The notes under the pieces are model-generated. The model did not search any database. It had not been told where the DNA came from and saw only the letters and a program-made list of their open reading frames with translations. Shown piece by piece: positions 1 to 64,000 of a DNA stretch of 64,000 nucleotides. Position 1 is the first letter of the stretch, and every line of letters starts with the position of its first letter. A program made the position numbers and the translations under genes. Source of the DNA: Nonomuraea sp. MG754425 (lineage in GTDB: Bacteria; Actinomycetota; Actinomycetes; Streptosporangiales; Streptosporangiaceae); contig NZ_SSXE01000034.1 of NCBI RefSeq assembly GCF_021699195.1, positions 1 to 64,000 of the forward strand. The letters run 5' to 3'.

Positions 1-1134
1 GGCGGTGAGGGTGGCGTGGTGGTCGGCGCCCGCGGGGCCGTCCGGGTCCGTGTGGACGGTGGCGGCCCGCAGGCGGGGCAGGTCGTGGATGAGGCGGTGC
101 TCGGCCTCCACCGCCACCTTGTGCGCCGCCACGACGGACATGTCATGATCGACGAGAATCTCCACCTCGGCGTGCAGCGCGTGCCCGATCCACCGCAGCC
201 GTACGGACTCCACCCGCCGCACCCCCTCCACCGTGCCCAGGATGCGTTCGGCGTCGTCCACGAGGGCGGGATCGACGGCGTCCATGAGCCGGTGGTAGAT
301 CTCGCGGGCCGCGTCACGCAGGACGAAGCAGATGGCGACCGTGATCAGCAACCCGACGACGGGGTCGGCCAGCGGGAAGCCGAGGGCCGCCCCGCCCGCG
401 CCCAGGAGCACGGCCAGCGAGGTGAAACCGTCGGTCCTGGCGTGCAGGCCGTCGGCCACCAGCGCGGCCGAGCCGATCTCCCTGCCGACCTTGATCCGGT
501 AGCGGGCCACCCACTCGTTCCCGGCGAACCCGGCCAGCGCCGCCGCGGCCACCCAGCCCACGGCCCTGATCTCCTGGGGCTCCAGCAGCCGCCGGAACGC
601 CTCGTACCCGGCGAAGGCCGCCGAGGCGGTGATGAGCAGCACGATGACGATGCCCGCCAGGTCCTCGGCCCGGCCGTACCCGTAGGTGAAGCGGCGGGTG
701 GCGGCGCGGCGTCCGACGGAGAACGCGATCGCCAGCGGCACGGCGGTCAGGGCGTCGGCGAAGTTGTGCAGCGTGTCGCCGAGCAGCGCCACCGAGCCGG
801 AGGCGACGACGATGACGGCCTGGACGACGGCGGTGACCATCAGGACGGCGAACGAGATGGCCAGCACACGCATGCCGCGACTGCTGGACTCCAGCGCGCT
901 GTCCGTCTTGCCGGCGGTGTCGTGGCTGTGGGGCGTGACGGCGTGCACGATTCCGCCCAGCCTGGCCATGATCCCGCGACCACGCCGCCCCTCGCCGTGC
1001 CCATGCCCGTGACCGTGATCATCACCGTGACCATGGCCATGACCGTGCCCCTGCCCGTGGCCACCGCCGGGCTCGGCATCGTGCCCGTGGCCGGACGGCA
1101 GCGGATCCGGGGAGGAATCTCGCTGGTCAGACAT
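1..1134 (-). CDS. Cation diffusion facilitator (CDF) metal exporter, 3' end outside the window
   Basis: Membrane exporter that would move Zn2+ or a similar divalent metal out of the cell in exchange for protons. The start (ATG at 1134) is followed by a His/Asp/Gly-rich tail of about 50 residues (runs of HGHGHG), a feature of many CDF proteins. After this come hydrophobic helices carrying the two paired metal-site motifs of the family, HNFAD in helix 2 and HARTD in helix 5. A cytoplasmic ferredoxin-like domain with HAEVEILVDHD follows. The reading frame is still open at base 1, so the C-terminus is missing. It is divergent from an ArsR gene that carries a zinc-type sensor motif, which supports zinc (or Co/Ni) as the substrate. 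Family assignment is secure; the exact metal is inferred. Confidence 0.93.
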   Translation of the reverse strand, partial: MSDQRDSSPDPLPSGHGHDAEPGGGHGQGHGHGHGHGDDHGHGHGHGEGRRGRGIMARLGGIVHAVTPHSHDTAGKTDSALESSSRGMRVLAISFAVLMVTAVVQAVIVVASGSVALLGDTLHNFADALTAVPLAIAFSVGRRAATRRFTYGYGRAEDLAGIVIVLLITASAAFAGYEAFRRLLEPQEIRAVGWVAAAALAGFAGNEWVARYRIKVGREIGSAALVADGLHARTDGFTSLAVLLGAGGAALGFPLADPVVGLLITVAICFVLRDAAREIYHRLMDAVDPALVDDAERILGTVEGVRRVESVRLRWIGHALHAEVEILVDHDMSVVAAHKVAVEAEHRLIHDLPRLRAATVHTDPDGPAGADHHATLTA

Positions 1135-1168
1135 GGCATCCCCACTTGCACACTTTGTCCACGTTGAC

Positions 1169-1185
1169 CATGATATGTAGTCATG
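1169..1185. promoter_or_regulatory. Candidate operator between the CDF exporter and its ArsR sensor
   Basis: CATGA-TATGTAG-TCATG is a perfect inverted repeat with 5-bp arms. It lies between the divergent CDF and ArsR starts and overlaps the ArsR start codon (1183). No Shine-Dalgarno sequence is visible before that start. Position and symmetry fit an ArsR/SmtB-family operator controlling both genes, although the arms are short. Confidence 0.5.
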
Positions 1186-1524
1186 TACGCACGCGACAAC
1201 ACCTCCACCCCGGAACCCACCCCGGCACAGGTGAACGCGGCCGTGGACGCCTTCCGCCTGCTGAGCGACGGCACCCGCCTGCGTCTGATGTGGCTCCTGT
1301 CGTCCGACGAGCGTGATGTGAACTCACTTGCCGAGGCGATCGGCGTGCCCCGCCCGTCGGTCTCGCAGCACCTCGCCAAGCTCAGGCTGGCCGGCCTGGT
1401 CGACACCCGCAGGCAGGGCCGCCGCGTGCTCTACCGCGCCAGGGACTCCCACGTCCGGGCGCTCATCGCGGAGGCCCTGTTCCACGCCGACCACGAGGTC
1501 TCGGGCCTGCCCCGTCACGACTGA
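1183..1524 (+). CDS. ArsR/SmtB-family metal-responsive repressor, CzrA-like alpha5 site
   Basis: 113-residue winged-helix repressor of the ArsR/SmtB family. The helix-turn-helix spans roughly residues 46-72 (VNSLAEAIGVPRPSVSQHL). The C-terminal helix carries Asp88, His90, His101 and His104, spaced exactly as the D-x-H-x10-H-x-x-H alpha5 zinc site of CzrA/SmtB-type sensors. Metal binding would release the DNA. It is divergently transcribed from the CDF exporter, the usual arrangement for a sensor and its efflux pump. The start overlaps a small palindrome and has no clear ribosome binding site, so the message may be leaderless. The cysteine-based alpha3 site of arsenic or cadmium sensors is absent. 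Confidence 0.92.
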   Translation: MYARDNTSTPEPTPAQVNAAVDAFRLLSDGTRLRLMWLLSSDERDVNSLAEAIGVPRPSVSQHLAKLRLAGLVDTRRQGRRVLYRARDSHVRALIAEALFHADHEVSGLPRHD

Positions 1525-1556
1525 GCGGGAGATCGAACGCGTCCGCCCGGCCCCGT

Positions 1557-2720
1557 CTACCAGCCGACCTTCCCCTTGCCCGAGACGAGCGCGCGGGCGA
1601 TGACCATGCGCTGCACGTCGTTGGTGCCCTCGCCGATCGCCATCAGCGGCGCGTCCCGGTAGAGGCGCTCGACCACGTACTCCTGCGAGTACCCGTACCC
1701 GCCGTGCACGCGCATCGACTCCAGTGTCGCCTTGAGCGCCACCTCCGAGGCGAAGTACTTGGCCATGCCCGCCTCCATGTCCACCCGCCTGCCGCCGTCG
1801 GCCTGCGAGGCGGCCCAGTACGTGAGCAGCCGGGCGGCCTGGATCTCCGTGGCCATGTCGGCGAGCTTGAGCTGGATGGCCTGGAAGTCGGCGATGGGCT
1901 GCCCGAAGGCGGTGCGCTCGCGCGCGTAGGCGAGCGCGGCGTCGTAGGCGGCCTGCGCGACGCCGACGGCGCGGGCGGCGATGTTGACCCGGCCGAGTTC
2001 CAGCCCGCCGAGCACCTGCTGCATGCCGCGTCCCTCGACGCCGCCGAGCAGGCAGGAGACCGGCACGCGCACCTCGTCGAGCACCACCTCGCAGGTCTCG
2101 GTGCCCTTGTAGCCGAGCTTGGGCAGGTCGCGGCTGACGCCGAAGCCGGGCGCGGAGGGGTCCACGAGCAGCACGGACATGCCCTTGTGCGCGGGCTCCT
2201 CGATCGAGGTCTTGACCAGCACGGGCAGCGGGTCGGCGTGGCGGGCGTTGGTGATCCACGTCTTGGTGCCGGTGACGACGTAGTGCTCGCCGTCGCGGGC
2301 CGCGCGGGTCTGGATGCCCTGCAGGTCGGTGCCCGCGCCGGGCTCGGTGAGGGCGATCGCGGTGCGGCGCGCGCCGGAGGCCAGGTCGGGCAGGTGCCGC
2401 CGCTTCTGCTCCTCGGTGCCGTGACGGGCGATCATCCAGCAGGCCAGCGAGTGGGAGCCGATCGTGCCCGCCACGCCCATCCAGCCGCGTGCGATCTCCT
2501 CGAAGACCAGCGCGAACGACACCATGTCGGCCGCCATGCCGCCGTACTCCTCGGGCACGGACAGGCCGAACAGTCCCATCTGCTTCATCTTCTCGACGAT
2601 CTCGGCGGGATACCGTCCCGAGTGCTCCCACTCGGTCGCGACCGGCACGATCTCCTTGTCCACGAACGCGCGCAGGGTCTCGCGGAACGCCTTCTGCTCG
2701 TCGGTCAGCTCGAAGTCCAT
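1557..2720 (-). CDS. Acyl-CoA dehydrogenase
   Basis: 387-residue FAD-dependent acyl-CoA dehydrogenase of normal length, oxidising an acyl-CoA to the trans-2-enoyl-CoA and passing electrons to ETF. The N-terminal helical domain begins MDFELTDEQ. The middle beta-domain has the FAD-contacting ALTEPGAGTD and TKTWITNA segments. The C-terminal domain ends with IGEGTNDVQR, where the Glu corresponds to the catalytic base of short/medium-chain enzymes. It lies 16 nt downstream of the MaoC gene on the same strand, so the two form an operon that could oxidise and then hydrate an acyl-CoA. The substrate chain cannot be read from the sequence. Confidence 0.94.
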   Translation of the reverse strand: MDFELTDEQKAFRETLRAFVDKEIVPVATEWEHSGRYPAEIVEKMKQMGLFGLSVPEEYGGMAADMVSFALVFEEIARGWMGVAGTIGSHSLACWMIARHGTEEQKRRHLPDLASGARRTAIALTEPGAGTDLQGIQTRAARDGEHYVVTGTKTWITNARHADPLPVLVKTSIEEPAHKGMSVLLVDPSAPGFGVSRDLPKLGYKGTETCEVVLDEVRVPVSCLLGGVEGRGMQQVLGGLELGRVNIAARAVGVAQAAYDAALAYARERTAFGQPIADFQAIQLKLADMATEIQAARLLTYWAASQADGGRRVDMEAGMAKYFASEVALKATLESMRVHGGYGYSQEYVVERLYRDAPLMAIGEGTNDVQRMVIARALVSGKGKVGW

Positions 2721-2736
2721 GTGCCGCCTCTTCTTC

Positions 2737-3249
2737 TCAGAGCGGGCCGGTCCTGGCCTGGGGGAAGTAACCCTTGTCGTGCGGGGCGTCGCGCCGGTAG
2801 ACCATGACGGTCCGCGTCCAGGACATGATCTCGTCGCCGTCCTGGTTGAGCCCGCGGGTGTAGCAGGTGACGATCCCGGCGTACGGGCGGGACCTGGACT
2901 CCCGTTTGGCGGTCACCTTCGACTCGGCGTAGAGCGTGTCGCCCACGAACACCGGGTGGCTGAGCTTGATCTGCTCCCAGCCCAGGTTCACGATCGCGGT
3001 CTGGCTGACGTCGATGACGGACAGCCCGAGCACGATGGCCACGCTCAGCCCGGAGTTGACGATGATCCTGCCGGTGGGCGAACTGGCGGCGAGGTGGGCG
3101 TTGAAGTGGTTCTGGTTCGTGTTCATGGTCAGGAGCGTGAACCAGGTGTTGTCCGTCTCGCTGATCGTGCGGCCCATGGGGTGCTGGTAGACGTCCCCGA
3201 CGGTGAAGTCCTCGTAGTAGCGGCCGATGGCGGGCTCGTGGACGGTCAC
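2737..3249 (-). CDS. MaoC-like enoyl-CoA hydratase
   Basis: 170-residue single hot-dog protein of the MaoC dehydratase family. It would hydrate or dehydrate an acyl-CoA in the cytoplasm. The core has the family segment TMNTNQNHFN with the conserved His; Asn stands where (R)-hydratases have Asp, as is common in this actinobacterial subgroup. The strands LGWEQIKLSHPVFVGDTLYAES are typical of MaoC. The start is GTG at 3249, chosen because AGGAG precedes it. It is the first gene of a two-gene unit with the acyl-CoA dehydrogenase. A 6-6-6 inverted repeat lies about 50 bp upstream. Confidence 0.88.
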   Translation of the reverse strand: MTVHEPAIGRYYEDFTVGDVYQHPMGRTISETDNTWFTLLTMNTNQNHFNAHLAASSPTGRIIVNSGLSVAIVLGLSVIDVSQTAIVNLGWEQIKLSHPVFVGDTLYAESKVTAKRESRSRPYAGIVTCYTRGLNQDGDEIMSWTRTVMVYRRDAPHDKGYFPQARTGPL

Positions 3250-3296
3250 GGGCTGCTCCTGTTCACACGATCAGGACGCCCACGTTAGTGACCAGA

Positions 3297-3314
3297 TGAT
3301 TGTTCGGTCAATCA
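3297..3314. promoter_or_regulatory. Inverted repeat upstream of the MaoC/acyl-CoA dehydrogenase operon
   Basis: TGATTG-TTCGGT-CAATCA is a perfect 18-bp inverted repeat 48 bp upstream of the MaoC start, overlapping the stop codon of the ACT gene. Read on the minus strand it contains TTGACCGAACAATCA, which resembles TetR-family operators found at fatty acid degradation operons. That match is from memory and no regulator gene is adjacent. Confidence 0.45.
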
Positions 3315-3929
3315 CCTCGCGCGCGTGGCCAGTTTCGCGACCACGTCCACGATGCGGGCGGCCCGCTCGACCTCGGCGCGGTGGAAGACCGGCCCGTCCG
3401 CGCGGGCGACGACCACGTGCAGCCCGGCCGTCACGACGGGCAGCAGCATCAGCCGCACCTCCTTGGCCTCCACGGTGATGGCCCGCGGCGGCTGCTCGGG
3501 CAGGTCGAAGCCGGCGGGCAGCGCCTCGGGCGCGGCCAGCGAGGCGTGCCGCACCGCGCCGTCGGCCACCGCCATCGACCACTCCGCGCCGCACAGCGCG
3601 GGCAGGGCGTCCACGAGCGTGGCGTAGCCCCTGGACGGCTCGGAGGCGACGTGCATGAGCAGGTCGTAGTCGGGGGCCGAGCCGGGCACGTCCTTGGTGG
3701 CCCACGCCCCTTCGACCCGTACGCCGGGCATGGCGGACAGCCGCTCGCGCGCCTCGGCCGCGCTCACCGGGCCCGGCCAGGAGACGGTGAAGTCGTCCAC
3801 GGCCCGGCCGGCCTCGCGTTCGAGCACGATGACCTGCAGGATGTCCGCTCCCAGTGCGCCCAGCGCCTTGGCGACCTGGCCGAGACCGCCCGGCCGGTCG
3901 GGCAACGACACCCTCAGTCGCAGCAGCAT
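3312..3929 (-). CDS. ACT-domain protein of unknown function
   Basis: About 205 residues. The first 70 residues form an ACT domain (MLLRLRVSLPDRPGGLGQVAKALGALGADI), the small-molecule sensing fold of amino acid metabolism. The rest resembles a degenerate GAF-like or second regulatory domain (LPALCGAEWSMAVADGAVRHAS) and shows no catalytic motif. The start at 3929 is preferred over an in-frame upstream codon at 3956 because GGAGAGGAGG sits just before it. It lies 62 bp upstream of the MaoC gene on the same strand, separated from it by the inverted repeat. Ligand and role are not readable. Confidence 0.8.
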   Translation of the reverse strand: MLLRLRVSLPDRPGGLGQVAKALGALGADILQVIVLEREAGRAVDDFTVSWPGPVSAAEARERLSAMPGVRVEGAWATKDVPGSAPDYDLLMHVASEPSRGYATLVDALPALCGAEWSMAVADGAVRHASLAAPEALPAGFDLPEQPPRAITVEAKEVRLMLLPVVTAGLHVVVARADGPVFHRAEVERAARIVDVVAKLATRAR

Positions 3930-4089
3930 TTCCGCCTCCTCTCCAGAGGCTCCCACAGTGCCGTGAAATGGTTTCGAGCTTGTTCCACGGACATGTCGCG
4001 CATGCTGCGCTTATATCCCAAAATGCAGTGTTAAGTCCGGATTGTCGATAAAGGGACGTCGACGGTTCTCCACCGGCCCGCCCACGCAC

Positions 4090-4119
4090 CCGGCCCCGGC
4101 CGTGAAGGGCCGGGGCCGG
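4090..4119 (-). terminator. Rho-independent-type hairpin after the P450 gene
   Basis: Twelve-base-pair perfect GC stem (4090-4101 with 4108-4119) and a 6-nt loop, placed 45 bp beyond the P450 stop codon. There is no clear U-run, as is usual in high-GC actinomycetes. Confidence 0.65.
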
Positions 4120-4163
4120 AGGACGGACGGCCCGCCGGCACCAGGCGAGCCGGCGGATGATCG

Positions 4164-7100
4164 TCAGGCGAAGACGTCCTGCTGGTAGCGGCCCTCCGCC
4201 TCCAGCCCGGCCAGCCACCCCGCGCCGTCCGCGCCGGTCCTGGCCAGGTGGATGTCCAGCAGGGCCTGCCGTACCGCGGGCGCCATCCGCAGCCCGTCAC
4301 CGCAGACGTACACGTGGGCGCCCTGCCCGAGCAGCTCCCACACCTCGTCCGCGTGGGCCGCGACGGCGTCCTGGACGAACCGGTGCGGATGCCCCGCCAC
4401 GGCCGAGTACGCGCGGTGCACCCGCACCTCCCCCGCCGTCTCCCAGGAGGCCAGTTCACCGGCGTAGAGCAGGTCGTGCTCGGGATGGCGGCACCCGGTG
4501 AACACCTCGGCCCGCCCGCTCGCCCCGCTCAGCGCCCGCTCCTCCAGGAAGCCGCGCAGCGGGGCGAAGCCGGTGCCGGGGCCGACGAGGATCACCGGCG
4601 TGGCCGGGTCCTCCGGCAGCCGGAACGGCGGCGCGGGCACCCGGATGTAGCCGTAGAACACCTCGCCCTCCTTGAGCCCCGCCAGGTACGCCGAGCACAT
4701 GCCCTGGTAGGTGCCGCTGCCCGACCAGGCGGGCCCCTCGACCAGGCCGACCGTCAGCCGCACCAGGCCGGGGTCGGCCAGCGGCGAGGAGGAGACGGAG
4801 TAGTAGCGCGGCTTGATCGGCCCGGCCATCTCCAGGAACGCCGCCAGTGGCAGCTCGATCGCCGGGAAGCGCTCCAGCAGCGCGAGCGGGGAGAGACGCT
4901 TGGCGAGGATCTCGTCGGCGTAGTCCGCGGTCATCCCGGCGAGCCGGCCCTTGGTCCACGGGCAGGCCGTGTGCGCGGCCAGCGCCTCCAGGTCGGCGCG
5001 GGTGGCCACCTCCTGCAACTCGGCGAACTCGGTCAGCAGCAGCCCGGCCGTGACCGGCGTGTCCACGGGCAGGTGGGTCGCGCCGGCCGCGCGCAGCCGG
5101 ACGACCTGCTCCCGGGGCACGCGCAGGCAGCGCAGCGCCCACTCCACCAGCTCCGGGTCGTTCTTGGCGAAGACGGCCACGTGGTCGCCCGCCGAATACG
5201 TCACGCCCTCGGGCAGCCTGGCCACGATGGAGCGCGCGCCGGGCCGGGGCGCCTCCAGCGAGAAGTCCCAGAGCCCCTCGGGGTCGCCGGTCAGCTCCTC
5301 GGTGGAGACCACGGTCAGCGGGAAGGCCCGCGCGGACACCACCGACGGCCGCACCTCGGCCTCGCTGAGCACCTCCATCTCGTAGCGGGGCCCGGCGTCG
5401 TCCGCCGTGGCGCTGTACTCCTCGGCCAGCGCCGCCCACAGCCGGCCGGTCCACGTGGACACGTCGCCGTCGAAGTCGCCGTCCGTGTCGGCCTCGCCCC
5501 GCTCGACGAGCGGGACGGCCCCCGCCGCCGTCAGCTTCTCGTACGCGCGCCGCGGGAAGTCCTGGTACGTCGGCCACTGCGTGTTGCCGCAGCCCAGCAC
5601 GGCCAGCCGCACCCCGGACAGGTCGGGCAGCGTCTCCAGGGCGTCGAAGCGCTGGGCGTTGTCCGGCGCCTTGCCGTTGTAGGAGGAGGCCACCACGACG
5701 AGCAGCCCCTCGGCGGGCGGCGTCAGCCCGTCGAGCGTGCTCAGCGTGACGGCCAACCCGGCCCGCCCGGCCCGCTCGGCCAGCCGTTCGGCGATGTCGG
5801 CGCTGGTGCCGAGGTTGGAGCCGTAGGCGACGGTGAGCGGCACGCCGGTCACCGCGATGTCCTGCTGCTCGTCGTCCGGCTCGGGGGCCGCGACGGCCGT
5901 GGTCCGCTCGTGGGCACGGCGCTCGCGCACCCGCAGCGTGAAGCCGTCCGGCTTGAGGGTGAGCGTCTGCTTGATCTTCATCCGGTAGACGTTCGGGTCG
6001 GACAGGGCGAAGCGCCGCAGGATCAGCGCCAGTGCCAGCCTGGCCTCGGTGAGCGCGAACTGCCGGCCGATGCAGGCCCGCTCGCCGTTGCCGAACGGCT
6101 TGTACGCGCCGGGGTGCCGGCCCTGCCGGTGCTCGGGCAGCCAGCGGTCGATGTCGAACTCGTCCGGCCGCTCCCATGCCTTGGCGCTGCGGTGCAGCGG
6201 GGGCAGCAGCACGCCGACGCCCTGGCCGGCCGGGATGGGGTAGTCGCCGAGCATGGTGTCCTGGACGGCGCTCACCCCGAACAGCGGGATCGGCGACCAG
6301 AACCGCAGCGTCTCCTCCAGGATGCGCGGGATGACGTCCAGCTTCATGATCGTCTCGTACGACGGCGGCTCGTCGCCCGGCAGCAGCCGGTCCACCTCGT
6401 CGTAGGCGCGGGCCAGGATGTGCGGCTCGCGCAGCAGGTTGTACAGGGCGAAGGAGAGCAGGCCGCTGGTGGTCTCGTGGCCGGCGATCAGGAAGGTGAG
6501 CACCTGGTTGCGGATGTTCTCGTCCGACAGCCGGGCGCCGCTGCGCGGGTCGGACGCCTCCAGCATGAGCCCCAGCAGGTCCTTCGGGCCGGTGCCGCCC
6601 TCGGAGCGGCGCTGCTTGACCACCTCGTCCACGAGGGCCTGCATGGTCGCGATGTCGCGCCGGTAGCTCTCCTCGTTCTTCTTCTTGAGCCTGGTGACGA
6701 ACGGGAGCTGCTGGTTGCGGTGCATGGCCTCGGTCAGCGCACCGCCCATGGCCACCAGGAACGGGTGCAACTCGGGCGATTCAAAGGAGTTGAAGCGGTA
6801 GCCGAACCCGGTGAGGGAGATCGTGTCGAGGGTGAGCCGGGTCATGTCGTCGGCGACGGGCAGGTCCTCCCCCTGGCGGCCCGCCCACGACTCGACGAGC
6901 TGCTCGGCGACCTCAAGGAACTGCGGGTAGTACGCCTTCATCGAGCGCTGGCTGAAGGCCGGCATCAGGATGCGGTGCGCGTGGCCCCACACCGGCTCGC
7001 CGTGGTCGGCGGTGAACAGGCCGTCTCCGCTGAAGTCGCGCACGATCGACAGCGGCGGCCTGATCCGTTTGACGAACCGGCTCTCGTCGCACGCCTGGGC

Positions 7101-7274
7101 GACCAGGTCGGGGTCGTAGACGAGCACCACGCGGCGGCCGGCGATCTCAAGCTGGAAGATGCCCTCGTCGTACTGGGAGGCGACCTTGACGAAGTGCTCC
7201 ACCGGGGCGTGCGCGGGAATCTGCAGCGTGTTGCCCACGATCGGCAGGCCCTGCGGGGTGGGGATCCGAGCCAT
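4164..7274 (-). CDS. Self-sufficient cytochrome P450:NADPH-P450 reductase (CYP102/BM3 type)
   Basis: 1036-residue fusion, close to the 1049 residues of P450-BM3. It would hydroxylate fatty acids or similar substrates with its own electron supply. The haem domain (about 1-450) has the I-helix AGHETTSG, the EXXR region (EETLRFWSP) and the haem loop FGNGERACIGRQF with ligand Cys401. A flavodoxin-like FMN domain follows (TVAYGSNLGTSADIAERLA). Next comes the FAD/NADPH reductase part with RYYSVSSSP, VGPGTGFAPLRGF and a C-terminal YVCGDGLRMAP. The start is preceded by GGAAGGGAG. A TetR gene lies divergently, with a double palindrome between the two. In Bacillus BM3 systems a TetR-family repressor (BM3R1) responds to fatty acids, and the same logic is likely here. 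Confidence 0.96.
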   Translation of the reverse strand: MARIPTPQGLPIVGNTLQIPAHAPVEHFVKVASQYDEGIFQLEIAGRRVVLVYDPDLVAQACDESRFVKRIRPPLSIVRDFSGDGLFTADHGEPVWGHAHRILMPAFSQRSMKAYYPQFLEVAEQLVESWAGRQGEDLPVADDMTRLTLDTISLTGFGYRFNSFESPELHPFLVAMGGALTEAMHRNQQLPFVTRLKKKNEESYRRDIATMQALVDEVVKQRRSEGGTGPKDLLGLMLEASDPRSGARLSDENIRNQVLTFLIAGHETTSGLLSFALYNLLREPHILARAYDEVDRLLPGDEPPSYETIMKLDVIPRILEETLRFWSPIPLFGVSAVQDTMLGDYPIPAGQGVGVLLPPLHRSAKAWERPDEFDIDRWLPEHRQGRHPGAYKPFGNGERACIGRQFALTEARLALALILRRFALSDPNVYRMKIKQTLTLKPDGFTLRVRERRAHERTTAVAAPEPDDEQQDIAVTGVPLTVAYGSNLGTSADIAERLAERAGRAGLAVTLSTLDGLTPPAEGLLVVVASSYNGKAPDNAQRFDALETLPDLSGVRLAVLGCGNTQWPTYQDFPRRAYEKLTAAGAVPLVERGEADTDGDFDGDVSTWTGRLWAALAEEYSATADDAGPRYEMEVLSEAEVRPSVVSARAFPLTVVSTEELTGDPEGLWDFSLEAPRPGARSIVARLPEGVTYSAGDHVAVFAKNDPELVEWALRCLRVPREQVVRLRAAGATHLPVDTPVTAGLLLTEFAELQEVATRADLEALAAHTACPWTKGRLAGMTADYADEILAKRLSPLALLERFPAIELPLAAFLEMAGPIKPRYYSVSSSPLADPGLVRLTVGLVEGPAWSGSGTYQGMCSAYLAGLKEGEVFYGYIRVPAPPFRLPEDPATPVILVGPGTGFAPLRGFLEERALSGASGRAEVFTGCRHPEHDLLYAGELASWETAGEVRVHRAYSAVAGHPHRFVQDAVAAHADEVWELLGQGAHVYVCGDGLRMAPAVRQALLDIHLARTGADGAGWLAGLEAEGRYQQDVFA

Positions 7275-7292
7275 CTGTGCTCCCTTCCATAG

Positions 7293-7331
7293 CCATACAC
7301 CGTATGGCTGACGCTACCATACGGTGTATGG
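7293..7331. promoter_or_regulatory. Double palindromic TetR operator between P450 and tetR
   Basis: Two 15-bp palindromes, CCATACACCGTATGG (7293-7307) and CCATACGGTGTATGG (7317-7331), are separated by 9 bp. Each has perfect 6-bp arms, and the second is the exact reverse complement of the first, so the whole forms one large inverted repeat. The right copy covers the start codon of tetR and the left lies 19 bp upstream of the P450 start. A repressor bound here would shut off both genes. Confidence 0.85.
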
Positions 7332-7891
7332 CCGTGAGCGCGCGCAGGGGCGCACCCCTGACCCTCGAAGAGATCAGCACCACCGCCCTCCGTCTGATGG
7401 ACGAGGGCGGCGTCGAGGGGCTGTCCATGCGCAAGCTGGCGGCCGAGCTGGACGTCAACCCGATGTCGCTCTACCACCACGTGGAGAGCAAGGACGCGCT
7501 GGTCAGGCTCATCTGCTCCACGGCCGCGCAGCGCATGGACCTGCCGCCGGACGACGGCTCGCCCTGGCAGGACCAGCTACGCGCGCTGGCGCTCGGCTAC
7601 TACCGCAACGCGCTGGCCCATCCGGCCATGTGGAGCCACCTGCACAACCACCCCGAGATCATCGCGGACCGCAACCTGGTGATCTGGCAGGCCCTCTACC
7701 GCATCCTGCGCCTGGCCGGAGTGCCGGAGCCGGAGCAGCGGCGCACGAGCGACGTGCTGCACGCGTTCGTGATGGGCTACGTCATCGCCGGGACGAAGGG
7801 CCACCTTCCGGGCGACCCGGAGGAGATCGAGCGCGGCTTCGACACCGCGATCCGGCTCATCACGGGCGGGCTGGCGGGGTGGAGCCGCTGA
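7328..7891 (+). CDS. TetR/AcrR-family repressor, probable regulator of the P450
   Basis: 187 residues from the ATG at 7328. The N-terminal helix-turn-helix (about residues 15-60) contains STTALRLMDEGGVEGLSMRKLAAELDVNPMSLYHHV, with the YHHV segment typical of TetR recognition helices. The C-terminal part is all-helical and matches the TetR_C type with PAMWSHLHNHPEI. Earlier in-frame starts would place the N-terminus across the operator and the P450 ribosome binding site, so 7328 is preferred. The start codon lies inside the right palindrome, implying autoregulation. The ligand is unknown; fatty acids or P450 substrates are the obvious candidates. Confidence 0.9.
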   Translation: MAVSARRGAPLTLEEISTTALRLMDEGGVEGLSMRKLAAELDVNPMSLYHHVESKDALVRLICSTAAQRMDLPPDDGSPWQDQLRALALGYYRNALAHPAMWSHLHNHPEIIADRNLVIWQALYRILRLAGVPEPEQRRTSDVLHAFVMGYVIAGTKGHLPGDPEEIERGFDTAIRLITGGLAGWSR

Positions 7892-7909
7892 GCGTGCACA
7901 TCGGCGGGC

Positions 7910-8224
7910 TCAGCCCGCGGCCTCCCAGACCGCCTGGAACGCCTCGGGGGTGATCTCGGTCAGCTCCCAGATCTCCAGCGGCTGGTCGGTGAGGAAGCCG
8001 TGCTCGTCCTGCAGGTGCCGCCACCAGTAGCGGCGCGCGCCCCGGTCGGCCGCGTGGTGGGCGCCCACCTCGACCTGCCGCACCGCCCAGTGCTCGCTGC
8101 CGTCGCCCTCGACGCTCTCGAACAGCCAGGCCCGCCCGTCGTCGTCGCCCATGTGCCAGTAGTGGCGGGGGGCGTCGGACTCGGCGAGCTGCCGCACGAG
8201 CGGCCGGCGAAGATCTGGAACCAC
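7910..8224 (-). CDS. Small hypothetical protein
   Basis: About 104 residues, Trp-rich and acidic (HYWHMGDDDGRAWLFESV, RRYWWRHL, PLEIWELTEI). I recognise no domain. The HYWH-DDDGRAWLF pattern followed by WAVRQVEV resembles small actinobacterial proteins of unknown function, but that is memory only. The start is uncertain: GTG at 8224 opens the frame, and an ATG at residue 25 is an alternative. It converges on the tetR gene with a short gap. Composition supports a real protein rather than a shadow frame, but confidence is moderate. Confidence 0.55.
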   Translation of the reverse strand: MVPDLRRPLVRQLAESDAPRHYWHMGDDDGRAWLFESVEGDGSEHWAVRQVEVGAHHAADRGARRYWWRHLQDEHGFLTDQPLEIWELTEITPEAFQAVWEAAG

Positions 8225-8372
8225 AGCGCCACTCTAGGGCCTGCGGCCGCAGGGCGAAGCGGTCAGGAATCGAGAAGCGCCGCTCAGCGGCCCGCGCCTA
8301 ACCTGATCTGCGAGAACATCGAACGTCGCCGCCGGGCTCACCGGCCCGCGCGACCCGCTTTCAGGAGTGAAC

Positions 8373-8720
8373 ATGACCACCCAGGGCGCCAAGACCATCC
8401 TGCACCCCGTCACCGACCTGGAGAAGGCCAAGGCGGTGTACGCCGCCCTGCTCGGTGTCCAGCCGAGTGCCGACAGCTCGTACTATGTGGGATTCGAGGC
8501 CGGTGACCAGCACATCGGGCTCGTGCCGAACGGCGGGCCGCAGGGCGCGACCTCGCCGGTCGCCTACTGGCACGTCGCCGACATCGAGGCCAAGCTGGCC
8601 GAGGTGACCGCCGCGGGCGCCACCGTGCGGGACGCGGCTCACGACGTGGGCGGCGGCCGGCTGGTGGCCACCGTCGTCGACCCCGACGGCAACGTCCTCG
8701 GGCTGCTGCAGGACCGCTGA
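8373..8720 (+). CDS. VOC (glyoxalase/bleomycin-resistance) family protein
   Basis: 115 residues with one pair of beta-alpha-beta-beta-beta VOC modules: DLEKAKAVYAALLGVQP near the N-terminus and VDPDGNVLGLLQ at the C-terminus. The start ATG (8373) follows AGGAG at 8363-8367. Members bind a metal or a hydrophobic drug; this one has His in HPVTDLEKA and HIGLVPN, but the complete metal triad cannot be judged by eye. It lies 76 bp upstream of a UvrA-like ATPase on the same strand and is probably co-transcribed. That pairing hints at drug or DNA-lesion protection. Confidence 0.85.
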   Translation: MTTQGAKTILHPVTDLEKAKAVYAALLGVQPSADSSYYVGFEAGDQHIGLVPNGGPQGATSPVAYWHVADIEAKLAEVTAAGATVRDAAHDVGGGRLVATVVDPDGNVLGLLQDR

Positions 8721-8796
8721 CCCCGCCCCCTTCCGGAGCCGGCCCGATCGAGCAGGCCCATCGAGCAGGCCGCTTCGAGTGAAAGATGGAGAGACG

Positions 8797-11196
<2,400 letters not shown>

Positions 11197-11235
11197 GCGC
11201 CGTGCCGCCCGGGCGGAGTCCGGCCCGACGGGATC

Positions 11236-11877
11236 TTACGAGGCGAGGGCCAGCCTGCACACGGCCTTCACGGCCTCCTCGCGGGATGCGTCGGCGATCG
11301 GCTTGAACTGCTCCAGCGAGGGAACGGAGTGCGCAAGCGTCATCTCGGAATGCACGAACTCAAGATTGCGGTCCAGGCCGATCTGCTCCAGCAGCGCCCG
11401 GAGATAGGGCGTCTGGAAGTCGTAGCGCTCGCGAGGCGTGCCGGGGCCATACGCGCCGCCTCGGGCGGTCACCACGACCGTCCGCTTCCCGGTCAGCAGG
11501 CCCTCGCTCGTGGGGTCCCCGATCATGTGCTCCTTGACGGTGATCCGGTCGAACCACACTTTCAGCACCGACGGGATCGAATAGTTGTACATGGGGACTC
11601 CGAGCAGGATCGTGTCCGCCTCGCGCAGTTCGTTGATCAGTGGCTCAGAGACGGCCCAGGCGACGCGCTGATAGTCGTTCAGCGCCTCCCGGGGAAGTAG
11701 GCCGGCGACCACCGCCGCCTCATCGGCATGGGGAATCGGCGAGGTACCCAGATCCCGGTACACATACTTGCCGTCCCGATTTGCCTGGCGCCATTCCTCG
11801 ACGAAGATCGCAGTGATCTCCCTGGTCACCGAACTGTCCTGGCGCATGCTGCAATCGATGTGGAGCAGGGTTGGCAT
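11236..11877 (-). CDS. azoR: FMN-dependent NADH azoreductase
   Basis: 213-residue flavodoxin-fold enzyme of the AzoR/NAD(P)H-quinone reductase family. It reduces azo dyes or quinones by two-electron transfer. The N-terminal MPTLLHIDCSMRQDSS is the FMN phosphate loop. PMYNYSIPSVLKVWFDRI contains the family PMYN motif for the flavin ring, and VVTARGGAYGPG is the second FMN-contacting loop. GAGGGGACC precedes the ATG. The MerR gene lies 57 nt upstream on the same strand, so the MerR protein probably controls this enzyme. Confidence 0.9.
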   Translation of the reverse strand: MPTLLHIDCSMRQDSSVTREITAIFVEEWRQANRDGKYVYRDLGTSPIPHADEAAVVAGLLPREALNDYQRVAWAVSEPLINELREADTILLGVPMYNYSIPSVLKVWFDRITVKEHMIGDPTSEGLLTGKRTVVVTARGGAYGPGTPRERYDFQTPYLRALLEQIGLDRNLEFVHSEMTLAHSVPSLEQFKPIADASREEAVKAVCRLALAS

Positions 11878-11934
11878 AGTGGTCCCCTCAATGGTGTCCG
11901 GTAGAGAGATGGAAGCAGGAAGTACGGGACGGGA

Positions 11935-12843
11935 TCAGCGGTGGGCGCGCAGCGCGGCGAGCAGCCACTGGAAGGCCGGCACCGCCGGCGGGGCCGGCGG
12001 CAGCCCTCGGAGGAGGTTCAGAAGCTGCCAGTACCGCTCCACCCGGGGCTCGGCGACCAGTTCCAGCCAGTCCGTCAGGGAGACGGTTTCCTCGGCGGGA
12101 AGCTCCACGGGGATGATCCGGTCCAGAATCACCCTTGCGCCAGGCGACTCCGGCGGGATCTCCTTCTTCAGGGCGTCTGCCGCGTGCTCAAGGACCAGGG
12201 GCCGGAGGTTGAGGCCGAATTCGAGGCGATTGTCGTGCTTTCCGCTCAAGACCATCTGCCGGACCGTCCGCTGGAAGCTCTCGTCGGCGACCAGCTCGGC
12301 CAGCTCTATCCAGGCGTTCGCCTGCTCGGACGTAGGGTCTTCTGGAAGCTCGGAGGGAATATCGCGCATCCATTCCGCGACGAGAGCGGCGTCCTCGTCG
12401 ATGACGTCAGCGAATGCCCCGTTAACGAACTCGTCGATGATGTGCCGGCGTTCCCGCGCCGACAATCGGGCTAGCGCGTGCATCAAGGTGATCTCCTCGG
12501 TGGTGCTGTCACGTTTGGCGAGAACATGCAGGACGGCACGCCGTATCTTCAAGGTGCGGATCTCCGCGTCGAGCGCTTTGACGTGGGTCTCCGCCAACTC
12601 CCTCAGCGTGGCCCGTTTCTCCAGGATCTGCTGGATGGCATCGAGACCGAGCCCGAGATCGCGAAGGGTCCGGACCAGGTCCAGCCGGGCAACCGCCTCC
12701 GCGTCATAAAGCCGGTATCCCCCGCTCGACCTGTGGGCCGGGGGGACAACGCCGCTATCGGACCAGAAGCGGATCGTGCGCGCCTGCAGCCCGGTGCGCT
12801 GGGCCAGTTGCCCGACCGTGTAGAGATCCGTCGCGTTGCTCAT
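11935..12843 (-). CDS. MerR-family regulator with a long effector domain
   Basis: 302 residues from ATG 12843. The N-terminal MerR DNA-binding domain is clear (YTVGQLAQRTGLQARTIRFWSDSGVVPPA...GGYRLYDAEAVARLDLV). A dimerisation helix follows (LGLGLDAIQQILEKRATLRELAETHVKALDAEIRTL). The remaining 190 residues are helical with many acidic and hydrophobic residues, and have no metal-binding cysteines. This suggests an organic ligand sensor rather than a metal regulator. It lies upstream of the azoreductase on the same strand, so electrophilic or quinone stress is a reasonable signal, by inference only. Confidence 0.87.
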   Translation of the reverse strand: MSNATDLYTVGQLAQRTGLQARTIRFWSDSGVVPPAHRSSGGYRLYDAEAVARLDLVRTLRDLGLGLDAIQQILEKRATLRELAETHVKALDAEIRTLKIRRAVLHVLAKRDSTTEEITLMHALARLSARERRHIIDEFVNGAFADVIDEDAALVAEWMRDIPSELPEDPTSEQANAWIELAELVADESFQRTVRQMVLSGKHDNRLEFGLNLRPLVLEHAADALKKEIPPESPGARVILDRIIPVELPAEETVSLTDWLELVAEPRVERYWQLLNLLRGLPPAPPAVPAFQWLLAALRAHR

Positions 12844-12943
12844 GGCTCGAATCTGCACCTTCCACCCACTGGAACCTCAAGCGATGCCCCAAATTTTCGC
12901 CACAGAGCGGCCGTTTGGGCGTTATTTCCGTTCTTATACCCGT

Positions 12944-13062
12944 CGGCTGACTCAGCCGGTTCGTTGAGCTGGGTGAAGGATTGGCCGTTCGCGGGACGGT
13001 GAGACGGCCTTGGCGTGATCACGTGCGTTGCTGAAGACGCTGCCGATCACTACCAAGGCCGT
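12944..13062. repeat. Palindrome and inverted repeat at the left side of the decayed transposase
   Basis: CGGCTGA-C-TCAGCCG (12944-12958) is a perfect 15-bp palindrome. Downstream, ACGGCCTTGG (13005-13014) pairs with CCAAGGCCGT (13053-13062) as a perfect 10-bp inverted repeat, ending 4 bp before the transposase start. The stretch 12844-13066 has no gene and is noticeably less GC-rich than its surroundings. These may be the end of the insertion element or a structure controlling its transposase. The matching right end was not found. Confidence 0.5.
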
Positions 13063-13066
13063 CAGG

Positions 13067-14020
13067 ATGAGTGCGCTGAACGAAACTGCCCGTGTCGAGT
13101 CCCTGGCCGTGTTGTCCCGGTTTCGGATCGGCTTCTACGGCTGCCTGAGCGCGCGGGCCGATGCACTGTTCGAGTTGACCGAGGCGGTGCTGTGCACCGA
13201 CGGTCCGGTCAAGACGCTGGTGGATCTAGCATTGGCGCTCAAGCACCGGCGCGGAGCGGTTGTTCTGTCACGTGTATGGGCGGGCCAAGAGTGCCTCGCC
13301 GTTCATCCCTGGCTGGCCGTACTCGTTCGTCGCGGCGTTGGAAAGCGGTCGGACCTCCTGGACCGCGATGCTGGACGCGATCCGTCTGGGACCCGAAGAC
13401 GACGCCACCGCGGTCACCGCCGCACAACTGCGTGAGGTGGTGACGCGGCTGCTGGACGCCGGCCAGTGGCACCCCGGCGATGCGGACATCCTGATCGTGG
13501 CCGACGCCGGCTACGACGTCACCCGGCTGGCGTTCCTGCTGGCCCCCGCCTCACCCACCGCGCGGCCTGGCTGGACCACCAGGGCGAACTACCGATCCTG
13601 GAAGGGACGCTGATCCGGCTCCGGATCGAACGCCTGCCCGGCAATGGCGAGCCCAAGCCGGTGTGGTTGTGGTCCTCGCGCACCGGCCTCACCGCCGGCC
13701 AGGTCGACCGGCTCTGGCGGGCGTTCCTCCGCAGATTCGATCTTGAACATACGTTTCGGCTGTTCAAGCAGACTCTGGGTTGGACCGTCCCCAAGATTCG
13801 GGCTCCGGAAGCCGCCGACCGGTGGACCTGGCTGATCATCGCTGCGCACACCCAACTCCGCCCCGCCCGCACGTTGGCCGATGACCTGCGCCGTCCCTGG
13901 GAACGGCCCGCCCCCACGGGTCGCCTCACCCCTGCCCGGGTTCGCCGCGGGTTCCGGAACATCCGCGCGAGGACCATCTGCCCGAGCGACCACCCGCACC
14001 GCCCGGCTGGGGCAGGCAGG
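13067..14020 (+). pseudogene. Decayed DDE transposase (IS701/IS4-like)
   Basis: Three fragments of one transposase lie in two frames. Fragment A (13067 to about 13258) starts MSALNETARVESLAVLSRF and stops making sense at ALKHRRG. Fragment B, in another frame (about 13260-13560), reads FCHVYGRAKSASPFIPGWPYSFVAALE and includes the catalytic-type segment VADAGYDVTRLAF. Fragment C, back in the first frame (about 13562-13990), contains LTHRAAWLDHQGELPILEGT, FDLEHTFRLFKQTLGW and ADRWTWLIIAAHTQL. Compared with intact relatives as I remember them, tens of residues are missing at both junctions, including the first catalytic Asp, and the C-terminus is cut. It cannot encode an active enzyme. Confidence 0.88.
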
Positions 14021-14033
14021 TTAAAGATCAAGC

Positions 14034-15284
14034 TCAGTGCTGGTAGGCCCCGGAGTCGAGCGGCGTGGACAGGGCCTTGCCGGTGAAGTCCTTGGCGTAC
14101 GCCTTGCCGCCGAACCAGGTGGGGGTCAGCGCGACGGCGCGGCCGAGCGCCGGTGAGCCGGGCCGCAGCCGCAGGTCGGTGCGGGAGCGGAACTTGGGGT
14201 CGGCCATGACGGACTTCGGGCCCGGCTTGAACCTGGCGGTGCGCCCCTTGTACACGCCGCCGTCGTCGTCGGCGCCCGCGCCGTCCTCCCAGCCGGCCTC
14301 CCCGCCGACCGAGATGACGTTGTTGCGCAGCTTGAGGATCGACGGGGAGCAGCCGTCGTGGCAGGACCAGCCGATGGTGTCCCTGGCCGGCAGGTAGACC
14401 GAGTTGTGCACCGCGACCGTGCCCTTGACGGGGCCGACGGCGTGGCGGGAGCCGCGGGTGATGAGGAAGCTGCCGCGGCTGCGCGAGGAGGTGACGACGT
14501 TGAAGGCGAACACGTTGCCGGTGGCGGTCTTGCCCTTCTGCGCGCCGAGTTCGGTGAACGTCTCGTTGTTCCTGGCGGTGTTGTGGGTGATCGTGTTGCG
14601 GTCGCCGTTGAAGATCTCGACGGCGGCCCCGTCGGTGCCGTAGTCGGCGCTCTTGGCGTAGCTGCCGGTGATGGTGTTGCCGGTGACCACGTTGTCGTCG
14701 CCGTTGAGCAGCACGCCGAAGGCGCCGGAGTCGTTGTCGCCGCCCTCGTCGTTGACGCTCATCCGGTTGTTGTCGCGCAGCACGCTGTCGCGGATGGTGT
14801 TGCGCGAGCCGGACGGCGTGACCAGGACGCCGGCGATGTTGCGGTCGGCCTCGACGCCGCTCAGCTCGTTGGAGTCGCCGCGGAGCTCGAAGCCGGCCCA
14901 GCGGCAGTTGGAGGCGCGCAGCCCGCTGATGCGCCAGTGGTTGCCGCTGACGATCACGCAGTCGTCCTGGGTGCCGCTGATCTTGGCCAGCGGGCCCTTG
15001 CCGTACGCCTTGATCGTGAGGGGCCGGGCGGCGGTGCCGCTCGGCTCGAGCTCGAGCGGGCCGGCGAAGCCGCTGCCGCGCTTGACGGCGACGGTGTCGC
15101 CCGGCTTGAGCTCGGCGGCGGCGAGCTTGTCCAGCGACTTCCACGCGGTGGCGGCGCTGGTGCCGGCCGCGCCGTCGTCACCGGCCCGTGAGTCGACGTA
15201 GTAGGTGGTGCCCGCGGCGGCCAGTGCCCCGGACGGCACGGCAGGCAGGAGCGAAGCCAGGACGGCCACGGACAGCAACCTCAT
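14034..15284 (-). CDS. Secreted right-handed parallel beta-helix protein
   Basis: 416 residues with a signal peptide (MRLLSVAVLASLLPAVPSGALA, cleavage after Ala) and a mature start YYVDSRAGDDGAAGTSAATAWKSL, typical of pectate-lyase-like and DUF1565 beta-helix proteins. Repeating coils are visible, with N-T-I/V ladders such as SRNTIRDSVLRDNN, DDNVVTGNTITGS and DRNTITHNTARNN over residues 130-270. Such proteins act on polysaccharides or bind them outside the cell. No pectate lyase catalytic Arg motif could be assigned, so enzymatic activity is unproven. It is followed by the transposase remnant and preceded on the same strand by the maltodextrin operon. Confidence 0.85.
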   Translation of the reverse strand: MRLLSVAVLASLLPAVPSGALAAAGTTYYVDSRAGDDGAAGTSAATAWKSLDKLAAAELKPGDTVAVKRGSGFAGPLELEPSGTAARPLTIKAYGKGPLAKISGTQDDCVIVSGNHWRISGLRASNCRWAGFELRGDSNELSGVEADRNIAGVLVTPSGSRNTIRDSVLRDNNRMSVNDEGGDNDSGAFGVLLNGDDNVVTGNTITGSYAKSADYGTDGAAVEIFNGDRNTITHNTARNNETFTELGAQKGKTATGNVFAFNVVTSSRSRGSFLITRGSRHAVGPVKGTVAVHNSVYLPARDTIGWSCHDGCSPSILKLRNNVISVGGEAGWEDGAGADDDGGVYKGRTARFKPGPKSVMADPKFRSRTDLRLRPGSPALGRAVALTPTWFGGKAYAKDFTGKALSTPLDSGAYQH

Positions 15285-15352
15285 ACGAGCACACCACTAA
15301 CGAGTAGGCCACGGATGGGACGGGAGAGTCAGCAGAGGACACCGTAGCGTGA

Positions 15353-17131
15353 TCAGTGTGTGAGGCGCCACATACGCAGAGAAGGTCCGTCCCCCGGGAC
15401 GACGTCGCCGTCCTGGGCGTTGTAGAGGCCGGTGGCGTGCGTGCCGATGGCCAGCGGCCGGCCGGGCGCGCGGCGGGCGGCCACGAGGATCGTCTCCTCC
15501 TCCGTCTCGCGGGCGAAGACCAGGCAGTCGGCGTCGGCGTGCAGCCAGCGCAGGCCGCCGCGGCGCAGGGCGGGCTCGGCCCGGCGCAGCCCGAGCAGGT
15601 CGCGGTAGCCGGCCAGCGTGCGCAGGTCCTGGTCGGCGGGCCGGTTCCAGGGCATCGGGGTGCGGGAGTGCTCGCCGTTGACGCCGGTCAGGCCGAACTC
15701 GCTGCCGGCGAACACCATGGGCGTGCCTGGCAGCGTGGCCTGCAGGCCGAGGGCGAGCAGGTGGCGCTCGCGCGAGCCGGTCACGGTGCGGATCCGGGGG
15801 GTGTCGTGCGAGTCGAGGAGCTGCCAGGAGTGCACGAGCGAGCGCCACGACATCTGCGAGGCGAACGCCCGGTAGGTGGCCAGCGCCTGCGTGCCGTCGC
15901 GCCGGGGCACGCCGCCGGGGACGCCGAGGAAGTGGTCGAGGTCGAGGTCGGGGCCGCGCAGCCAGGCCCAGACGGGACGGGTGAAGCCGCCGTAGTTCAT
16001 GGTGCCGTGCCAGCCGTCGAGGTCGAGGTCGCGGGTGGCGTCGTGGTTGTGCTCGGCGATGAGGGCGACGCCGGGGCCGAGTTCGGCGCGCAGCCGGGCG
16101 GCCACCTCGTGGTTGTGGTCGTCGCCGGCGTGCCTGCCGGTCATGTTGGCCACGTCCACCCGCCAGCCGTCGAACGGGCCGAGCCACTTCTTCAGCACCG
16201 CCGTCATGCCGGCGCGGACGCGTTCGCTGCCCCAGTTGAGCTTGGGCAGGCTCTTGAAGCCCCACCACGACGCGTAGCCGCCCGTCTCCGGGTCGAAGTA
16301 GAACATCTCGCGCTCGGGCGCGTGCACGTCGGAGACGGCCGCGGTGAACCACTCGTGCGTGTCGCCGCAGTGGTTGGTGGTGACGTCGCCGAGCAGCCGC
16401 ATGCCGCGCGCGTGCACCGCGTCCGACAGCCGGCGCAGGGCCTCGTCGCCGCCGAGCAGCGGGTCCACGTGCTCGAACGTCGAGGCGTTGTAGCGGTGGT
16501 TGGAGCGGGCGGGGAAGATCGGCGTCAGGTAGACGGTGTCCACGCCGAGGCTCTGGACGTGGTCGAGCCGCCTGGTGACGCCGTCGAGGTCGCCGCCGTA
16601 GAACTGCTCGGCGGTGCCGTGGCCGCTGGGGATGACCGGGTCGCGGTCCCAGTCGCGCGGCAGCGCCCAGTCGGGCACGTCGGCCATCGGCCCGGAGCGG
16701 TCGAAGCGGTCGGGGAAGATCTGGTAGACGATCGCGTCCGGCATCCACTCCGGGGGCGCCTGGTGGCAGACCAGCCGGAAGTCGCCGGCGTCGGTGACGT
16801 CGTGGCCGGTCAGCCCGGCCGCGGTCAGCCACTGCTGGCCGGTCGCGGTGCGCAGCAGGAAACGGTACGGGGTGACGGGGTTGACGGCGGTGATCTCGGC
16901 CCGCCACCAGTCGTCGGTCCTGCCGTAGCCGGTCGCCTGCCGGCCGGGGTCCACGGCGGCCTCGGCGTAGCGCGGCTCGCCGTCGTGCACCGCGCGTACG
17001 AGCACGGCGGTGACGCCGGCGGCCCGCGGCGCGCGCAGCCAGAGCGTGACCCGCGCCCCGAGCGTGGGGCGCTGGTCGGGGACGTACAGTGCCGAGCCGT
17101 CGTGATGCGGCTCCCCGAGATGACGCAGCAC
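15353..17131 (-). CDS. Cytoplasmic GH13 alpha-amylase family enzyme (neopullulanase-like)
   Basis: 592 residues without signal peptide. The N-terminal 110 residues are a beta-sandwich like CBM34 of neopullulanases and cyclomaltodextrinases (VTLWLRAPRAAGVTAVLVRAV...GRTDDWWRAEI). The barrel follows from WMPDAIVYQIFPDRF. Catalytic regions are intact: nucleophile Asp in DGWRVDVANM, acid Glu in ALIAEHNHD and the stabilising Asp in LLDSHDTPR. A short beta domain ends the protein. The start lies 6 bp after malG on the same strand, so it is the fourth gene of the mal operon. It would cut imported maltodextrins in the cytoplasm. Confidence 0.93.
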   Translation of the reverse strand: MLRHLGEPHHDGSALYVPDQRPTLGARVTLWLRAPRAAGVTAVLVRAVHDGEPRYAEAAVDPGRQATGYGRTDDWWRAEITAVNPVTPYRFLLRTATGQQWLTAAGLTGHDVTDAGDFRLVCHQAPPEWMPDAIVYQIFPDRFDRSGPMADVPDWALPRDWDRDPVIPSGHGTAEQFYGGDLDGVTRRLDHVQSLGVDTVYLTPIFPARSNHRYNASTFEHVDPLLGGDEALRRLSDAVHARGMRLLGDVTTNHCGDTHEWFTAAVSDVHAPEREMFYFDPETGGYASWWGFKSLPKLNWGSERVRAGMTAVLKKWLGPFDGWRVDVANMTGRHAGDDHNHEVAARLRAELGPGVALIAEHNHDATRDLDLDGWHGTMNYGGFTRPVWAWLRGPDLDLDHFLGVPGGVPRRDGTQALATYRAFASQMSWRSLVHSWQLLDSHDTPRIRTVTGSRERHLLALGLQATLPGTPMVFAGSEFGLTGVNGEHSRTPMPWNRPADQDLRTLAGYRDLLGLRRAEPALRRGGLRWLHADADCLVFARETEEETILVAARRAPGRPLAIGTHATGLYNAQDGDVVPGDGPSLRMWRLTH

Positions 17132-17137
17132 GGGTTC

Positions 17138-17971
17138 CTATCCCTTGACTGCCCCGGCGGTCAGGCCGGAGACGATGTACTTCTGCAACCAGAGGAACAC
17201 ACCGACCGTGGGAACGGCGGTGATCAGCGTGCCGGCGGCGAACATGCCGAAGTTCGCGTTGCGGTGGTCGCCGGCGATCATGCCGTACATGCCGACGGCG
17301 AGGGTCTTGCTCTCGGTGTCGCGCAGGAACACGTTGGCCATGAGGAACTCGCTCATGGTGCCGATGAACGCCAGCAGTGCGGTGACCGCGAGGATCGGCG
17401 TGACCAGCGGCATGATGACGCGCCAGAAGATCTGGGCGTGCGAGGCGCCGTCCATGGTGGCGGCCTCGTCGAGCTCCTTGGGCACGGTGTCGAGGAAGCC
17501 CTTCATCAGCCAGGTGTTCACGCCGAGCGCGCCGCCGAGGTAGAGCAGCAGCAGGCCCCACGCGGTGTTGAAGCCGAAGGCGGGGTAGAGCTCGGTCACC
17601 TCGGTGAAGATCATGAAGATCGTCACGATGGCGAGGAACTGCGGGAACATCTGGATGAGCAGCAGCGCCATCATGCCGGCCCGGCGGCCGGCGAAGCGCA
17701 TCCGGCTGAAGGCGTAGGCGGCCAGCATCGACAGCAGCAGGCTCGCGAACGACGAGGCCAGCGCGATGAACACCGAGTTGAGGAACCACCGTCCGAAGGG
17801 GTAGGCGTCGGAGGTCAGCAGGTTCGCGAAGTTGTCCGCGCTCGCGCCGGCGGGCAGCAGCGAGGTGGAGGCCAGCGTGCCCATCGGGTTGAGCGCGGCC
17901 GAGACCACGAAGAGAATCGGGAAGACCGCGAACGCGCACACGGCGAGCACGAAGACGTGCCGGAGCGTCAT
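17138..17971 (-). CDS. malG: Maltodextrin ABC transporter permease MalG
   Basis: 277 residues from ATG 17971; an in-frame GTG at 17977 would overlap the malF stop by 4 nt and is equally possible. Six membrane segments begin with FVLAVCAFAVFPILFVVSAAL. The cytoplasmic EAA loop is ELDEAATMDGASHAQIFWRVIMPL, which docks the ATPase. The C-terminal LQKYIVSGLTAGAVKG is the canonical end of MalG-type permeases. Downstream of malF and upstream of the GH13 gene. No ATPase gene is present in the operon, so a shared MsiK-type ATPase encoded elsewhere would be needed, as in streptomycetes. Confidence 0.93.
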   Translation of the reverse strand: MTLRHVFVLAVCAFAVFPILFVVSAALNPMGTLASTSLLPAGASADNFANLLTSDAYPFGRWFLNSVFIALASSFASLLLSMLAAYAFSRMRFAGRRAGMMALLLIQMFPQFLAIVTIFMIFTEVTELYPAFGFNTAWGLLLLYLGGALGVNTWLMKGFLDTVPKELDEAATMDGASHAQIFWRVIMPLVTPILAVTALLAFIGTMSEFLMANVFLRDTESKTLAVGMYGMIAGDHRNANFGMFAAGTLITAVPTVGVFLWLQKYIVSGLTAGAVKG

Positions 17972-17973
17972 CC

Positions 17974-19542
17974 TCACGCGTAGACCTCCTCCTGCCTGCG
18001 GGTGCGGCGGAACGCCACGGCCGAGATGACGGCCACGATGGCGAAGATGAACACCGAGATCGCCGCGGCGAAGCCGAACTGCGCGCCGCCCGCGCCGAAG
18101 GCCAGCCTGAAGGTGTAGGTGATGAGCAGGTCGGTGCCGCCCACCTGCGGGCTCTCGGCGGGGAACGGGCCGCCGTCGGTGGTGAGCGCGATGGCGTTGA
18201 AGTTGTTGAAGTTGAAGGCGAACGACGAGATCAGCAGCGGCGTGAGCGCGACGAGCAGCAGCGGCAGCGTGACCCGGCGGAAGGCCGTCCAGGGCGCGGC
18301 CCCGTCGATGGAGGCGGCCTCGGTCAGCTCGCGCGGGATGGCCTGCAGCGCCCCGGTGGTGACGAGGAACATGTACGGGAAGCCGAGCCAGAGGTTGACC
18401 AGGATGACGCCGAACCGGGCGGTCATGGTCTGGCCGAGCCAGTCGATCTCGGTGCCGAGGAGCTGGTTGATCAGGCCGAAGTCGCGGTTGAACATGTCGC
18501 GCCAGACCAGCAGCATGGCGAAGGCGGGCATGGCGTACGGCAGGATCAGCACGATCCGGTAGACGCGGGTGCCGCGCATGCGCGGATGGTGCAGGGCCAG
18601 GGCGACCCCCATGCCGAGGGCGAAGCAGCCGACCACCGAGGCGAGGGCGAAGACCAGGTTCCAGCCGAGGACGCCCGCGAAGTGCCCGGAGATGGTGGGG
18701 TTCGTCAGCACTCGCGAGAAGTTGTCCAGGCCGACGTTGACCTGCCAGCCCTGCGAAAGGTTCTCGCCCTTGGCATTGACGAAGTAGCCGCGGCTCTCGT
18801 CGGCCGTCCAGGTGCCGCCGTCGCCGCGTACGCAGTCGCACGTGGCGTCGTACCCGAGCGTGGCCTTGCCCTCGACGGCGCGGCTGAGGCCGTTGGCCTT
18901 GATCAGGCCGCCGGGGGTGGGGACGGCCAGCGCGGAGATCTCCGGCCCGCGCGCGGCGGCCTCGGGTGCCTTGAGCACGCTCACGCCGGGCGCGGCGAGC
19001 ACCTTGCCGGTGGCGCCGAGCCGGGCGCCGTCGAGCGGGGTGAGGCCGCCGGCCGCGCCCAGCGAGACCTGCTTGGTGGCCGGGTCCACGAGCAGGAACA
19101 CCAGCTCGTCGCCGCGCAGCGCCACGGTCATGGTGTACTCGGGCGAGCCGGGCGCCTGCCGGACCGAGCCGGTCTCGATGGCGGTGACGGCCTCGGCCTT
19201 GTCGCCGCGGTGCCCGTCGCCGAAGTTGGTGAACGCGGTGGTCAGGGTGTAGACCACCGGGAACACCTGGAAGGCGACGAGGAAGACGGTGCCGGGGATG
19301 AGGTACTTGGCCGGGATGAAGCGCCGGGTCAGGTAGAGCCAGGCGGCGGTCGCGCTCACGGCGCACAGCAGCCCGAGCGCGACCCACGACCCGGTGGCGG
19401 CCAGCGGCGGCGCGGCGTAGAGCAGGATCGCGGCGGTCACGGCGAGCACCGCGATCCTGCTCACCACGAACGCCGTGGTGATCTCCCGGCGGGGCCGTGC
19501 GTGCGCGCTCGCCCGCGTGGCCTCTCGCGCGTCGAGAGCCAT
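17974..19542 (-). CDS. malF: Maltodextrin ABC transporter permease MalF
   Basis: 522 residues, the long MalF type. Two or three N-terminal membrane helices are followed by a large external domain of about 190 residues (from FTNFGDGHRGDKAEAV to NAKGENLSQGW), corresponding to the P2 loop of enteric MalF that contacts the binding protein. Six core helices follow. The EAA loop reads ELTEAASIDGAAPWTAFRRVTLPL. It starts 4 bp after the malE stop and ends at the malG start. The P2-like loop supports maltose/maltodextrin rather than cellobiose specificity, in contrast to the short CebF at 46608. Confidence 0.93.
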   Translation of the reverse strand: MALDAREATRASAHARPRREITTAFVVSRIAVLAVTAAILLYAAPPLAATGSWVALGLLCAVSATAAWLYLTRRFIPAKYLIPGTVFLVAFQVFPVVYTLTTAFTNFGDGHRGDKAEAVTAIETGSVRQAPGSPEYTMTVALRGDELVFLLVDPATKQVSLGAAGGLTPLDGARLGATGKVLAAPGVSVLKAPEAAARGPEISALAVPTPGGLIKANGLSRAVEGKATLGYDATCDCVRGDGGTWTADESRGYFVNAKGENLSQGWQVNVGLDNFSRVLTNPTISGHFAGVLGWNLVFALASVVGCFALGMGVALALHHPRMRGTRVYRIVLILPYAMPAFAMLLVWRDMFNRDFGLINQLLGTEIDWLGQTMTARFGVILVNLWLGFPYMFLVTTGALQAIPRELTEAASIDGAAPWTAFRRVTLPLLLVALTPLLISSFAFNFNNFNAIALTTDGGPFPAESPQVGGTDLLITYTFRLAFGAGGAQFGFAAAISVFIFAIVAVISAVAFRRTRRQEEVYA

Positions 19543-19546
19543 GACG

Positions 19547-20815
19547 TCAGTTCTTGAGCGAGCCGTCGATGGCCTTCTGCGCCGCCGTGGCGGCCTTGGC
19601 CGCGTCGCCGCCCTTGACCACGGCGTTCTCGGCGATGCCGAACGGCTCCCAGATGGCGGCCATCTCGGGGATGGCGGGCATCGGCAGGCCGTCCTTGCCG
19701 GCGTCGAGGAACTTGCCGGCGTCCGGGTCGCTCGCCCGTACCTCCTCCAGGGCGGCGGTCAGCGCCGGGGGCCGCGGGTCGGCCTCGTACAGGGCCTTGG
19801 CGACGTCCTTGTTCGTCACGTAGTTGGCGACGAACTCCTGGGCCAGGGCCTTGTTCTTGCCCTTGGAGGCCACGAAGAAGGTCTGCACGCCGACGAACGG
19901 GGTGGCTGCCTGGCCGCCCTCGAACGGCGGGACGGCGCTGATGTCGTAGGCGACGCCGGCCTTCTTGACCTCGCTGATCGCCCACGGGCCCGAGACGAGG
20001 TAGGCGCACTTGCCGCCGGCGAAGTTGACGATGTAGTTCTCGTTGGTCAGGGAGGTGCGCAGCGCGCCGTCGCCCTTCTCGCCGAGCTCCTTGAGCTTGC
20101 CGAACGCCTTGACCGAGCCCTCCGAGCCGAGCAGCACCTGCTTGGGGTCGGGGTCGCCGGAGGGGGTGGCGCCGAACAGCGCGCCGCCGCCCGAGGCGAA
20201 GATCGGGTAGACGTGGAAGGCGTCGCCCTTCTGGCCGACGGGGATGCACAGCACCTCGTCGACCTTGCCGTCCTTCTTGAGCGCCTTGCCCTGCTCGACC
20301 ATGTCCTCGATGGTGGCGGGGGCGTCGGGGGCGAGGTCGGTGTTGCGGATCAGGGCGATGTTCTCCAGCGCGTACGGGGCTCCGTAGATCTGCCCGTCGA
20401 ACGTCACGGCCTGTACGGCCTTGGCGGAGAACGACGCCTTCTGCTCCTCGGTGAGCGTGACCGGGTCGATGGCGCCGTTCTGCACCAGGTTCCCGATCCA
20501 GTCGTGGGCGCCGATCATGATGTCCGGGCCGCTGCCCTGCTGGGAGGCGGTCAGGAAGGTCACCTGGTTGTCCTTGCTGATCTCCTTCACCTCGACGGTG
20601 ACGCCGTTCTCGGCGCCGAACCGGTCGGCGAAGGGCTTGAGCGGCTTGACCCGCGGGGGGTCGGCCCAGATCACGAGGGTGCCGCCGCCGACGGCCGGGG
20701 CCGAGGAGGACGCGCCGGCGCTCGCCGCCGGAGCGGCCGGTTGGGAACTGCCGCACGCCGTCGCGGTGAACGCCAGGGTCGCGAGTGTTGCCACACCCAG
20801 AGCCCGCATGCGCAT
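19547..20815 (-). CDS. malE: Maltodextrin-binding lipoprotein MalE
   Basis: 422 residues. Lipoprotein signal MRMRALGVATLATLAFTATAC with the modified Cys at about residue 21, followed by a Ser/Ala-rich linker. The mature part is a family 1 solute-binding protein (GGTLVIWADPPRVKPLKPFADRF). KGDAFHVYPIFASGGGALFG and AYLVSGPWAISEVKKAGV are typical of maltose/maltodextrin binders. GGGAGG precedes the ATG. It is the first gene of malE-malF-malG-GH13, and three palindromic sites lie in the divergent upstream region. Confidence 0.93.
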   Translation of the reverse strand: MRMRALGVATLATLAFTATACGSSQPAAPAASAGASSSAPAVGGGTLVIWADPPRVKPLKPFADRFGAENGVTVEVKEISKDNQVTFLTASQQGSGPDIMIGAHDWIGNLVQNGAIDPVTLTEEQKASFSAKAVQAVTFDGQIYGAPYALENIALIRNTDLAPDAPATIEDMVEQGKALKKDGKVDEVLCIPVGQKGDAFHVYPIFASGGGALFGATPSGDPDPKQVLLGSEGSVKAFGKLKELGEKGDGALRTSLTNENYIVNFAGGKCAYLVSGPWAISEVKKAGVAYDISAVPPFEGGQAATPFVGVQTFFVASKGKNKALAQEFVANYVTNKDVAKALYEADPRPPALTAALEEVRASDPDAGKFLDAGKDGLPMPAIPEMAAIWEPFGIAENAVVKGGDAAKAATAAQKAIDGSLKN

Positions 20816-20877
20816 GGGGGACCTCCCGAGGTCACGGAAGAAGGGCGGCGCGGCGCGCGCCGCCGGGGGAAACCTTG

Positions 20878-21024
20878 AACGTTTCCGGGACGTTAGCGGC
20901 TCTTTGCAAGAATTGGAAGAACTTGCGAAAGAGCGTTACCTGATCCACATCCGCGCATCGCGTCTGACCTCGTGACGGGCTCTCGTATCCTGATGGGCGC
21001 GGTCGCAAGTTTCCGCAACTTGCG
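20878..21024. promoter_or_regulatory. Cluster of LacI-type operator candidates between malE and the alpha-glucosidase
   Basis: Three symmetric sites lie in the 288-bp divergent gap. AACGTT-TCCGG-GACGTT is at 20878-20894. TTGCAAG...CTTGCGAA spans about 20904-20929 with 11 bp between arms. CGCAAGTT-TCCGC-AACTTGCG (21004-21024) is a perfect repeat with 8-bp arms. The last two share the half-site CTTGC(A/G), as do MalR operators described in streptomycetes. No malR gene is adjacent on either side. Confidence 0.7.
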
Positions 21025-21103
21025 CTTGACCGTTTGCGGATGATCGCGACATCGTTGACCGCGACATCACCCGACAGCTCGGGCCATCCGGGGAAGGACA
21101 GCC

Positions 21104-22597
21104 ATGCTCGGCAACGACGACTGGTGGCGTGACGCCGTCGTGTACCAGGTGTACCCGCGAAGCTTCGCCGACGCCGACGGCGACGGCATGGGCGACCTGG
21201 AAGGCGTCCGCCAGCGGCTGGACTACCTCGCCCGGCTCGGCGTGGACGCCCTCTGGCTGAGCCCCTTCTACACCTCCCCCATGGCCGACGGCGGCTACGA
21301 CGTCGCCGACTACCGCGACGTGGACCCCATGTTCGGCACGCTCGCCGACTTCGACGCGCTCGTCGCCGACGCCCACGCCCGGGGCATCCGGATCATCGCC
21401 GACCTGGTGCCGAACCACTCCTCCGACCAGCACCCCTGGTTCCAGGCCGGGCTGCGCGACCGCTACGTCTTCCGCGACCGGCCCAACGACTGGGAGTCGA
21501 TCTTCGGCGGCAGCGCCTGGACCCAGGTCGAGGACGGCCAGTGGTACCTGCACCTGTTCGCCCCCGAGCAGCCGGACCTCAACTGGGCCAACCCCGAGGT
21601 GCGCGCCGAGTTCCGCGACATCCTGCGCTTCTGGCTCGACCGGGGCGTGGACGGCTTCCGCGTCGACGTGGCGCACGGCATGATCAAGGCCGAGGGCCTG
21701 CCGGACGTGGGCCAGAAGGACGGCCCGCAGGCCGAGATGCTCGGCGACGAGCAGGTGCCGTACTTCGACCAGGACGGCGTGCACGACATCTACCGCGAGT
21801 GGCGGCCGATCCTCGACTCCTACCCGGGCGGGCGGATGGCCGTCGCCGAGGCGTGGGTGTCCTCGCCCGAGCGGCTGGCCCGCTATGTGGGGCCGGACGA
21901 GCTGCACCAGGCGTTCAACTTCGAGTTCATGATGGCGGACTTCCACGCCAAGTCGTTCCGGACCGTCATCGAGAAGTCGCTGCGCGAGGCCGAGCTGGTC
22001 GGCGCGCCCACCACCTGGGTGCTGTCCAACCACGACAAGCCCCGCCACGTCACCCGGCACGGCAGCCTGGCCCGCGCCCGCGCGGCCACCCTGCTCATGC
22101 TGGCGCTGCCCGGCTCGGCCTACCTCTACAACGGCGAGGAGCTCGGCCTGCCCGAGGTGCTCGACCTGCCGGACGAGCTGCGCCAGGACCCCGCGTTCCG
22201 GCACCGGGGCGAGAGCCGCGACGGCTGCCGGGTGCCGCTGCCCTGGACCGCCGGCGGCGACCTCGGCTGGCGCGACCCGTGGCTGCCGATCCCCGCCGGC
22301 TGGGCGGAGCTGTCGGCCGAGGCCCAGGAGGACGACCCCGCCTCCACGCTGAACCTCTACCGGGCCGCGCTCGCCCTGCGCAGGCGGCACCCCGCGCTCG
22401 GCGGCGGCCCGCTCGCGTGGCTCGACTCCCCCAAGGACGTGCTGCTCATCGAGCGCGAGCCGGGCCTGGTCGTGGCGCTCAACACGGGCGAGGAGCCGGT
22501 GCGCCTGGACGTGCCGGGCGAGGTGCTGCTGTCCAGCGGCCCGCTGCCGGAGCCTGGCGTGCTCCCTCCGGACGCCACGCTCTGGCTGCAGCGCTGA
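21104..22597 (+). CDS. GH13 alpha-glucosidase
   Basis: 497 residues, cytoplasmic, GH13 oligo-1,6-glucosidase/alpha-glucosidase subfamily. The N-terminus is WWRDAVVYQVYPRSFADADGDGMGDLEGV, with the QVYPRSF and DGDG-calcium-site pattern of that subfamily. Catalytic residues are intact: Asp in DGFRVDVAHGM, Glu in MAVAEAWV and Asp in LSNHDKPRH. It is divergent from malE and shares its operator region, so it is probably induced with the transporter. It would release glucose from the ends of imported maltodextrins and complement the endo-acting GH13 of the mal operon. Confidence 0.93.
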   Translation: MLGNDDWWRDAVVYQVYPRSFADADGDGMGDLEGVRQRLDYLARLGVDALWLSPFYTSPMADGGYDVADYRDVDPMFGTLADFDALVADAHARGIRIIADLVPNHSSDQHPWFQAGLRDRYVFRDRPNDWESIFGGSAWTQVEDGQWYLHLFAPEQPDLNWANPEVRAEFRDILRFWLDRGVDGFRVDVAHGMIKAEGLPDVGQKDGPQAEMLGDEQVPYFDQDGVHDIYREWRPILDSYPGGRMAVAEAWVSSPERLARYVGPDELHQAFNFEFMMADFHAKSFRTVIEKSLREAELVGAPTTWVLSNHDKPRHVTRHGSLARARAATLLMLALPGSAYLYNGEELGLPEVLDLPDELRQDPAFRHRGESRDGCRVPLPWTAGGDLGWRDPWLPIPAGWAELSAEAQEDDPASTLNLYRAALALRRRHPALGGGPLAWLDSPKDVLLIEREPGLVVALNTGEEPVRLDVPGEVLLSSGPLPEPGVLPPDATLWLQR

Positions 22598-22605
22598 GCG
22601 GGGTT

Positions 22606-22621
22606 GGGGAAAGCTTTCCCC
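22606..22621. promoter_or_regulatory. Perfect 16-bp palindrome GGGGAAAGCTTTCCCC
   Basis: The palindrome lies 9 bp after the alpha-glucosidase stop and 44 bp before the histidine kinase start. It has no loop, so it is a poor terminator. Its shape (GGAAAG-CTTTCC) resembles LacI-family operators. It could control the kinase promoter; the regulator is unknown. Confidence 0.5.
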
Positions 22622-22664
22622 TTACGCGGCAATTGTCGGCGATCACTCTCGGTAGCCTCGTGGG

Positions 22665-24014
22665 ATGGCACCCTGGTGGGCCAGGTCCCTGCGGGGGCGC
22701 GTCACCCTCATCGCGACGGCCGTAGCCGCCCTCGTGCTCGTCCCCGTGGGCGTCGGCGGCGTGGTCGTGACCCGGTCCGTGATCGCCTCCAACGTGTTCG
22801 ACGAGACCAGGGACACGGCCGAGCGGATCGCGTACGAGATGCGCGGCGGCGCGCTGCCCCTGGGCGCGGCCATCCCGGTGCCGAACCCGTCGGTGGACCT
22901 GATCCAGGTGGTCGGCCCCGACGGGCGGCTGCTGTCCACGAGCGACGCGGCCAGGAACCTGCCGCCGCTCAGCGACGTGCGCCCGACCGCCGAGAACCGG
23001 GTGATCAACACCACGAGCTGCCTGCCGACCGAGTGCGTGTACCTGTCGGCGGTGCGGGTGAGCATCTTCGCCGACTCCCCCATCGTCTACGCCGGCCGCA
23101 GCACCCCCGAACTGCTCACCTCCCGCACCCTCGACCTCATCGTGTTCGCGGAGATCGCCCTGCTCATCGGGCTGACGGCGTGGGCCACCTGGCTGGTCAC
23201 CGGGCGGGCGCTGCGGCCGGTGGCCACCATGCGGGCCGAGCTCGACGCCGTGCACGCGGCCGACCTCAGCCACCGCGTCACCGAGCCCGCCGGCGACGAC
23301 GAGGTGGCCCAGCTCGCCCATTCCGTCAACGGCACCCTGGCCCGGCTGGAGCGCTCGGCCGAGCAGCAGCGCCAGTTCGCCTCCGACGCCTCCCACGAGC
23401 TGCGCACCCCGATCGCCGGGCTGCGCGCCCAGTTGGAGAGCGCCCAGCTCTACCCGCAGGACACCGACCTGGAGGCGCTGGTGGAGAGCGCGCTGCGCGA
23501 CACCGACCGGCTGGAGGCGATCATCACGGACCTGCTGCTGCTGGCCCGGATCGGCTCCCGGGTGGACGTGGCCAAGGAGCGCGTCGATCTGGCCGACCTG
23601 GTCCGCGAGGAACTCGCCGTGCGCAGCGACAAGCTGCCCGTGCAGGTGGAGCTGGAGGACGGGGTGGTGGTCGAGGGGGTGCGGCTGCAACTGACGCGGG
23701 TCCTGACGAACCTGCTGGACAACGCCCAGCGGCACGCCGAGCACACCGTCCGGGTCACGGTCGCGCGCGCCGAGGGCGACCCGGGCACGGCGGTGCTGGC
23801 GGTCGAGAACGACGGGATGGAGATCGCCGAGGCCGACCGCGAGCGCATCTTCGAGCGCTTCACCCGCCTGGACGCCGCCCGCAGCCGCGACGCGGGCGGG
23901 ACCGGGCTCGGCCTGGCCATCGCCCGCGACGTGGCGATGGCGCACCGTGGCCGGATCTGCGTCGAGGACTACCCGGGCGGTGCCCGTTTCGTCCTGCGCC
24001 TGCCCGCCGTGTGA
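22665..24014 (+). CDS. Orphan sensor histidine kinase (HAMP type)
   Basis: 449 residues. One N-terminal membrane segment (VTLIATAVAALVLVPVGVGGVVVT), an external sensor region of about 120 residues with a Cys pair (TTSCLPTECVYL), a second membrane helix, HAMP, the H-box FASDASHELRTPIAGL with the phospho-accepting His, and an HATPase domain (N-box LLDNAQRHA, GGTGLGLAIARDVA). TAGCCT at 22653-22658 ends 7 bp before the ATG, which suggests a leaderless message. No response regulator gene is adjacent on either strand, so its partner must lie elsewhere. The two external cysteines could form a redox-sensitive disulfide. Confidence 0.92.
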   Translation: MAPWWARSLRGRVTLIATAVAALVLVPVGVGGVVVTRSVIASNVFDETRDTAERIAYEMRGGALPLGAAIPVPNPSVDLIQVVGPDGRLLSTSDAARNLPPLSDVRPTAENRVINTTSCLPTECVYLSAVRVSIFADSPIVYAGRSTPELLTSRTLDLIVFAEIALLIGLTAWATWLVTGRALRPVATMRAELDAVHAADLSHRVTEPAGDDEVAQLAHSVNGTLARLERSAEQQRQFASDASHELRTPIAGLRAQLESAQLYPQDTDLEALVESALRDTDRLEAIITDLLLLARIGSRVDVAKERVDLADLVREELAVRSDKLPVQVELEDGVVVEGVRLQLTRVLTNLLDNAQRHAEHTVRVTVARAEGDPGTAVLAVENDGMEIAEADRERIFERFTRLDAARSRDAGGTGLGLAIARDVAMAHRGRICVEDYPGGARFVLRLPAV

Positions 24015-24083
24015 CCGTTCGCTGCGGGACGATCGCGACGTTTCGCTAGATTTCCCCCGCCTCGGTCCTGGATCATGGAGCGC

Positions 24084-24902
24084 ATGACGGAGCAGGCGCC
24101 GCAGGGCGTGAACCCCCACATCCCCAACGCGGCGCGGATGTATGACTACTTTCTCGGCGGCAAGGACAACTTCAAGTCCGACCGGGACCTGGGCGACATG
24201 GTGCTGAGCGTGATGCCGGAGGTGCGCGAGGGCACCAGGGAGAACCGGGGGCTGATCGGCCGGGTGGTGCGCTACCTGTGCGACCAGGGCATCACCCAGT
24301 TCCTCGATCTGGGCTCGGGCCTGCCCGCGCAGGAGAACGTGCACGAGGTCGCGCTGCGCCACGCCCCCGAGGCCCGCGTGGTGTACGTGGACAGCGACCC
24401 GGTGGTGGCCACGCACGGCCGGGCGCTGCTGGCCGACCCGAACCGGGTGGCGATGGTGCTGGGCGACTGCCGCAGGCCGGAGGAGATCCTCGCCGACCCG
24501 GAAGTGCGCGGGCTGATCGACTTCGACCGGCCGGTGGCGGTGCTCATGATGTTCGTCCTGCACCTCATCGGCGAGCAGGACGACCCGCAGCGGTTCGTGG
24601 CCGCCTACCGGGACGCGCTGGCGCCGGGCAGCTACCTGGCCATCTCGCACGTCACCAACGACGTGGCGACCGAGCGCGCGGCGCAGGTCACGGAGTTCTA
24701 CCGCAAGGCCAACGCGGACTTCACGCCGCGGCCGGGCAAGGAGATCGCCGCCTTCTTCGGCGACTTCGAGCTCATCCCGCCCGGCCTGGCCTCGGGGCTG
24801 CCGCCGCACCAGATCTGGCCGTTCACCGACCCGGCCAACCCCGTCTTCGTGGACGAGGACCTGGCCCGCATGGCGTACGCGGGCATCGGCCGCAAGCCGT
24901 GA
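24084..24902 (+). CDS. SAM-dependent methyltransferase of the SAV2177/DUF574 family
   Basis: 272 residues. The signature VNPHIPNAARMYDYFLGGKDNF at the N-terminus defines this actinobacteria-specific family. The SAM-binding motif I is FLDLGSGLPAQ, and motif II ends with VVYVDSDPVV. Substrates are unknown, and these genes occur in many copies in streptosporangia and streptomycetes. The start was taken at 24084; an ATG at 24075 is also in frame and neither has a strong ribosome binding site. A second paralogue is at 58007 in this window. It is followed by a bidirectional-type hairpin before the converging dctA. Confidence 0.9.
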   Translation: MTEQAPQGVNPHIPNAARMYDYFLGGKDNFKSDRDLGDMVLSVMPEVREGTRENRGLIGRVVRYLCDQGITQFLDLGSGLPAQENVHEVALRHAPEARVVYVDSDPVVATHGRALLADPNRVAMVLGDCRRPEEILADPEVRGLIDFDRPVAVLMMFVLHLIGEQDDPQRFVAAYRDALAPGSYLAISHVTNDVATERAAQVTEFYRKANADFTPRPGKEIAAFFGDFELIPPGLASGLPPHQIWPFTDPANPVFVDEDLARMAYAGIGRKP

Positions 24903-24906
24903 CCCC

Positions 24907-24959
24907 CTGACCGCCCCCGCGCACCGGTGGCACGGGGGCGGCGGGAGCGGGGCGGTCAG
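24907..24959. terminator. Bidirectional terminator structure between convergent genes
   Basis: Perfect 11-bp outer stem (24907-24917 with 24949-24959) and an alternative inner 9-bp stem (24911-24919 with 24933-24941). It fills the whole gap between the methyltransferase stop and the dctA stop, so it can serve both strands. Confidence 0.65.
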
Positions 24960-26296
24960 GCGGGTGACATCTCCTTGGCCTGCTCGCGCGGCCCGTCCTC
25001 CCCGTCCGTGTCGTCGTCCTCGTCGAGCAGCCTGGCCTCGTCGAACGGCGCCTGCCCGGCCAGCACCCGCTCGGCCCGGTCCCGGTCGAACTCCCCGGTC
25101 CAGGTGCCCACGAGCACGGTGGCGACGGCGTTGCCGGCGAAGTTGGTCAGCGCCCGCGCCTCCGACATGAACCGGTCGATGCCCACGATGAGGCCGACCC
25201 CGTCCACCAGCTCGGGCCGGTGCGCCTGCAGGCCGCCGGCGAGCGTGGCCAGGCCCGCCCCGGTGACGCCGGCGGCGCCCTTCGAGGCGACCATCATGAA
25301 CAGCAGCAGCGCGACCTGCTCGCCGAACTCCAGCGGCGACCCGGTGGCCGTGGCGATGAACAGCGTGGCCATGGTCAGGTAGATGGCGGTGCCGTCGAGG
25401 TTGAAGGAGTAGCCGGTCGGCACGGTGATGCCGGCCACGGTCTTGCTCACGCCCAGGTGCTCCATCTTCGCGATGAGCCGGGGCAGGGCCGTCTCCGACG
25501 ACGACGTGGACAGGATGAGCAGGAACTCCCTGCCGAGGTAGCGCAGCAGCGACCACAGGTTGATCCGGGCCACCAGCCACAGGATCGTGCCGAGCACCAC
25601 GCCGACGAACAGCAGGCACGTCACGTAGAAGGCGATCATGATGATGGCCAGGCTCTTGAGCGCCTCGATGCCGGTGGCGCCCACGACGGCGGCGATCGCG
25701 CCGAACGCGCCCACCGGCGCCGCCCACATGATCATGGCGAGGATGCGGAACACGAGCCGCTGGAAGTGCTCCACGCCCCGCAGGATCGGCGCGCCCTTGG
25801 CCCCCATGGCCTGCAGCGCGAAGCCGGCGAGCAGCGCGACCAGCAGCGCCTGGAGCACCGAGCCGTCGGTGAGCGCCGAGACCACCGTCTTGGGGATGAT
25901 GCCGAGCAGGAAGTCGACCGTGCTGGCCTCCGCGACCTTGGCCGCCTCGGCCTCGGCGGCCTCCTTGGCGGTCTCGGTGAGTTGCAGGCCCGAGCCCGGG
26001 TCGATGACGTTGCCCACGGCCAGGCCGATGATCAGGGCGACCGTGGACATGGCGATGAAGTAGCCGAGGGCGAGCCCGCCGACCTTGCCGACCTGGGCGG
26101 CCTGGCGTACGGAGCCGATGCCGAGCACGATCGTGCAGAAGATGATCGGGCCGATCACCATCTGGATCAGCGCGACGAAGCCGGTGCCGAGGGGTTTGAG
26201 CTCTCTGCCCAGGTCGGGCCAGATGAAGCCGACCAGGATCCCGAACAGGACCGCCACGATGACGGCCAGATAGAGGTAGCGGGTGCGATCACGCAT
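24956..26296 (-). CDS. dctA: C4-dicarboxylate (DAACS family) symporter DctA
   Basis: 446 residues from ATG 26296 (GGAGAA upstream). Secondary transporter of the glutamate/dicarboxylate:cation family, importing succinate, malate or fumarate. Family signatures are intact: the re-entrant loop HP1 serine motif STSSSETALPRL, TVPTGYSFNLDGTAIY in helix 7, and the second loop MVASKGAAGVTGAG, followed by GIDRFMSEARALTNFAGNAVAT. The C-terminal tail is acidic (DEDDDTDGEDG). It is divergent from a DcuS/DcuR-type two-component pair that would induce it in response to dicarboxylates. Confidence 0.95.
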   Translation of the reverse strand: MRDRTRYLYLAVIVAVLFGILVGFIWPDLGRELKPLGTGFVALIQMVIGPIIFCTIVLGIGSVRQAAQVGKVGGLALGYFIAMSTVALIIGLAVGNVIDPGSGLQLTETAKEAAEAEAAKVAEASTVDFLLGIIPKTVVSALTDGSVLQALLVALLAGFALQAMGAKGAPILRGVEHFQRLVFRILAMIMWAAPVGAFGAIAAVVGATGIEALKSLAIIMIAFYVTCLLFVGVVLGTILWLVARINLWSLLRYLGREFLLILSTSSSETALPRLIAKMEHLGVSKTVAGITVPTGYSFNLDGTAIYLTMATLFIATATGSPLEFGEQVALLLFMMVASKGAAGVTGAGLATLAGGLQAHRPELVDGVGLIVGIDRFMSEARALTNFAGNAVATVLVGTWTGEFDRDRAERVLAGQAPFDEARLLDEDDDTDGEDGPREQAKEMSPA

Positions 26297-26401
26297 AGGG
26301 GGGTTCTCCGGCGGTTTGAGTGACCTTCTCGTTGTGCGACTATGCGGGTCAGAGTGATGCAGGTCACCATTGCGTAAGTTTCGTACATGAAAGGAACCCG
26401 G

Positions 26402-27931
26402 ATGCGGGGCTGGAGCCTGGCGGGCCAGATGCTGGTGCTGCAGTTGCTCGTGGTCGCCGTCACCGCGACGGGCGGCGCGACGCTCGCCCTGGTGCAGGCG
26501 CACGAGCTGCTCACAGAGGAGGCGGGGGCCACGGCCACCGCCGCGGCCGTGGCGGTGGCCGCCTCGCCGGACGTGCTGGAGGCGCTCGGCGAGCCGGACC
26601 CGACCGCGCGGCTGCAGCCGTACGCGCAGCGGGTGCGCGTGGCGACGGGGGTCGACTTCATCACCATCATGAAGCCGGACGGCACCCGCTACACCCATCC
26701 GAACGAGTCCGAGATCGGCCGGCGCTTCCTCGGCCACATCGAGCGGGCGCTGCGCGGCGAGACGTTCACGGAGACCTACACCGGCACGCTCGGCGCGTCG
26801 AAGCGGGCGGTGACGCCGGTCATGGCCGGCGGGCGGGTGCGGGCGCTGGTCAGCGCCGGGATCACGATCGACCGGATCAGCGCCAGGCTGCGCGACCAGC
26901 TCGCCTGGGGCGGCCTCATCGTGGCGCTGGCGCTCGGCCTGGGCGCGGCCGGCACCTGGCTGGTCACCGTACGGCTGCGCCGCCAGACGCACGGCCTGGG
27001 CCCGGTCGAGCTGGGCCGCATCCACGAGCACCACGACGCGGTCCTGCACGCCGTCAGGGAGGGCCTGCTGCTGGTCGGCCGGGAGGGCACGCTGACGCTG
27101 TGCAACGACGCGGCCCGGCTGCTGCTGGACCTGCCCGCCGACGCCGAGGGGCGGCACGTGCGGGAGCTGGGCCTGGCCGAGGTGCTGGCCGACGACGAGG
27201 AGCGCATCCACCTGGTGGGCGACCGGGTGCTGGCCGTCAACAGCGCCGTCAGCAGGCTCGGCACGGTCGTCACCGTCCGCGACCACACCGAGTTGCAGGC
27301 GCTGAGCGGCCAGCTCGACGCGGAGCGCGGCTTCGCCGAGACGCTGCGCTCGGCGGCGCACGAGGCGGCCAACCGGCTGCACACGGTGATCACGCTGGTG
27401 GAGCTGGGCCGCACCGAGCAGGCGGTGGCGCTGGGCACGGCCGAGTTGCGGGCCGCGCAGGAGCTGACCGACCGGGTGGTGGGCGCGGTGCGCGAGCCGG
27501 TGCTGGCGGCGCTGCTGCTGGGCAAGAGCGCCGAGGCGGCCGAGCGCGGCGCGGAGCTGGTGATCAGCGACGACAGCGAGCTGGACGATCTGGGCCTGGA
27601 CGCCCGCGAGCTGGTCACGATCCTGGGGAACCTGATCGACAACGCGATCGACGCGGCCTCGCGGGTGGAGGTGCACCTGAGCGCGGACGAGCGGGGCGTG
27701 CTGCTCAGGGTGGCCGACGACGGCCCGGGGCTGGCCGACCGGGGCGCGTTCGAGAAGGGCTGGACCACCAAGGGCGACGGTCACGGGCTCGGGCTGGCGC
27801 TGGTGGGGCAGGCGGTGCGGCGGCTCGGCGGCACGATCGAGATGACGGGCCCGGAGAATGGCCCGGAGAAAGGGCCATCGTCAGGATCGGTGTTCACCGT
27901 GCGGCTGCCGGTTCCGGAGCACGTCCGATGA
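26402..27931 (+). CDS. DcuS/CitA-type sensor histidine kinase
   Basis: 509 residues from ATG 26402, chosen because AAGGA lies 6 bp before it; an upstream ATG (26387) lacks one. The order is membrane helix, external PDC/PAS-like domain (residues about 35-165, containing VDFITIMKPDGTRYTHPNESEIGRRF), second membrane helix, cytoplasmic PAS and kinase core. FITIMKPDGTRYTHP matches the ligand-contact stretch of CitA/DcuS sensors. The atypical H-box AAHEAANRLHTV fits this family. ATPase boxes are LIDNAIDAA and GHGLGLALVG. Its gene overlaps the response regulator by 4 nt and is divergent from dctA, so C4-dicarboxylates are the expected signal. Confidence 0.92.
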   Translation: MRGWSLAGQMLVLQLLVVAVTATGGATLALVQAHELLTEEAGATATAAAVAVAASPDVLEALGEPDPTARLQPYAQRVRVATGVDFITIMKPDGTRYTHPNESEIGRRFLGHIERALRGETFTETYTGTLGASKRAVTPVMAGGRVRALVSAGITIDRISARLRDQLAWGGLIVALALGLGAAGTWLVTVRLRRQTHGLGPVELGRIHEHHDAVLHAVREGLLLVGREGTLTLCNDAARLLLDLPADAEGRHVRELGLAEVLADDEERIHLVGDRVLAVNSAVSRLGTVVTVRDHTELQALSGQLDAERGFAETLRSAAHEAANRLHTVITLVELGRTEQAVALGTAELRAAQELTDRVVGAVREPVLAALLLGKSAEAAERGAELVISDDSELDDLGLDARELVTILGNLIDNAIDAASRVEVHLSADERGVLLRVADDGPGLADRGAFEKGWTTKGDGHGLGLALVGQAVRRLGGTIEMTGPENGPEKGPSSGSVFTVRLPVPEHVR

Positions 27932-28596
27932 CGTTCTCGGTGCTGGTGGTGGAGGACGAGGAGATCACCGCCGAGGCGAACCGCATCTACGTCGGGCGGG
28001 TGCCGGGCTTCGAGGTGGCCGGGGTGGCCAGGTCCGGCGCGCAGGCGCTGCGCTTCCTGCGCGGGCGGCCGGTGGACCTCGTCCTGCTCGACCTGTACCT
28101 GCCCGACATGCACGGCCTGGACGTGTGCCGGGCGGTGCGGGCGGGCGGCCTGATGTGCGACGTGATCGCGGTGACCTCGGCCCGCGATCTGGCCATGGTC
28201 CGGTCGGCGGTGTCGCTGGGGGTCTCCCAGTACCTGCTCAAGCCGTTCACCTTCGCGACACTGGCCGAGAAGCTGACGCGTTACGCCCGGTTCAAGGAGG
28301 AGGCGGGCCTGGCGGTCGGGCAGGGTGACGTGGATCGGGTGCTCGGCGCCCTGCGCGGCCCCTCGGAGCTGCCGAAAGGCATGGCCCGCGACACCCTGGA
28401 CACGGTGGCCGCGCGGTTGCGCGAGCGCCCGGAGGGAATGGCCGCGCAGGGGGTGGCGGACGCGATGGGGGTGTCCCGTGTGACCGCGCGCAGATACCTG
28501 GAGTACCTGGTGGAGCTGGGGGTCGCGGTCCGCCTGCCGCGCTACGGCGGAGTGGGCCGGCCAGAGTTGCTCTACCGGATCCCCATGGAAAGTTAA
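27928..28596 (+). CDS. DcuR/CitB-type response regulator
   Basis: 222 residues. The ATG overlaps the kinase stop (ATGA). The receiver domain (1-120) has the acidic pair ED at 9-10, phospho-acceptor Asp55 in LLDLYLPDMHG and the conserved Lys in YLLKPF. The C-terminal helix-turn-helix (GVADAMGVSRVTARRYLEYL) is the DcuR/CitB type. It should activate dctA, transcribed divergently from the kinase. A weak hairpin (28610-28626) follows the gene. Confidence 0.93.
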   Translation: MTFSVLVVEDEEITAEANRIYVGRVPGFEVAGVARSGAQALRFLRGRPVDLVLLDLYLPDMHGLDVCRAVRAGGLMCDVIAVTSARDLAMVRSAVSLGVSQYLLKPFTFATLAEKLTRYARFKEEAGLAVGQGDVDRVLGALRGPSELPKGMARDTLDTVAARLRERPEGMAAQGVADAMGVSRVTARRYLEYLVELGVAVRLPRYGGVGRPELLYRIPMES

Positions 28597-28668
28597 TGGC
28601 GGTGACGCTGGCCGTTCAATCCGGCCCTCTAGCTTCTGGGTGCAATCCGATGCACTGAGGAGACACAG

Positions 28669-30705
28669 TTGCGAGTCCTGGCCGTTGTTCCCGCCCGCGG
28701 AGGTTCAGCGGGCGTACCCCTGAAGAACCTCGCCCTGGTCGGGGGCGTTCCGTTGGTCACCCGGGCGGTGCGGGCCTGCCTGCGTGCCGAGCTGGTGGAC
28801 CAGGTCGTGGTCAGCACCGACCACGACGGGATCGCCGAGACCGCCAGGCAGGCGGGCGCGATCGTGGTCGAGCGCCCGGAGGAGCTGAGCGGCGCCACCG
28901 CCTCCAGCGAGTCCGCGGTGCTGCACGCGCTCGACGCCCTGGGCGCGGACCCCGAGATCGTCGTGCTGGTCCAGGCGACCAGCGCGTTCATCGACCCCGA
29001 TGACCTGTCGGCGGCGGTGCGCAAGGTGCTCGACGGCGAGGCCGACGCCGTGGTGTCGGGCCTGCCCACGCACGAGTTCCTCTGGACGGCCGGCGGCTCC
29101 GGCGTCAACCACGACCCGGCCGTCAGGCAGCGCCGCCAGGACCGCGCGCCGGAGTTCCGCGAGAACGGCGCGTTCTACGTCATGCGCACCGCGGGCCTGC
29201 GCGCGCACGGCCACCGCTTCTTCGGCGAGATCGCCGTCCAGCCGGTGCCCGTCAAGCACGCCATCGAGATCGACAACCCGGAGGACCTCGAGCTCGTGCG
29301 CGCCCTCGCCCCGTTCATCGACCTGCCTGAGCCGATCGACGTGGACGCGGTCATCACCGACTTCGACGGCGTGCACACCGACGACCGCGCCTACGTCGAC
29401 TCCGAGGGCCGCGAGATGGTGCTGGTCAGCCGCTCCGACGGGATGGGCGTCTCGCTGCTGCGGCGCTCCGGCGTCAAAGTGCTGATCATGTCCACCGAGC
29501 AGAACCCGGTGGTGGCCGCCCGCGCCCGCAAGCTCGGCGTGCCCGTGCTGCAGGGGCTGGCCGACAAGCGCACCGTGCTGCGCGACTGGCTGCGCATCGA
29601 GGGCCTCGACCCGGCCCGCGTGGCCTACGTCGGCAACGACGTCAACGACCTGGGCCCGATGGGCGAGGTCGGCTGGCCCGTCGCCACCCCCGACGCCCAC
29701 CCGCGGGTGCGGGCCGCCGCCCGCGTGGTGCTGACCAGCGCCGGCGGCAGCGGGGCGGTGCGCGAGCTGTGCGAGCGCGTGGTGGCCGCCCGTCCCGAGC
29801 CGGCCCCCGTGGAGGTGCGCGCGAGACCGCGGTTCGGGCCGGTGGCGATCGGTGACGTGCCGGTCGGCGACGGCGAGCCGGTGTACGTCATCGGCGAGAT
29901 CGGCATCAACCACAACGGCGACATCGACCTGGCCAGGCAGCTCATCGACGTGGCGGCCGAGGCCGGCTGCCAGGCGGTGAAGTTCCAGAAGCGCACGCCC
30001 GCGATCTGCGTGCCGGAGGAGCAGAAGGGCCAGATCCGCCAGACGCCGTGGGGCGAGATGACGTACCTGGAGTACAAGGAGCGCACCGAGTTCGGCCGCG
30101 ACGAGTACACGCAGATCGCGAAGTACTGCGACGAGCGCGGGCTGCACTGGTTCGCCTCCCCGTGGGACGTGCCGTCGGTGGAGTTCCTGGAGGAGATGGA
30201 CGTCCTGGTGCACAAGGTGGCCTCGGCCAGCGTGGCCGACCACGAACTGCTGCGTGCCCTGGCCGCCACCGGCAAGCCGCTGATCCTCTCGACCGGCATG
30301 TCCACGCTGCCGGAGATCGACGCGGCCGTCGAGATCCTCGGCACCGAGAAGCTGATCATGATGCACGCCACGTCCACGTACCCGCTGCCGCCCGAGGAGG
30401 CGAACCTGCGGACGATCACCGCGCTCAAGGAGCGCTACGGCGTCCCCGTCGGCTACTCGGGCCACGAGCGCGGGCTGCAGATCTCGCTGGCCGCGGTCAC
30501 GCTCGGCGCGGTCTGCGTGGAGCGGCACATCACCCTCGACCGCACCATGTGGGGCTCCGACCACGCCGCCTCGCTGGAGCCGTCCGGGCTGGAGCACCTC
30601 GTCCGCGACATCCGCATCATCGAGCAGGCGCTGGGTGACGGCGTCAAGCGGGTCTTCCCCGGTGAGGAGGCTCCGAAGGCCCGCCTGCGCCGGGTGACCG
30701 TCTGA
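28669..30705 (+). CDS. Trifunctional nonulosonate enzyme: NeuA-like + HAD phosphatase + NeuB-like
   Basis: 678 residues with TTG start after GAGGAG (6-bp spacing). Residues 1-222 form a CMP-acylneuraminate cytidylyltransferase-like domain (VVPARGGSAGVPLKN). The P-loop-like motif has Ala14 where relatives have Lys (RGGSKG). Residues about 224-390 form a KdsC-like HAD phosphatase with Asp231/Asp233 in TDFDGVHTDD and the VGNDVNDLGPM motif. Residues about 402-678 form a NeuB barrel (YVIGEIGINHNGD, AVKFQKR, ILSTGMS, GYSGHERG) that stops before the C-terminal SAF/antifreeze-like domain of usual NeuB. By family knowledge the order of reactions would be condensation with PEP, dephosphorylation, then CMP activation. 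It heads an operon of glycosyltransferases. Confidence 0.9.
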   Translation: MRVLAVVPARGGSAGVPLKNLALVGGVPLVTRAVRACLRAELVDQVVVSTDHDGIAETARQAGAIVVERPEELSGATASSESAVLHALDALGADPEIVVLVQATSAFIDPDDLSAAVRKVLDGEADAVVSGLPTHEFLWTAGGSGVNHDPAVRQRRQDRAPEFRENGAFYVMRTAGLRAHGHRFFGEIAVQPVPVKHAIEIDNPEDLELVRALAPFIDLPEPIDVDAVITDFDGVHTDDRAYVDSEGREMVLVSRSDGMGVSLLRRSGVKVLIMSTEQNPVVAARARKLGVPVLQGLADKRTVLRDWLRIEGLDPARVAYVGNDVNDLGPMGEVGWPVATPDAHPRVRAAARVVLTSAGGSGAVRELCERVVAARPEPAPVEVRARPRFGPVAIGDVPVGDGEPVYVIGEIGINHNGDIDLARQLIDVAAEAGCQAVKFQKRTPAICVPEEQKGQIRQTPWGEMTYLEYKERTEFGRDEYTQIAKYCDERGLHWFASPWDVPSVEFLEEMDVLVHKVASASVADHELLRALAATGKPLILSTGMSTLPEIDAAVEILGTEKLIMMHATSTYPLPPEEANLRTITALKERYGVPVGYSGHERGLQISLAAVTLGAVCVERHITLDRTMWGSDHAASLEPSGLEHLVRDIRIIEQALGDGVKRVFPGEEAPKARLRRVTV

Positions 30706-30732
30706 CCGTTCCCATCAGGAAGAACCAACACA

Positions 30733-31713
30733 TTGATCACACTCTCGGTCGTGGTGCCCATCCGGGACGGCGAGCGGTTCATCGCCGACGCGCTCACCTC
30801 CCTGGCGCGCAACCGGCGCGACGACTTCGAGTTCATCGTCGTGAACGACGGGTCCGTGGACGCCACGGGCGCGATCATCGATGACTTCATCGGTGAGCTG
30901 CCCGGCCTGGTCGTGGTGCGCAACCCCGCCCCGCTGGGGCTGGCGGACGCGCGCAACACGGGCCTGTCAATCGCGACCGGCCGGTACGTCACGTACATGG
31001 ACGGCGACGACTGGCTCGCCCCCGGCTACCTGGCCCGGCTCGTCGAGGTGATCGACGGGCTCGGCTGCGACTTCGTGCGCGTGGACCACGTGCAGGCCGA
31101 GGGCCGCAAGCGGGTCGTGCACCGCGCTCCGCAGGCGCGGCGGGGCGTGGTGCTCGACCCTCGTGAGGCCATCCTGCCGGCCGGGGTGCGCACCATGGTG
31201 GACTACCCGTACGCCTGGGCCGGCGTCTACCGGCGTTCCCTGGGCGACCTGCTGCACTTCCCCGGCTCCCTGCACACGGCCGAGGACCGGCCGTGGATCT
31301 GGCGGCTGCACCGGGAGGCCGCCACGTTCGCGGTGGCGTCGCTGGCGGGGGTGTTCTACCGGCGCATGGTGCCGGGGTCGCTCACGCAGGTGGGCGACGA
31401 GCGCCAACTGCACTTCTTCGACGCGTTCGAGCTGGTCTTCAAGGACCTGGAACCGGAGTTCCTGCCGAAGGCCACGCGGAACTTCTGCGCACTGCTCGCC
31501 CACCATCTGGAGATCGGCGACCGGCTCACGCCGGAGTTGCGGGCCCGCTTCGGGGAGCGCGGCGCGCAGATGGTGCGGGCGCTGCCGCCGGAGCTGGTGA
31601 CCGACTCGGTGTCGCGGATGTCCGTCGAACGCGCGGCCGTCCTGCGGGCCCTGGTGCCCGACCTGCCCCCCAGCCCGCACGTCCGGGTCCGCCGCGACCG
31701 GGAGGAGTCCTGA
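30733..31713 (+). CDS. Family 2 glycosyltransferase
   Basis: 326 residues, TTG start preceded by AGGAAG. GT-A fold: ITLSVVVPIRDGERFIADAL, VNDGSVDATGAI and the DxD-type motif YMDGDDWLAPGYL for metal-nucleotide sugar binding. LHTAEDRPWIWRLH looks like the acceptor/catalytic base region. The C-terminal 100 residues are helical and resemble the acceptor part of wall-polymer transferases. It lies 27 bp after the trifunctional enzyme and 2 bp before the polysialyltransferase-like gene, so it should work on the same polymer. Donor and acceptor are unknown; a linkage-unit or alternating-sugar transferase is plausible. Confidence 0.9.
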   Translation: MITLSVVVPIRDGERFIADALTSLARNRRDDFEFIVVNDGSVDATGAIIDDFIGELPGLVVVRNPAPLGLADARNTGLSIATGRYVTYMDGDDWLAPGYLARLVEVIDGLGCDFVRVDHVQAEGRKRVVHRAPQARRGVVLDPREAILPAGVRTMVDYPYAWAGVYRRSLGDLLHFPGSLHTAEDRPWIWRLHREAATFAVASLAGVFYRRMVPGSLTQVGDERQLHFFDAFELVFKDLEPEFLPKATRNFCALLAHHLEIGDRLTPELRARFGERGAQMVRALPPELVTDSVSRMSVERAAVLRALVPDLPPSPHVRVRRDREES

Positions 31714-31715
31714 AG

Positions 31716-32960
31716 GTGAAGGTCTTCTACGCCTCGACGTTGTTCGGGGCGATGTCACTGGCCGCCGCCATCGACGACGGGCGGTTCGGCGACGGCCGCC
31801 GCGTCCTGATCGTCTCCAACAACGCGGCCATCCCCGAGGTGGCGGTGCCGCTGGACCGGACGCCCGGCTTCACCGTGCTGCGCTCGCGCTTCGACGAGGT
31901 GCGCTCGTGGAACGAGCTGATCGCGCCGCTGCACCCCTCCGACTGGCGGGCCCGCGTCATCGAGGTGCCGATGACCGAGCGCCTCATCCGCTCCCACTGG
32001 GGGCTGGACGAGGTCGAGGAGCTGGTGCTGGAGTCGATCGCGGTGCCGCCCGCGCGCACGATCGCGGGCCTGGTGCGCGACTGCCCGATCTCCGTCTACT
32101 CCGACGGGCTGATGAGCTACGGCCCGACCCGCGACCCGCTGCCGGCCGAGATCTTCCGTCGCATCGACCGGCTGCTCCACCTGGACCTCGTGCCGGGCCT
32201 GAAGCCGCTGCTGCTCAGCGAGTACGGCGTCGCCCCCGAGATCCTGCCGGACGAGCGGTTCCTGTCGGTCGTGCACGAGGTCACCGCCACCGCCCCCGAC
32301 ATGATGGCCGGGCAGGCGATGATCCTCGGCCAGTACCTGTCGGCGCTGGAGCTGCTCACGCCCGAGGAGGAGGCCGGGCTGCACGAGAGCATGCTCAGGG
32401 CGCTGGCGGCGCGCGGCTGCACCGACGTCGTCTTCAAGCCGCATCCGGCCGCCGGCCGCCGGCACGCCCAGCTCCTGCGCGCCGCCGCCGGTGACCTGGG
32501 CGTGCGGCTGTCGGTGGCCGGGGAGAGCGTGCCGGCCGAGGTGTGCTTCGCGGCGCTGCGTCCCGAGCTGGTGGTGGGCTGCTTCTCCACGGGGCTGGTC
32601 ACCGCGCGGCGCTACTTCGGGCTCCAGGTGGCCTCGTACGGCACGGACGTGGTGCTGGAGCGGCTGGCCCCGTACGAGAACAGCAACCGGATCCCCGTCA
32701 CCGTCGTGGACGCGATGTTGCCCAAGCTGTCCCCCGAGGGGCACATCGAGCGCCCGCCGGTCACCGACCTGCAGGCGCTGGTGCGCGCGGTCGGCTACTG
32801 CATGCAGGCCGACGCCTACCCCGACCTGCGGCCGGAGCACATCGAGCACGACCCGCGCTACTTCAAGCGCAAGCGCCTGGAGACGCTGGGCTTCGTCACG
32901 GAGGCCGACAAGCCCGGCGCCCTGGCCAGGATCCGCAGGAAGATCAGGTCAGCGATCTGA
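31716..32960 (+). CDS. Polysialyltransferase-family glycosyltransferase
   Basis: 414 residues from GTG 31716; GGAGGAG lies 8 bp upstream. The three short motifs of bacterial sialyl- and polysialyltransferases (GT38/GT52/GT80) are present in order: the D/E-D/E-G-type site at Asp130-Gly131 (YSDGLMSYG), the HP motif at His243-Pro244 (VFKPHPAAGRRH) and the Ser/Thr site at Ser291-Thr292 (CFSTGL). In those enzymes they bind the CMP donor. The N-terminal FYASTLFGAMSLAAAIDDG resembles the PF07388 family. The protein is expected to polymerise the CMP-nonulosonate made by the first gene. Its 3' end overlaps the convergent gene by 17 bp. Confidence 0.88.
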   Translation: MKVFYASTLFGAMSLAAAIDDGRFGDGRRVLIVSNNAAIPEVAVPLDRTPGFTVLRSRFDEVRSWNELIAPLHPSDWRARVIEVPMTERLIRSHWGLDEVEELVLESIAVPPARTIAGLVRDCPISVYSDGLMSYGPTRDPLPAEIFRRIDRLLHLDLVPGLKPLLLSEYGVAPEILPDERFLSVVHEVTATAPDMMAGQAMILGQYLSALELLTPEEEAGLHESMLRALAARGCTDVVFKPHPAAGRRHAQLLRAAAGDLGVRLSVAGESVPAEVCFAALRPELVVGCFSTGLVTARRYFGLQVASYGTDVVLERLAPYENSNRIPVTVVDAMLPKLSPEGHIERPPVTDLQALVRAVGYCMQADAYPDLRPEHIEHDPRYFKRKRLETLGFVTEADKPGALARIRRKIRSAI

Positions 32961-34110
32961 GGTAGCGGCGCATGCGGCGCTTGGCCCGGTAGCCCACCCG
33001 CAACATCTTGGGCGGCACCTCCACCCGGAGGCGGGCCCGGCGCCGCGCGGACGCGAACTCCGGCCCGTCGAGCAGCGACCTGGCGGGCGTCCGCGGCCGG
33101 GCGATCACCAGCCCGGCCAGCAGCCCCGTCCAGTCGTTGCGCTCGGCCGGCTGGAAGTAGTTGGCCGCGCACCAGTGCGCGGAGGCGGCGCGGAAGTCGC
33201 CGTCGGCCAGCTCCTCCATGGTGCCCAGCAGGTCGCTGCCCTCGAACACCAGGTTGATCATCTCGGCGCTGACGCCGAAGTCGCGCAGCACGAGCGACGG
33301 CACGCCCATCGCGACGGCCTCCAGCGCGGCCGTCGAGCTCACGGTCACGAACCCGGCCGCCTGCCGGAGCTGGTCCTGCATCGACCCGGCCGCGAACGTC
33401 AGCCGGCCCGGCTCCCCCATCTCCCGCCACAGCCGCTGGTAGTGGAAGCGCTCGTTGTGCGTCTGCCGCTCGTCCTCCAGCGCGCGCAGCTTGACCACGA
33501 CGTCGAGGTCGGGACGGCGTCCGGCCAGTTCGGCCAGCGCGCGCAGGATGCGCTCGCGCTCCTCCCGGCCCTTCGGCACCTTGGCCTGGGTGGCGAACAC
33601 GACCCGGTCGCCGCCCTGGGCGGTCAGGTCGGGCCGCAGGAACGGCAGCCGGGCCAGGCCCACCGCCCCGCCCCCGCCGAGCCTGGCGGCGATCTCGGAG
33701 AACTCCGCCACCTCCCGCTCGCTGTGCAGCACGAACAGGTCGCAGCCGCTGCGGAACACCCACGCCTTCTCCGTCGCCGGCACCGAGATGCCCGGCAGCC
33801 CGCTGACGAACACCGGCCGCGGGCGCAGCCCGGTCAGCACCTCGGCCACCAGGACGTCCACCACGGGGCCGGTGCAGGCCACGAGGATCACGTCAGGACG
33901 GGTGCGCTCGGCCAGCCGCCGCACCGAGCGGGCGCTCAGCACCGGCGGAGGCTGCGCGCCGCCCACGGCGGCGGCGATCTGCTCCTGCGAGGGGGCGATC
34001 GGCGTGCGCACCACGACCAGCTCGGTCACGCAGCCCGCGGGCAGGTCACCGAGCAGGCAGGCCGCCCACTTCAGATATGAGTCGGAGTCGGCGACCGCCA
34101 ACACTCTCAC
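32944..34110 (-). CDS. DUF6716-like putative GT-B glycosyltransferase
   Basis: 388 residues from GTG 34110, overlapping the upstream stop by 4 nt (GTGA). It begins VRVLAVADSDSYLKWAACLL and has a GT-B-like layout: an N-terminal Rossmann half ending near VFVSGLPGISVPATEKA and a C-terminal half with VVFATQAKVPKGREERERIL and a donor-site-like stretch VTVSSTAALEAVAMGVPSLV. The HP motif of sialyltransferases is not seen. The name DUF6716 is from memory of similar proteins next to polysialyltransferases in actinomycetes. It is translationally coupled to the preceding gene and faces the nonulosonate operon tail to tail. Confidence 0.75.
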   Translation of the reverse strand: MRVLAVADSDSYLKWAACLLGDLPAGCVTELVVVRTPIAPSQEQIAAAVGGAQPPPVLSARSVRRLAERTRPDVILVACTGPVVDVLVAEVLTGLRPRPVFVSGLPGISVPATEKAWVFRSGCDLFVLHSEREVAEFSEIAARLGGGGAVGLARLPFLRPDLTAQGGDRVVFATQAKVPKGREERERILRALAELAGRRPDLDVVVKLRALEDERQTHNERFHYQRLWREMGEPGRLTFAAGSMQDQLRQAAGFVTVSSTAALEAVAMGVPSLVLRDFGVSAEMINLVFEGSDLLGTMEELADGDFRAASAHWCAANYFQPAERNDWTGLLAGLVIARPRTPARSLLDGPEFASARRRARLRVEVPPKMLRVGYRAKRRMRRYLRSLT

Positions 34111-35051
34111 CCGGACACTCCAGTCAAATGCGATCGCAGGGCGGGGGCCGCCCTGCTGGTCCACCAGTCATCGGGAACGTCCACGGGCTCGACGGCGACA
34201 CCGCGCGGGCTGAGCAGCACCCGCAGCGAGGTGATCGCGGTCGAGGGGAGGCTGAGCACGCGCTGGCCGGCGTCGAGGCCGCGCAGCGTCAGCTCGGCGG
34301 GCACGCCCGCGTCGTGCACGGTGATGCCGGGGCGCTCCCGGATCAGGGCGACGTCCACGGGGTCCTCGCGGCGGTGCGGATAGTAGGCGAGGGGCTCGCG
34401 CGCGGCCAGGTCGGTCAGCCAGCGCAGGTAGCGCTCGCGGTGCACGAGGCCGTTGCGCACGAGGGAGGTGCCGAGCACGACCGTGCGCTCGGCCGGGCCC
34501 TGGCTGCTGGGCGGCTGGGCGCGCAGCCAGGCGAACTCGTGGTGGACGAGATCGACTCCGGCCCGGCGGACGTCCGCCGCGAGCTGTTCGTCCACGGTCA
34601 GGGCGGTGAAGACGGAGACTTTGCTCAGGCGCAGCCGCAGCGCCGCCGCCAGGCCCAGGGCGGAGCGCGGCCCGGTGGGCCGGGCGCGGGCGCGCAGCAG
34701 CGGCCGGAACGGTCCGGCGGCGAGCAGTTCGAGCAGCCGCAGCGTGGCCAGCCCGTCGTCCACGATGACGATGTGGCCGGGCCTGGAGGTGAGCCAGCGG
34801 AGCTGCACCTTGCCGGAGAAGGCGTCCCCGACGGCCTGTACCCGCCTGGGCATCCGATCGCGCGGCTCGGCCAGCACCAGCCCGTCGGGCAGGCCCAGCG
34901 AGCGCAGCTCGCGCCGGGTGGCCTTCAGCGGACGCAGGCCCGCGCGCGGCACGACGACCGTCTCGGGGCCGAGCAGCCCGGCGTGGTGGGCCTCGACGGC
35001 GCACAGCATCTGGAGGGGGGACTCCACCCAGGCCGACGCCTGTTCGACCAC
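34107..35051 (-). CDS. Putative sialyltransferase-like protein (GT52-like motifs)
   Basis: 314 residues. No family name is certain. The motif order resembles GT52 sialyltransferases: Asp98-Asp99-Gly100 in HIVIVDDGLATL, then YYPHRRED (Pro225-His226-Arg227) where others have an HP motif, then Ser270-Thr271 in LSLPSTAITSL. The N-terminal SAWVESPLQMLCAVEAHHAG also resembles the start of such enzymes (ESPLQ). It is the first gene of a two-gene unit with the DUF6716-like protein. A role as a second nonulosonate transferase, for example priming the chain, is inference from motifs and neighbours. Confidence 0.7.
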   Translation of the reverse strand: MVEQASAWVESPLQMLCAVEAHHAGLLGPETVVVPRAGLRPLKATRRELRSLGLPDGLVLAEPRDRMPRRVQAVGDAFSGKVQLRWLTSRPGHIVIVDDGLATLRLLELLAAGPFRPLLRARARPTGPRSALGLAAALRLRLSKVSVFTALTVDEQLAADVRRAGVDLVHHEFAWLRAQPPSSQGPAERTVVLGTSLVRNGLVHRERYLRWLTDLAAREPLAYYPHRREDPVDVALIRERPGITVHDAGVPAELTLRGLDAGQRVLSLPSTAITSLRVLLSPRGVAVEPVDVPDDWWTSRAAPALRSHLTGVSG

Positions 35052-35140
35052 TCGTTGCCCTCCCAGCGGGGTGATGACGCGTTAACGACCGCTTCAAGCT
35101 AGCCCCACCGGCTTAAGCCCCCAGAAACGCGGCGTGAACA

Positions 35141-35971
35141 ATGGAGAGTATGAACTCGCTCATGCTCAACACCGACGGCGTGCAGATCCCGCAGCTCGGC
35201 TACGGCGTCTTCCAGGTCCCGGCCGAGGAGGCCGAGCAGGCGGTCGCCGCCGCTCTCAAGGCCGGTTACCGGCACGTCGACACCGCCGCCGCCTACGGCA
35301 ACGAGGAGGGCGTGGGCCGGGCTGTGCGCGGGAGCGGGCTGCCCCGCGAGAAGGTGTTCGTGACCACGAAGTTGTGGAACGGCGACCACGGCCGGGCGGA
35401 GGCGGCCTTCGACGACAGCCTGGCCCGGCTGGGCCTCGACCACGTAGATCTTTACCTGATCCACTGGCCGGTGCCGGAGCAGGACAGGTACGTGCAGGCG
35501 TGGAAGGCGATGGAGAAGATCTACCGTGACGGCCGGGCCAGGGCCATCGGGGTCTCCAACTTCACCGTGAACACGCTCACCCGGCTCATGGAGGAGACCG
35601 GCATCACGCCCGCGCTCAACCAGATCGAGCTCCACCCGTACCTGCAGCAGCGCGAGATGCGGGCCTTCCACGAGGCCAACGGCATCCTCACCGAGGCGTG
35701 GGGCCCGCTGGGGCAGGGCAAGGGGCTGCTGTCGGACCCGGCGCTGGCGGTGTTGTCGGGCAAGTACGGCAAGACCCCGGCGCAGATCGCGCTGCGCTGG
35801 CAGTTGCAGCTCGGGAACGTGGTGATCCCGAAGTCCGTCACGCCGGCCCGGATCGCGGAGAACCTCGACGTGTTCGACTTCATTCTCGACGCCGAGGACA
35901 TGTCGGCCATCGGCGCGCTGAACAAGGGCCAGCGTCTCGGACCGGATCCGGACACGTTCAATCTGACCTGA
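35141..35971 (+). CDS. Aldo/keto reductase
   Basis: About 276 residues, NADPH-dependent carbonyl reductase of the AKR5-like group (2,5-diketogluconate reductase type). The catalytic tetrad is readable: Asp in GYRHVDTAAAYGNEE followed by Tyr, Lys in VTTKLWN and His in YLIHWPVP. The cofactor end is VIPKSVTPARIAENLDVF. Start uncertain: ATG 35141 or ATG 35150, the latter with GGAGAG only 1 bp before it. It is divergent from the glycosyltransferase pair. A stem-loop follows 6 bp after the stop. Physiological substrate unknown. Confidence 0.92.
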   Translation: MESMNSLMLNTDGVQIPQLGYGVFQVPAEEAEQAVAAALKAGYRHVDTAAAYGNEEGVGRAVRGSGLPREKVFVTTKLWNGDHGRAEAAFDDSLARLGLDHVDLYLIHWPVPEQDRYVQAWKAMEKIYRDGRARAIGVSNFTVNTLTRLMEETGITPALNQIELHPYLQQREMRAFHEANGILTEAWGPLGQGKGLLSDPALAVLSGKYGKTPAQIALRWQLQLGNVVIPKSVTPARIAENLDVFDFILDAEDMSAIGALNKGQRLGPDPDTFNLT

Positions 35972-35976
35972 GTGAC

Positions 35977-36000
35977 GGATGTGGCATTTGTTCCACATCC
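35977..36000. terminator. Stem-loop after the aldo/keto reductase
   Basis: GGATGTGG and CCACATCC form a perfect 8-bp stem with an 8-nt loop starting 6 bp after the stop codon. It is followed by CCAAAAACG rather than a U-run. Confidence 0.6.
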
Positions 36001-36057
36001 CCAAAAACGACATATGCCGCCATAACCAATTCTTTACCCTGATATACGATCTCCCGC

Positions 36058-37011
36058 GTGCGAGATTTCACTTGGGGAATTGCGGCAACCGGCGGCATCG
36101 CCCGTACGGTCGGGGCCGCCATCGTGGCGGAGCCCGGAATGCGGGTGGCCGCGGTCGGCTCACGGAATGAGGCCAAGGCGCGGGCCCTCGCCGCGGAACT
36201 GGGCGCGGAGTCGGCGTACGGCTCCTACGAGGCCCTGTGCGCCGATCCGGCGGTGGACGCGGTCTACGTGGCCACCCCGCACGCGCAGCACCTCCAGGTC
36301 GCCGAGGCGGCCATCGCCGCAGGTAAAGCCGTGCTCTGCGAGAAACCCCTGGCGGCCACCGTGGACGACGCGGAGAAGATGGTACGCCTGGCACGCGAGG
36401 CGGGCGTGTTCCTGATGGAAGCCATGTGGATGCGCTTCAACCCGCTCATCCGGCGGGTGGCGGCCGATCCGCGCTTCGGCGAGATCCGCTCGGTGCAGGC
36501 CAGTTTCGGCTTCTCCCTGCCCTACGACCCCGCGCACCGGCTGTGGGCCCCGGAACTGGGCGGCGGGGCCCTGCTCGACCTGGGGATCTACCCGTTCGGG
36601 CTGGCTCAGCTCCTCCTCGGCATGCCCTCTGACCTGCGCATCACCGGCTCCCTGGCCCCGAACGGGGTGGACGCCGAGGCGGCCGGCGTCTTGCTCTACC
36701 CCGGCGGACGGCACGCTCTCGTGGCCACCTCATTGCTGGGGAATTACCCCAACCTGGCCAGTGTTGTAGGTACTCAGATGCGGGCGGACATCCAGGCGCC
36801 GTTCTGGGCTCCGCAGCGGATCGTTCTCACCGGGCCTTCGATGGAGCCGGAAGAACATGTGCTCGATCCGGCCGACAACGGATATGCCGGAGAGCTCCGC
36901 GAAGTCCGCGCCGCCACGGCCGAGGGCAGGACCGAATCCTCGATCATGCCCCTTGACGAATCCCTTGCCATGATGGGGCTTCTGGCCGATGCCCGCCGGC
37001 AACTTGCCTAG
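36058..37011 (+). CDS. Gfo/Idh/MocA-family oxidoreductase
   Basis: 317 residues, GTG start. N-terminal Rossmann domain (FTWGIAATGGIARTVGAAI; the first G-x-G-x-x-G is relaxed to GIAATGGIA) with AVYVATPHAQHL and the catalytic-type motif CEKPLAATVDDAE. The C-terminal beta-sheet domain has LGGGALLDLGIYPFGLAQ, in which the DxGxY motif replaces the usual DxGxH. It resembles trans-dihydrodiol dehydrogenase-like members. TACGAT at 36045-36050 ends 7 bp before the GTG and no ribosome binding site is present, so the message is probably leaderless. The sugar or polyol substrate is not readable. Confidence 0.9.
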   Translation: MRDFTWGIAATGGIARTVGAAIVAEPGMRVAAVGSRNEAKARALAAELGAESAYGSYEALCADPAVDAVYVATPHAQHLQVAEAAIAAGKAVLCEKPLAATVDDAEKMVRLAREAGVFLMEAMWMRFNPLIRRVAADPRFGEIRSVQASFGFSLPYDPAHRLWAPELGGGALLDLGIYPFGLAQLLLGMPSDLRITGSLAPNGVDAEAAGVLLYPGGRHALVATSLLGNYPNLASVVGTQMRADIQAPFWAPQRIVLTGPSMEPEEHVLDPADNGYAGELREVRAATAEGRTESSIMPLDESLAMMGLLADARRQLA

Positions 37012-37119
37012 ATGGGCTTTTATGGATTTGTAATCCTCTTGCCTCATGTATTACCTTATGGGGCATCTTGAGGCATAAGTCCGGTTTGTCCGGCTATGTC
37101 AGACCATCGCACGACAAGA

Positions 37120-37267
37120 TCGCAGGATAGTCCTGCGACCGCTGAATCCGCCTCCGGGCGGAACCGGGGACCCAGGTCCTTGGGGTGAATCGGCACTCCG
37201 GTGCCGTAGGGCAGCTTCCACGCCCGAACCCGTCAGCTAACCCGGTAAGCGGCATGGAAGCAAGGAG
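37120..37267 (+). promoter_or_regulatory. c-di-AMP (ydaO/yuaA) riboswitch ahead of the CHAP hydrolase
   Basis: The conserved core of the ydaO-yuaA class is visible in order: GCTGAATCCGCC at 37141, GGGGACCCAGG at about 37167, GGGGTGAATCGGC at 37182 and CCCGAACCCGTCAGCTAACC at 37223-37242, ending with GGCATGGAAGCAAGGAG. An 8-bp hairpin (37120-37127 with 37131-37138) leads in. In actinobacteria this class is known to precede Rpf and NlpC/P60-type wall hydrolases and to turn them off when c-di-AMP is high. The last element merges with the ribosome binding site AAGGAG (37262-37267). I did not fold it. Confidence 0.92.
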
Positions 37268-37278
37268 TACCTCCCACG

Positions 37279-37989
37279 ATGGCCAAGCACCGTATTACCG
37301 ATGTCGCGAAGTCCAGCATCACCCGCGCCGTTCTGGGCGCGACCGTCATCGCCACCGCACTCGGCACCGGCGCCGTGACCGCCAACGCGGACACCGCCAC
37401 CGGCGTCGCCGCGGCCACCGCCGCGAAGCACCCGAACACCGCCATCGCCGCCCACAAGGCCGGAGCGATGGACGAGCGGGCCGAGACCACCGTCAACGTC
37501 ACCGCTGACCAGGTCCTGACCCTGGCCAAGGCCCAGGTCGGCATCTCCGAGAACGCCGCCGGCGGCGGCACCAAGTTCCAGCAGTGGTACGCCGACTCCC
37601 CGCGCGCCAGTGAGACCGTCGCCCGGGACGGCGGCAACCGCGCCGCGTACCTGAACGCCGCCTGGTGCTCGATGTTCGTCTCCTGGGTCGGTGAGCACAG
37701 CGGCGCCCGCCCGCAGATCGGCTGGGACGCCTACACCGTCACCCACGCCAAGTGGTTCGCCGCCAACGGCCGCTGGGGCACCGTCGCCAAGCCCGGCTCC
37801 GTGGTGTTCTTCGCCTGGGACGGCGGCAAGAAGCTGAACGACATCCAGCACGTCGGGTTCGTCGTGAAGGACAACCAGGACGGCACCATCTCGACCGTCG
37901 AGGGCAACACCGGCAACGGCAAGGTCGAGGAGCGCGTCCGTCCGAAGTCGCAGGTCGTCGGCTACGGCTACCCCTCGTACGCCGCCTGA
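37279..37989 (+). CDS. Secreted CHAP-domain peptidoglycan hydrolase
   Basis: 236 residues. N-terminal export signal (ITRAVLGATVIATALGTGAVTANA), a low-complexity Ala/Thr linker to about residue 75, then a CHAP amidase/endopeptidase domain. The catalytic Cys is in YLNAAWCSMFVSWVGE, the His in NDIQHVGFVVKD and the polar third residue in STVEGNTGNG. It should cut peptide or amide bonds in the cell wall. ATG 37279 lies 11 bp after AAGGAG, at the end of a c-di-AMP riboswitch, so it is likely regulated with wall turgor and germination. A strong 14-bp terminator follows. Confidence 0.93.
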   Translation: MAKHRITDVAKSSITRAVLGATVIATALGTGAVTANADTATGVAAATAAKHPNTAIAAHKAGAMDERAETTVNVTADQVLTLAKAQVGISENAAGGGTKFQQWYADSPRASETVARDGGNRAAYLNAAWCSMFVSWVGEHSGARPQIGWDAYTVTHAKWFAANGRWGTVAKPGSVVFFAWDGGKKLNDIQHVGFVVKDNQDGTISTVEGNTGNGKVEERVRPKSQVVGYGYPSYAA

Positions 37990-38040
37990 CCCGCTCTCGG
38001 GAACGGCGTGGAGCCCGCTCCTCGCCCTCCATGACGCGAG

Positions 38041-38075
38041 GAAACGCGCGTCCCTGCCAAGGGGACGCGCGTTTC
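38041..38075. terminator. Strong hairpin terminator after the CHAP gene
   Basis: Perfect 14-bp stem (38041-38054 with 38062-38075), 7-nt loop, followed by GCTTTGCC. It lies between the CHAP stop and the converging ABC exporter gene and can serve the plus strand, perhaps both. Confidence 0.8.
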
Positions 38076-38101
38076 GCTTTGCCCGCACGCCGGCCTGCGG
38101 G

Positions 38102-39988
38102 TCAGGCGGTGTAGGCGTCCCGCTGGATGGCGTACAACTCGGCGTACGGCCCAGGGCGGGTGACGAGGTCGTCATGCGTGCCCCGCTGCACGATCCGGCC
38201 GCCGTCGAGGACGACGATCAGGTCGGCCGTCCTGACCGTCGGGAAGCGGTGGGTGATCAGCAGGGTGACCGCGCCGGGGTGACGGCGGGCGGCCGCGGCG
38301 TAGCGGGCGAAGACCGCGCTCTCGGCGGGGGCGTCGAGGGAGGCGGTCGGCTCGTCCAGCACGAGGAGGAGCGGGTCGGGGCGCATCGAGGCGCGGGCCA
38401 GGGCGAGTTGCTGCCACTGGCCGCCCGACAGGCGGTGGCCGCGTGCGAAGGTGTCGCCCAGCTCGGTGGACAGGCCGCCGGGGAGGCGGTCGATCAGGGC
38501 GGTGGCGCCCGCGCGGGCCAGGGCCGCCCGGACGGCCTCGTGGTCGTCCAGGCGGGGCAGGTCGCCCACGCCGACCGTCTCGGCGGCGGTCAGCTCGAAG
38601 CGGGCCAGGTCCTGGAAGACCGCGCTGACCCGGCTTCGCCACTCCTCGGGGGCGAGGTGGTGGATCGGCAGGCCGTCCGCCCTGATCTCGCCCCGGTCCG
38701 GGTGGTAGAGGGCGCACAGCAGCTTGGCCAGGGTGGTCTTGCCCGAACCGTGCGCTCCGACCAGGGCGACGGTGGCTCCGGCGGGCAGGTGCAGGTCGAG
38801 GTCGTGCAGGACCTGACGGCTGGTGCCGGGGTAGCTGAAGGACACCTGACGCAACGTGATCCCCCCGACGAGCCGCTCCGGCAGACCCGTCCGGCCCGAC
38901 TGGCCCGACTGGCCCGACTGGCCCGGCTTGTGCGCCGGGCCCCGCCACTCCGGCCGGTCCGGCTGGCCCGGTGGGTTATGCGGGGTGGGGTGGCGGGCGT
39001 AGGTGCGTAGCCAGGTCAGGCGGGCGGCGGCGCGCAGGCCCGCGGCGGCCGAGCCGAAGTGGAAGGCCAGCCGGGACGCCTGGGTGGCGAACTGCACCCC
39101 GACCGTGGCCACCAGCACGACGTCCCCGGCCCCGGCCGCCCCCTGGCCCGCGAGCCAGGCGGTGTGACCGAGCGCGGACACGTACCCGGCCAGGAAGGTG
39201 GCCGATCCGGCGAACGTGAGCAGCCCCGCGCGGATCCCGGCCCGTGACCGGACGGCCGTCACCTCGTCCCAGTGCCGCCCGGCCAGGGCGTCCAGGACGG
39301 GTGCGGCGCCGCTGAGGCGGGCCTCCTTGGCCGGGTCGGCGGCCGTGACCGTCTCCGACAGACGCCGCTCCAGGCGGGCGGCCTCGGCACTGCGTTCGGC
39401 GGCGACATCGACGTGCCGGGCCGAGCGGCCCCGCACCAGCAGCGACGGCAGGACCGCGCCGCCCAGCAGGAGCGGCAGCAGCGGGTGCACGGCGGCCAGC
39501 AGCACCACGCCGAGCCCGATCTGCGCCGCGTGCTCCGCCACGAGGGCCAGCGCCCACACCGCGAAGTAGAGCTGCCCGCTCTCCTCCCGCAGCGCCTGCA
39601 GCCGGTCGAGGTAGGCGGGCCGTTCCAGGTGCTCGATCGTGGGGACGCCGGCGGTGAGGGTGAGGATCTCCTCCTGTACGGCCAGGCCCATGCGCTCGGC
39701 CAGCTCCTGCATCAGGGCCAGTTCGGCGCGCCCCAGCGCGACGCCCGCCGCCAGCGCCGTCCCCGCCGCCCCGGCCCACAACACGGCCTGGAGCGGACGG
39801 CCGGAGGTCGCGGCGTCGGTGAGCCCGCGCAGGAACACGCCCACCAAGCCCTGGCTCACCGCACCCGACAGCAGGAACGCGGCCAGCGCGAGCCCGGCCC
39901 GCCGGTCGGTGCGCCAGGCCAGGAGCAGCAGGGCGCGCAGGGTGCCCCGCGTGGTGGTGGCCGCCGGCGGTCCGGGCCGGGGGCTCAT
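38102..39988 (-). CDS. ABC exporter half-transporter (permease-ATPase), second of a pair
   Basis: 628 residues from ATG 39988, overlapping the end of the upstream exporter by 4 nt (ATGA). The N-terminal half has about six membrane helices. A short spacer with the repeat GQSGQSGQSG (residues about 355-365) leads to the ATPase: Walker A VALVGAHGSGKTT, Q-loop VFQDLARFE, signature RLSGGQWQQ, Walker B LLLVLDEPTASLD and H-loop LLITHRF. This short-loop exporter type often pairs as heterodimers and is common near peptide natural product genes, but no precursor peptide was found here. Its partner gene is frameshifted. Confidence 0.9.
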   Translation of the reverse strand: MSPRPGPPAATTTRGTLRALLLLAWRTDRRAGLALAAFLLSGAVSQGLVGVFLRGLTDAATSGRPLQAVLWAGAAGTALAAGVALGRAELALMQELAERMGLAVQEEILTLTAGVPTIEHLERPAYLDRLQALREESGQLYFAVWALALVAEHAAQIGLGVVLLAAVHPLLPLLLGGAVLPSLLVRGRSARHVDVAAERSAEAARLERRLSETVTAADPAKEARLSGAAPVLDALAGRHWDEVTAVRSRAGIRAGLLTFAGSATFLAGYVSALGHTAWLAGQGAAGAGDVVLVATVGVQFATQASRLAFHFGSAAAGLRAAARLTWLRTYARHPTPHNPPGQPDRPEWRGPAHKPGQSGQSGQSGRTGLPERLVGGITLRQVSFSYPGTSRQVLHDLDLHLPAGATVALVGAHGSGKTTLAKLLCALYHPDRGEIRADGLPIHHLAPEEWRSRVSAVFQDLARFELTAAETVGVGDLPRLDDHEAVRAALARAGATALIDRLPGGLSTELGDTFARGHRLSGGQWQQLALARASMRPDPLLLVLDEPTASLDAPAESAVFARYAAAARRHPGAVTLLITHRFPTVRTADLIVVLDGGRIVQRGTHDDLVTRPGPYAELYAIQRDAYTA

Positions 39989-41779
39989 CGATCGCCCCTG
40001 GTGATCAGGTCGGCCTGGAGGCGGTACCAGTGCGCGTACGGGCCGCCGGCGGACATGAGCTCGGCGTGGCTGCCCTGCTCGATGATGACGCCGCCGTCGA
40101 GGACGGCGATCCGGTCGGCGCGCCGTACCGTGGCGAAGCGGTGCGAGATGAGCACCAGCGTGCGGCCCCGCGTGTGGTCGAGGAGCCGGTCGAAGACCTC
40201 GCGCTCGGCGCGGGCGTCGAGGTGGGCGGTGGGCTCGTCCACGATCAGGACGCGGCGGCGGTCCGCGTCGAGCGCGTAGACGGCGCGGGCCAGGGCCACC
40301 TTCTTGCCACTGGCCGCCGGACAGGTCGCGCCCGCCGGTGAAGGCGCGCGAGAGCGGGGTGTCGAGGCCGTCGGGGAGGCCGCGGAGCAGCTCCAGCGCG
40401 TCCACCGCCTCCAGGGCCGCCAGGACGTCGGCGTCCGTGCCGTCGAACGCGGGGGCGCCGAGGCGGATGTTGTCGCGCAGCGGGAGCGGATAGCGGACGA
40501 AGTCCTGGAACACCACGACGGCCGGACGGGTGGCGGCGGTGCCGCGCCGCGGAGCGTAGAGGCCGGCGAGCAGCTTGACCAGGGTGGTCTTGCCGGCGCC
40601 GTTGCGTCCGACGATCGCCAGCCGCTCCCCCGGGCGGACGCGCAGGTCGAGGCCGTCCAGCACGGGGGCGGCGGTGTGGGGATAGGCGAAGGCGACCCCG
40701 GCGAGCGCGACGCCACCGCCCGCACCCGCCTCAGCGGGCACGGGATCGGCAGGGGCGCTCAGGAGGCGGGTGACAGCGTGGTGCGGCTCGGACCCGTAGG
40801 CGATCTCGAACATCTGGTAGCTGCCCGCCCCGTACGCGAACACCAGCAGCGCGGCCAGCACGCACTGCGCCAGCGCGCCGGCCTCCATGCGCCCCGTCCC
40901 GGCCTGCCAGACGAGCACGGCGAACGTGCCGCACGCGGCGAGCGCCTGCGCCGCCAGCACCCACCCGTATCCCCGGACCACGGCCCGGCGGCCACGTGAG
41001 AGCGGGCCAAGGTATGCGCGCATCGCCGCCACGTACCGGCCGACGAAGAACGCCTGCAGCCCGAAGACGCGGATCTCCTTGGCCTCGCCGCCCGGCCCGC
41101 CGGCCACCTCCGCCAGGTAGCCGGCCCGGCGCAGGCGGCGCGCCTGCTCGGGGTCGCCGGCCGGCGACTCCACTCCCCCGGGGCCGACCAGCATGCCCGC
41201 GATGCGCCGGTTCTGCGCCAGGGCGAGCGCGAACGCGACGCCTCCCAGCCACCACACGTGGCCGGTCAGGACGACCGCGCCCAGCAGCGCCGACGCCAGC
41301 CGGCCCGCCTCGCCCGCCACGGCCACCGCCGCCGTGCCCGCGGTCCTGCCCCGGTGCCCGTCGAGCGCGAGGCGCACGTCGGCCTGCACCTGCGGGTCCT
41401 CCAGGCGGGTGAGCGACATGCGGGCCGTGGCGGCGCGTACCCGCCGGCGGAGTGCGCCGTCCACGTGGCGGGCCACGGCGGCGCCGGACGGGTCGCGCAG
41501 GGCCGTGCAGAGCTCCTGAGCGAGCAGCACCAGCAGCAACGTGACCAGCGCGGCGAGCCCGCCCCCGGAGACCAGGAGGCCGAGCGGCACCGTACTGAGC
41601 GGCCCCAGCGTCGCCGCCCCGGCACTGAAGACCGCGAACGGCAGCAACCGCCGCGCTCCGGCCGACCGCAGCAGCCCGGCGAGCGTGAGCGTCCGCTCCA
41701 GGGCCGGGAACCGCCGTCCGGCGACGCCTCGGACGGCCTTCACTCCGGTCAACCCAATGCGATCACATTGGTTTGCCAT
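39985..41779 (-). pseudogene. ABC exporter half-transporter with a one-base frameshift in the signature motif
   Basis: Reading from ATG 41779, the permease and first half of the ATPase are normal (Walker A LAIVGRNGAGKTT, Q-loop VFQDFVRYP). At DLSGGQWQ the frame goes wrong. The rest of the ATPase continues in another frame as KKVALARAVYAL, RRVLIVDEPTAHLDARAE, LVLISHRFATV and ends at 39985. Removing one A at 40304 or 40305 (minus strand CAAGAAG to CAGAAG) restores a complete protein of about 597 residues. It is either a recent inactivating mutation or a sequencing error. The first codon appears leaderless: TTGACC and TAGCGT 18 bp apart lie just upstream. Confidence 0.88.
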
Positions 41780-41834
41780 GCACGTGACGCTAACCCGCCC
41801 GCGCCGACCAGGTCAAACCGATGGGGTCACATCG
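41754..41834 (-). promoter_or_regulatory. Promoter of the ABC exporter operon flanked by two related operator-like repeats
   Basis: On the minus strand TTGACC (41816-41811) and TAGCGT (41792-41787) are 18 bp apart, placing the start of transcription at or next to the ATG at 41779. One repeat, CCAATG-CGATCA-CATTGG (41754-41771), lies just inside the coding region. The other, CGATG-GGGTCA-CATCG (41819-41834), lies directly upstream of the -35 box. They share the shape ATG-N3-TCA-CAT, suggesting one dimeric repressor. Confidence 0.6.
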
Positions 41835-41842
41835 CGAAAGCG

Positions 41843-42661
41843 CTACTCCAGGAAGAAGCGGGCCAGCGCCCTGGCCACCCCCTCGGGGTCGTTCTCCATG
41901 GGGATGTGACCCGCCCCCGCGATCCGGACGAGCCGGGTGTTCGGCATCTCGGCGGCGAACCGCTCCGCGTGCCGTACCTCCTGGAAGGCGTCGTCCTCCC
42001 CCCACACCAGCAGTTTCGGCGTCTCGTCGGCCCGCAGCGCGGGCACCGCCGCCAGGGTGTGGCGGCTGTCGGCCGCGCCGGCGAGGGCCATCCAGGAGCG
42101 GCAGACGCGCGGGTCGGTCCAGGGGCTGAGGTAGTCGGTCAGCTCCGCCTCGGTGGCCGGACGGTCCAGCGCCGCGGTGACGGCCGCACGGCGCGCCTCC
42201 AGCAGTTGCTCAACCGTCGTGGCGGCCACCACGGCGGGGTCCCGGTAACGGGCCACCGCCGGCACCGGCCACGAGTCGTACAGGACCGAGTTCACCAGCG
42301 CCAGCCTGCGCACCTTCAGCACCTCACCGGCCAGCAGCCACTGGGCCACCGCGCCGCCGATGTCGTGCCCGGCCACGGACACCGGCTGCGTGGCCCCGAT
42401 CGCCGCCGCGAACCGGCCCGCCCACCGCGCCAGCGCCGGGACGGCGGCCGTCTCCGGCGTCAGCTCGCCCTCGGAGCGGCCCAGCCCCGGCAGGTCCACC
42501 GCGACCGGCCGCAACCCGGCCGCCGCGAGCCGGTCGAGCACCGGCTCCCACACCCTGCTCCAGTACGTGCCGTGCAGCAGCACCACCACCGGCCCCCGGG
42601 TGCCGGCCGTCAGGTAACTGACGCGCCGCCCGTCGACCTCTGCCGTCGTTCGCGTGGCCAC
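41843..42661 (-). CDS. Alpha/beta hydrolase with Asp nucleophile (epoxide hydrolase/dehalogenase type)
   Basis: 272 residues from a GTG at 42661. The oxyanion stretch is VVLLHGTYWSRVW. The nucleophile elbow is VAGHDIGGAVAQ, where Asp stands in place of Ser, as in epoxide hydrolases and haloalkane dehalogenases. The acid is in LLVWGEDDAF and the His in GAGHIPMENDP, which completes the triad. The cap domain spans about residues 130-200. No strong ribosome binding site was seen, so the start is uncertain. It is on the same strand as the ABC exporters but is separated from them by their own promoter. Confidence 0.87.
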   Translation of the reverse strand: MATRTTAEVDGRRVSYLTAGTRGPVVVLLHGTYWSRVWEPVLDRLAAAGLRPVAVDLPGLGRSEGELTPETAAVPALARWAGRFAAAIGATQPVSVAGHDIGGAVAQWLLAGEVLKVRRLALVNSVLYDSWPVPAVARYRDPAVVAATTVEQLLEARRAAVTAALDRPATEAELTDYLSPWTDPRVCRSWMALAGAADSRHTLAAVPALRADETPKLLVWGEDDAFQEVRHAERFAAEMPNTRLVRIAGAGHIPMENDPEGVARALARFFLE

Positions 42662-42829
42662 GCCACCATGATGTTCGGAAACCTTCCTGGTCAAACACCG
42701 GACAGGACGGCCTCCGGTACCTTCTGGGACGGCGCGCGAAACCGGTTCCCCGGGCCGTGTCGATCCGCGCCACCGCCGTTCGACGCGTCGACGAACAGCC
42801 GGTACGGACCGAAGGAGACCTGACGACCG

Positions 42830-43270
42830 ATGAAGTTCATGATCGTGGGCAAGGGCAACGCCGAGACCGAGGCCGGGGTGCTGCCCAGCCAGGAGCTGGT
42901 GGACGCCATGCACGCCTACAACGACTCGCTGGCCAGGGCGGGCGTGCTGCTGGCGGCCGAGGGCCTCTATCCCAGCGAGCGCGGCGCGCGGATCGCCTAC
43001 AGCGGCGGCAGGGCGAGCGTGATCGACGGGCCGTTCACCGAGGCCAAGGAGCTCATCGCCGGGTTCTGGCTGATCCAGGTCAAGTCGCGCGAGGAGGCGA
43101 TGGAGTGGGCCCTGCGGCTGCCGGTGCCGCCGGGGCACGACGGGATCGGGGTGCACGTGTGGCAGGTCTTCGACGCCGCCGACGTCCCGGACGGCTCGAT
43201 GCCCGCCGAGGAGCGCGCGCGTGAGGAGGCGCTGCGCGAGCGGCTGGGCGTGGACGGCCCCGAGAGCTGA
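42830..43270 (+). CDS. YciI/DGPF-domain protein
   Basis: 146 residues. Dimeric ferredoxin-like YCII-related fold with the DGPF motif in SVIDGPFTEAKELIAGFWLIQVKS that names the family. GAAGGAGACC precedes the start. The C-terminal tail is charged and helical. Proteins of this kind are the hallmark partners of ECF42 sigma factors, and one follows 71 bp downstream. In streptomycetes the sigma factor is reported to control DGPF genes. Biochemical function unknown. Confidence 0.92.
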   Translation: MKFMIVGKGNAETEAGVLPSQELVDAMHAYNDSLARAGVLLAAEGLYPSERGARIAYSGGRASVIDGPFTEAKELIAGFWLIQVKSREEAMEWALRLPVPPGHDGIGVHVWQVFDAADVPDGSMPAEERAREEALRERLGVDGPES

Positions 43271-43341
43271 CCGGCCGTCGCGGGTGAGGCGGGCGGCGGG
43301 GACGCCGGCCCGGTTGCGATCGTGCCCCCGCCGCTGGTCTG

Positions 43342-44610
43342 ATGGGCCCCGTGACCACTTCCGACACGCACCGCGCCATCGAGGCGGTGTGGCGCATCGA
43401 GGCGGCCCGGCTGATCGCCGGGCTGGCCGGGCTGGTGCGCGACGTCGGGCTGGCCGAGGAACTGGCGCAGGACGCGCTGGTCGCCGCCCTGGAGCAGTGG
43501 CCGGAGTCGGGCGTTCCGCGCAACCCGGGCGCGTGGCTGATGACGGTCTCCAAGCGCCGCGCCATCGACCTGATCCGCAGGAACGAACGCCTGCGGCACC
43601 ACCTCGCCGAGTTGGGCCACCGCCTCGACCTGGAGGCGGACCCGCCGGAGATCGACGAGATCGAGGACGACCTGCTGCGGCTGGTGTTCACGGCCTGCCA
43701 CCCCGCGCTGTCGATGGAGGCGCGGGTGGCGCTGACGCTGCGCGTGCTCGGCGGCCTGACCACCGAGGAGATCGCACGGGCGTTCCTGGTGCCGGAGGCC
43801 ACGGTGGCGCAGCGCATCGTGCGGGCCAAGCGCACCCTCGCCGACCGGCGCGTCCCGTTCGAAGTGCCGCAGGGGGACGAACTGGCCGGGCGGCTGTCGT
43901 CCGTGCTGGAGGTCATCTACCTGGTCTTCAACGAGGGCTACTCCGCCACGGCGGGCGACGACTGGATGCGCCCGGCGTTGTGCGCGGACGCGCTGCGGCT
44001 GGGCCGGGTGCTGGCCGGGCTCATGCCCAAGGAGCCCGAGGTGCACGGCCTGGTGGCGCTCATGGAGATCCAGGCGTCCCGCTCGGCGGCGCGGGTGGGC
44101 CCGTCGGGCGAGCCGATCCTGCTGCTGGAGCAGGACCGGGCCCGCTGGGACCGTCTCCTCATCGGGCGCGGGCTGGCCGCGCTGGAGCGCGCGCAGGAGT
44201 CGTCGGGCGGGTACGGGCCGTACACGCTGCAGGCGGCCATCGCCGCCTGTCACGCCCGCGCGGTCGTCGCGGAGGACACCGACTGGGTGCGGATCGCCGA
44301 GTTGTACGAGGCGCTGGCCAGGATGTCCCGCTCCCCCGTCGTGGAGCTGAACCGGGCGGTGGCCCTGTCGATGGCCTACGGCCCGGCGGCCGGGCTCGAC
44401 CTGCTCGACCAGATCGTGGCCGAGCCGTCGCTCAAGGACTACCACCTGCTGCCCAGCGTGCGCGGCGACCTGCTGGCCAAGCTGGGGCGGCGGGCGGAGG
44501 CGCGGGCGGAGTTCGAGCGGGCGGCGGGGATGACCCGCAACGCCCGCGAGCGCACCCTCCTGGAGGAACGCGCCGCCGCCTGCCGTCCCACCGCGGACCC
44601 GGCCGCCTGA
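43342..44610 (+). CDS. ECF42-type RNA polymerase sigma factor with C-terminal TPR-like domain
   Basis: 422 residues, about twice the size of a simple ECF sigma factor. Sigma2 is VRDVGLAEELAQDALVAALEQWP and MTVSKRRAIDLIRRNERL. Sigma4 is LTLRVLGGLTTEEIARAFLVPEATVAQRIVRAKR. The rest (about 190-420) is helical with TPR-like units, including VVELNRAVALSMAYGPAAGLDLLD and LAKLGRRAEARAEFERA. This extension is typical of ECF42, which is controlled through it rather than by an anti-sigma factor. No anti-sigma gene is adjacent. ATG 43342 or GTG 43351 may start it. It probably directs its own YciI neighbour. Confidence 0.93.
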   Translation: MGPVTTSDTHRAIEAVWRIEAARLIAGLAGLVRDVGLAEELAQDALVAALEQWPESGVPRNPGAWLMTVSKRRAIDLIRRNERLRHHLAELGHRLDLEADPPEIDEIEDDLLRLVFTACHPALSMEARVALTLRVLGGLTTEEIARAFLVPEATVAQRIVRAKRTLADRRVPFEVPQGDELAGRLSSVLEVIYLVFNEGYSATAGDDWMRPALCADALRLGRVLAGLMPKEPEVHGLVALMEIQASRSAARVGPSGEPILLLEQDRARWDRLLIGRGLAALERAQESSGGYGPYTLQAAIAACHARAVVAEDTDWVRIAELYEALARMSRSPVVELNRAVALSMAYGPAAGLDLLDQIVAEPSLKDYHLLPSVRGDLLAKLGRRAEARAEFERAAGMTRNARERTLLEERAAACRPTADPAA

Positions 44611-44689
44611 GGCACGAACGGCCTTCCCGGCGATCCGGCACGGCGTGACGGCGGCCCGGCGCGGCATCCCGACGCCCGGCCCGGCGCCC

Positions 44690-44806
44690 TGGCGACCCGC
44701 CATCCCCGTGACGACCTCCGGACCCTGGCGACCCGCCATCCCGTGACGAGTCCCGGGCCCGGAGGCCCGCCATCCCCGTGACGAGTCCCGGGCCCGGAGG
44801 CCCGGC
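44690..44806. repeat. Imperfect tandem repeats of about 36 bp
   Basis: Three units and a partial fourth share the core CCCGCCATCCCCGTGACGA followed by GTCCCGGGCCCGGAGG. The second and third units are almost identical; the first diverges in its second half, and the fourth diverges after GGAGGCCCG. There is no coding frame through them. They lie just after the sigma factor gene. Confidence 0.7.
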
Positions 44807-44998
44807 GTCGCGCGACGGCGGGCCGGGCACGGCATCCCGGAGGTCCACCACCGCGCCCCGCGGCCGGCGTCGCGTGACGGTGGCCGGGATCCGGCGCCGG
44901 GCGGGCGGCCCCGGCTCCCACAGGGCGGCTGACCGGGGGAAAGGGCCGCTGGTGCGGGCGACATGCCCTTGATGTGACACGAAACATGCCTCTTGAGG

Positions 44999-45012
44999 TG
45001 GGAGCGCTCCCA
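44999..45012. promoter_or_regulatory. CebR operator, upstream copy
   Basis: TGGGAGCGCTCCCA, a perfect 14-bp palindrome identical to the CebR consensus described for Streptomyces cellobiose genes. It lies 214 bp before the cebE start. Confidence 0.9.
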
Positions 45013-45128
45013 AGCAGCCCTTTGGGGCATATATCCCAACAAAGGTGGTTTCATTCGTCCAAACTGCACCATTGGTAACGGTTACGTTTCGCGGGATTGA
45101 CGTTCAGACCCCACAAGTGCACCCTTTG

Positions 45129-45142
45129 TGGGAGCGCTCCCA
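45129..45142. promoter_or_regulatory. CebR operator, promoter-proximal copy
   Basis: A second perfect TGGGAGCGCTCCCA, with extended symmetry (TTTG...CAAA on both sides). It lies 70 bp before cebE, just downstream of a possible -35 TTGACG. The centres of the two operators are 130 bp apart, a distance that would allow looping by a tetrameric or paired repressor. Confidence 0.92.
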
Positions 45143-45212
45143 AAGACTTCCACCGCGGCGGAGCGCGTGCCGCGGTGCTTCCCCCCAACATTCACCCGAG
45201 AAGGGGTCCACC

Positions 45213-46550
45213 ATGTTGATCAGCAAGCGTCGCGGCGGTCTTGCCGCGGCCTCGGCCCTGGCCGCGGCGGCGCTCGCCGTCTCGTCCTGTAGCTCCGGCA
45301 GCACCCCCGAGTCCAGCGCCCCGGCCTCCTCGGCCGCCGCTGAGCCGGTCACCATCCGGGTGCAGACCTTCGGCGGCGGCAGCAACTTCGGCTACAAGAA
45401 CGCCGTCGACAAGTGGAACGCCGAGCACAAGGACATCCAGATCAAGTACGAGAACCTCACCGACCAGTTCGAGCAGCAGTACTGGCCCCAGATGATCCAG
45501 TGGCTGACCTCGGGCACCGGCGCGGGCGACGTGGTCGGCATCGATGAGGGCGGTATGGGCCTGGCCAAGGCCCGCACCGAGTGGTGGGCCGACCTGAAGG
45601 AGTACGGCCTGGAGTCCCGCAAGGCCGATTTCCCGGCGTGGAAGTGGGAGAACGGCGTCGCCGGCGACGGCAAGCTGTTCGCCCTGGGCACCGACATCGG
45701 CGGAATGAGCATCTGCTACCGCAAGGACCTGTTCGAGAAGGCCGGCCTGCCCGCGGACCGCGAGGCGGTCGGCGCCCTGTGGCCGACGTGGGACGAGTAC
45801 ATGAACGTCGCCAAGAAGTTCCAGGACAAGGTGAAGGACACCAAGTTCGCCGACGGCACCAACACCCTCTACCAGGTGGTGCTCTACCAGGAGGCGGCCA
45901 AGAACGGCAACATCTCCTACTTCGACACGACCAACAACCTCGTCGTCGACAAGAACCCGGCCGTCAAGACGGCCTTCGACTTCGCCCAGAAGATGAGCCA
46001 GCAGGGGCTGACCGCCAAGCTGCGCAACTTCACCGACGAGTGGGCGACGGGCACCCAGAAGGGCTCGTTCGCCACGGTCGGCTGCCCGTCCTGGATGCTC
46101 GGCGTGGTCAGCGGCAACGCCGGCGACGACGGCAAGGGCAAGTGGGACGTCGCCTCGGTCCCGGGCGGCGGCGGCAACTGGGGCGGCTCGTGGCTGGCCG
46201 TGCCGAAGCAGTCCAAGCACCCGAAGGAAGCCGCCCAGGTCGCCGACTACCTGACGCAGGCGCAGACCGAGGCGAGCGTCTTCACCGACTTCGGCAACAT
46301 GCCGAGCAACACCAAGGCCCAGCAGGACCCGGCGGTGCAGGGCGCGAAGAACGAGTTCTTCAACGACGCGCCCATCGGTGAGATCTTCGCCAAGTCCGCC
46401 GCCAGCCTCCAGCCGGTCTTCCTCGGCGTGAAGCACGCCCAGGTGAAGAACGCCATCGAGTCGGTCGTCCAGGGCATGGACGACGGCTCCGTCCCGTACG
46501 ACAAGGCCTGGCAGCAGTTGGTCGACGACGCGGTCAAGGCCGCGGGCTGA
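45213..46550 (+). CDS. cebE: Cello-oligosaccharide-binding lipoprotein CebE
   Basis: 445 residues from ATG 45213. Lipoprotein signal MLISKRRGGLAAASALAAAALAVSSC with the lipid-bearing Cys at 26, then a Ser/Pro/Ala linker. The mature part is a family 1 solute-binding protein (TIRVQTFGGGSNFGYKNAVDKWN), rich in exposed Trp (EWWADLKEYGL, WKWENGVAGDG) as expected for stacking on beta-glucans. It is the first gene of cebE-cebF-cebG-bglC-cebR. A strong stem-loop after it probably lowers expression of downstream genes relative to cebE. Confidence 0.93.
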   Translation: MLISKRRGGLAAASALAAAALAVSSCSSGSTPESSAPASSAAAEPVTIRVQTFGGGSNFGYKNAVDKWNAEHKDIQIKYENLTDQFEQQYWPQMIQWLTSGTGAGDVVGIDEGGMGLAKARTEWWADLKEYGLESRKADFPAWKWENGVAGDGKLFALGTDIGGMSICYRKDLFEKAGLPADREAVGALWPTWDEYMNVAKKFQDKVKDTKFADGTNTLYQVVLYQEAAKNGNISYFDTTNNLVVDKNPAVKTAFDFAQKMSQQGLTAKLRNFTDEWATGTQKGSFATVGCPSWMLGVVSGNAGDDGKGKWDVASVPGGGGNWGGSWLAVPKQSKHPKEAAQVADYLTQAQTEASVFTDFGNMPSNTKAQQDPAVQGAKNEFFNDAPIGEIFAKSAASLQPVFLGVKHAQVKNAIESVVQGMDDGSVPYDKAWQQLVDDAVKAAG

Positions 46551-46557
46551 ACCTCCC

Positions 46558-46584
46558 GCCCGGCCCGCCGACAGCGGGCCGGGC
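46558..46584 (+). terminator. Intra-operon stem-loop between cebE and cebF
   Basis: Perfect 11-bp stem (46558-46568 with 46574-46584), 5-nt loop, followed by TTGTTG. It lies in the 57-bp gap. It probably acts as a leaky terminator or an mRNA 3'-end protector so that the binding protein is made in excess over the permeases. Confidence 0.75.
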
Positions 46585-46607
46585 TTGTTGCCGCCGAAAG
46601 GTCTGAC

Positions 46608-47564
46608 ATGAGCCTCGACACCCTTCCACGGGCGATGCGGAACAACCACCGCCGCGCCCGTCCGCCCGGCCGCCGCTGGCGTTCGCGTCTGGACGTCAAG
46701 GCGATGCCGTATGCCCTGGTGTCTCCGTACTTCATCCTGTTCGCCGCCTTCGGGCTCTTCCCGCTGGCCTTCACGCTCTACTACTCGCTCTACGACTACG
46801 ACCTGACCGGCACCACCGAGTGGGCCGGGCTGGACAACTACGCGGCGCTGCTGGCGGACTCCGCCTTCTGGCGCGCCACGCTCAACACGGTGTCCATGTT
46901 CCTGCTGGCCACCATCCCGCAGATGCTGCTGGCCCTGTTCCTGGCCAACGCGCTGAACAAGCGGCTGCGGTTCCGGCTGGCGATCCGGATGAGCGTGCTG
47001 CTGCCGCTGGTCACGTCGGTCGTCGCGGTCGCGGTGGTGTTCACGCAGCTCTTCGCCCGCGACTGGGGCCTGGTCAACTACCTCCTGGGCCTGGCCGGGG
47101 TCGATCCGACGAACTGGCGGGCCGAGCGCATCCCGTCGTGGATCGCGATCGCCACCATGGTCGACTGGCGCTGGACCGGCTACAACGCGATCATCTTCCT
47201 GGCCGGCATGCAGACGATCCCGCGCGACCTGTACGAGGCGGCCTCCATCGACGGCGCCTCGCGGCGCAGGCAGTTCTGGCAGATCACGCTGCCGATGCTG
47301 CGCCCCACCATGATCTTCGTGGTGCTGAACTCCACGATCGGCGGTCTGACGCTGTTCTCGGAGCCGATGACGTTCTACAACGGCAACCCCGACGGCGGCT
47401 CGCAGGGCCAGTTCCAGACGGTCGCCATGTTCGTCTACAAGGAGGCCTTCCGCGAGTTCGACTACGGCTACGCGTCGGCCGCGGCCTGGCTGCTGTTCCT
47501 GCTGATCCTCATCGGAGCGGCGATCAACTTCCTGTTCGTGCGCAGGATCGGGGGCACGAAATGA
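46608..47564 (+). CDS. cebF: Cellobiose ABC transporter permease CebF
   Basis: 318 residues, six membrane helices starting with YALVSPYFILFAAFGLFPLAFTLYYSL. The EAA loop is DLYEAASIDGASRRRQFWQITLPM, for contact with the ATPase. FSEPMTFYNGNPDGGSQGQFQTVAMFVYKEAF is typical of CebF-type permeases. Unlike MalF at 17974 it lacks a large external loop. ATGA overlap with cebG. No ATPase gene lies in the operon, so a shared MsiK-like protein is needed. Confidence 0.93.
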   Translation: MSLDTLPRAMRNNHRRARPPGRRWRSRLDVKAMPYALVSPYFILFAAFGLFPLAFTLYYSLYDYDLTGTTEWAGLDNYAALLADSAFWRATLNTVSMFLLATIPQMLLALFLANALNKRLRFRLAIRMSVLLPLVTSVVAVAVVFTQLFARDWGLVNYLLGLAGVDPTNWRAERIPSWIAIATMVDWRWTGYNAIIFLAGMQTIPRDLYEAASIDGASRRRQFWQITLPMLRPTMIFVVLNSTIGGLTLFSEPMTFYNGNPDGGSQGQFQTVAMFVYKEAFREFDYGYASAAAWLLFLLILIGAAINFLFVRRIGGTK

Positions 47565-48387
47565 CCGTCTGGAAACCGACCGTCCTGACGCGGGTCCTGC
47601 TGGGGCTGGCCATCTTCCTGTCGGCGTTCCCGCTGTACTGGATGCTGGTCATCGCCTCGCGGACGAACTCCGACGCGGTGGCCTCGCCGCCGCGCTTCCT
47701 GCCGGGCGGCAACCTGGGCCACAACATCGTCGCGGTGCTCACCCACCCGGAGGCCCAGTTCCTGCAGGGCCTGGCGAACTCGTTCATCGTGGCGAGCGTC
47801 GTCACCTTCTCCGTCATCATCATCTCGACGCTGGCCGGCTTCGCCTTCGCCAACCTCAGCTTCAAGGGCCGCAACGCGCTGCTGCTGCTCGTGCTGCTGA
47901 CGATGGCGGTGCCGCTGCAGCAGATGGGCGTGGTGCCGCTCTACCGGCTCATGGTGAGCCTGGAGTGGACGGGCACGCTCAAGGCGGTCATCCTGCCGTA
48001 CCTGCTCAACGGGTTCGGCGTGTTCCTGATGACGCAGTACACCCGGCAGTCGGTGCCGATGGAGCTGGTCGAGGCCGCCCGGGTGGACGGCGCCGCCACG
48101 CTGCGCATCTGGTGGAACGTCGTGCTGCCCGCCGTGCGGCCCGGCATGGCCGTGCTCGGCATCAACACGTTCATGCTCATGTGGAACGACTACATGTGGC
48201 CGCTGATCGTGCTCAACCAGGACAACCCGACCGTGCAGATCGCGATCAACTCGCTCAACGCGAGGTTCTCCACGGAGTACTCGCTGATCTTCGCGGGCAC
48301 GGCGCTGTCCATCATCCCGCTCGTACTGGTTTTCGTCCTCTTCGGCCGTCAGATCGTCGGCGGACTCATGGAAGGTGCGGTCAAGGC

Positions 48388-48391
<4 letters not shown>
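47561..48391 (+). CDS. cebG: Cellobiose ABC transporter permease CebG
   Basis: 276 residues from ATG 47561. Six membrane helices, EAA loop ELVEAARVDGAATLRIWWNVVLPA, and the canonical C-terminal FGRQIVGGLMEGAVKA. It forms the membrane channel with CebF. The stop overlaps the GTG start of bglC (GTGA), so translation is coupled through cebF-cebG-bglC. Confidence 0.94.
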
Positions 48392-49777
<1,386 letters not shown>

Positions 49778-49797
<20 letters not shown>

Positions 49798-50776
49798 GGC
49801 AGTTGCTGCTCGGGCCGGGGTGGGCCGGGGCACGGTGTCGAGAGTCATCAACGGCTCGCCGAACGTCAGCGCCAAGGCCCGCGAGGCCGTCGAGCTGGCC
49901 ATCCGCGAGCTGGGCTACGTACCCAACCGGGCGGCGCGGGCGCTGGTCACGCGCCGCACGGACACCGTCGCGCTGGTGGTGTCCGAGTCCCAGTTCCGGG
50001 TCTTCGACGAGCCGTACTTCGCGGGCACCATCCGCGGCATCGGCTCGGCGCTGGCCGAGACCGGCCTGCAGCTCATCCTGGCGATGGCGCGCACCCCTGA
50101 GGAGCACGCGCGGCTGGAGCACTACCTGACGGGTCAGCACGTCGACGGTGTGCTGCTGCTGTCGCTGCACGGCGCCGACCCGCTGCCCGGCAGGCTGGAG
50201 GCGATGGGCGTGCCGACCGTGCTGGGCGGCCGGCCCGTCGGCCTCGACCCCTACAGCTACGTGGACATGGACAACCGGGCAGGGGCCCGGCAGGCGGTCA
50301 AACACCTGCTGGGTCTCGGCCGCAGGGCGATCGCCACGATCGCCGGTTCCCAGGACATGGGCGTGGGCGTCGACCGCCTGTCGGGTTACCGCGACGCGCT
50401 GCTGCCGTCGGGCCTGCGGGAGCTGGTGGCCTACGGTGACTTCTCCGAGCACAGCGGCGCCGCGGCGATGCACGAGCTGCTGCTGGAGCATCCCGATCTC
50501 GACGCGGTGTTCGCCGCGTCCGACCCGATGGCGCTGGGCGCGATGCGCGTGCTCAAGGCCGAGGGCCGGTCGATCCCCGGCGACGTGGCCGTGATCGGGT
50601 TCGACGACTCCAAGGCGGCGCTGCACGCCGACCCGCCGCTGACCACCGTGCACCAGCCGACCGAGTCCATGGGCCGGCAGATGGCGCAGTTGCTGGTGGC
50701 CCGCATCAACGGCGAGGAGCTGCGCCAGCCCGTCGTCATCCTCGACACGCACCTGGTGCGCCGCGAGTCCGCCTGA
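49778..50776 (+). CDS. cebR: LacI-family cellobiose repressor CebR
   Basis: 332 residues from ATG 49778, overlapping bglC. N-terminal helix-turn-helix and hinge: PTLEAVAARAGVGRGTVSRVINGSPNVSAKAREAVELAIRELGYVPNRAARALVTRRT. The periplasmic-binding-like ligand domain follows (FDEPYFAGTIRGIGSAL, GRRAIATIAG, DAVFAASDPMALGAM, VAVIGFDDS). It sits in the operon whose promoter carries two perfect CebR operators, so it is autoregulated and released by cellobiose or cellotriose. In many streptomycetes cebR precedes cebE; here it is downstream of bglC. Confidence 0.94.
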
Positions 50777-50790
50777 GCGAAAGAGGTCTC

Positions 50791-51786
50791 TTGGACAGCA
50801 GGACGAAGCGCCGCCTGTCGCGGGCCGAGCTCGACGCGCTGGTACGCCGCGCGGTGGGCACGGGCGTCACCGACGCCACCGAGCTGACCGACGGCTTCGC
50901 CAACGCCGTCTGGCGGCTGCGGCTGGACGACGGGCGGGAGGCGGTGCTCAAGCTGTCTCCCCCGCCCGACCTCGATCAGCTCAGCTACGAGCGCAACCTG
51001 CTGCGCATGGAGGCCGCCGCGATCGGGCTGGCCTCCGCGGCGGGTGTGCCCGTGGCGGAGCTGCTGCGGGCCGGTTACGACGATCCGGTGCTGGGCGGCG
51101 ACTACCTGCTGCTGGCCGCGCTCGACGGCGTGTCGTGGAACGCCGTCAAGCCCGACGACCAGCGGGCGCTGCGCAGGGAGCTGGGCGGCCACCTGGCCAG
51201 GTTCAACGCGGTGACGGGCGAGGTGTTCGGCTACCCGCACGCGGGCATCACGGGCGCCACGTGGCGGGAGGCGTTCCTGGCGATGGTGGCGGCGCTGCTG
51301 GACGACACCCGGCGCTACCCGACGCCGCTGCCGCGTCCCGCCGGGGAGATCATGGCGGTGTTCGAGGCCGCGGCGCCGGCGCTGGACGAGGTGACGACGC
51401 CGCGGCTGGTGCACTTCGACGTGTGGGCGGGCAACGTCTTCCTCGACCTGAGCGGGACGCCGCGGATCCAGGCGATCATCGACCACGAGCGGGCCTTCTG
51501 GGGCGACCCGCTCGCCGAGTTCGTCACGCCGACGCTCTTCGGCGACCTGGCCGAGGACGACCCGCTGCTGGCGGGCTACCGCGAGGTGACGCCGCTGGAG
51601 CTGACCCCGGCGGCGCGCACCCGGCTCGACCTCTACCGTGCCTACCTGCATCTGATCCTGCTCATCGAGAACGGACCCCGGCAGTACCCGCCGGACGCGT
51701 ACGCCAGGGTCCGCGATGCCGCGACGGCGTCACTGACGGAGGTGCTGGACCGCCTCGTAGGCCCGTCCGCCGGTCCCGTCGGGTAG
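50791..51786 (+). CDS. Aminoglycoside phosphotransferase (APH)-fold kinase
   Basis: 331 residues, TTG start after AGAGG, 14 bp downstream of cebR. APH/choline kinase fold: the nucleotide-binding N-lobe has LTDGFANAVWRLRLDDGREAVLKLSPP, with Lys for ATP. The catalytic loop is LVHFDVWAGNVFLD (H-x-D-x4-N) and the metal-binding Asp is in AIIDHERAFWGDPLAEF. It could be a small-molecule kinase acting on a sugar or an aminoglycoside-like compound. As the likely last gene of the ceb operon, a role in sugar or glucose metabolism is possible but unproven. Its 3' end overlaps the M64 gene by 57 bp. Confidence 0.87.
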   Translation: MDSRTKRRLSRAELDALVRRAVGTGVTDATELTDGFANAVWRLRLDDGREAVLKLSPPPDLDQLSYERNLLRMEAAAIGLASAAGVPVAELLRAGYDDPVLGGDYLLLAALDGVSWNAVKPDDQRALRRELGGHLARFNAVTGEVFGYPHAGITGATWREAFLAMVAALLDDTRRYPTPLPRPAGEIMAVFEAAAPALDEVTTPRLVHFDVWAGNVFLDLSGTPRIQAIIDHERAFWGDPLAEFVTPTLFGDLAEDDPLLAGYREVTPLELTPAARTRLDLYRAYLHLILLIENGPRQYPPDAYARVRDAATASLTEVLDRLVGPSAGPVG

Positions 51787-54057
51787 CTCGCCGCACCGGT
51801 TGCCGCCCTTGACGGTGTTCGGCACGCCGAGGTCGGCGGGCGTGTCGCCGGGGCAGGCCAGCGTGCCCTTGACCGTGGTGCCCGACACGACGGCCGCCGC
51901 GTTGCCGCTGAACAGCGCGGCGCCGCGCAGGTCGGCCCCCACGACGGTCAGGTTCGCCGCGCCGTTCACGACGAGCGCGCCGCCGACGCGCGCGCCGAGC
52001 AGGTGCACCTCGGCGGGCTCGACGGCGGTGAGCGCGCCGGTGACGGAGCCGCCGGTGACCACCAGCGAGGCGCCCTGCCGGACCGTGACCGCGCCCGCCA
52101 CCTGCGCGCCGTCGAGGCAGGTGACGCCGCCGGCGACGGTGAGCGCACCACGGTGGACGCCGGTGACGGTACGGGTGCAGGCGGGCGGCGGGGCGATGGT
52201 CGTGACCGTGAACTCCTTCGCCCTGCCGGGGTTGCCGGCGGCGTCGATCGAGCGGTACTCGATGGTGTGCCGGCCGCGCGGCAGCTTGCCGTACACGAGG
52301 GAGTCGATCACCGTGCCCTGCTCGGAGAACGTCCACGGCAGCTCCGAGGAGGTCGGCCAGCCGAAGTAGTTGAACCAGCCGTCGCCGTCCACCCGCGACT
52401 CCGAGACGACGTACCCCTCGCGGTCGTCGGTGCCGGTGAGGCGCATGGTGAAGGGGCCGTTGTAGACGTAGGTGTCGCCGGCCGAGGCCAGCGGCCGCGA
52501 CAGCTCGTACGCGGTGGCGGGCCCGGTGGCGTCGACGGTCCAGGTCAGGGTGCGCCCGCCGAGGGCCGCGGTGAGGGTGTGGCTGCCCTTGGGCAGGTCG
52601 AGCGCGCCGAGGTCCAGGTCGCCGCCGGTGTGGCGGCGGCCGTTCACCGTCCAGGTGACCTCGGGGACGGCGGCGGCCGGGTGGGTGGTCTCGACGTACA
52701 CGACGTCCGCGCGGCCGAGCGGCCGGTCGGCCGGGGTGGAGGAGACGAACGCGGGCTCGACGCCGTCCGGCGGGGTGCTGAGCGCGGTGTCCACGGTCCA
52801 GGTGCGGGTCCTGGTCATGGCCTCCTTGACGGCCGGGTCCCGGACGAACCCGGTCGGGTCCGAGACGGTCGCGGTGACCGTGTGGGTGCCGGGGGTCAGG
52901 CCGAGCGTGCGCAGGTCGAGGGCGTCGCGGTCGCCCGGCAGGGCCTTGCCGTCCACGGTCCAGGCGGTCACCAGGGAGTGGCTGACGGGGCGCATGGGCT
53001 CGACCCACAACACGCGGTCGGCCCCGACCGGCGCGCCGGTGGGGGTGGCGTCCTGGATGACCGGGGTCTTGGCGGTGATGCGCTGCGTCATGACCTCGCG
53101 GCCGACCTGGTCGAAGTAGTAGCCGAGGGTCTTCATCATGGAGTGGGCGCTGGGCCGCCACACGCCGGTCGTGTAGTAGAGGCCGCCCTCGTAGCGGGCG
53201 ATCGGGCCGCCCGACTCGCTGGGCTCACCCAGCCAGCGCCACCACTTGCGCCGCTGGTCGCTCAGCTCCCGCTCGGTCAGCAGCGTGTGGTGGGCGCTGG
53301 ACGGCTCGCCGCCGGTGTAGCCGCCGCCGGGGACGCCGCGCTGGTAGTAGTCGTACTCGTCCTGGAGACCGCCCAGGGAGTGGCCCAGCTCGTGCGGGCT
53401 GATCAGGGCGGACATGCTGTTGCTGCCGGAGGCGGTGGCGTACGAGCCGCCCGCGCCGCCGTAGGTGCCGCTGTTGGCCAGCGCCAGGATCTGCCGGTTG
53501 CCCGAGGCGGTGCCGGTGACCAGGTCGGCGTAGCGGGTGGCGGCGGCGTTGTCCATGGTGATCAGGCGCTGCACGCTGGCGGGGTTGCAGCGGCCCCAGA
53601 AGCCCATGCTGAGCGGCGTCGTACGGCGCGGCGCGTCCAGGCCGGGATCGCAACTGATGCCCGACTCCCCCGAGACGATGTCCACTCTGTAGACGTTGAT
53701 GTAGTTGCGGTAGGACTTGAACGGCTCGATCGACCACATCACGTTGAGGTGCCGGTCGGCGTCGGACCGGAACTTCGACTGCTCGGCCTCGGTGTAGCCG
53801 TCACCGAGGATGATCAGGTTGAACCTCTTGGCCGGGACGCCGGTGACCTGCACGGGCACGACTGTCGCGGAGCCTGGCCCAGTGGCAGTGGGCGCGGTGC
53901 CTGCTGGTTCGGTGCCTGCTGGTTCGGCGGCTGCTGGTTCGGTGCCTGCTGGTTCGGCGGCTGCTGGTTCGGTGCCTGCTGGTTCGGCGGTGGCGGGAGT
54001 TGCCGGGGAGAGGCATAACAGGGCTGCGGCCAGTGAGAGTGCCGCGAGGATACGCAT
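51730..54057 (-). CDS. Secreted M64-family (IgA peptidase-like) metalloprotease
   Basis: 775 residues. Signal peptide (MRILAALSLAAALLCLSPATPATA), then a Pro/Ala/Glu/Thr linker made of AEPAGTEPA repeats. The peptidase domain (from FNLIILGDGYTEAEQSKF) contains zinc site His222-Glu223-x2-His226 in HELGHSLGGLQDEYD. The C-terminal half holds immunoglobulin-like modules (TWTVDGKALPGDRDALDLRTLGLTPGTHTVTA and repeats) and a final beta-helix-like stretch of V-x-G units (GALTVAGG, GGALVVNG). It would degrade external protein; the M64 name derives from clostridial IgA protease, but this soil organism has no such target. The end overlaps the convergent kinase gene. Confidence 0.92.
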   Translation of the reverse strand: MRILAALSLAAALLCLSPATPATAEPAGTEPAAAEPAGTEPAAAEPAGTEPAGTAPTATGPGSATVVPVQVTGVPAKRFNLIILGDGYTEAEQSKFRSDADRHLNVMWSIEPFKSYRNYINVYRVDIVSGESGISCDPGLDAPRRTTPLSMGFWGRCNPASVQRLITMDNAAATRYADLVTGTASGNRQILALANSGTYGGAGGSYATASGSNSMSALISPHELGHSLGGLQDEYDYYQRGVPGGGYTGGEPSSAHHTLLTERELSDQRRKWWRWLGEPSESGGPIARYEGGLYYTTGVWRPSAHSMMKTLGYYFDQVGREVMTQRITAKTPVIQDATPTGAPVGADRVLWVEPMRPVSHSLVTAWTVDGKALPGDRDALDLRTLGLTPGTHTVTATVSDPTGFVRDPAVKEAMTRTRTWTVDTALSTPPDGVEPAFVSSTPADRPLGRADVVYVETTHPAAAVPEVTWTVNGRRHTGGDLDLGALDLPKGSHTLTAALGGRTLTWTVDATGPATAYELSRPLASAGDTYVYNGPFTMRLTGTDDREGYVVSESRVDGDGWFNYFGWPTSSELPWTFSEQGTVIDSLVYGKLPRGRHTIEYRSIDAAGNPGRAKEFTVTTIAPPPACTRTVTGVHRGALTVAGGVTCLDGAQVAGAVTVRQGASLVVTGGSVTGALTAVEPAEVHLLGARVGGALVVNGAANLTVVGADLRGAALFSGNAAAVVSGTTVKGTLACPGDTPADLGVPNTVKGGNRCGELPDGTGGRAYEAVQHLRQ
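53897..53990. repeat. 30-bp tandem repeats encoding the AEPAGTEPA linker
   Basis: About six half-units of 15 bp (GGTTCGGTGCCTGCT alternating with GGTTCGGCGGCTGCT) lie within the 5' end of the M64 gene. The near-identity at DNA level suggests recent expansion by slippage, and copy number may vary among strains. Confidence 0.88.
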
Positions 54058-54105
54058 GATCGCACTATCGGGCCGCCGGGGGCCGCCCGTCCATCCCGGG
54101 TCGTT

Positions 54106-55101
54106 TCACGTCCCTGGCAGGTCGGCCAGCATGATGGGGCGTGTCGTGGGCGTGCGCGAGCCGGTCGCGGCCTCGATCGTGAGCGCCACACGCGCGTCAC
54201 GGCCGAGCGGGGCCACGACCAGGGGGCTGGTCAGGCCGTCCGGCCGCCGGTCGAGCAGGCCGGCGGGACGCGGGCCGTCCGGGCCCATCAGCCACAGCGC
54301 GTACCCCTTCGCACCGGGCAGTTCGGGCAGGCCGGACGTGGTGAACACCATGCGGCCCACGCGGCGCGAGATGACGAGCGTGCCGGTGCCGCCGGTGGCG
54401 ACGGGCCGGCGCACCGTGGTGGCGTCGGGCGCGGCCAGCACCGCGGCCAGCTCCCCGTTCCTGGCGCTGAGGTCGCCCAGGTCGCGGCGGGCGTCGAGGG
54501 CGACGACGCCGAGCGCGACGGCCGCCGCGGTGGCGAGCGCGGCCAGCACCGTCGGCACCCGCGCCCGCCGCCGCAGCGGCACGACCTCCGCACCACCCGG
54601 CACGGACGCCCCGAACACCATGCCCGTGCCAGGCGTCACGCGCGTGCCAGGGGGTGCTTGCGGGACACGAGGTGCCTCCGTGCCAGGGGGTGCCTGCGGT
54701 GCCTGCGTGCCAGGAGATGCCGACGTGACAGGAGGTGCGGGGGTTCGCGGTGAAGGGGCCGGAGTGGGGTCCGGGGGCAGGTGGAGTGTGGCGGGAGCGG
54801 GGGTGATGCGCACCGTCGGGGCGTCGGAGGGCGGCCAGGCGGTGGAACCGTCGCGAGTCGGCTCGGACCGGTCCCAGGAGTGCCGTGAGCGCCGCGCGGC
54901 GTCGAGGAGACGCCCGCGCAGCCCGGCCGGCGGCCGTTCGGCCACCGCCTCGGCCAGCCTCGCGGCCGTTTCCCGCAGGCGTCGCACCTCGGCCGCGCAG
55001 GCGCCGCACGCGTTCAGGTGCTGCTCGAACTGCGCCCACTCGGCGTACGGCAGTGCGTGCACGGCGTAGGCGCCAGAGAGGGTGTGGAGCTCGTCGTTCA
55101 T
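54106..55101 (-). CDS. RskA-like anti-sigma factor with zinc-binding domain
   Basis: 331 residues from ATG 55101 (GGGAG upstream). The N-terminal anti-sigma domain has the ZAS motif His-x3-Cys-x2-Cys in FEQHLNACGACAAEVRRL. A long Pro/Ala/Thr-rich stretch (about 90-170) includes repeats of APPGTEAP type. One membrane helix (VPTVLAALATAAAVALGVVAL) leads to an external RskA_C domain (LVISRRVGRMVFTTSGLPELP, GYALWLMGPDGPRPAGLL). Such proteins hold an ECF sigma factor (SigK type) until proteolysed. No sigma factor gene lies next to it, which is unusual. Confidence 0.88.
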   Translation of the reverse strand: MNDELHTLSGAYAVHALPYAEWAQFEQHLNACGACAAEVRRLRETAARLAEAVAERPPAGLRGRLLDAARRSRHSWDRSEPTRDGSTAWPPSDAPTVRITPAPATLHLPPDPTPAPSPRTPAPPVTSASPGTQAPQAPPGTEAPRVPQAPPGTRVTPGTGMVFGASVPGGAEVVPLRRRARVPTVLAALATAAAVALGVVALDARRDLGDLSARNGELAAVLAAPDATTVRRPVATGGTGTLVISRRVGRMVFTTSGLPELPGAKGYALWLMGPDGPRPAGLLDRRPDGLTSPLVVAPLGRDARVALTIEAATGSRTPTTRPIMLADLPGT

Positions 55102-55221
55102 GTCCACTCCCTGTGTGAGAGGCGGCTCACGCATGTACTTCGGCGGCTCGGGCACGCCGGATGGCCGCAGGGACTTGCTCTTTTCGCATGAGGCGGAGAC
55201 AATCTCATTGGGTGATGAATT

Positions 55222-56418
55222 ATGGGATGCGTGATAGCGGGCGGTGGGCCCGCCGGAGTGATGCTCGCCCTGCTGCTGGCCAGGTCCGGCGTCGAGGTGA
55301 CGCTCCTGGAGAAGCACGGCGACTTCCTGCGCGACTTCCGGGGTGACACGATCCACCCCTCGACGATCCAGGTGCTCGACGAACTCGGCCTGGCGCAGGA
55401 GTTCCTGCGACTGCCGCACCGCAAGGCGTACCAGCTCAGCCTGGTCACCGACCGCGGCGAGGTCCGGCTCGCGAGCCTGCGCCGGCTGCGGGGCGCCTAC
55501 AACTACATCGCGTTCGTGCCGCAGTGGGACTTCCTCAACCTCCTCACCTCGGCCGCCGGGCGCTACCCGGGCTTCCGGATGGTGCTGAACGCCGAGGCGT
55601 ACGACCTGATCCGCGAGGACGGGGCCGTACGCGGCCTGCGCTACCGGGACGCCTCCGGCGAGCACGAGATCAGGGCGGACCTGACGGTAGCCGCCGACGG
55701 CCGGCACTCGGTGCTGCGCGAGCGGGCCGGCCTCAGGCCGGAGAACCTGGGCGCGCCCATGGACGTGGTGTGGTTCCGGCTCCCACGGGAGTCCGGCGAC
55801 CGCGACGACACGTTCCTGCGGATCGCGCCGGGCCGCATCATGGTCGCGATCAACCGGGAGAGCTACTGGCAGCTCGCCTTCGTCATCCTCAAGGGCGGCT
55901 ACGACGAGATGACCGCGCGCGGCATCGACGCGCTGCGCCGGCCGGTCTCCGAGCTGATGCCGTGGATGGCCGACCGGGTCGCGGGGATCGAGTCGTACGA
56001 CGACGTCAGCGTGCTCACCGTCGCGCTCGACCGGCTGCGCCGCTGGCACCGTCCCGGCTTCCTGTGCATCGGGGACGCCGCGCACGCGATGTCACCGGTG
56101 TTCGGGGTGGGCATCAACCTGGCCGTCCAGGACGCCGTGGCCACCGCCAACCTGCTGGCGGGCCCGCTCAGGTCGGGCGCGCCGATCCCGGAGTCGGCGC
56201 TGCACCGGCTGCAGCGGCGGCGCATGCCGCCGACCAGGCTCACGCAGGCGGCCCAGCGGCTGGTGCAGGATCGGGTGATCAGCCCCGCGCTGACGCGCTC
56301 GCTGGACCCGTCGAGGCTGCCGCCCGACCTGACGAAGATCCCGCTGCTCAACCGGCTGACGGCGGGTTTCATCGGCCACGGCGTACGGCCCGAGCACGTC
56401 GCCGTCAGGGAAGTTTGA
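55222..56418 (+). CDS. FAD-dependent oxidoreductase (aromatic hydroxylase-like)
   Basis: 398 residues, PHBH-type flavoprotein fold. FAD ADP-binding motif CVIAGGGPAGVMLALLLARSGVEVTLLEK, DG motif TVAADGRHSVLRE and the GD motif CIGDAAHAMSPVFGVGINLAVQDA. It lacks a long C-terminal thioredoxin-like domain. It would use NAD(P)H and O2 to hydroxylate an aromatic or polyketide-like substrate. The start ATG 55222 is supported by the immediate beginning of the FAD motif and a weak GGGTGATG upstream. It stands alone between an anti-sigma gene and the DAHP synthase. Confidence 0.9.
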   Translation: MGCVIAGGGPAGVMLALLLARSGVEVTLLEKHGDFLRDFRGDTIHPSTIQVLDELGLAQEFLRLPHRKAYQLSLVTDRGEVRLASLRRLRGAYNYIAFVPQWDFLNLLTSAAGRYPGFRMVLNAEAYDLIREDGAVRGLRYRDASGEHEIRADLTVAADGRHSVLRERAGLRPENLGAPMDVVWFRLPRESGDRDDTFLRIAPGRIMVAINRESYWQLAFVILKGGYDEMTARGIDALRRPVSELMPWMADRVAGIESYDDVSVLTVALDRLRRWHRPGFLCIGDAAHAMSPVFGVGINLAVQDAVATANLLAGPLRSGAPIPESALHRLQRRRMPPTRLTQAAQRLVQDRVISPALTRSLDPSRLPPDLTKIPLLNRLTAGFIGHGVRPEHVAVREV

Positions 56419-56509
56419 CCGTCTTCCGGCCTCCGCACCGGTAACCGCCTTCTCACAACGTGGACATGGGGGTCGGTTGGGCCGAGCCAGTGGAATACCC
56501 TCGTATCTC

Positions 56510-57847
56510 GTGAGCAGCAATCTAGTGGATCTCGATTCCTGGCGAGCACTCCCCGCGGCGCAGCAGCCCGACTGGCCGGACCGCGGCGAGCTCGACAAGG
56601 TTGTCGCCGAGCTCGGCGGCCTGCCCCCGCTGGTCTTCGCCGGCGAGTGCGACCAGCTCAAGGAGCAGATGGCCGCGGTAGCCCGCGGCGAGGCGTTCGT
56701 CCTTCAGGGCGGTGACTGCGCCGAGACCTTCGCGGGCGCGACGGCCGACAACGTGCGCCAAAAGTTGAAGACGTTGCTCCAGATGGCCATCGTGCTGACG
56801 TATGCGGGCCGGGTGCCGGTGGTGAAGATCGGCCGGGTGGCCGGGCAGTTCGCCAAGCCCCGGTCCAAGGGCACCGAGGTGCGCGGCGACGTCGAGTTGC
56901 CCGCCTACCGGGGTGACATGGTCAACGGCTTCGACTTCACCACCGAGGCGCGCACGCCCGACCCGTGGCGGCTGCTCAAGGCCTACCACTCCTCGGCCGT
57001 GACGCTCAACCTGGCGCGCGCGTTCACCAAGGGCGGCTACGCCGACCTGCGGCAGGTGCACGCGTGGAACCAGGACTTCGTGGCCGAGTCGCCGGCCGGG
57101 CGCCGCTACGAGCAGCTCGCCAGGGAGATCGACCAGGCCCTGGCGTTCATGCGGGCGTGCGGGGCCGATCCCGAGGAGTTCCACACGGTCGAGTTCTACT
57201 CCTCGCACGAGGCGCTGATCCTCGACTACGACCGGGCGCTCACCCGCATCGACTCGCGTACGGGGCTGCCGTACGACGTGTCGGCGCACATGGTCTGGAT
57301 CGGCGAGCGCACCCGTCAGCTCGACGGGGCGCACGTCGACTTCTTCGCGCGGATCCGCAACCCGATCGGCGTCAAGCTGGGCCCCACCACCTCGGCCGAC
57401 GAGGCGCTGGCGCTGATCGAGAAGCTCAACCCGGCCAACGAGGCGGGGCGGCTCACGTTCATCACGCGGATGGGCGCCTCCAAGATCCGCGAGCTGCTGC
57501 CGCCGCTGGTCAAGGAGGTCACCGCCACCGGGGCCAAGGTGGCCTGGATCTGCGACCCGATGCACGGCAACACCTTCGAGGCGCCGAGCGGGCACAAGAC
57601 GCGGCGGCTCGACGACGTGCTCGACGAGGTGGCCGGCTTCTTCGAGGTGCACCGGTCGCTGGGCACGCACCCCGGCGGCATCCACATCGAGTTCACCGGC
57701 GACGACGTGACCGAGTGCGTGGGCGGCGGGTTCGAGATCGGCGAGACCGACCTCGCCACGCGTTACGAGACGGCGTGCGACCCGCGGCTCAACCGCGGCC
57801 AGTCGCTCGATCTCGCCTTCCGGGTGGCCGAGCTCTACCGCGGCTGA
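56510..57847 (+). CDS. aroF: Class II 3-deoxy-7-phosphoheptulonate (DAHP) synthase
   Basis: 445 residues from GTG 56510. First step of the shikimate pathway: PEP plus erythrose-4-phosphate to DAHP. Class II (plant/mycobacterial type) signatures: VLQGGDCAETFAG with the metal-binding Cys, RVAGQFAKPRS, IGVKLGPTT, ICDPMHGNT with the metal His, IHIEFTGDDVTEC and CDPRLNRGQSLDLAF. The gene appears leaderless: TACCCT at 56496-56501 ends 8 bp before the GTG and no ribosome binding site is seen. An 11-bp terminator follows the stop, so it is monocistronic. Confidence 0.95.
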   Translation: MSSNLVDLDSWRALPAAQQPDWPDRGELDKVVAELGGLPPLVFAGECDQLKEQMAAVARGEAFVLQGGDCAETFAGATADNVRQKLKTLLQMAIVLTYAGRVPVVKIGRVAGQFAKPRSKGTEVRGDVELPAYRGDMVNGFDFTTEARTPDPWRLLKAYHSSAVTLNLARAFTKGGYADLRQVHAWNQDFVAESPAGRRYEQLAREIDQALAFMRACGADPEEFHTVEFYSSHEALILDYDRALTRIDSRTGLPYDVSAHMVWIGERTRQLDGAHVDFFARIRNPIGVKLGPTTSADEALALIEKLNPANEAGRLTFITRMGASKIRELLPPLVKEVTATGAKVAWICDPMHGNTFEAPSGHKTRRLDDVLDEVAGFFEVHRSLGTHPGGIHIEFTGDDVTECVGGGFEIGETDLATRYETACDPRLNRGQSLDLAFRVAELYRG

Positions 57848-57853
57848 TCACGG

Positions 57854-57879
57854 GCGGGCCGGAGACCACTCCGGCCCGC
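57854..57879 (+). terminator. Terminator hairpin after the DAHP synthase
   Basis: Perfect 11-bp GC-rich stem (57854-57864 with 57869-57879) and a 4-nt loop, 7 bp after the stop codon. No U-run. Confidence 0.75.
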
Positions 57880-58006
57880 ATCCGCACCGTCACGTACCGT
57901 TCGAGTGATTTACGTCTCATTCAGCGGCGATTCCGATTCGCCGGTCTATGTGGGGACTCCGCGGCTATGATCGCCCCGAAAGAGACCATTTTTCGGGAGA
58001 TGCAAC

Positions 58007-58774
58007 GTGGACAATGCTCCGGAGGGGGTCGACCCCAACGTCCCCAACGTCGCGCGCATGTACGACTACTACCTCGACGGCAAGGACAACTTCGCGGCCG
58101 ACCGGGCAGCGGCGGAGCAGATCCTCAAGACCTTCCCGGGTACCAAGGAAGGCGCCCGCGCCAACCGCGCCTTCCTGCGCCGCGCCGTGCGCTACGTGGT
58201 GGACCAGGGCGTACGCCAGATCGTGGATCTCGGCGCCGGGCTGCCCACCCAGGGCAACACGCACGAGATCGCCCCTGAGGCGCGGGTCGTCTACGTCGAC
58301 TACGACTCCGTGGTGTGCGTGCACGGCAGGGCGCTGCTGGCCAGGCGCGACAACGTCGACTTCCTCCAGGCCGACGTACGCGAGCCGGACGCGCTGCTCG
58401 GCAAGCTGGGCGGCCTGGTGGACTTCGAGCAGCCGGTGGCCTTCCTCGCGCTGACGATCCTGCACTTCCTGCCCGACGACGTCGCCTACGACGTGGTCTC
58501 GAGGCTGCGCAAGGCGAGCGGGCCCGGCAGCCACCTGGTGATCAGCCACGCCGTGGACAGCACGCCCGACACCACGCCGCAGGCCCTGGAGATCTACCGC
58601 AAGGCCACGGCTTCGCTGAACCTCAGGACCCGCGACGAGATCCTGCGCTTCTTCGAGGGGTACGAGCTGGCCGAGCCGGGCCTGACCTACCCGAACGGCT
58701 GGCGGCCCGACGACCCGTCGGCACCGGGGAACGGCATCAACTTCGGCTACGTCGGCGTCGGCCGCAAGCTCTGA
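58007..58774 (+). CDS. Second SAM-dependent methyltransferase of the SAV2177/DUF574 family
   Basis: 255 residues, GTG start with CGGGAGA 6 bp upstream. The family signature VDPNVPNVARMYDYYLDGKDNF is clear, with SAM site IVDLGAGLPTQGN and VVYVDYDSVV. It is a paralogue of the protein at 24084, with similar order and length, and both stand alone without an enzyme partner. Substrate unknown. Its 3' end abuts the broken thioredoxin gene on the other strand, whose lost end lies at this gene's stop. Confidence 0.91.
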   Translation: MDNAPEGVDPNVPNVARMYDYYLDGKDNFAADRAAAEQILKTFPGTKEGARANRAFLRRAVRYVVDQGVRQIVDLGAGLPTQGNTHEIAPEARVVYVDYDSVVCVHGRALLARRDNVDFLQADVREPDALLGKLGGLVDFEQPVAFLALTILHFLPDDVAYDVVSRLRKASGPGSHLVISHAVDSTPDTTPQALEIYRKATASLNLRTRDEILRFFEGYELAEPGLTYPNGWRPDDPSAPGNGINFGYVGVGRKL

Positions 58775-59027
58775 CCACGCCGGGACGCCGACGTCGGATG
58801 GCCATGAGCGTGGGGATCGAGGTGATGTCGAAGCCCTGGGCCAGCCCCTGCTCCGCGTCAGTGTCGATCTTGCCGAAGGTGACGTCCTCGTGCTTGTCCG
58901 ACGCCTGCTCGAAGATCGGTCCGAACTTCTTGCACGGCGGGCACCACTCCGCCCAGAAGTCGAGCAGCACGATCCCCTTGTCGGCGATGTCGTTGAAGTT
59001 CTTCTCTGTTACTTCGATGGTCGCCAC
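58737..59027 (-). pseudogene. Truncated thioredoxin
   Basis: GTG start at 59027 after GAGGAG. The frame reads VATIEVTEKNFNDIADKGIVLLDFWAEWCPPCKKFGPIFEQASDKH and continues to DITSIPTLMAIR. The active site is CPPC instead of CGPC. After MAIR, where thioredoxin normally has about 30 more residues (last strands and helix), the frame runs into unrelated Arg-rich sequence and into the 3' end of the methyltransferase. The cis-Pro loop (SIPT) remains but the terminal beta-hairpin and helix are gone, so the fold is probably not stable. The breakpoint is near 58793. Confidence 0.85.
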
Positions 59028-59269
59028 AAGTGGCTCCTCGCTCGTCGTCGCTGGCAGTGCTTGGGTGTCAACCACGTACCCGGCCCCAGCATTCCATGCT
59101 CGGCCGCCGGGCGGAGCCCCCGCGCACAACCGGGCAGACGGGGCGTGGAGGATGGAGCACACATGTCCGACGTATTGCCGCCAATTTAGACCGCATATTT
59201 CGGCATAAATGTGGAAAGACCATTAAATCGTCGAACCTTGAGCTGGGCCCCTGGGGGTATCACCCATGC

Positions 59270-60634
59270 ATGGACTGGGTCACCTGCGGGTATTCGGCTG
59301 CTTGCACCGGAGTCGCTAGCCGGCCGTCCGGCTTCTGCCTGGCTCACCTCGACAACGACCAACTCGGCACGGCGCTCGGCGGCCTGGCCGCGGGCCGCCT
59401 GCTCGACCTGCGCGGCACCACCGTCAGCAGCGACCTGCTGTCCAGGGTGCTCGACGCGACCGATCGCCGACCGGGCCGCACCCGGCTCGACCGGGCCAGG
59501 TTCACCGGCGACGTGCGATTGTCCGGGGTCACGTTCGCGGGTGACGTGTCGCTCGACGGCGCCCGGTTCGACCGGCTGGCCTCCTTCTTCGGCGCGCGCT
59601 TCGAGGGGAACGTGTCGCTGGCGGGCGTGCGCTTCGCCCGTGAGCTTTCCTTCCACGGGGTCACCGTGCGCGGGCACGCCTCGCTCGACCGGGCCGTCAT
59701 GTCGCGTGACGCGCTGTTCAGCCAGACCGTGTTCGGCCACGGGCTGTCGTGCGAGCGGGCCAGGTTCGACGGCTACGCCACGTTCGACGACGCCCGGCTC
59801 GGCGACGGGGCCGCCTTCCGCGGGGCCCGCTTCGGCCGCACGCTGTCGTTCCGCAAGGTCAGCGGGCCGGCCGGGTTCGAGGCCGCGCACTTCGCCGCCG
59901 ACGCCTACCTGTCGGCCACCGGCCGGCTCTCGGCGGCCAGGGCCCGCGCCGACGGGCTGCTGGACGTCACGGTCGCGCGCTGCGGCGTGGACCTGCGGCA
60001 CGTGGAGGTGGCGGGCGCCATGACCGTGCGACTGACGGACGCGCAGGCCGACCTGGAGGGCGCGGTGCTGCGCGGCCCGGCCACCGTCACCGGGCGGGGC
60101 CGCTCCGTGCTGACCTCGCTGCGCCAGGTCGAGGCCGGCGACCTGGGGTTGTTCGGGCTCGACCTGTCGATGTGCCGTTTCGCCGGGCTGACCCATCCCG
60201 CGGGGGTGCGGGTCAAGGACTGCACGTTCGCGCTCACGCCCCGGGGGGTGCGGGTGAGCCTGCGCTGGCCGATGTTGCGGTGGTTCTCGCGCCGCCGGGC
60301 GCTGGCCGACGAGCGCACCCTGGGCGGCCACGCCGACCCCGACGATCCCGGCGCGTCACCCGACCGGCTCGCGGCGCTCTACGCCGGCCTGCGGCCCTCC
60401 GACAGCGCCACCTCGGCCGACTTCGCCTTCGCCGCCATGGAGATGCGCCGCCAGGCCGGCCACGGATGGTGGCTGTCGGTGTCGTGGCTGCTGTGCGGGT
60501 ACGGCATGCGCATGGGCCGGGCCGCGGCCTGGTTCGTCCTGGTGACGGCGATCACGACCGCGGCCGTCGCCTGGAGCTCCGCCTCCCACGCCGGCGACCG
60601 TCCCGACACCGTCCGCCCGGCGCTGAACCGCTGA
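59270..60634 (+). CDS. Pentapeptide-repeat-like protein with N-terminal zinc motif and C-terminal membrane helix
   Basis: 454 residues from ATG 59270. It begins MDWVTCGYSAACTGVASRPSGFCLAHL, a Cys-x5-Cys/Cys-x2-His pattern that probably binds zinc. Residues about 45-330 form degenerate pentapeptide-like coils (ARFTGDVRLSGVTFAGDVSLDGARFDRLASFFGARF), predicted as a quadrilateral beta-helix. Near the C-terminus is one membrane helix (AAAWFVLVTAITTAAVAW). I have seen the same layout in actinobacterial proteins of unknown function. An AT-rich promoter-like stretch (59188-59240) precedes it. Function unknown. Confidence 0.85.
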   Translation: MDWVTCGYSAACTGVASRPSGFCLAHLDNDQLGTALGGLAAGRLLDLRGTTVSSDLLSRVLDATDRRPGRTRLDRARFTGDVRLSGVTFAGDVSLDGARFDRLASFFGARFEGNVSLAGVRFARELSFHGVTVRGHASLDRAVMSRDALFSQTVFGHGLSCERARFDGYATFDDARLGDGAAFRGARFGRTLSFRKVSGPAGFEAAHFAADAYLSATGRLSAARARADGLLDVTVARCGVDLRHVEVAGAMTVRLTDAQADLEGAVLRGPATVTGRGRSVLTSLRQVEAGDLGLFGLDLSMCRFAGLTHPAGVRVKDCTFALTPRGVRVSLRWPMLRWFSRRRALADERTLGGHADPDDPGASPDRLAALYAGLRPSDSATSADFAFAAMEMRRQAGHGWWLSVSWLLCGYGMRMGRAAAWFVLVTAITTAAVAWSSASHAGDRPDTVRPALNR

Positions 60635-60661
60635 TCCCCGGGGGCTGCGGGCCGGGCGGGG

Positions 60662-61123
60662 TCAGAACTCCGCGGCGATCTTCTCGATGGCGCCGAAGAG
60701 GCGGGGCCAGCCGCCGCCCATGGTGCGCCGGGCGATCTGCTGCCACTCGTCGTCCGGGTCGAAGCCCTCGTGGTCGAGGAAGAGCCGGGTCCCCTTCCCC
60801 TCGGGCTCCAGCCGCCAGGTGACCGTCCAGTCGGATCGCACGCCGCCCCTCCAACTGATCTTCAGCAGCTTCTCCGGCTCGATCCGCAGCACCTCGCAGT
60901 GGACGATCCCGTCGAACCCGGCCTGTCTGCGCGGCTGGGTGGTGAACGTGAACCGGTGACCCAGCTCCAGCCTGAAGTCGTTGGGCATGAGCCAGCGGGC
61001 CAGCAGTTCCGGCTCGGTGAGCGCCCGCCACACCTTCGCGGGCGGATGCGCGACGAACTGGTCCAGTCTGATCGCCCGCAGGGTGTCAGCCGTCCTGTCG
61101 TCCTTGTTCTGCGGCATTGCCAT
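60662..61123 (-). CDS. SRPBCC (AHSA1-like) ligand-binding protein
   Basis: 153 residues. START/Bet v1-like fold of the AHSA1 type: DQFVAHPPAKVWRALTEPELLARWLMP at the start and VTWRLEPEGKGTRLFLDHEGFD with the C-terminal helix QQIARRTMGGGWPRLFGAIEKIA. It binds a hydrophobic ligand, not recognisable here. It overlaps the preceding ArsR gene by 38 bp, so it is the third gene of a VOC-ArsR-SRPBCC operon. ArsR-SRPBCC pairs are common in actinomycetes, but their signal is unknown. Confidence 0.92.
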   Translation of the reverse strand: MAMPQNKDDRTADTLRAIRLDQFVAHPPAKVWRALTEPELLARWLMPNDFRLELGHRFTFTTQPRRQAGFDGIVHCEVLRIEPEKLLKISWRGGVRSDWTVTWRLEPEGKGTRLFLDHEGFDPDDEWQQIARRTMGGGWPRLFGAIEKIAAEF

Positions 61124-61433
61124 CCATTTCGTCGAGGAGGGACGTGAGGGCGGTGAGGCGCTCGCGCCAGAACCGCTCGTACGGGGTGAGCCAGTCGCGG
61201 ATCTCCAGGAGCGGCCCCGCCTCCAGCCGGTAGTGCCGCTCCCTGCCCTTGCGGGTCTCGGCCACCAGCCCCGCGTCCCTGAGCACCTTGAGGTGCTCCG
61301 ACACGCTGGGCCTGCTCATGTCGAACCGCTCGGCCAGCCGGCCGGCGGGCTGGGCGCCCTCGTCGAGCAGCAGGCGCAGCAGTTCGCGCCGGGCCGGACT
61401 GGCCAGCGCGGCGAAGACGTGGTCGGCCGTCAT
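61086..61433 (-). CDS. ArsR-family repressor of the VOC-ArsR-SRPBCC operon
   Basis: 115 residues from ATG 61433, overlapping the VOC stop (ATGA). Winged helix: VFAALASPARRELLRLLLDEGAQPAGRLAERFDMSRPSVSEHLKVLRDAGLVAETRKGRERHYRLE. It has no Cys and no CzrA-type His set, so it does not look like a metal sensor; it belongs to the subgroup paired with SRPBCC proteins. The 20-bp palindrome at 61796-61815 in the operon promoter is its likely target, giving autoregulation. Confidence 0.92.
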   Translation of the reverse strand: MTADHVFAALASPARRELLRLLLDEGAQPAGRLAERFDMSRPSVSEHLKVLRDAGLVAETRKGRERHYRLEAGPLLEIRDWLTPYERFWRERLTALTSLLDEMDGNAAEQGRQDG

Positions 61434-61783
61434 GCCTGGCTGACCACGAAACCGTTGCCGAACGGGTCGTGGAACAGGAGCTGACGGCCCCACGCCTGCT
61501 CGCTCGGCCCGTCGAAGGCGATCTCGTGCTCCTGGAGCCGGGCGGCCAGCGCGTCGAGGTCGGGCGCGCCGACGACGAGGCCGCCGATCGGCGCCATGTC
61601 CGGGAACCAGGAGGCCAGCAGCAGCGTGGTGCCCGCGCCCTTGGGCGCGACGGTGAGCCAGCGGCCCAGGGGGAACGGGTTGTCGGTGACCACCTCGAAG
61701 CCGAGCACGCCGGTGTAGAAGGTGAGCGCCCGCTCCTGGTCGGCGACGGGCACGGTGACCGTGATGATGGAAGAGATCGGCAT
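61430..61783 (-). CDS. VOC-family protein
   Basis: 117 residues from ATG 61783. VOC fold: ITVTVPVADQERALTFYTGVLGFEVVTDNPF and LLFHDPFGNGFVVSQ. It resembles the family often placed upstream of ArsR/SRPBCC genes. The start codon coincides with the predicted transcription start (TATAGT ends 7 bp before), and no ribosome binding site is present. Substrate unknown. Confidence 0.88.
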   Translation of the reverse strand: MPISSIITVTVPVADQERALTFYTGVLGFEVVTDNPFPLGRWLTVAPKGAGTTLLLASWFPDMAPIGGLVVGAPDLDALAARLQEHEIAFDGPSEQAWGRQLLFHDPFGNGFVVSQA

Positions 61784-61790
61784 GTCGGAC

Positions 61791-61820
61791 ACTATACGTA
61801 GGAATTTTCCTACGTGACAA
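61791..61820 (-). promoter_or_regulatory. Promoter with an operator filling its spacer
   Basis: On the minus strand -35 TTGTCA (61820-61815) and -10 TATAGT (61796-61791) are 18 bp apart. The palindrome ACGTAGGAA-TT-TTCCTACGT (61796-61815; 9-bp perfect arms) fills that gap exactly and touches both boxes. Repressor binding here would block polymerase directly. Confidence 0.85.
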
Positions 61821-61883
61821 CTCCGCAAATATCGGGAAGTTCCCTGATGGAACCCCGAGATCGCCCCCCGTAGACTTTGCGTC

Positions 61884-62552
61884 ATGCTCATCGACGCCTA
61901 CGTGGCCGAGCTCGACGGTGCCCTGACCGGCCCGCGCGGGACCAAGCGCGACCTGGTCGTCGAAGCCCGCGACAGCCTCGTCGACACCGCCGACGCGTAC
62001 GAGGCGGAGGGGCTGGAGCGGGAGGAGGCGGAGCGGCTGGCGGTCACGGAGTTCGGGGAGGTCTCCGAGATCGCCCCCGGTTACCAGGCCGAGCTGACCG
62101 CCGTGTCGGGGCGGCGGCTGGGGGCGCTGCTGTTCGTCAGCGTGCCGATCACCGTGGCGATGTGGTCGATGTTGTGGCGGATGTACCCGGCCACCGACGA
62201 CGCCTGGCTGAACAGCCCGTGGTGGTACGTCCCGGTCTCGCGGCTGCTCGACCTCGTCCAGCTCGGCACCGGCCTGTACGGCGGGCTCGTGGTCCTCGCA
62301 CTGAGCCGGGGCGCCCGCTGGTTCCGCCGGCCACGGCTGGCCACCCGGTCGCTGGGGGTGCTGGTCTGGGCCACGCTGCCGATCACGAGCGGGCTCGGGA
62401 TGTTGCTGTCGCTGGGCACGCAGGCCCCCAACTCGCTGCAGGCCCTGCCCGCCCTGCTGGCCAACCTCGTGACCTCGGCCATGTGGGGCCTCCAGGTCTA
62501 CTCCGCCACCCGGTGCGTCCGCATGACGCGGGCCTCATCGGCCCGCCACTGA
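61884..62552 (+). CDS. Membrane protein with permease prefix (HAAS-like) domain
   Basis: 222 residues. The cytoplasmic N-terminus (LIDAYVAELDGALTGPRGTKRDLVVEARDSLVDTADAYEAEGLEREEAERLAVTEFG) is the helical prefix domain found in proteins paired with PadR regulators. Four hydrophobic segments follow (for example LGALLFVSVPITVAMWSMLW and LGVLVWATLPITSGLGMLLSL). The PadR gene lies just downstream in convergent orientation. Function unknown; the family is thought to change membrane or envelope properties. Confidence 0.85.
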   Translation: MLIDAYVAELDGALTGPRGTKRDLVVEARDSLVDTADAYEAEGLEREEAERLAVTEFGEVSEIAPGYQAELTAVSGRRLGALLFVSVPITVAMWSMLWRMYPATDDAWLNSPWWYVPVSRLLDLVQLGTGLYGGLVVLALSRGARWFRRPRLATRSLGVLVWATLPITSGLGMLLSLGTQAPNSLQALPALLANLVTSAMWGLQVYSATRCVRMTRASSARH

Positions 62553-62574
62553 CCGGACGGCCGCGCGCCCGCGC

Positions 62575-62910
62575 TCAGCCCAGGGCGGCGGACTCGGCCT
62601 TCAGCACGCTGCCGATCACGCCGGCGAACTCCTGCCAGGCCGTCCGCTCGCCCTCGAGCTGCCTGCGGCCCGCGCCCGTCAGCCGGTACGTACGGCGCTT
62701 GCGCCCGCCCACGGTCGCCCACTCGCTGGACAGGTAGCCGACCCGCTCCAGCCTGCGCAGCGCCGGGTAGACGGTGCCGGTGGGCACGTTGAGCGCGCCG
62801 CCGCTGCGCCGCTGCAACGCCTCGATGATGGCGTAGCCGTGCAGCGGCTCCCGCTCCAGCACTGAGAGCAGCAGCGCGTCCATGTGCCCGCGCAGCGCGT
62901 CCGGATTCAT
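62575..62910 (-). CDS. PadR-family repressor
   Basis: 111 residues from ATG 62910. MDALLLSVLEREPLHGYAIIEALQRRSGGALNVPTGTVYPALRRLERVGYLSSEW is the PadR winged helix; the short C-terminal helix is for dimerisation. TAGGAT (62923-62918) ends 7 bp before the start, so the gene is probably leaderless. Tandem ATGT-N9-ACAT sites lie between it and the divergent cydA-like gene. Its targets may be itself, the convergent membrane protein and the oxidase. Confidence 0.92.
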   Translation of the reverse strand: MNPDALRGHMDALLLSVLEREPLHGYAIIEALQRRSGGALNVPTGTVYPALRRLERVGYLSSEWATVGGRKRRTYRLTGAGRRQLEGERTAWQEFAGVIGSVLKAESAALG

Positions 62911-62917
62911 GTCCCCG

Positions 62918-62973
62918 ATCCTAAACACCCATGCGTCATGTAGCCAATCTACATGTAGGCTGCCTACATGTAG
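62918..62973. promoter_or_regulatory. PadR promoter and tandem PadR operators
   Basis: Two ATGT-N9-ACAT sites (62938-62954 and 62953-62969) share two bases and face both genes. The second lies in a perfect inverted repeat with 11-bp arms, CTACATGTAGG-CTG-CCTACATGTAG (62949-62973). The first covers the -35 region (TTGGCT, 62947-62942) of padR, whose -10 is TAGGAT (62923-62918). The spacing matches PadR operators described in other bacteria, where half-sites are ATGT and ACAT. Confidence 0.85.
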
Positions 62974-62996
62974 AGAGACATGACATCGGAGCGGTG

Positions 62997-64000
62997 ATGG
63001 ACGTATTAGACCTGGCACGCACGCAGTTCGCGGTGACCGGCAGCCTGCACTTCCTGTTCGTGGTGCTCACGCTGGGGCTGGCGCCGCTGGTGGCGATCAT
63101 GCACACCAGATGGGCGCTCTCCGGCAAGCCCCCGCACGAGAGCATGACCCGGTTCTGGGGGCAGATCTACGTCACCAACTACGCGGTCGGCATCGTGACC
63201 GGGCTGGTGATGGAGTTCCAGTTCGGCCTGGCGTGGAGCGGGCTGTCGCACTACGCGGGCGACGTGTTCGGCGCTCCCCTGGCCATGGAGACGCTGGTGG
63301 CCTTCTTCCTGGAGTCCACCTTCCTCGGCCTGTGGATCTTCGGCTGGGGCCGGCTGCCCAAATGGGCGCACCTGGCCTGCATCTGGCTCGTGACGCTGAC
63401 GGCGTACGCGAGCGCGTTCTTCGTCATGGTGGCCAACTCGTTCCTGCAGAACCCGGCGGGGGCCGTCGTCAGCGACGGGCGGATGCGGCTCACCGACTTC
63501 GGGGCGCTGCTCACGAACAAGTCCCTCGTCTTCGCCTTCCCGCACGTGATCGGGGCCGGGCTGTTCACCGGGGGCATGGTGCTGGTGGGCGCGAGCGCGT
63601 ACCGGCTGTGGCGCCGGGCCGAGGAGACGGACTTCTTCGCCCGGTCGCTGCGCACGGGCGTGGCCACGGCGGCCGTCGGCATCTTCCTGACCATGGGCTT
63701 CGGGTACGCGCAGTTCGCCGGCGTCCAGGAGGGCAAGTTCGGCGCCCACAACCCGGCGGCGGCCGTCCCGCTCGGCTTCATGATCGAGTTCGGCCAGCTC
63801 CTGGCCCTCGTCGTGCTCCTCGTCATGCTGCCGATGATCGGGATCCTGCCCCGGGCGCGGTGGACGCATCCGATCCTGATCGCCATGACGCCGCTGCCGT
63901 TCGTCCTGGCGATCCTGGGCTGGATGGCGCGGGAGATCGGCCGCCAGCCCTGGATGATCTGGGAGCGGCTCACCGTGGCCGACGCCCTGTCCCCCGGCCT
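62997..64000 (+). CDS. cydA: Cytochrome bd-like oxidase subunit I (CydA), 3' end outside the window
   Basis: Start ATG 62997 (GTG 62994 also possible) after GGAG. 334 codons are present. Haem-ligand and family segments are seen: GSLHFLFVVLTLGL (His of the b595 site), WGQIYVTNYAVGIVTGLVMEFQFG, MALPH-like FPHVIGAGLFTGG (b558 His), and GWMAREIGRQPWMIW corresponding to the GRQPW motif. The region that normally forms the Q-loop is only about 15 residues (GVQEGKFGAHNPAA), and the Lys/Glu quinol-site pattern is absent. It may therefore belong to the short bd-superfamily branch. cydB would follow beyond the window. Confidence 0.9.
   Translation, partial: MDVLDLARTQFAVTGSLHFLFVVLTLGLAPLVAIMHTRWALSGKPPHESMTRFWGQIYVTNYAVGIVTGLVMEFQFGLAWSGLSHYAGDVFGAPLAMETLVAFFLESTFLGLWIFGWGRLPKWAHLACIWLVTLTAYASAFFVMVANSFLQNPAGAVVSDGRMRLTDFGALLTNKSLVFAFPHVIGAGLFTGGMVLVGASAYRLWRRAEETDFFARSLRTGVATAAVGIFLTMGFGYAQFAGVQEGKFGAHNPAAAVPLGFMIEFGQLLALVVLLVMLPMIGILPRARWTHPILIAMTPLPFVLAILGWMAREIGRQPWMIWERLTVADALSPG

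Follow-up and report, generated by a model that had tools for sequence, protein, structure and literature searches.

Nonomuraea sp. MG754425 carries a gene in which a CMP-nonulosonate synthetase-like (NeuA-like) domain, a KdsC-like HAD phosphatase domain and a NeuB-like barrel are joined in a single chain of 678 amino acids. We consider it likely that the product is a single-chain CMP-Kdn synthase, which converts mannose-6-phosphate (Man-6-P), PEP and CTP to CMP-Kdn, feeds a Kdn wall polymer and was born by the loss of a stop codon. The gene lies in a stretch of 64,000 nucleotides (contig NZ_SSXE01000034.1), which is called the window here. In the proposed mechanism, the C-terminal barrel would form Kdn-9-phosphate from Man-6-P and PEP, the central HAD domain would remove the phosphate and the N-terminal domain would convert Kdn and CTP to CMP-Kdn; the adjacent GT2, polysialyltransferase-like and DUF6716 proteins would then use CMP-Kdn for a Kdn-containing wall polymer of the teichulosonic acid type. 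The pathway is a known one and it is the architecture that is unusual; we do not regard it as a new kind of system. A more far-reaching version, in which the full CMP-Kdn pathway in one polypeptide was fused at least twice, the tether keeps each intermediate close to the active site that follows (a form of channelling) and the SAF-less barrel is specific for Man-6-P, is put forward only tentatively, as a possibility that we rather doubt.

The frame is uninterrupted, and the coordinates and strand given by the initial annotation proved exact (Table 1). Over the whole length of the gene, dN/dS between the window and seven relatives is 0.16-0.30. All 25 Nonomuraea genomes searched, its own included, gave a full-length match, and none of the 16 genomes outside the genus in the same set did; in 24 of the 25 it is one uninterrupted match, while G022 has two matches within a 709-aa frame, and the N. 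gerenzanensis copy is 94.7% identical. An assembly or frame error was rejected because all 25 Nonomuraea genomes and, among the matches listed, 70 of 70 named Streptosporangiaceae loci have the fusion. An internal NeuB start was also looked for in residues 366-411 of the window and rejected for want of a candidate, as in-frame ATG and TTG codons are absent from this region and its seven in-frame GTG codons all lack a Shine-Dalgarno-like string.

Table 1. Features of the fusion gene and of the genes beside it (window positions)
Feature	Position	Strand	Basis
Fused NeuA-HAD-NeuB gene, 678 aa, TTG start	28669..30705	+	frame, domains, orthologues
Shine-Dalgarno-like AGGAG, ends 6 bases 5' of TTG start	28658..28662	+	
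CMP-nonulosonate synthetase (NeuA-like) domain, residues 1-215	28669..29313	+	PF02348; best solved relative 9t4z
HAD phosphatase domain, residues 219-375	29323..29793	+	KdsC-type models; best solved relative 3mmz
Variable linker, residues 376-390	29794..29838	+	mean identity 30%
NeuB-type barrel without SAF, residues 391-678	29839..30702	+	PF03102, no PF08666; 6ncs and 1xuu alignments
GT2 glycosyltransferase, next gene	30733..31713	+	PF00535
Polysialyltransferase-like protein, meets GT2 stop, start approximate	31713..32960	+	PF07388, 2.3e-25
DUF6716 putative glycosyltransferase, convergent	32944..34164	-	PF20471, 1.6e-130
Conserved protein without Pfam match, strand as DUF6716	34107..35051	-	conservation across loci

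The three domains that the initial annotation had named are recovered by Pfam, by NCBIfam (under the curated cut-offs) and by PDB sequence matches. In Pfam, CTP_transf_3 matches residues 5-151 above its cut-off (4.4e-22) and NeuB matches residues 425-660 (7.4e-83), and the HAD part barely reaches the cut-off (PF00702, 26.4 bits). KdsC-type HAD models cover residues ~225-375; TIGR01670 (1.4e-26) scores 93.3 bits, below its curated cut-off of 106.95, and NF058599, the model of KDN-9-P phosphatase (2.3e-25), scores 89.6 bits, below its equivalog cut-off of 180. No part of the fusion protein reaches a curated NCBIfam cut-off. Each of the 40 PDB sequence matches has its best stretch within a single part of the protein, with 9t4z and 1qwj in residues 2-210, 3mmz in 219-372 and 6ncs in 392-660, and the closest solved cytidylyltransferase, 9t4z, is the CMP-Kdn synthetase PpNeuA. 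A C-terminal SAF (antifreeze-like) domain, a feature of NeuB/NANS synthases, was not found by Pfam in the fusion protein at E 0.001, unlike in the PseI of the same genome, which has one. The AlphaFold model of the fusion (mean pLDDT 74.9, pTM 0.42) is too weak for the domains to be placed relative to each other, and the 50 Foldseek matches listed out of 1932 have single-domain alignment lengths, except for 3nvt_A and 3tfc_A with 375-382 columns, which at an rmsd of ~18 Å are uninformative.

The residues expected in three working active sites were followed in an alignment of 46 fusions, made of the copy in the window, 44 named fused loci (of 74) and L149. In the NeuA domain R10, K19, N20, Q102, R156 and D202 are invariant in all 46, as are the motif residues G11, S13, Q157, E165, G167 and F169; the ARGGS...KN loop and the RRQ...E.G.FY string are, we assume, the motifs of CMP-nonulosonate synthetases. 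In the barrel E410, K438, K516, S541, H599, H620 and D631 align to E25, K53, K129, S154, H215, H236 and D247 of 1xuu and do not vary in any of the 46, so that the metal and PEP residues expected of a NeuB synthase are in place. One departure counts against the proposal, as the position of 1xuu E134 is occupied by Ser (41 fusions), Gly (3) or Cys (2). Equally constant in the HAD domain are D231, D233, S275, E277, K288, K300, D324 and D327, which includes the pair of catalytic Asp residues pointed out in the initial annotation. We take the barrel residues aligned to 1xuu, R10, K19, N20, Q102, R156 and D202 of NeuA and D231, D233, S275, K300, D324 and D327 of HAD to be catalytic. Mean identity to the window among the 46 fusions is 76% for NeuA, 82% for HAD and 86% for NeuB, and 30% for the linker.

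The HAD domain deserves a closer look, since it could be a non-catalytic oligomerisation module, as it is in animal CMAS, with the phosphate removed by another phosphatase or the substrate not phosphorylated at all, so that the protein would be bifunctional. Of the features of KdsC-type (C0) HAD phosphatases, the DxD motif I and motifs II and III are present (D231, D233, S275, K300), whereas motif IV, GDD..D, reads GNDVND at window positions 29632-29649. In all 46 fusions Asn323 takes the usual place of the first Asp of motif IV; the KdsC-type chains compared have Asp there, the Streptomyces avermitilis chain 3mmz has the same GNDVND-type Asn, and this substitution speaks for a module without activity. 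Yet D231, D233, S275, K300, D324 and D327 are kept in every aligned fusion and seven comparisons give a dN/dS of 0.14-0.38 for the HAD part, so we consider a non-catalytic HAD domain unlikely and a working phosphatase probable. Its substrate may be reflected in E277 and K288, which correspond to residues 56 and 67 of 3e81, a Bacteroides chain, provided that the matched stretch is ungapped thus far; these two residues presumably decide KDN-9-P specificity, and the literature searched yielded no text on their role. The KdsC-type chains 3n1u, 3mn1 and 4um5 carry A or R at the first of these positions and Q, S or E at the second.

The identity of the sugar is suggested by the genome and by related genera. 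It might be argued that the same trifunctional enzyme makes CMP-Neu5Ac from ManNAc-6-P, as its best NCBIfam match, though under the cut-off, is TIGR03569 (N-acetylneuraminate synthase) and the animal synthase accepts both hexose phosphates, Man-6-P and ManNAc-6-P. However, the genome has no match to NanE, and its NeuC-like protein is a WecB above the WecB cut-off, with a NeuC match under the NeuC one. The barrel also has no SAF domain, which in the Neisseria enzyme contributes Arg314 to bind the N-acetyl group. Finally, Kdn polymers are reported from related genera: the teichulosonic acid of S. coelicolor contains Kdn (excerpts of PMC7831098 and PMC11481543) and a Kdn polymer is reported from the wall of Promicromonospora citrea (excerpt of PMC6801904), and four loci of other Promicromonospora carry split orthologues. 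A CMP-Neu5Ac product is accordingly quite improbable. In the literature searched there was no report of Kdn in the walls of Streptosporangiaceae. A phosphomannose isomerase in the genome is a source of Man-6-P, and this, together with the missing NanE match, the WecB assignment and the Kdn of related genera, points to the phosphorylated Kdn-type route that the initial annotation had favored.

A third reading is that the fusion makes CMP-pseudaminic or CMP-legionaminic acid. With the PseI and PseF models it scores 214 and 97 bits, under their cut-offs, and its Azospirillum relatives adjoin leg genes. In Azospirillum a NeuB (50% identical) and a NeuA-HAD pair are divergent from LegB, LegC and neuC genes, and therefore relatives of the fusion may serve other sugars; a fused Azospirillum version was considered and rejected, as the two are annotated as separate genes. 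Against this reading, a second nonulosonic acid cluster is present on contig C629 (locus L167, ~2378-7882), with PseB and PseI above and PseC, PseG and PseH under the NCBIfam cut-offs, and no NCBIfam model matched its cytidylyltransferase-like frame at 1e-20. From these gene matches the organism probably makes pseudaminic acid too, by separate enzymes. Moreover, none of the scanned neighbors of the fusion matched a Pse or Leg gene, and the pseudaminic and legionaminic acid routes are not known to need a phosphatase. We judge this reading to be highly improbable. The initial annotation had set separate neuA, neuB and phosphatase genes elsewhere in the genome against a trifunctional enzyme; tblastn with the whole protein did not bear this out, as it found this gene and only one other NeuB, which is the PseI of the C629 cluster. 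A third, partial NeuB-family match lies at G000:C33:4411-4758 (28.8 bits, over the Pfam cut-off).

With CMP-Kdn as the probable product, the neighboring genes suggest where it may go. The fusion gene heads a block of GT2, polysialyltransferase-like and DUF6716 genes. Among the matches listed, 69 of 70 named Streptosporangiaceae loci have the GT2 gene, in 66 of these 69 at most 400 bases from the fusion, and 69 of 70 have the polysialyltransferase-like gene. Of these loci, 64 fused ones extend at least 6.5 kb downstream; all 64 have the GT2 and polysialyltransferase-like genes, 54 have DUF6716 and 51 the Pfam-less protein. GT2 was not seen within the 1.5 kb of flank covered in the fused loci L036, L038, L052 and L148. 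The upstream sensor kinase (24 of 70 Streptosporangiaceae loci among the matches listed) and regulator (26 of 70) lie outside the core of the block. At 24956-28596 of the window, a by-eye reading gives a dicarboxylate-symporter-like frame on the minus strand beside the sCache sensor kinase and a DpiA-like regulator.

For the S. coelicolor teichulosonic acid cluster, Ostash 2014 is reportedly the work cited. This cluster, SCO4873-SCO4882 (excerpt of PMC13011467), is the inferred counterpart of the window cluster, based on product names and on a Planobispora rosea table rather than on alignment (excerpt of PMC8269224); it differs in that genus g87, probably Streptomyces, keeps NeuA-HAD and NeuB as two genes. 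Among the genes that the same table gives as Pho-activated are the P. rosea matches of SCO4877-4880 and SCO4882, one of which is named sialic acid synthase (excerpt of PMC8269224), and the Planobispora takensis locus (L102) is fused. As for a PHO box upstream, a crude pattern of TTCA at 11-bp spacing was present in only 1 of 80 loci among the matches listed and absent from 79.

The fusion is not confined to Nonomuraea. In an even draw of 120 genomes across the family, the full-length match is free of stops in 38 and holds a single stop in 6; in 15 others the matches are divided, partial or distant, and 61 have no match. The 80 named loci, which are the best matches among those listed, comprise 74 fused loci (Streptosporangiaceae 70/70, Cellulomonas 2/2, Isoptericola 2/2) and 6 split ones (Promicromonospora 4/4, Nocardiopsidaceae 2/2), although choosing best matches favors close, uninterrupted copies and split forms are therefore under-sampled. 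Among the 160 loci that passed the filters (of 174), 135 are fused and 25 split, and NeuA and HAD share one frame in all 160.

Split relatives keep the gene order, NeuA-HAD and then NeuB with a short spacer; in Thermobifida and some others the two share a frame and are parted by a stop, and in the class-wide search genus g87 has them as two adjacent genes. The likely origin is that an ancestral neuA-HAD gene lost the stop codon that set it apart from the downstream neuB and the intergenic spacer became the linker, often rich in Ala and Pro; the two-gene order is observed in the relatives, and the change would have run from split to fused. The linkers of fused loci are 14 to 47 residues long and many are Ala/Pro-rich. 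In a quick tree of 82 rows, 52 fusions of Streptosporangiaceae and kin form one clade (SH-aLRT 99), and five fusions of the Cellulomonas and Isoptericola type are placed elsewhere with split Promicromonospora among them. A single clade of all 57 fusions against 23 split rows (long rows L164 and L169 left out) is rejected with p-AU 2e-5, and therefore there were two or more fusions, or a fusion and a later fission, alternatives that the tree does not tell apart.

Internal starts were scanned in 23 relatives, of which 17 have the anchor motif, 13 of them Streptosporangiaceae. Among these 13, a Shine-Dalgarno-like string accompanies a GTG in L097, L110 and L122, and L090, L097 and L105 have an ATG that lacks such a string. 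An ATG with a Shine-Dalgarno-like string precedes NeuB in the linkers of Isoptericola and Cellulomonas alba. It does so in L132, L138, L139 and L149, and here both fused and free NeuB might be made. On a plasmid of the alphaproteobacterium Sinorhizobium fredii (L164, ~4001-7123), NeuB, NeuA-HAD and a DUF6716 homologue (29% identity) are consecutive, a row that is perhaps an old module; the NeuB stop touches the NeuA start, and a fused version was rejected since the stop directly precedes the NeuA ATG.

The known systems nearest to the fusion differ from it in distinct ways. Animal CMAS is a CMP-sialate synthetase with a C-terminal HAD domain and so shares the order NeuA, then KdsC-type HAD, in one chain; however, it has no NeuB domain, and its HAD is not known to have the catalytic Asp or phosphatase activity, while the fusion keeps D231 and D233. 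A Leptospira protein has NeuB fused to a phosphatase-like domain, for which its authors propose an animal-like phosphorylated route, but NeuB comes first, the excerpt names no NeuA and the C-terminal domain is described as an endonuclease homologue (excerpt of PMC3438082). The Kdn pathways of Bacteroides and Prymnesium follow the same steps, Man-6-P to Kdn-9-P to Kdn to CMP-Kdn, but with separate enzymes, the Prymnesium phosphatase being given as not identified (excerpt of PMC6200933). The precedents in the literature searched have two domains only, the Leptospira fusion being the nearest as far as its excerpt goes, and no description of a three-domain NeuA-HAD-NeuB protein was found there (subscription papers were mostly outside its scope and an earlier mention is possible). 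Of the initial annotation, the domains and the pathway logic hold, as does the Kdn-type route by inference, and the missing SAF domain, the Asn of motif IV, the spread of the fusion and the wall-polymer neighbors, none of which it mentioned, are to be added.

As relatives have split and fused versions, the effect of the fusion is directly testable. If active, the protein would lead from mannose-6-phosphate to an activated sialic-type sugar in a single enzyme, which glycan synthesis could make use of, and it would put a name to the enzyme that supplies Kdn for the wall polymers of an antibiotic-producing family.
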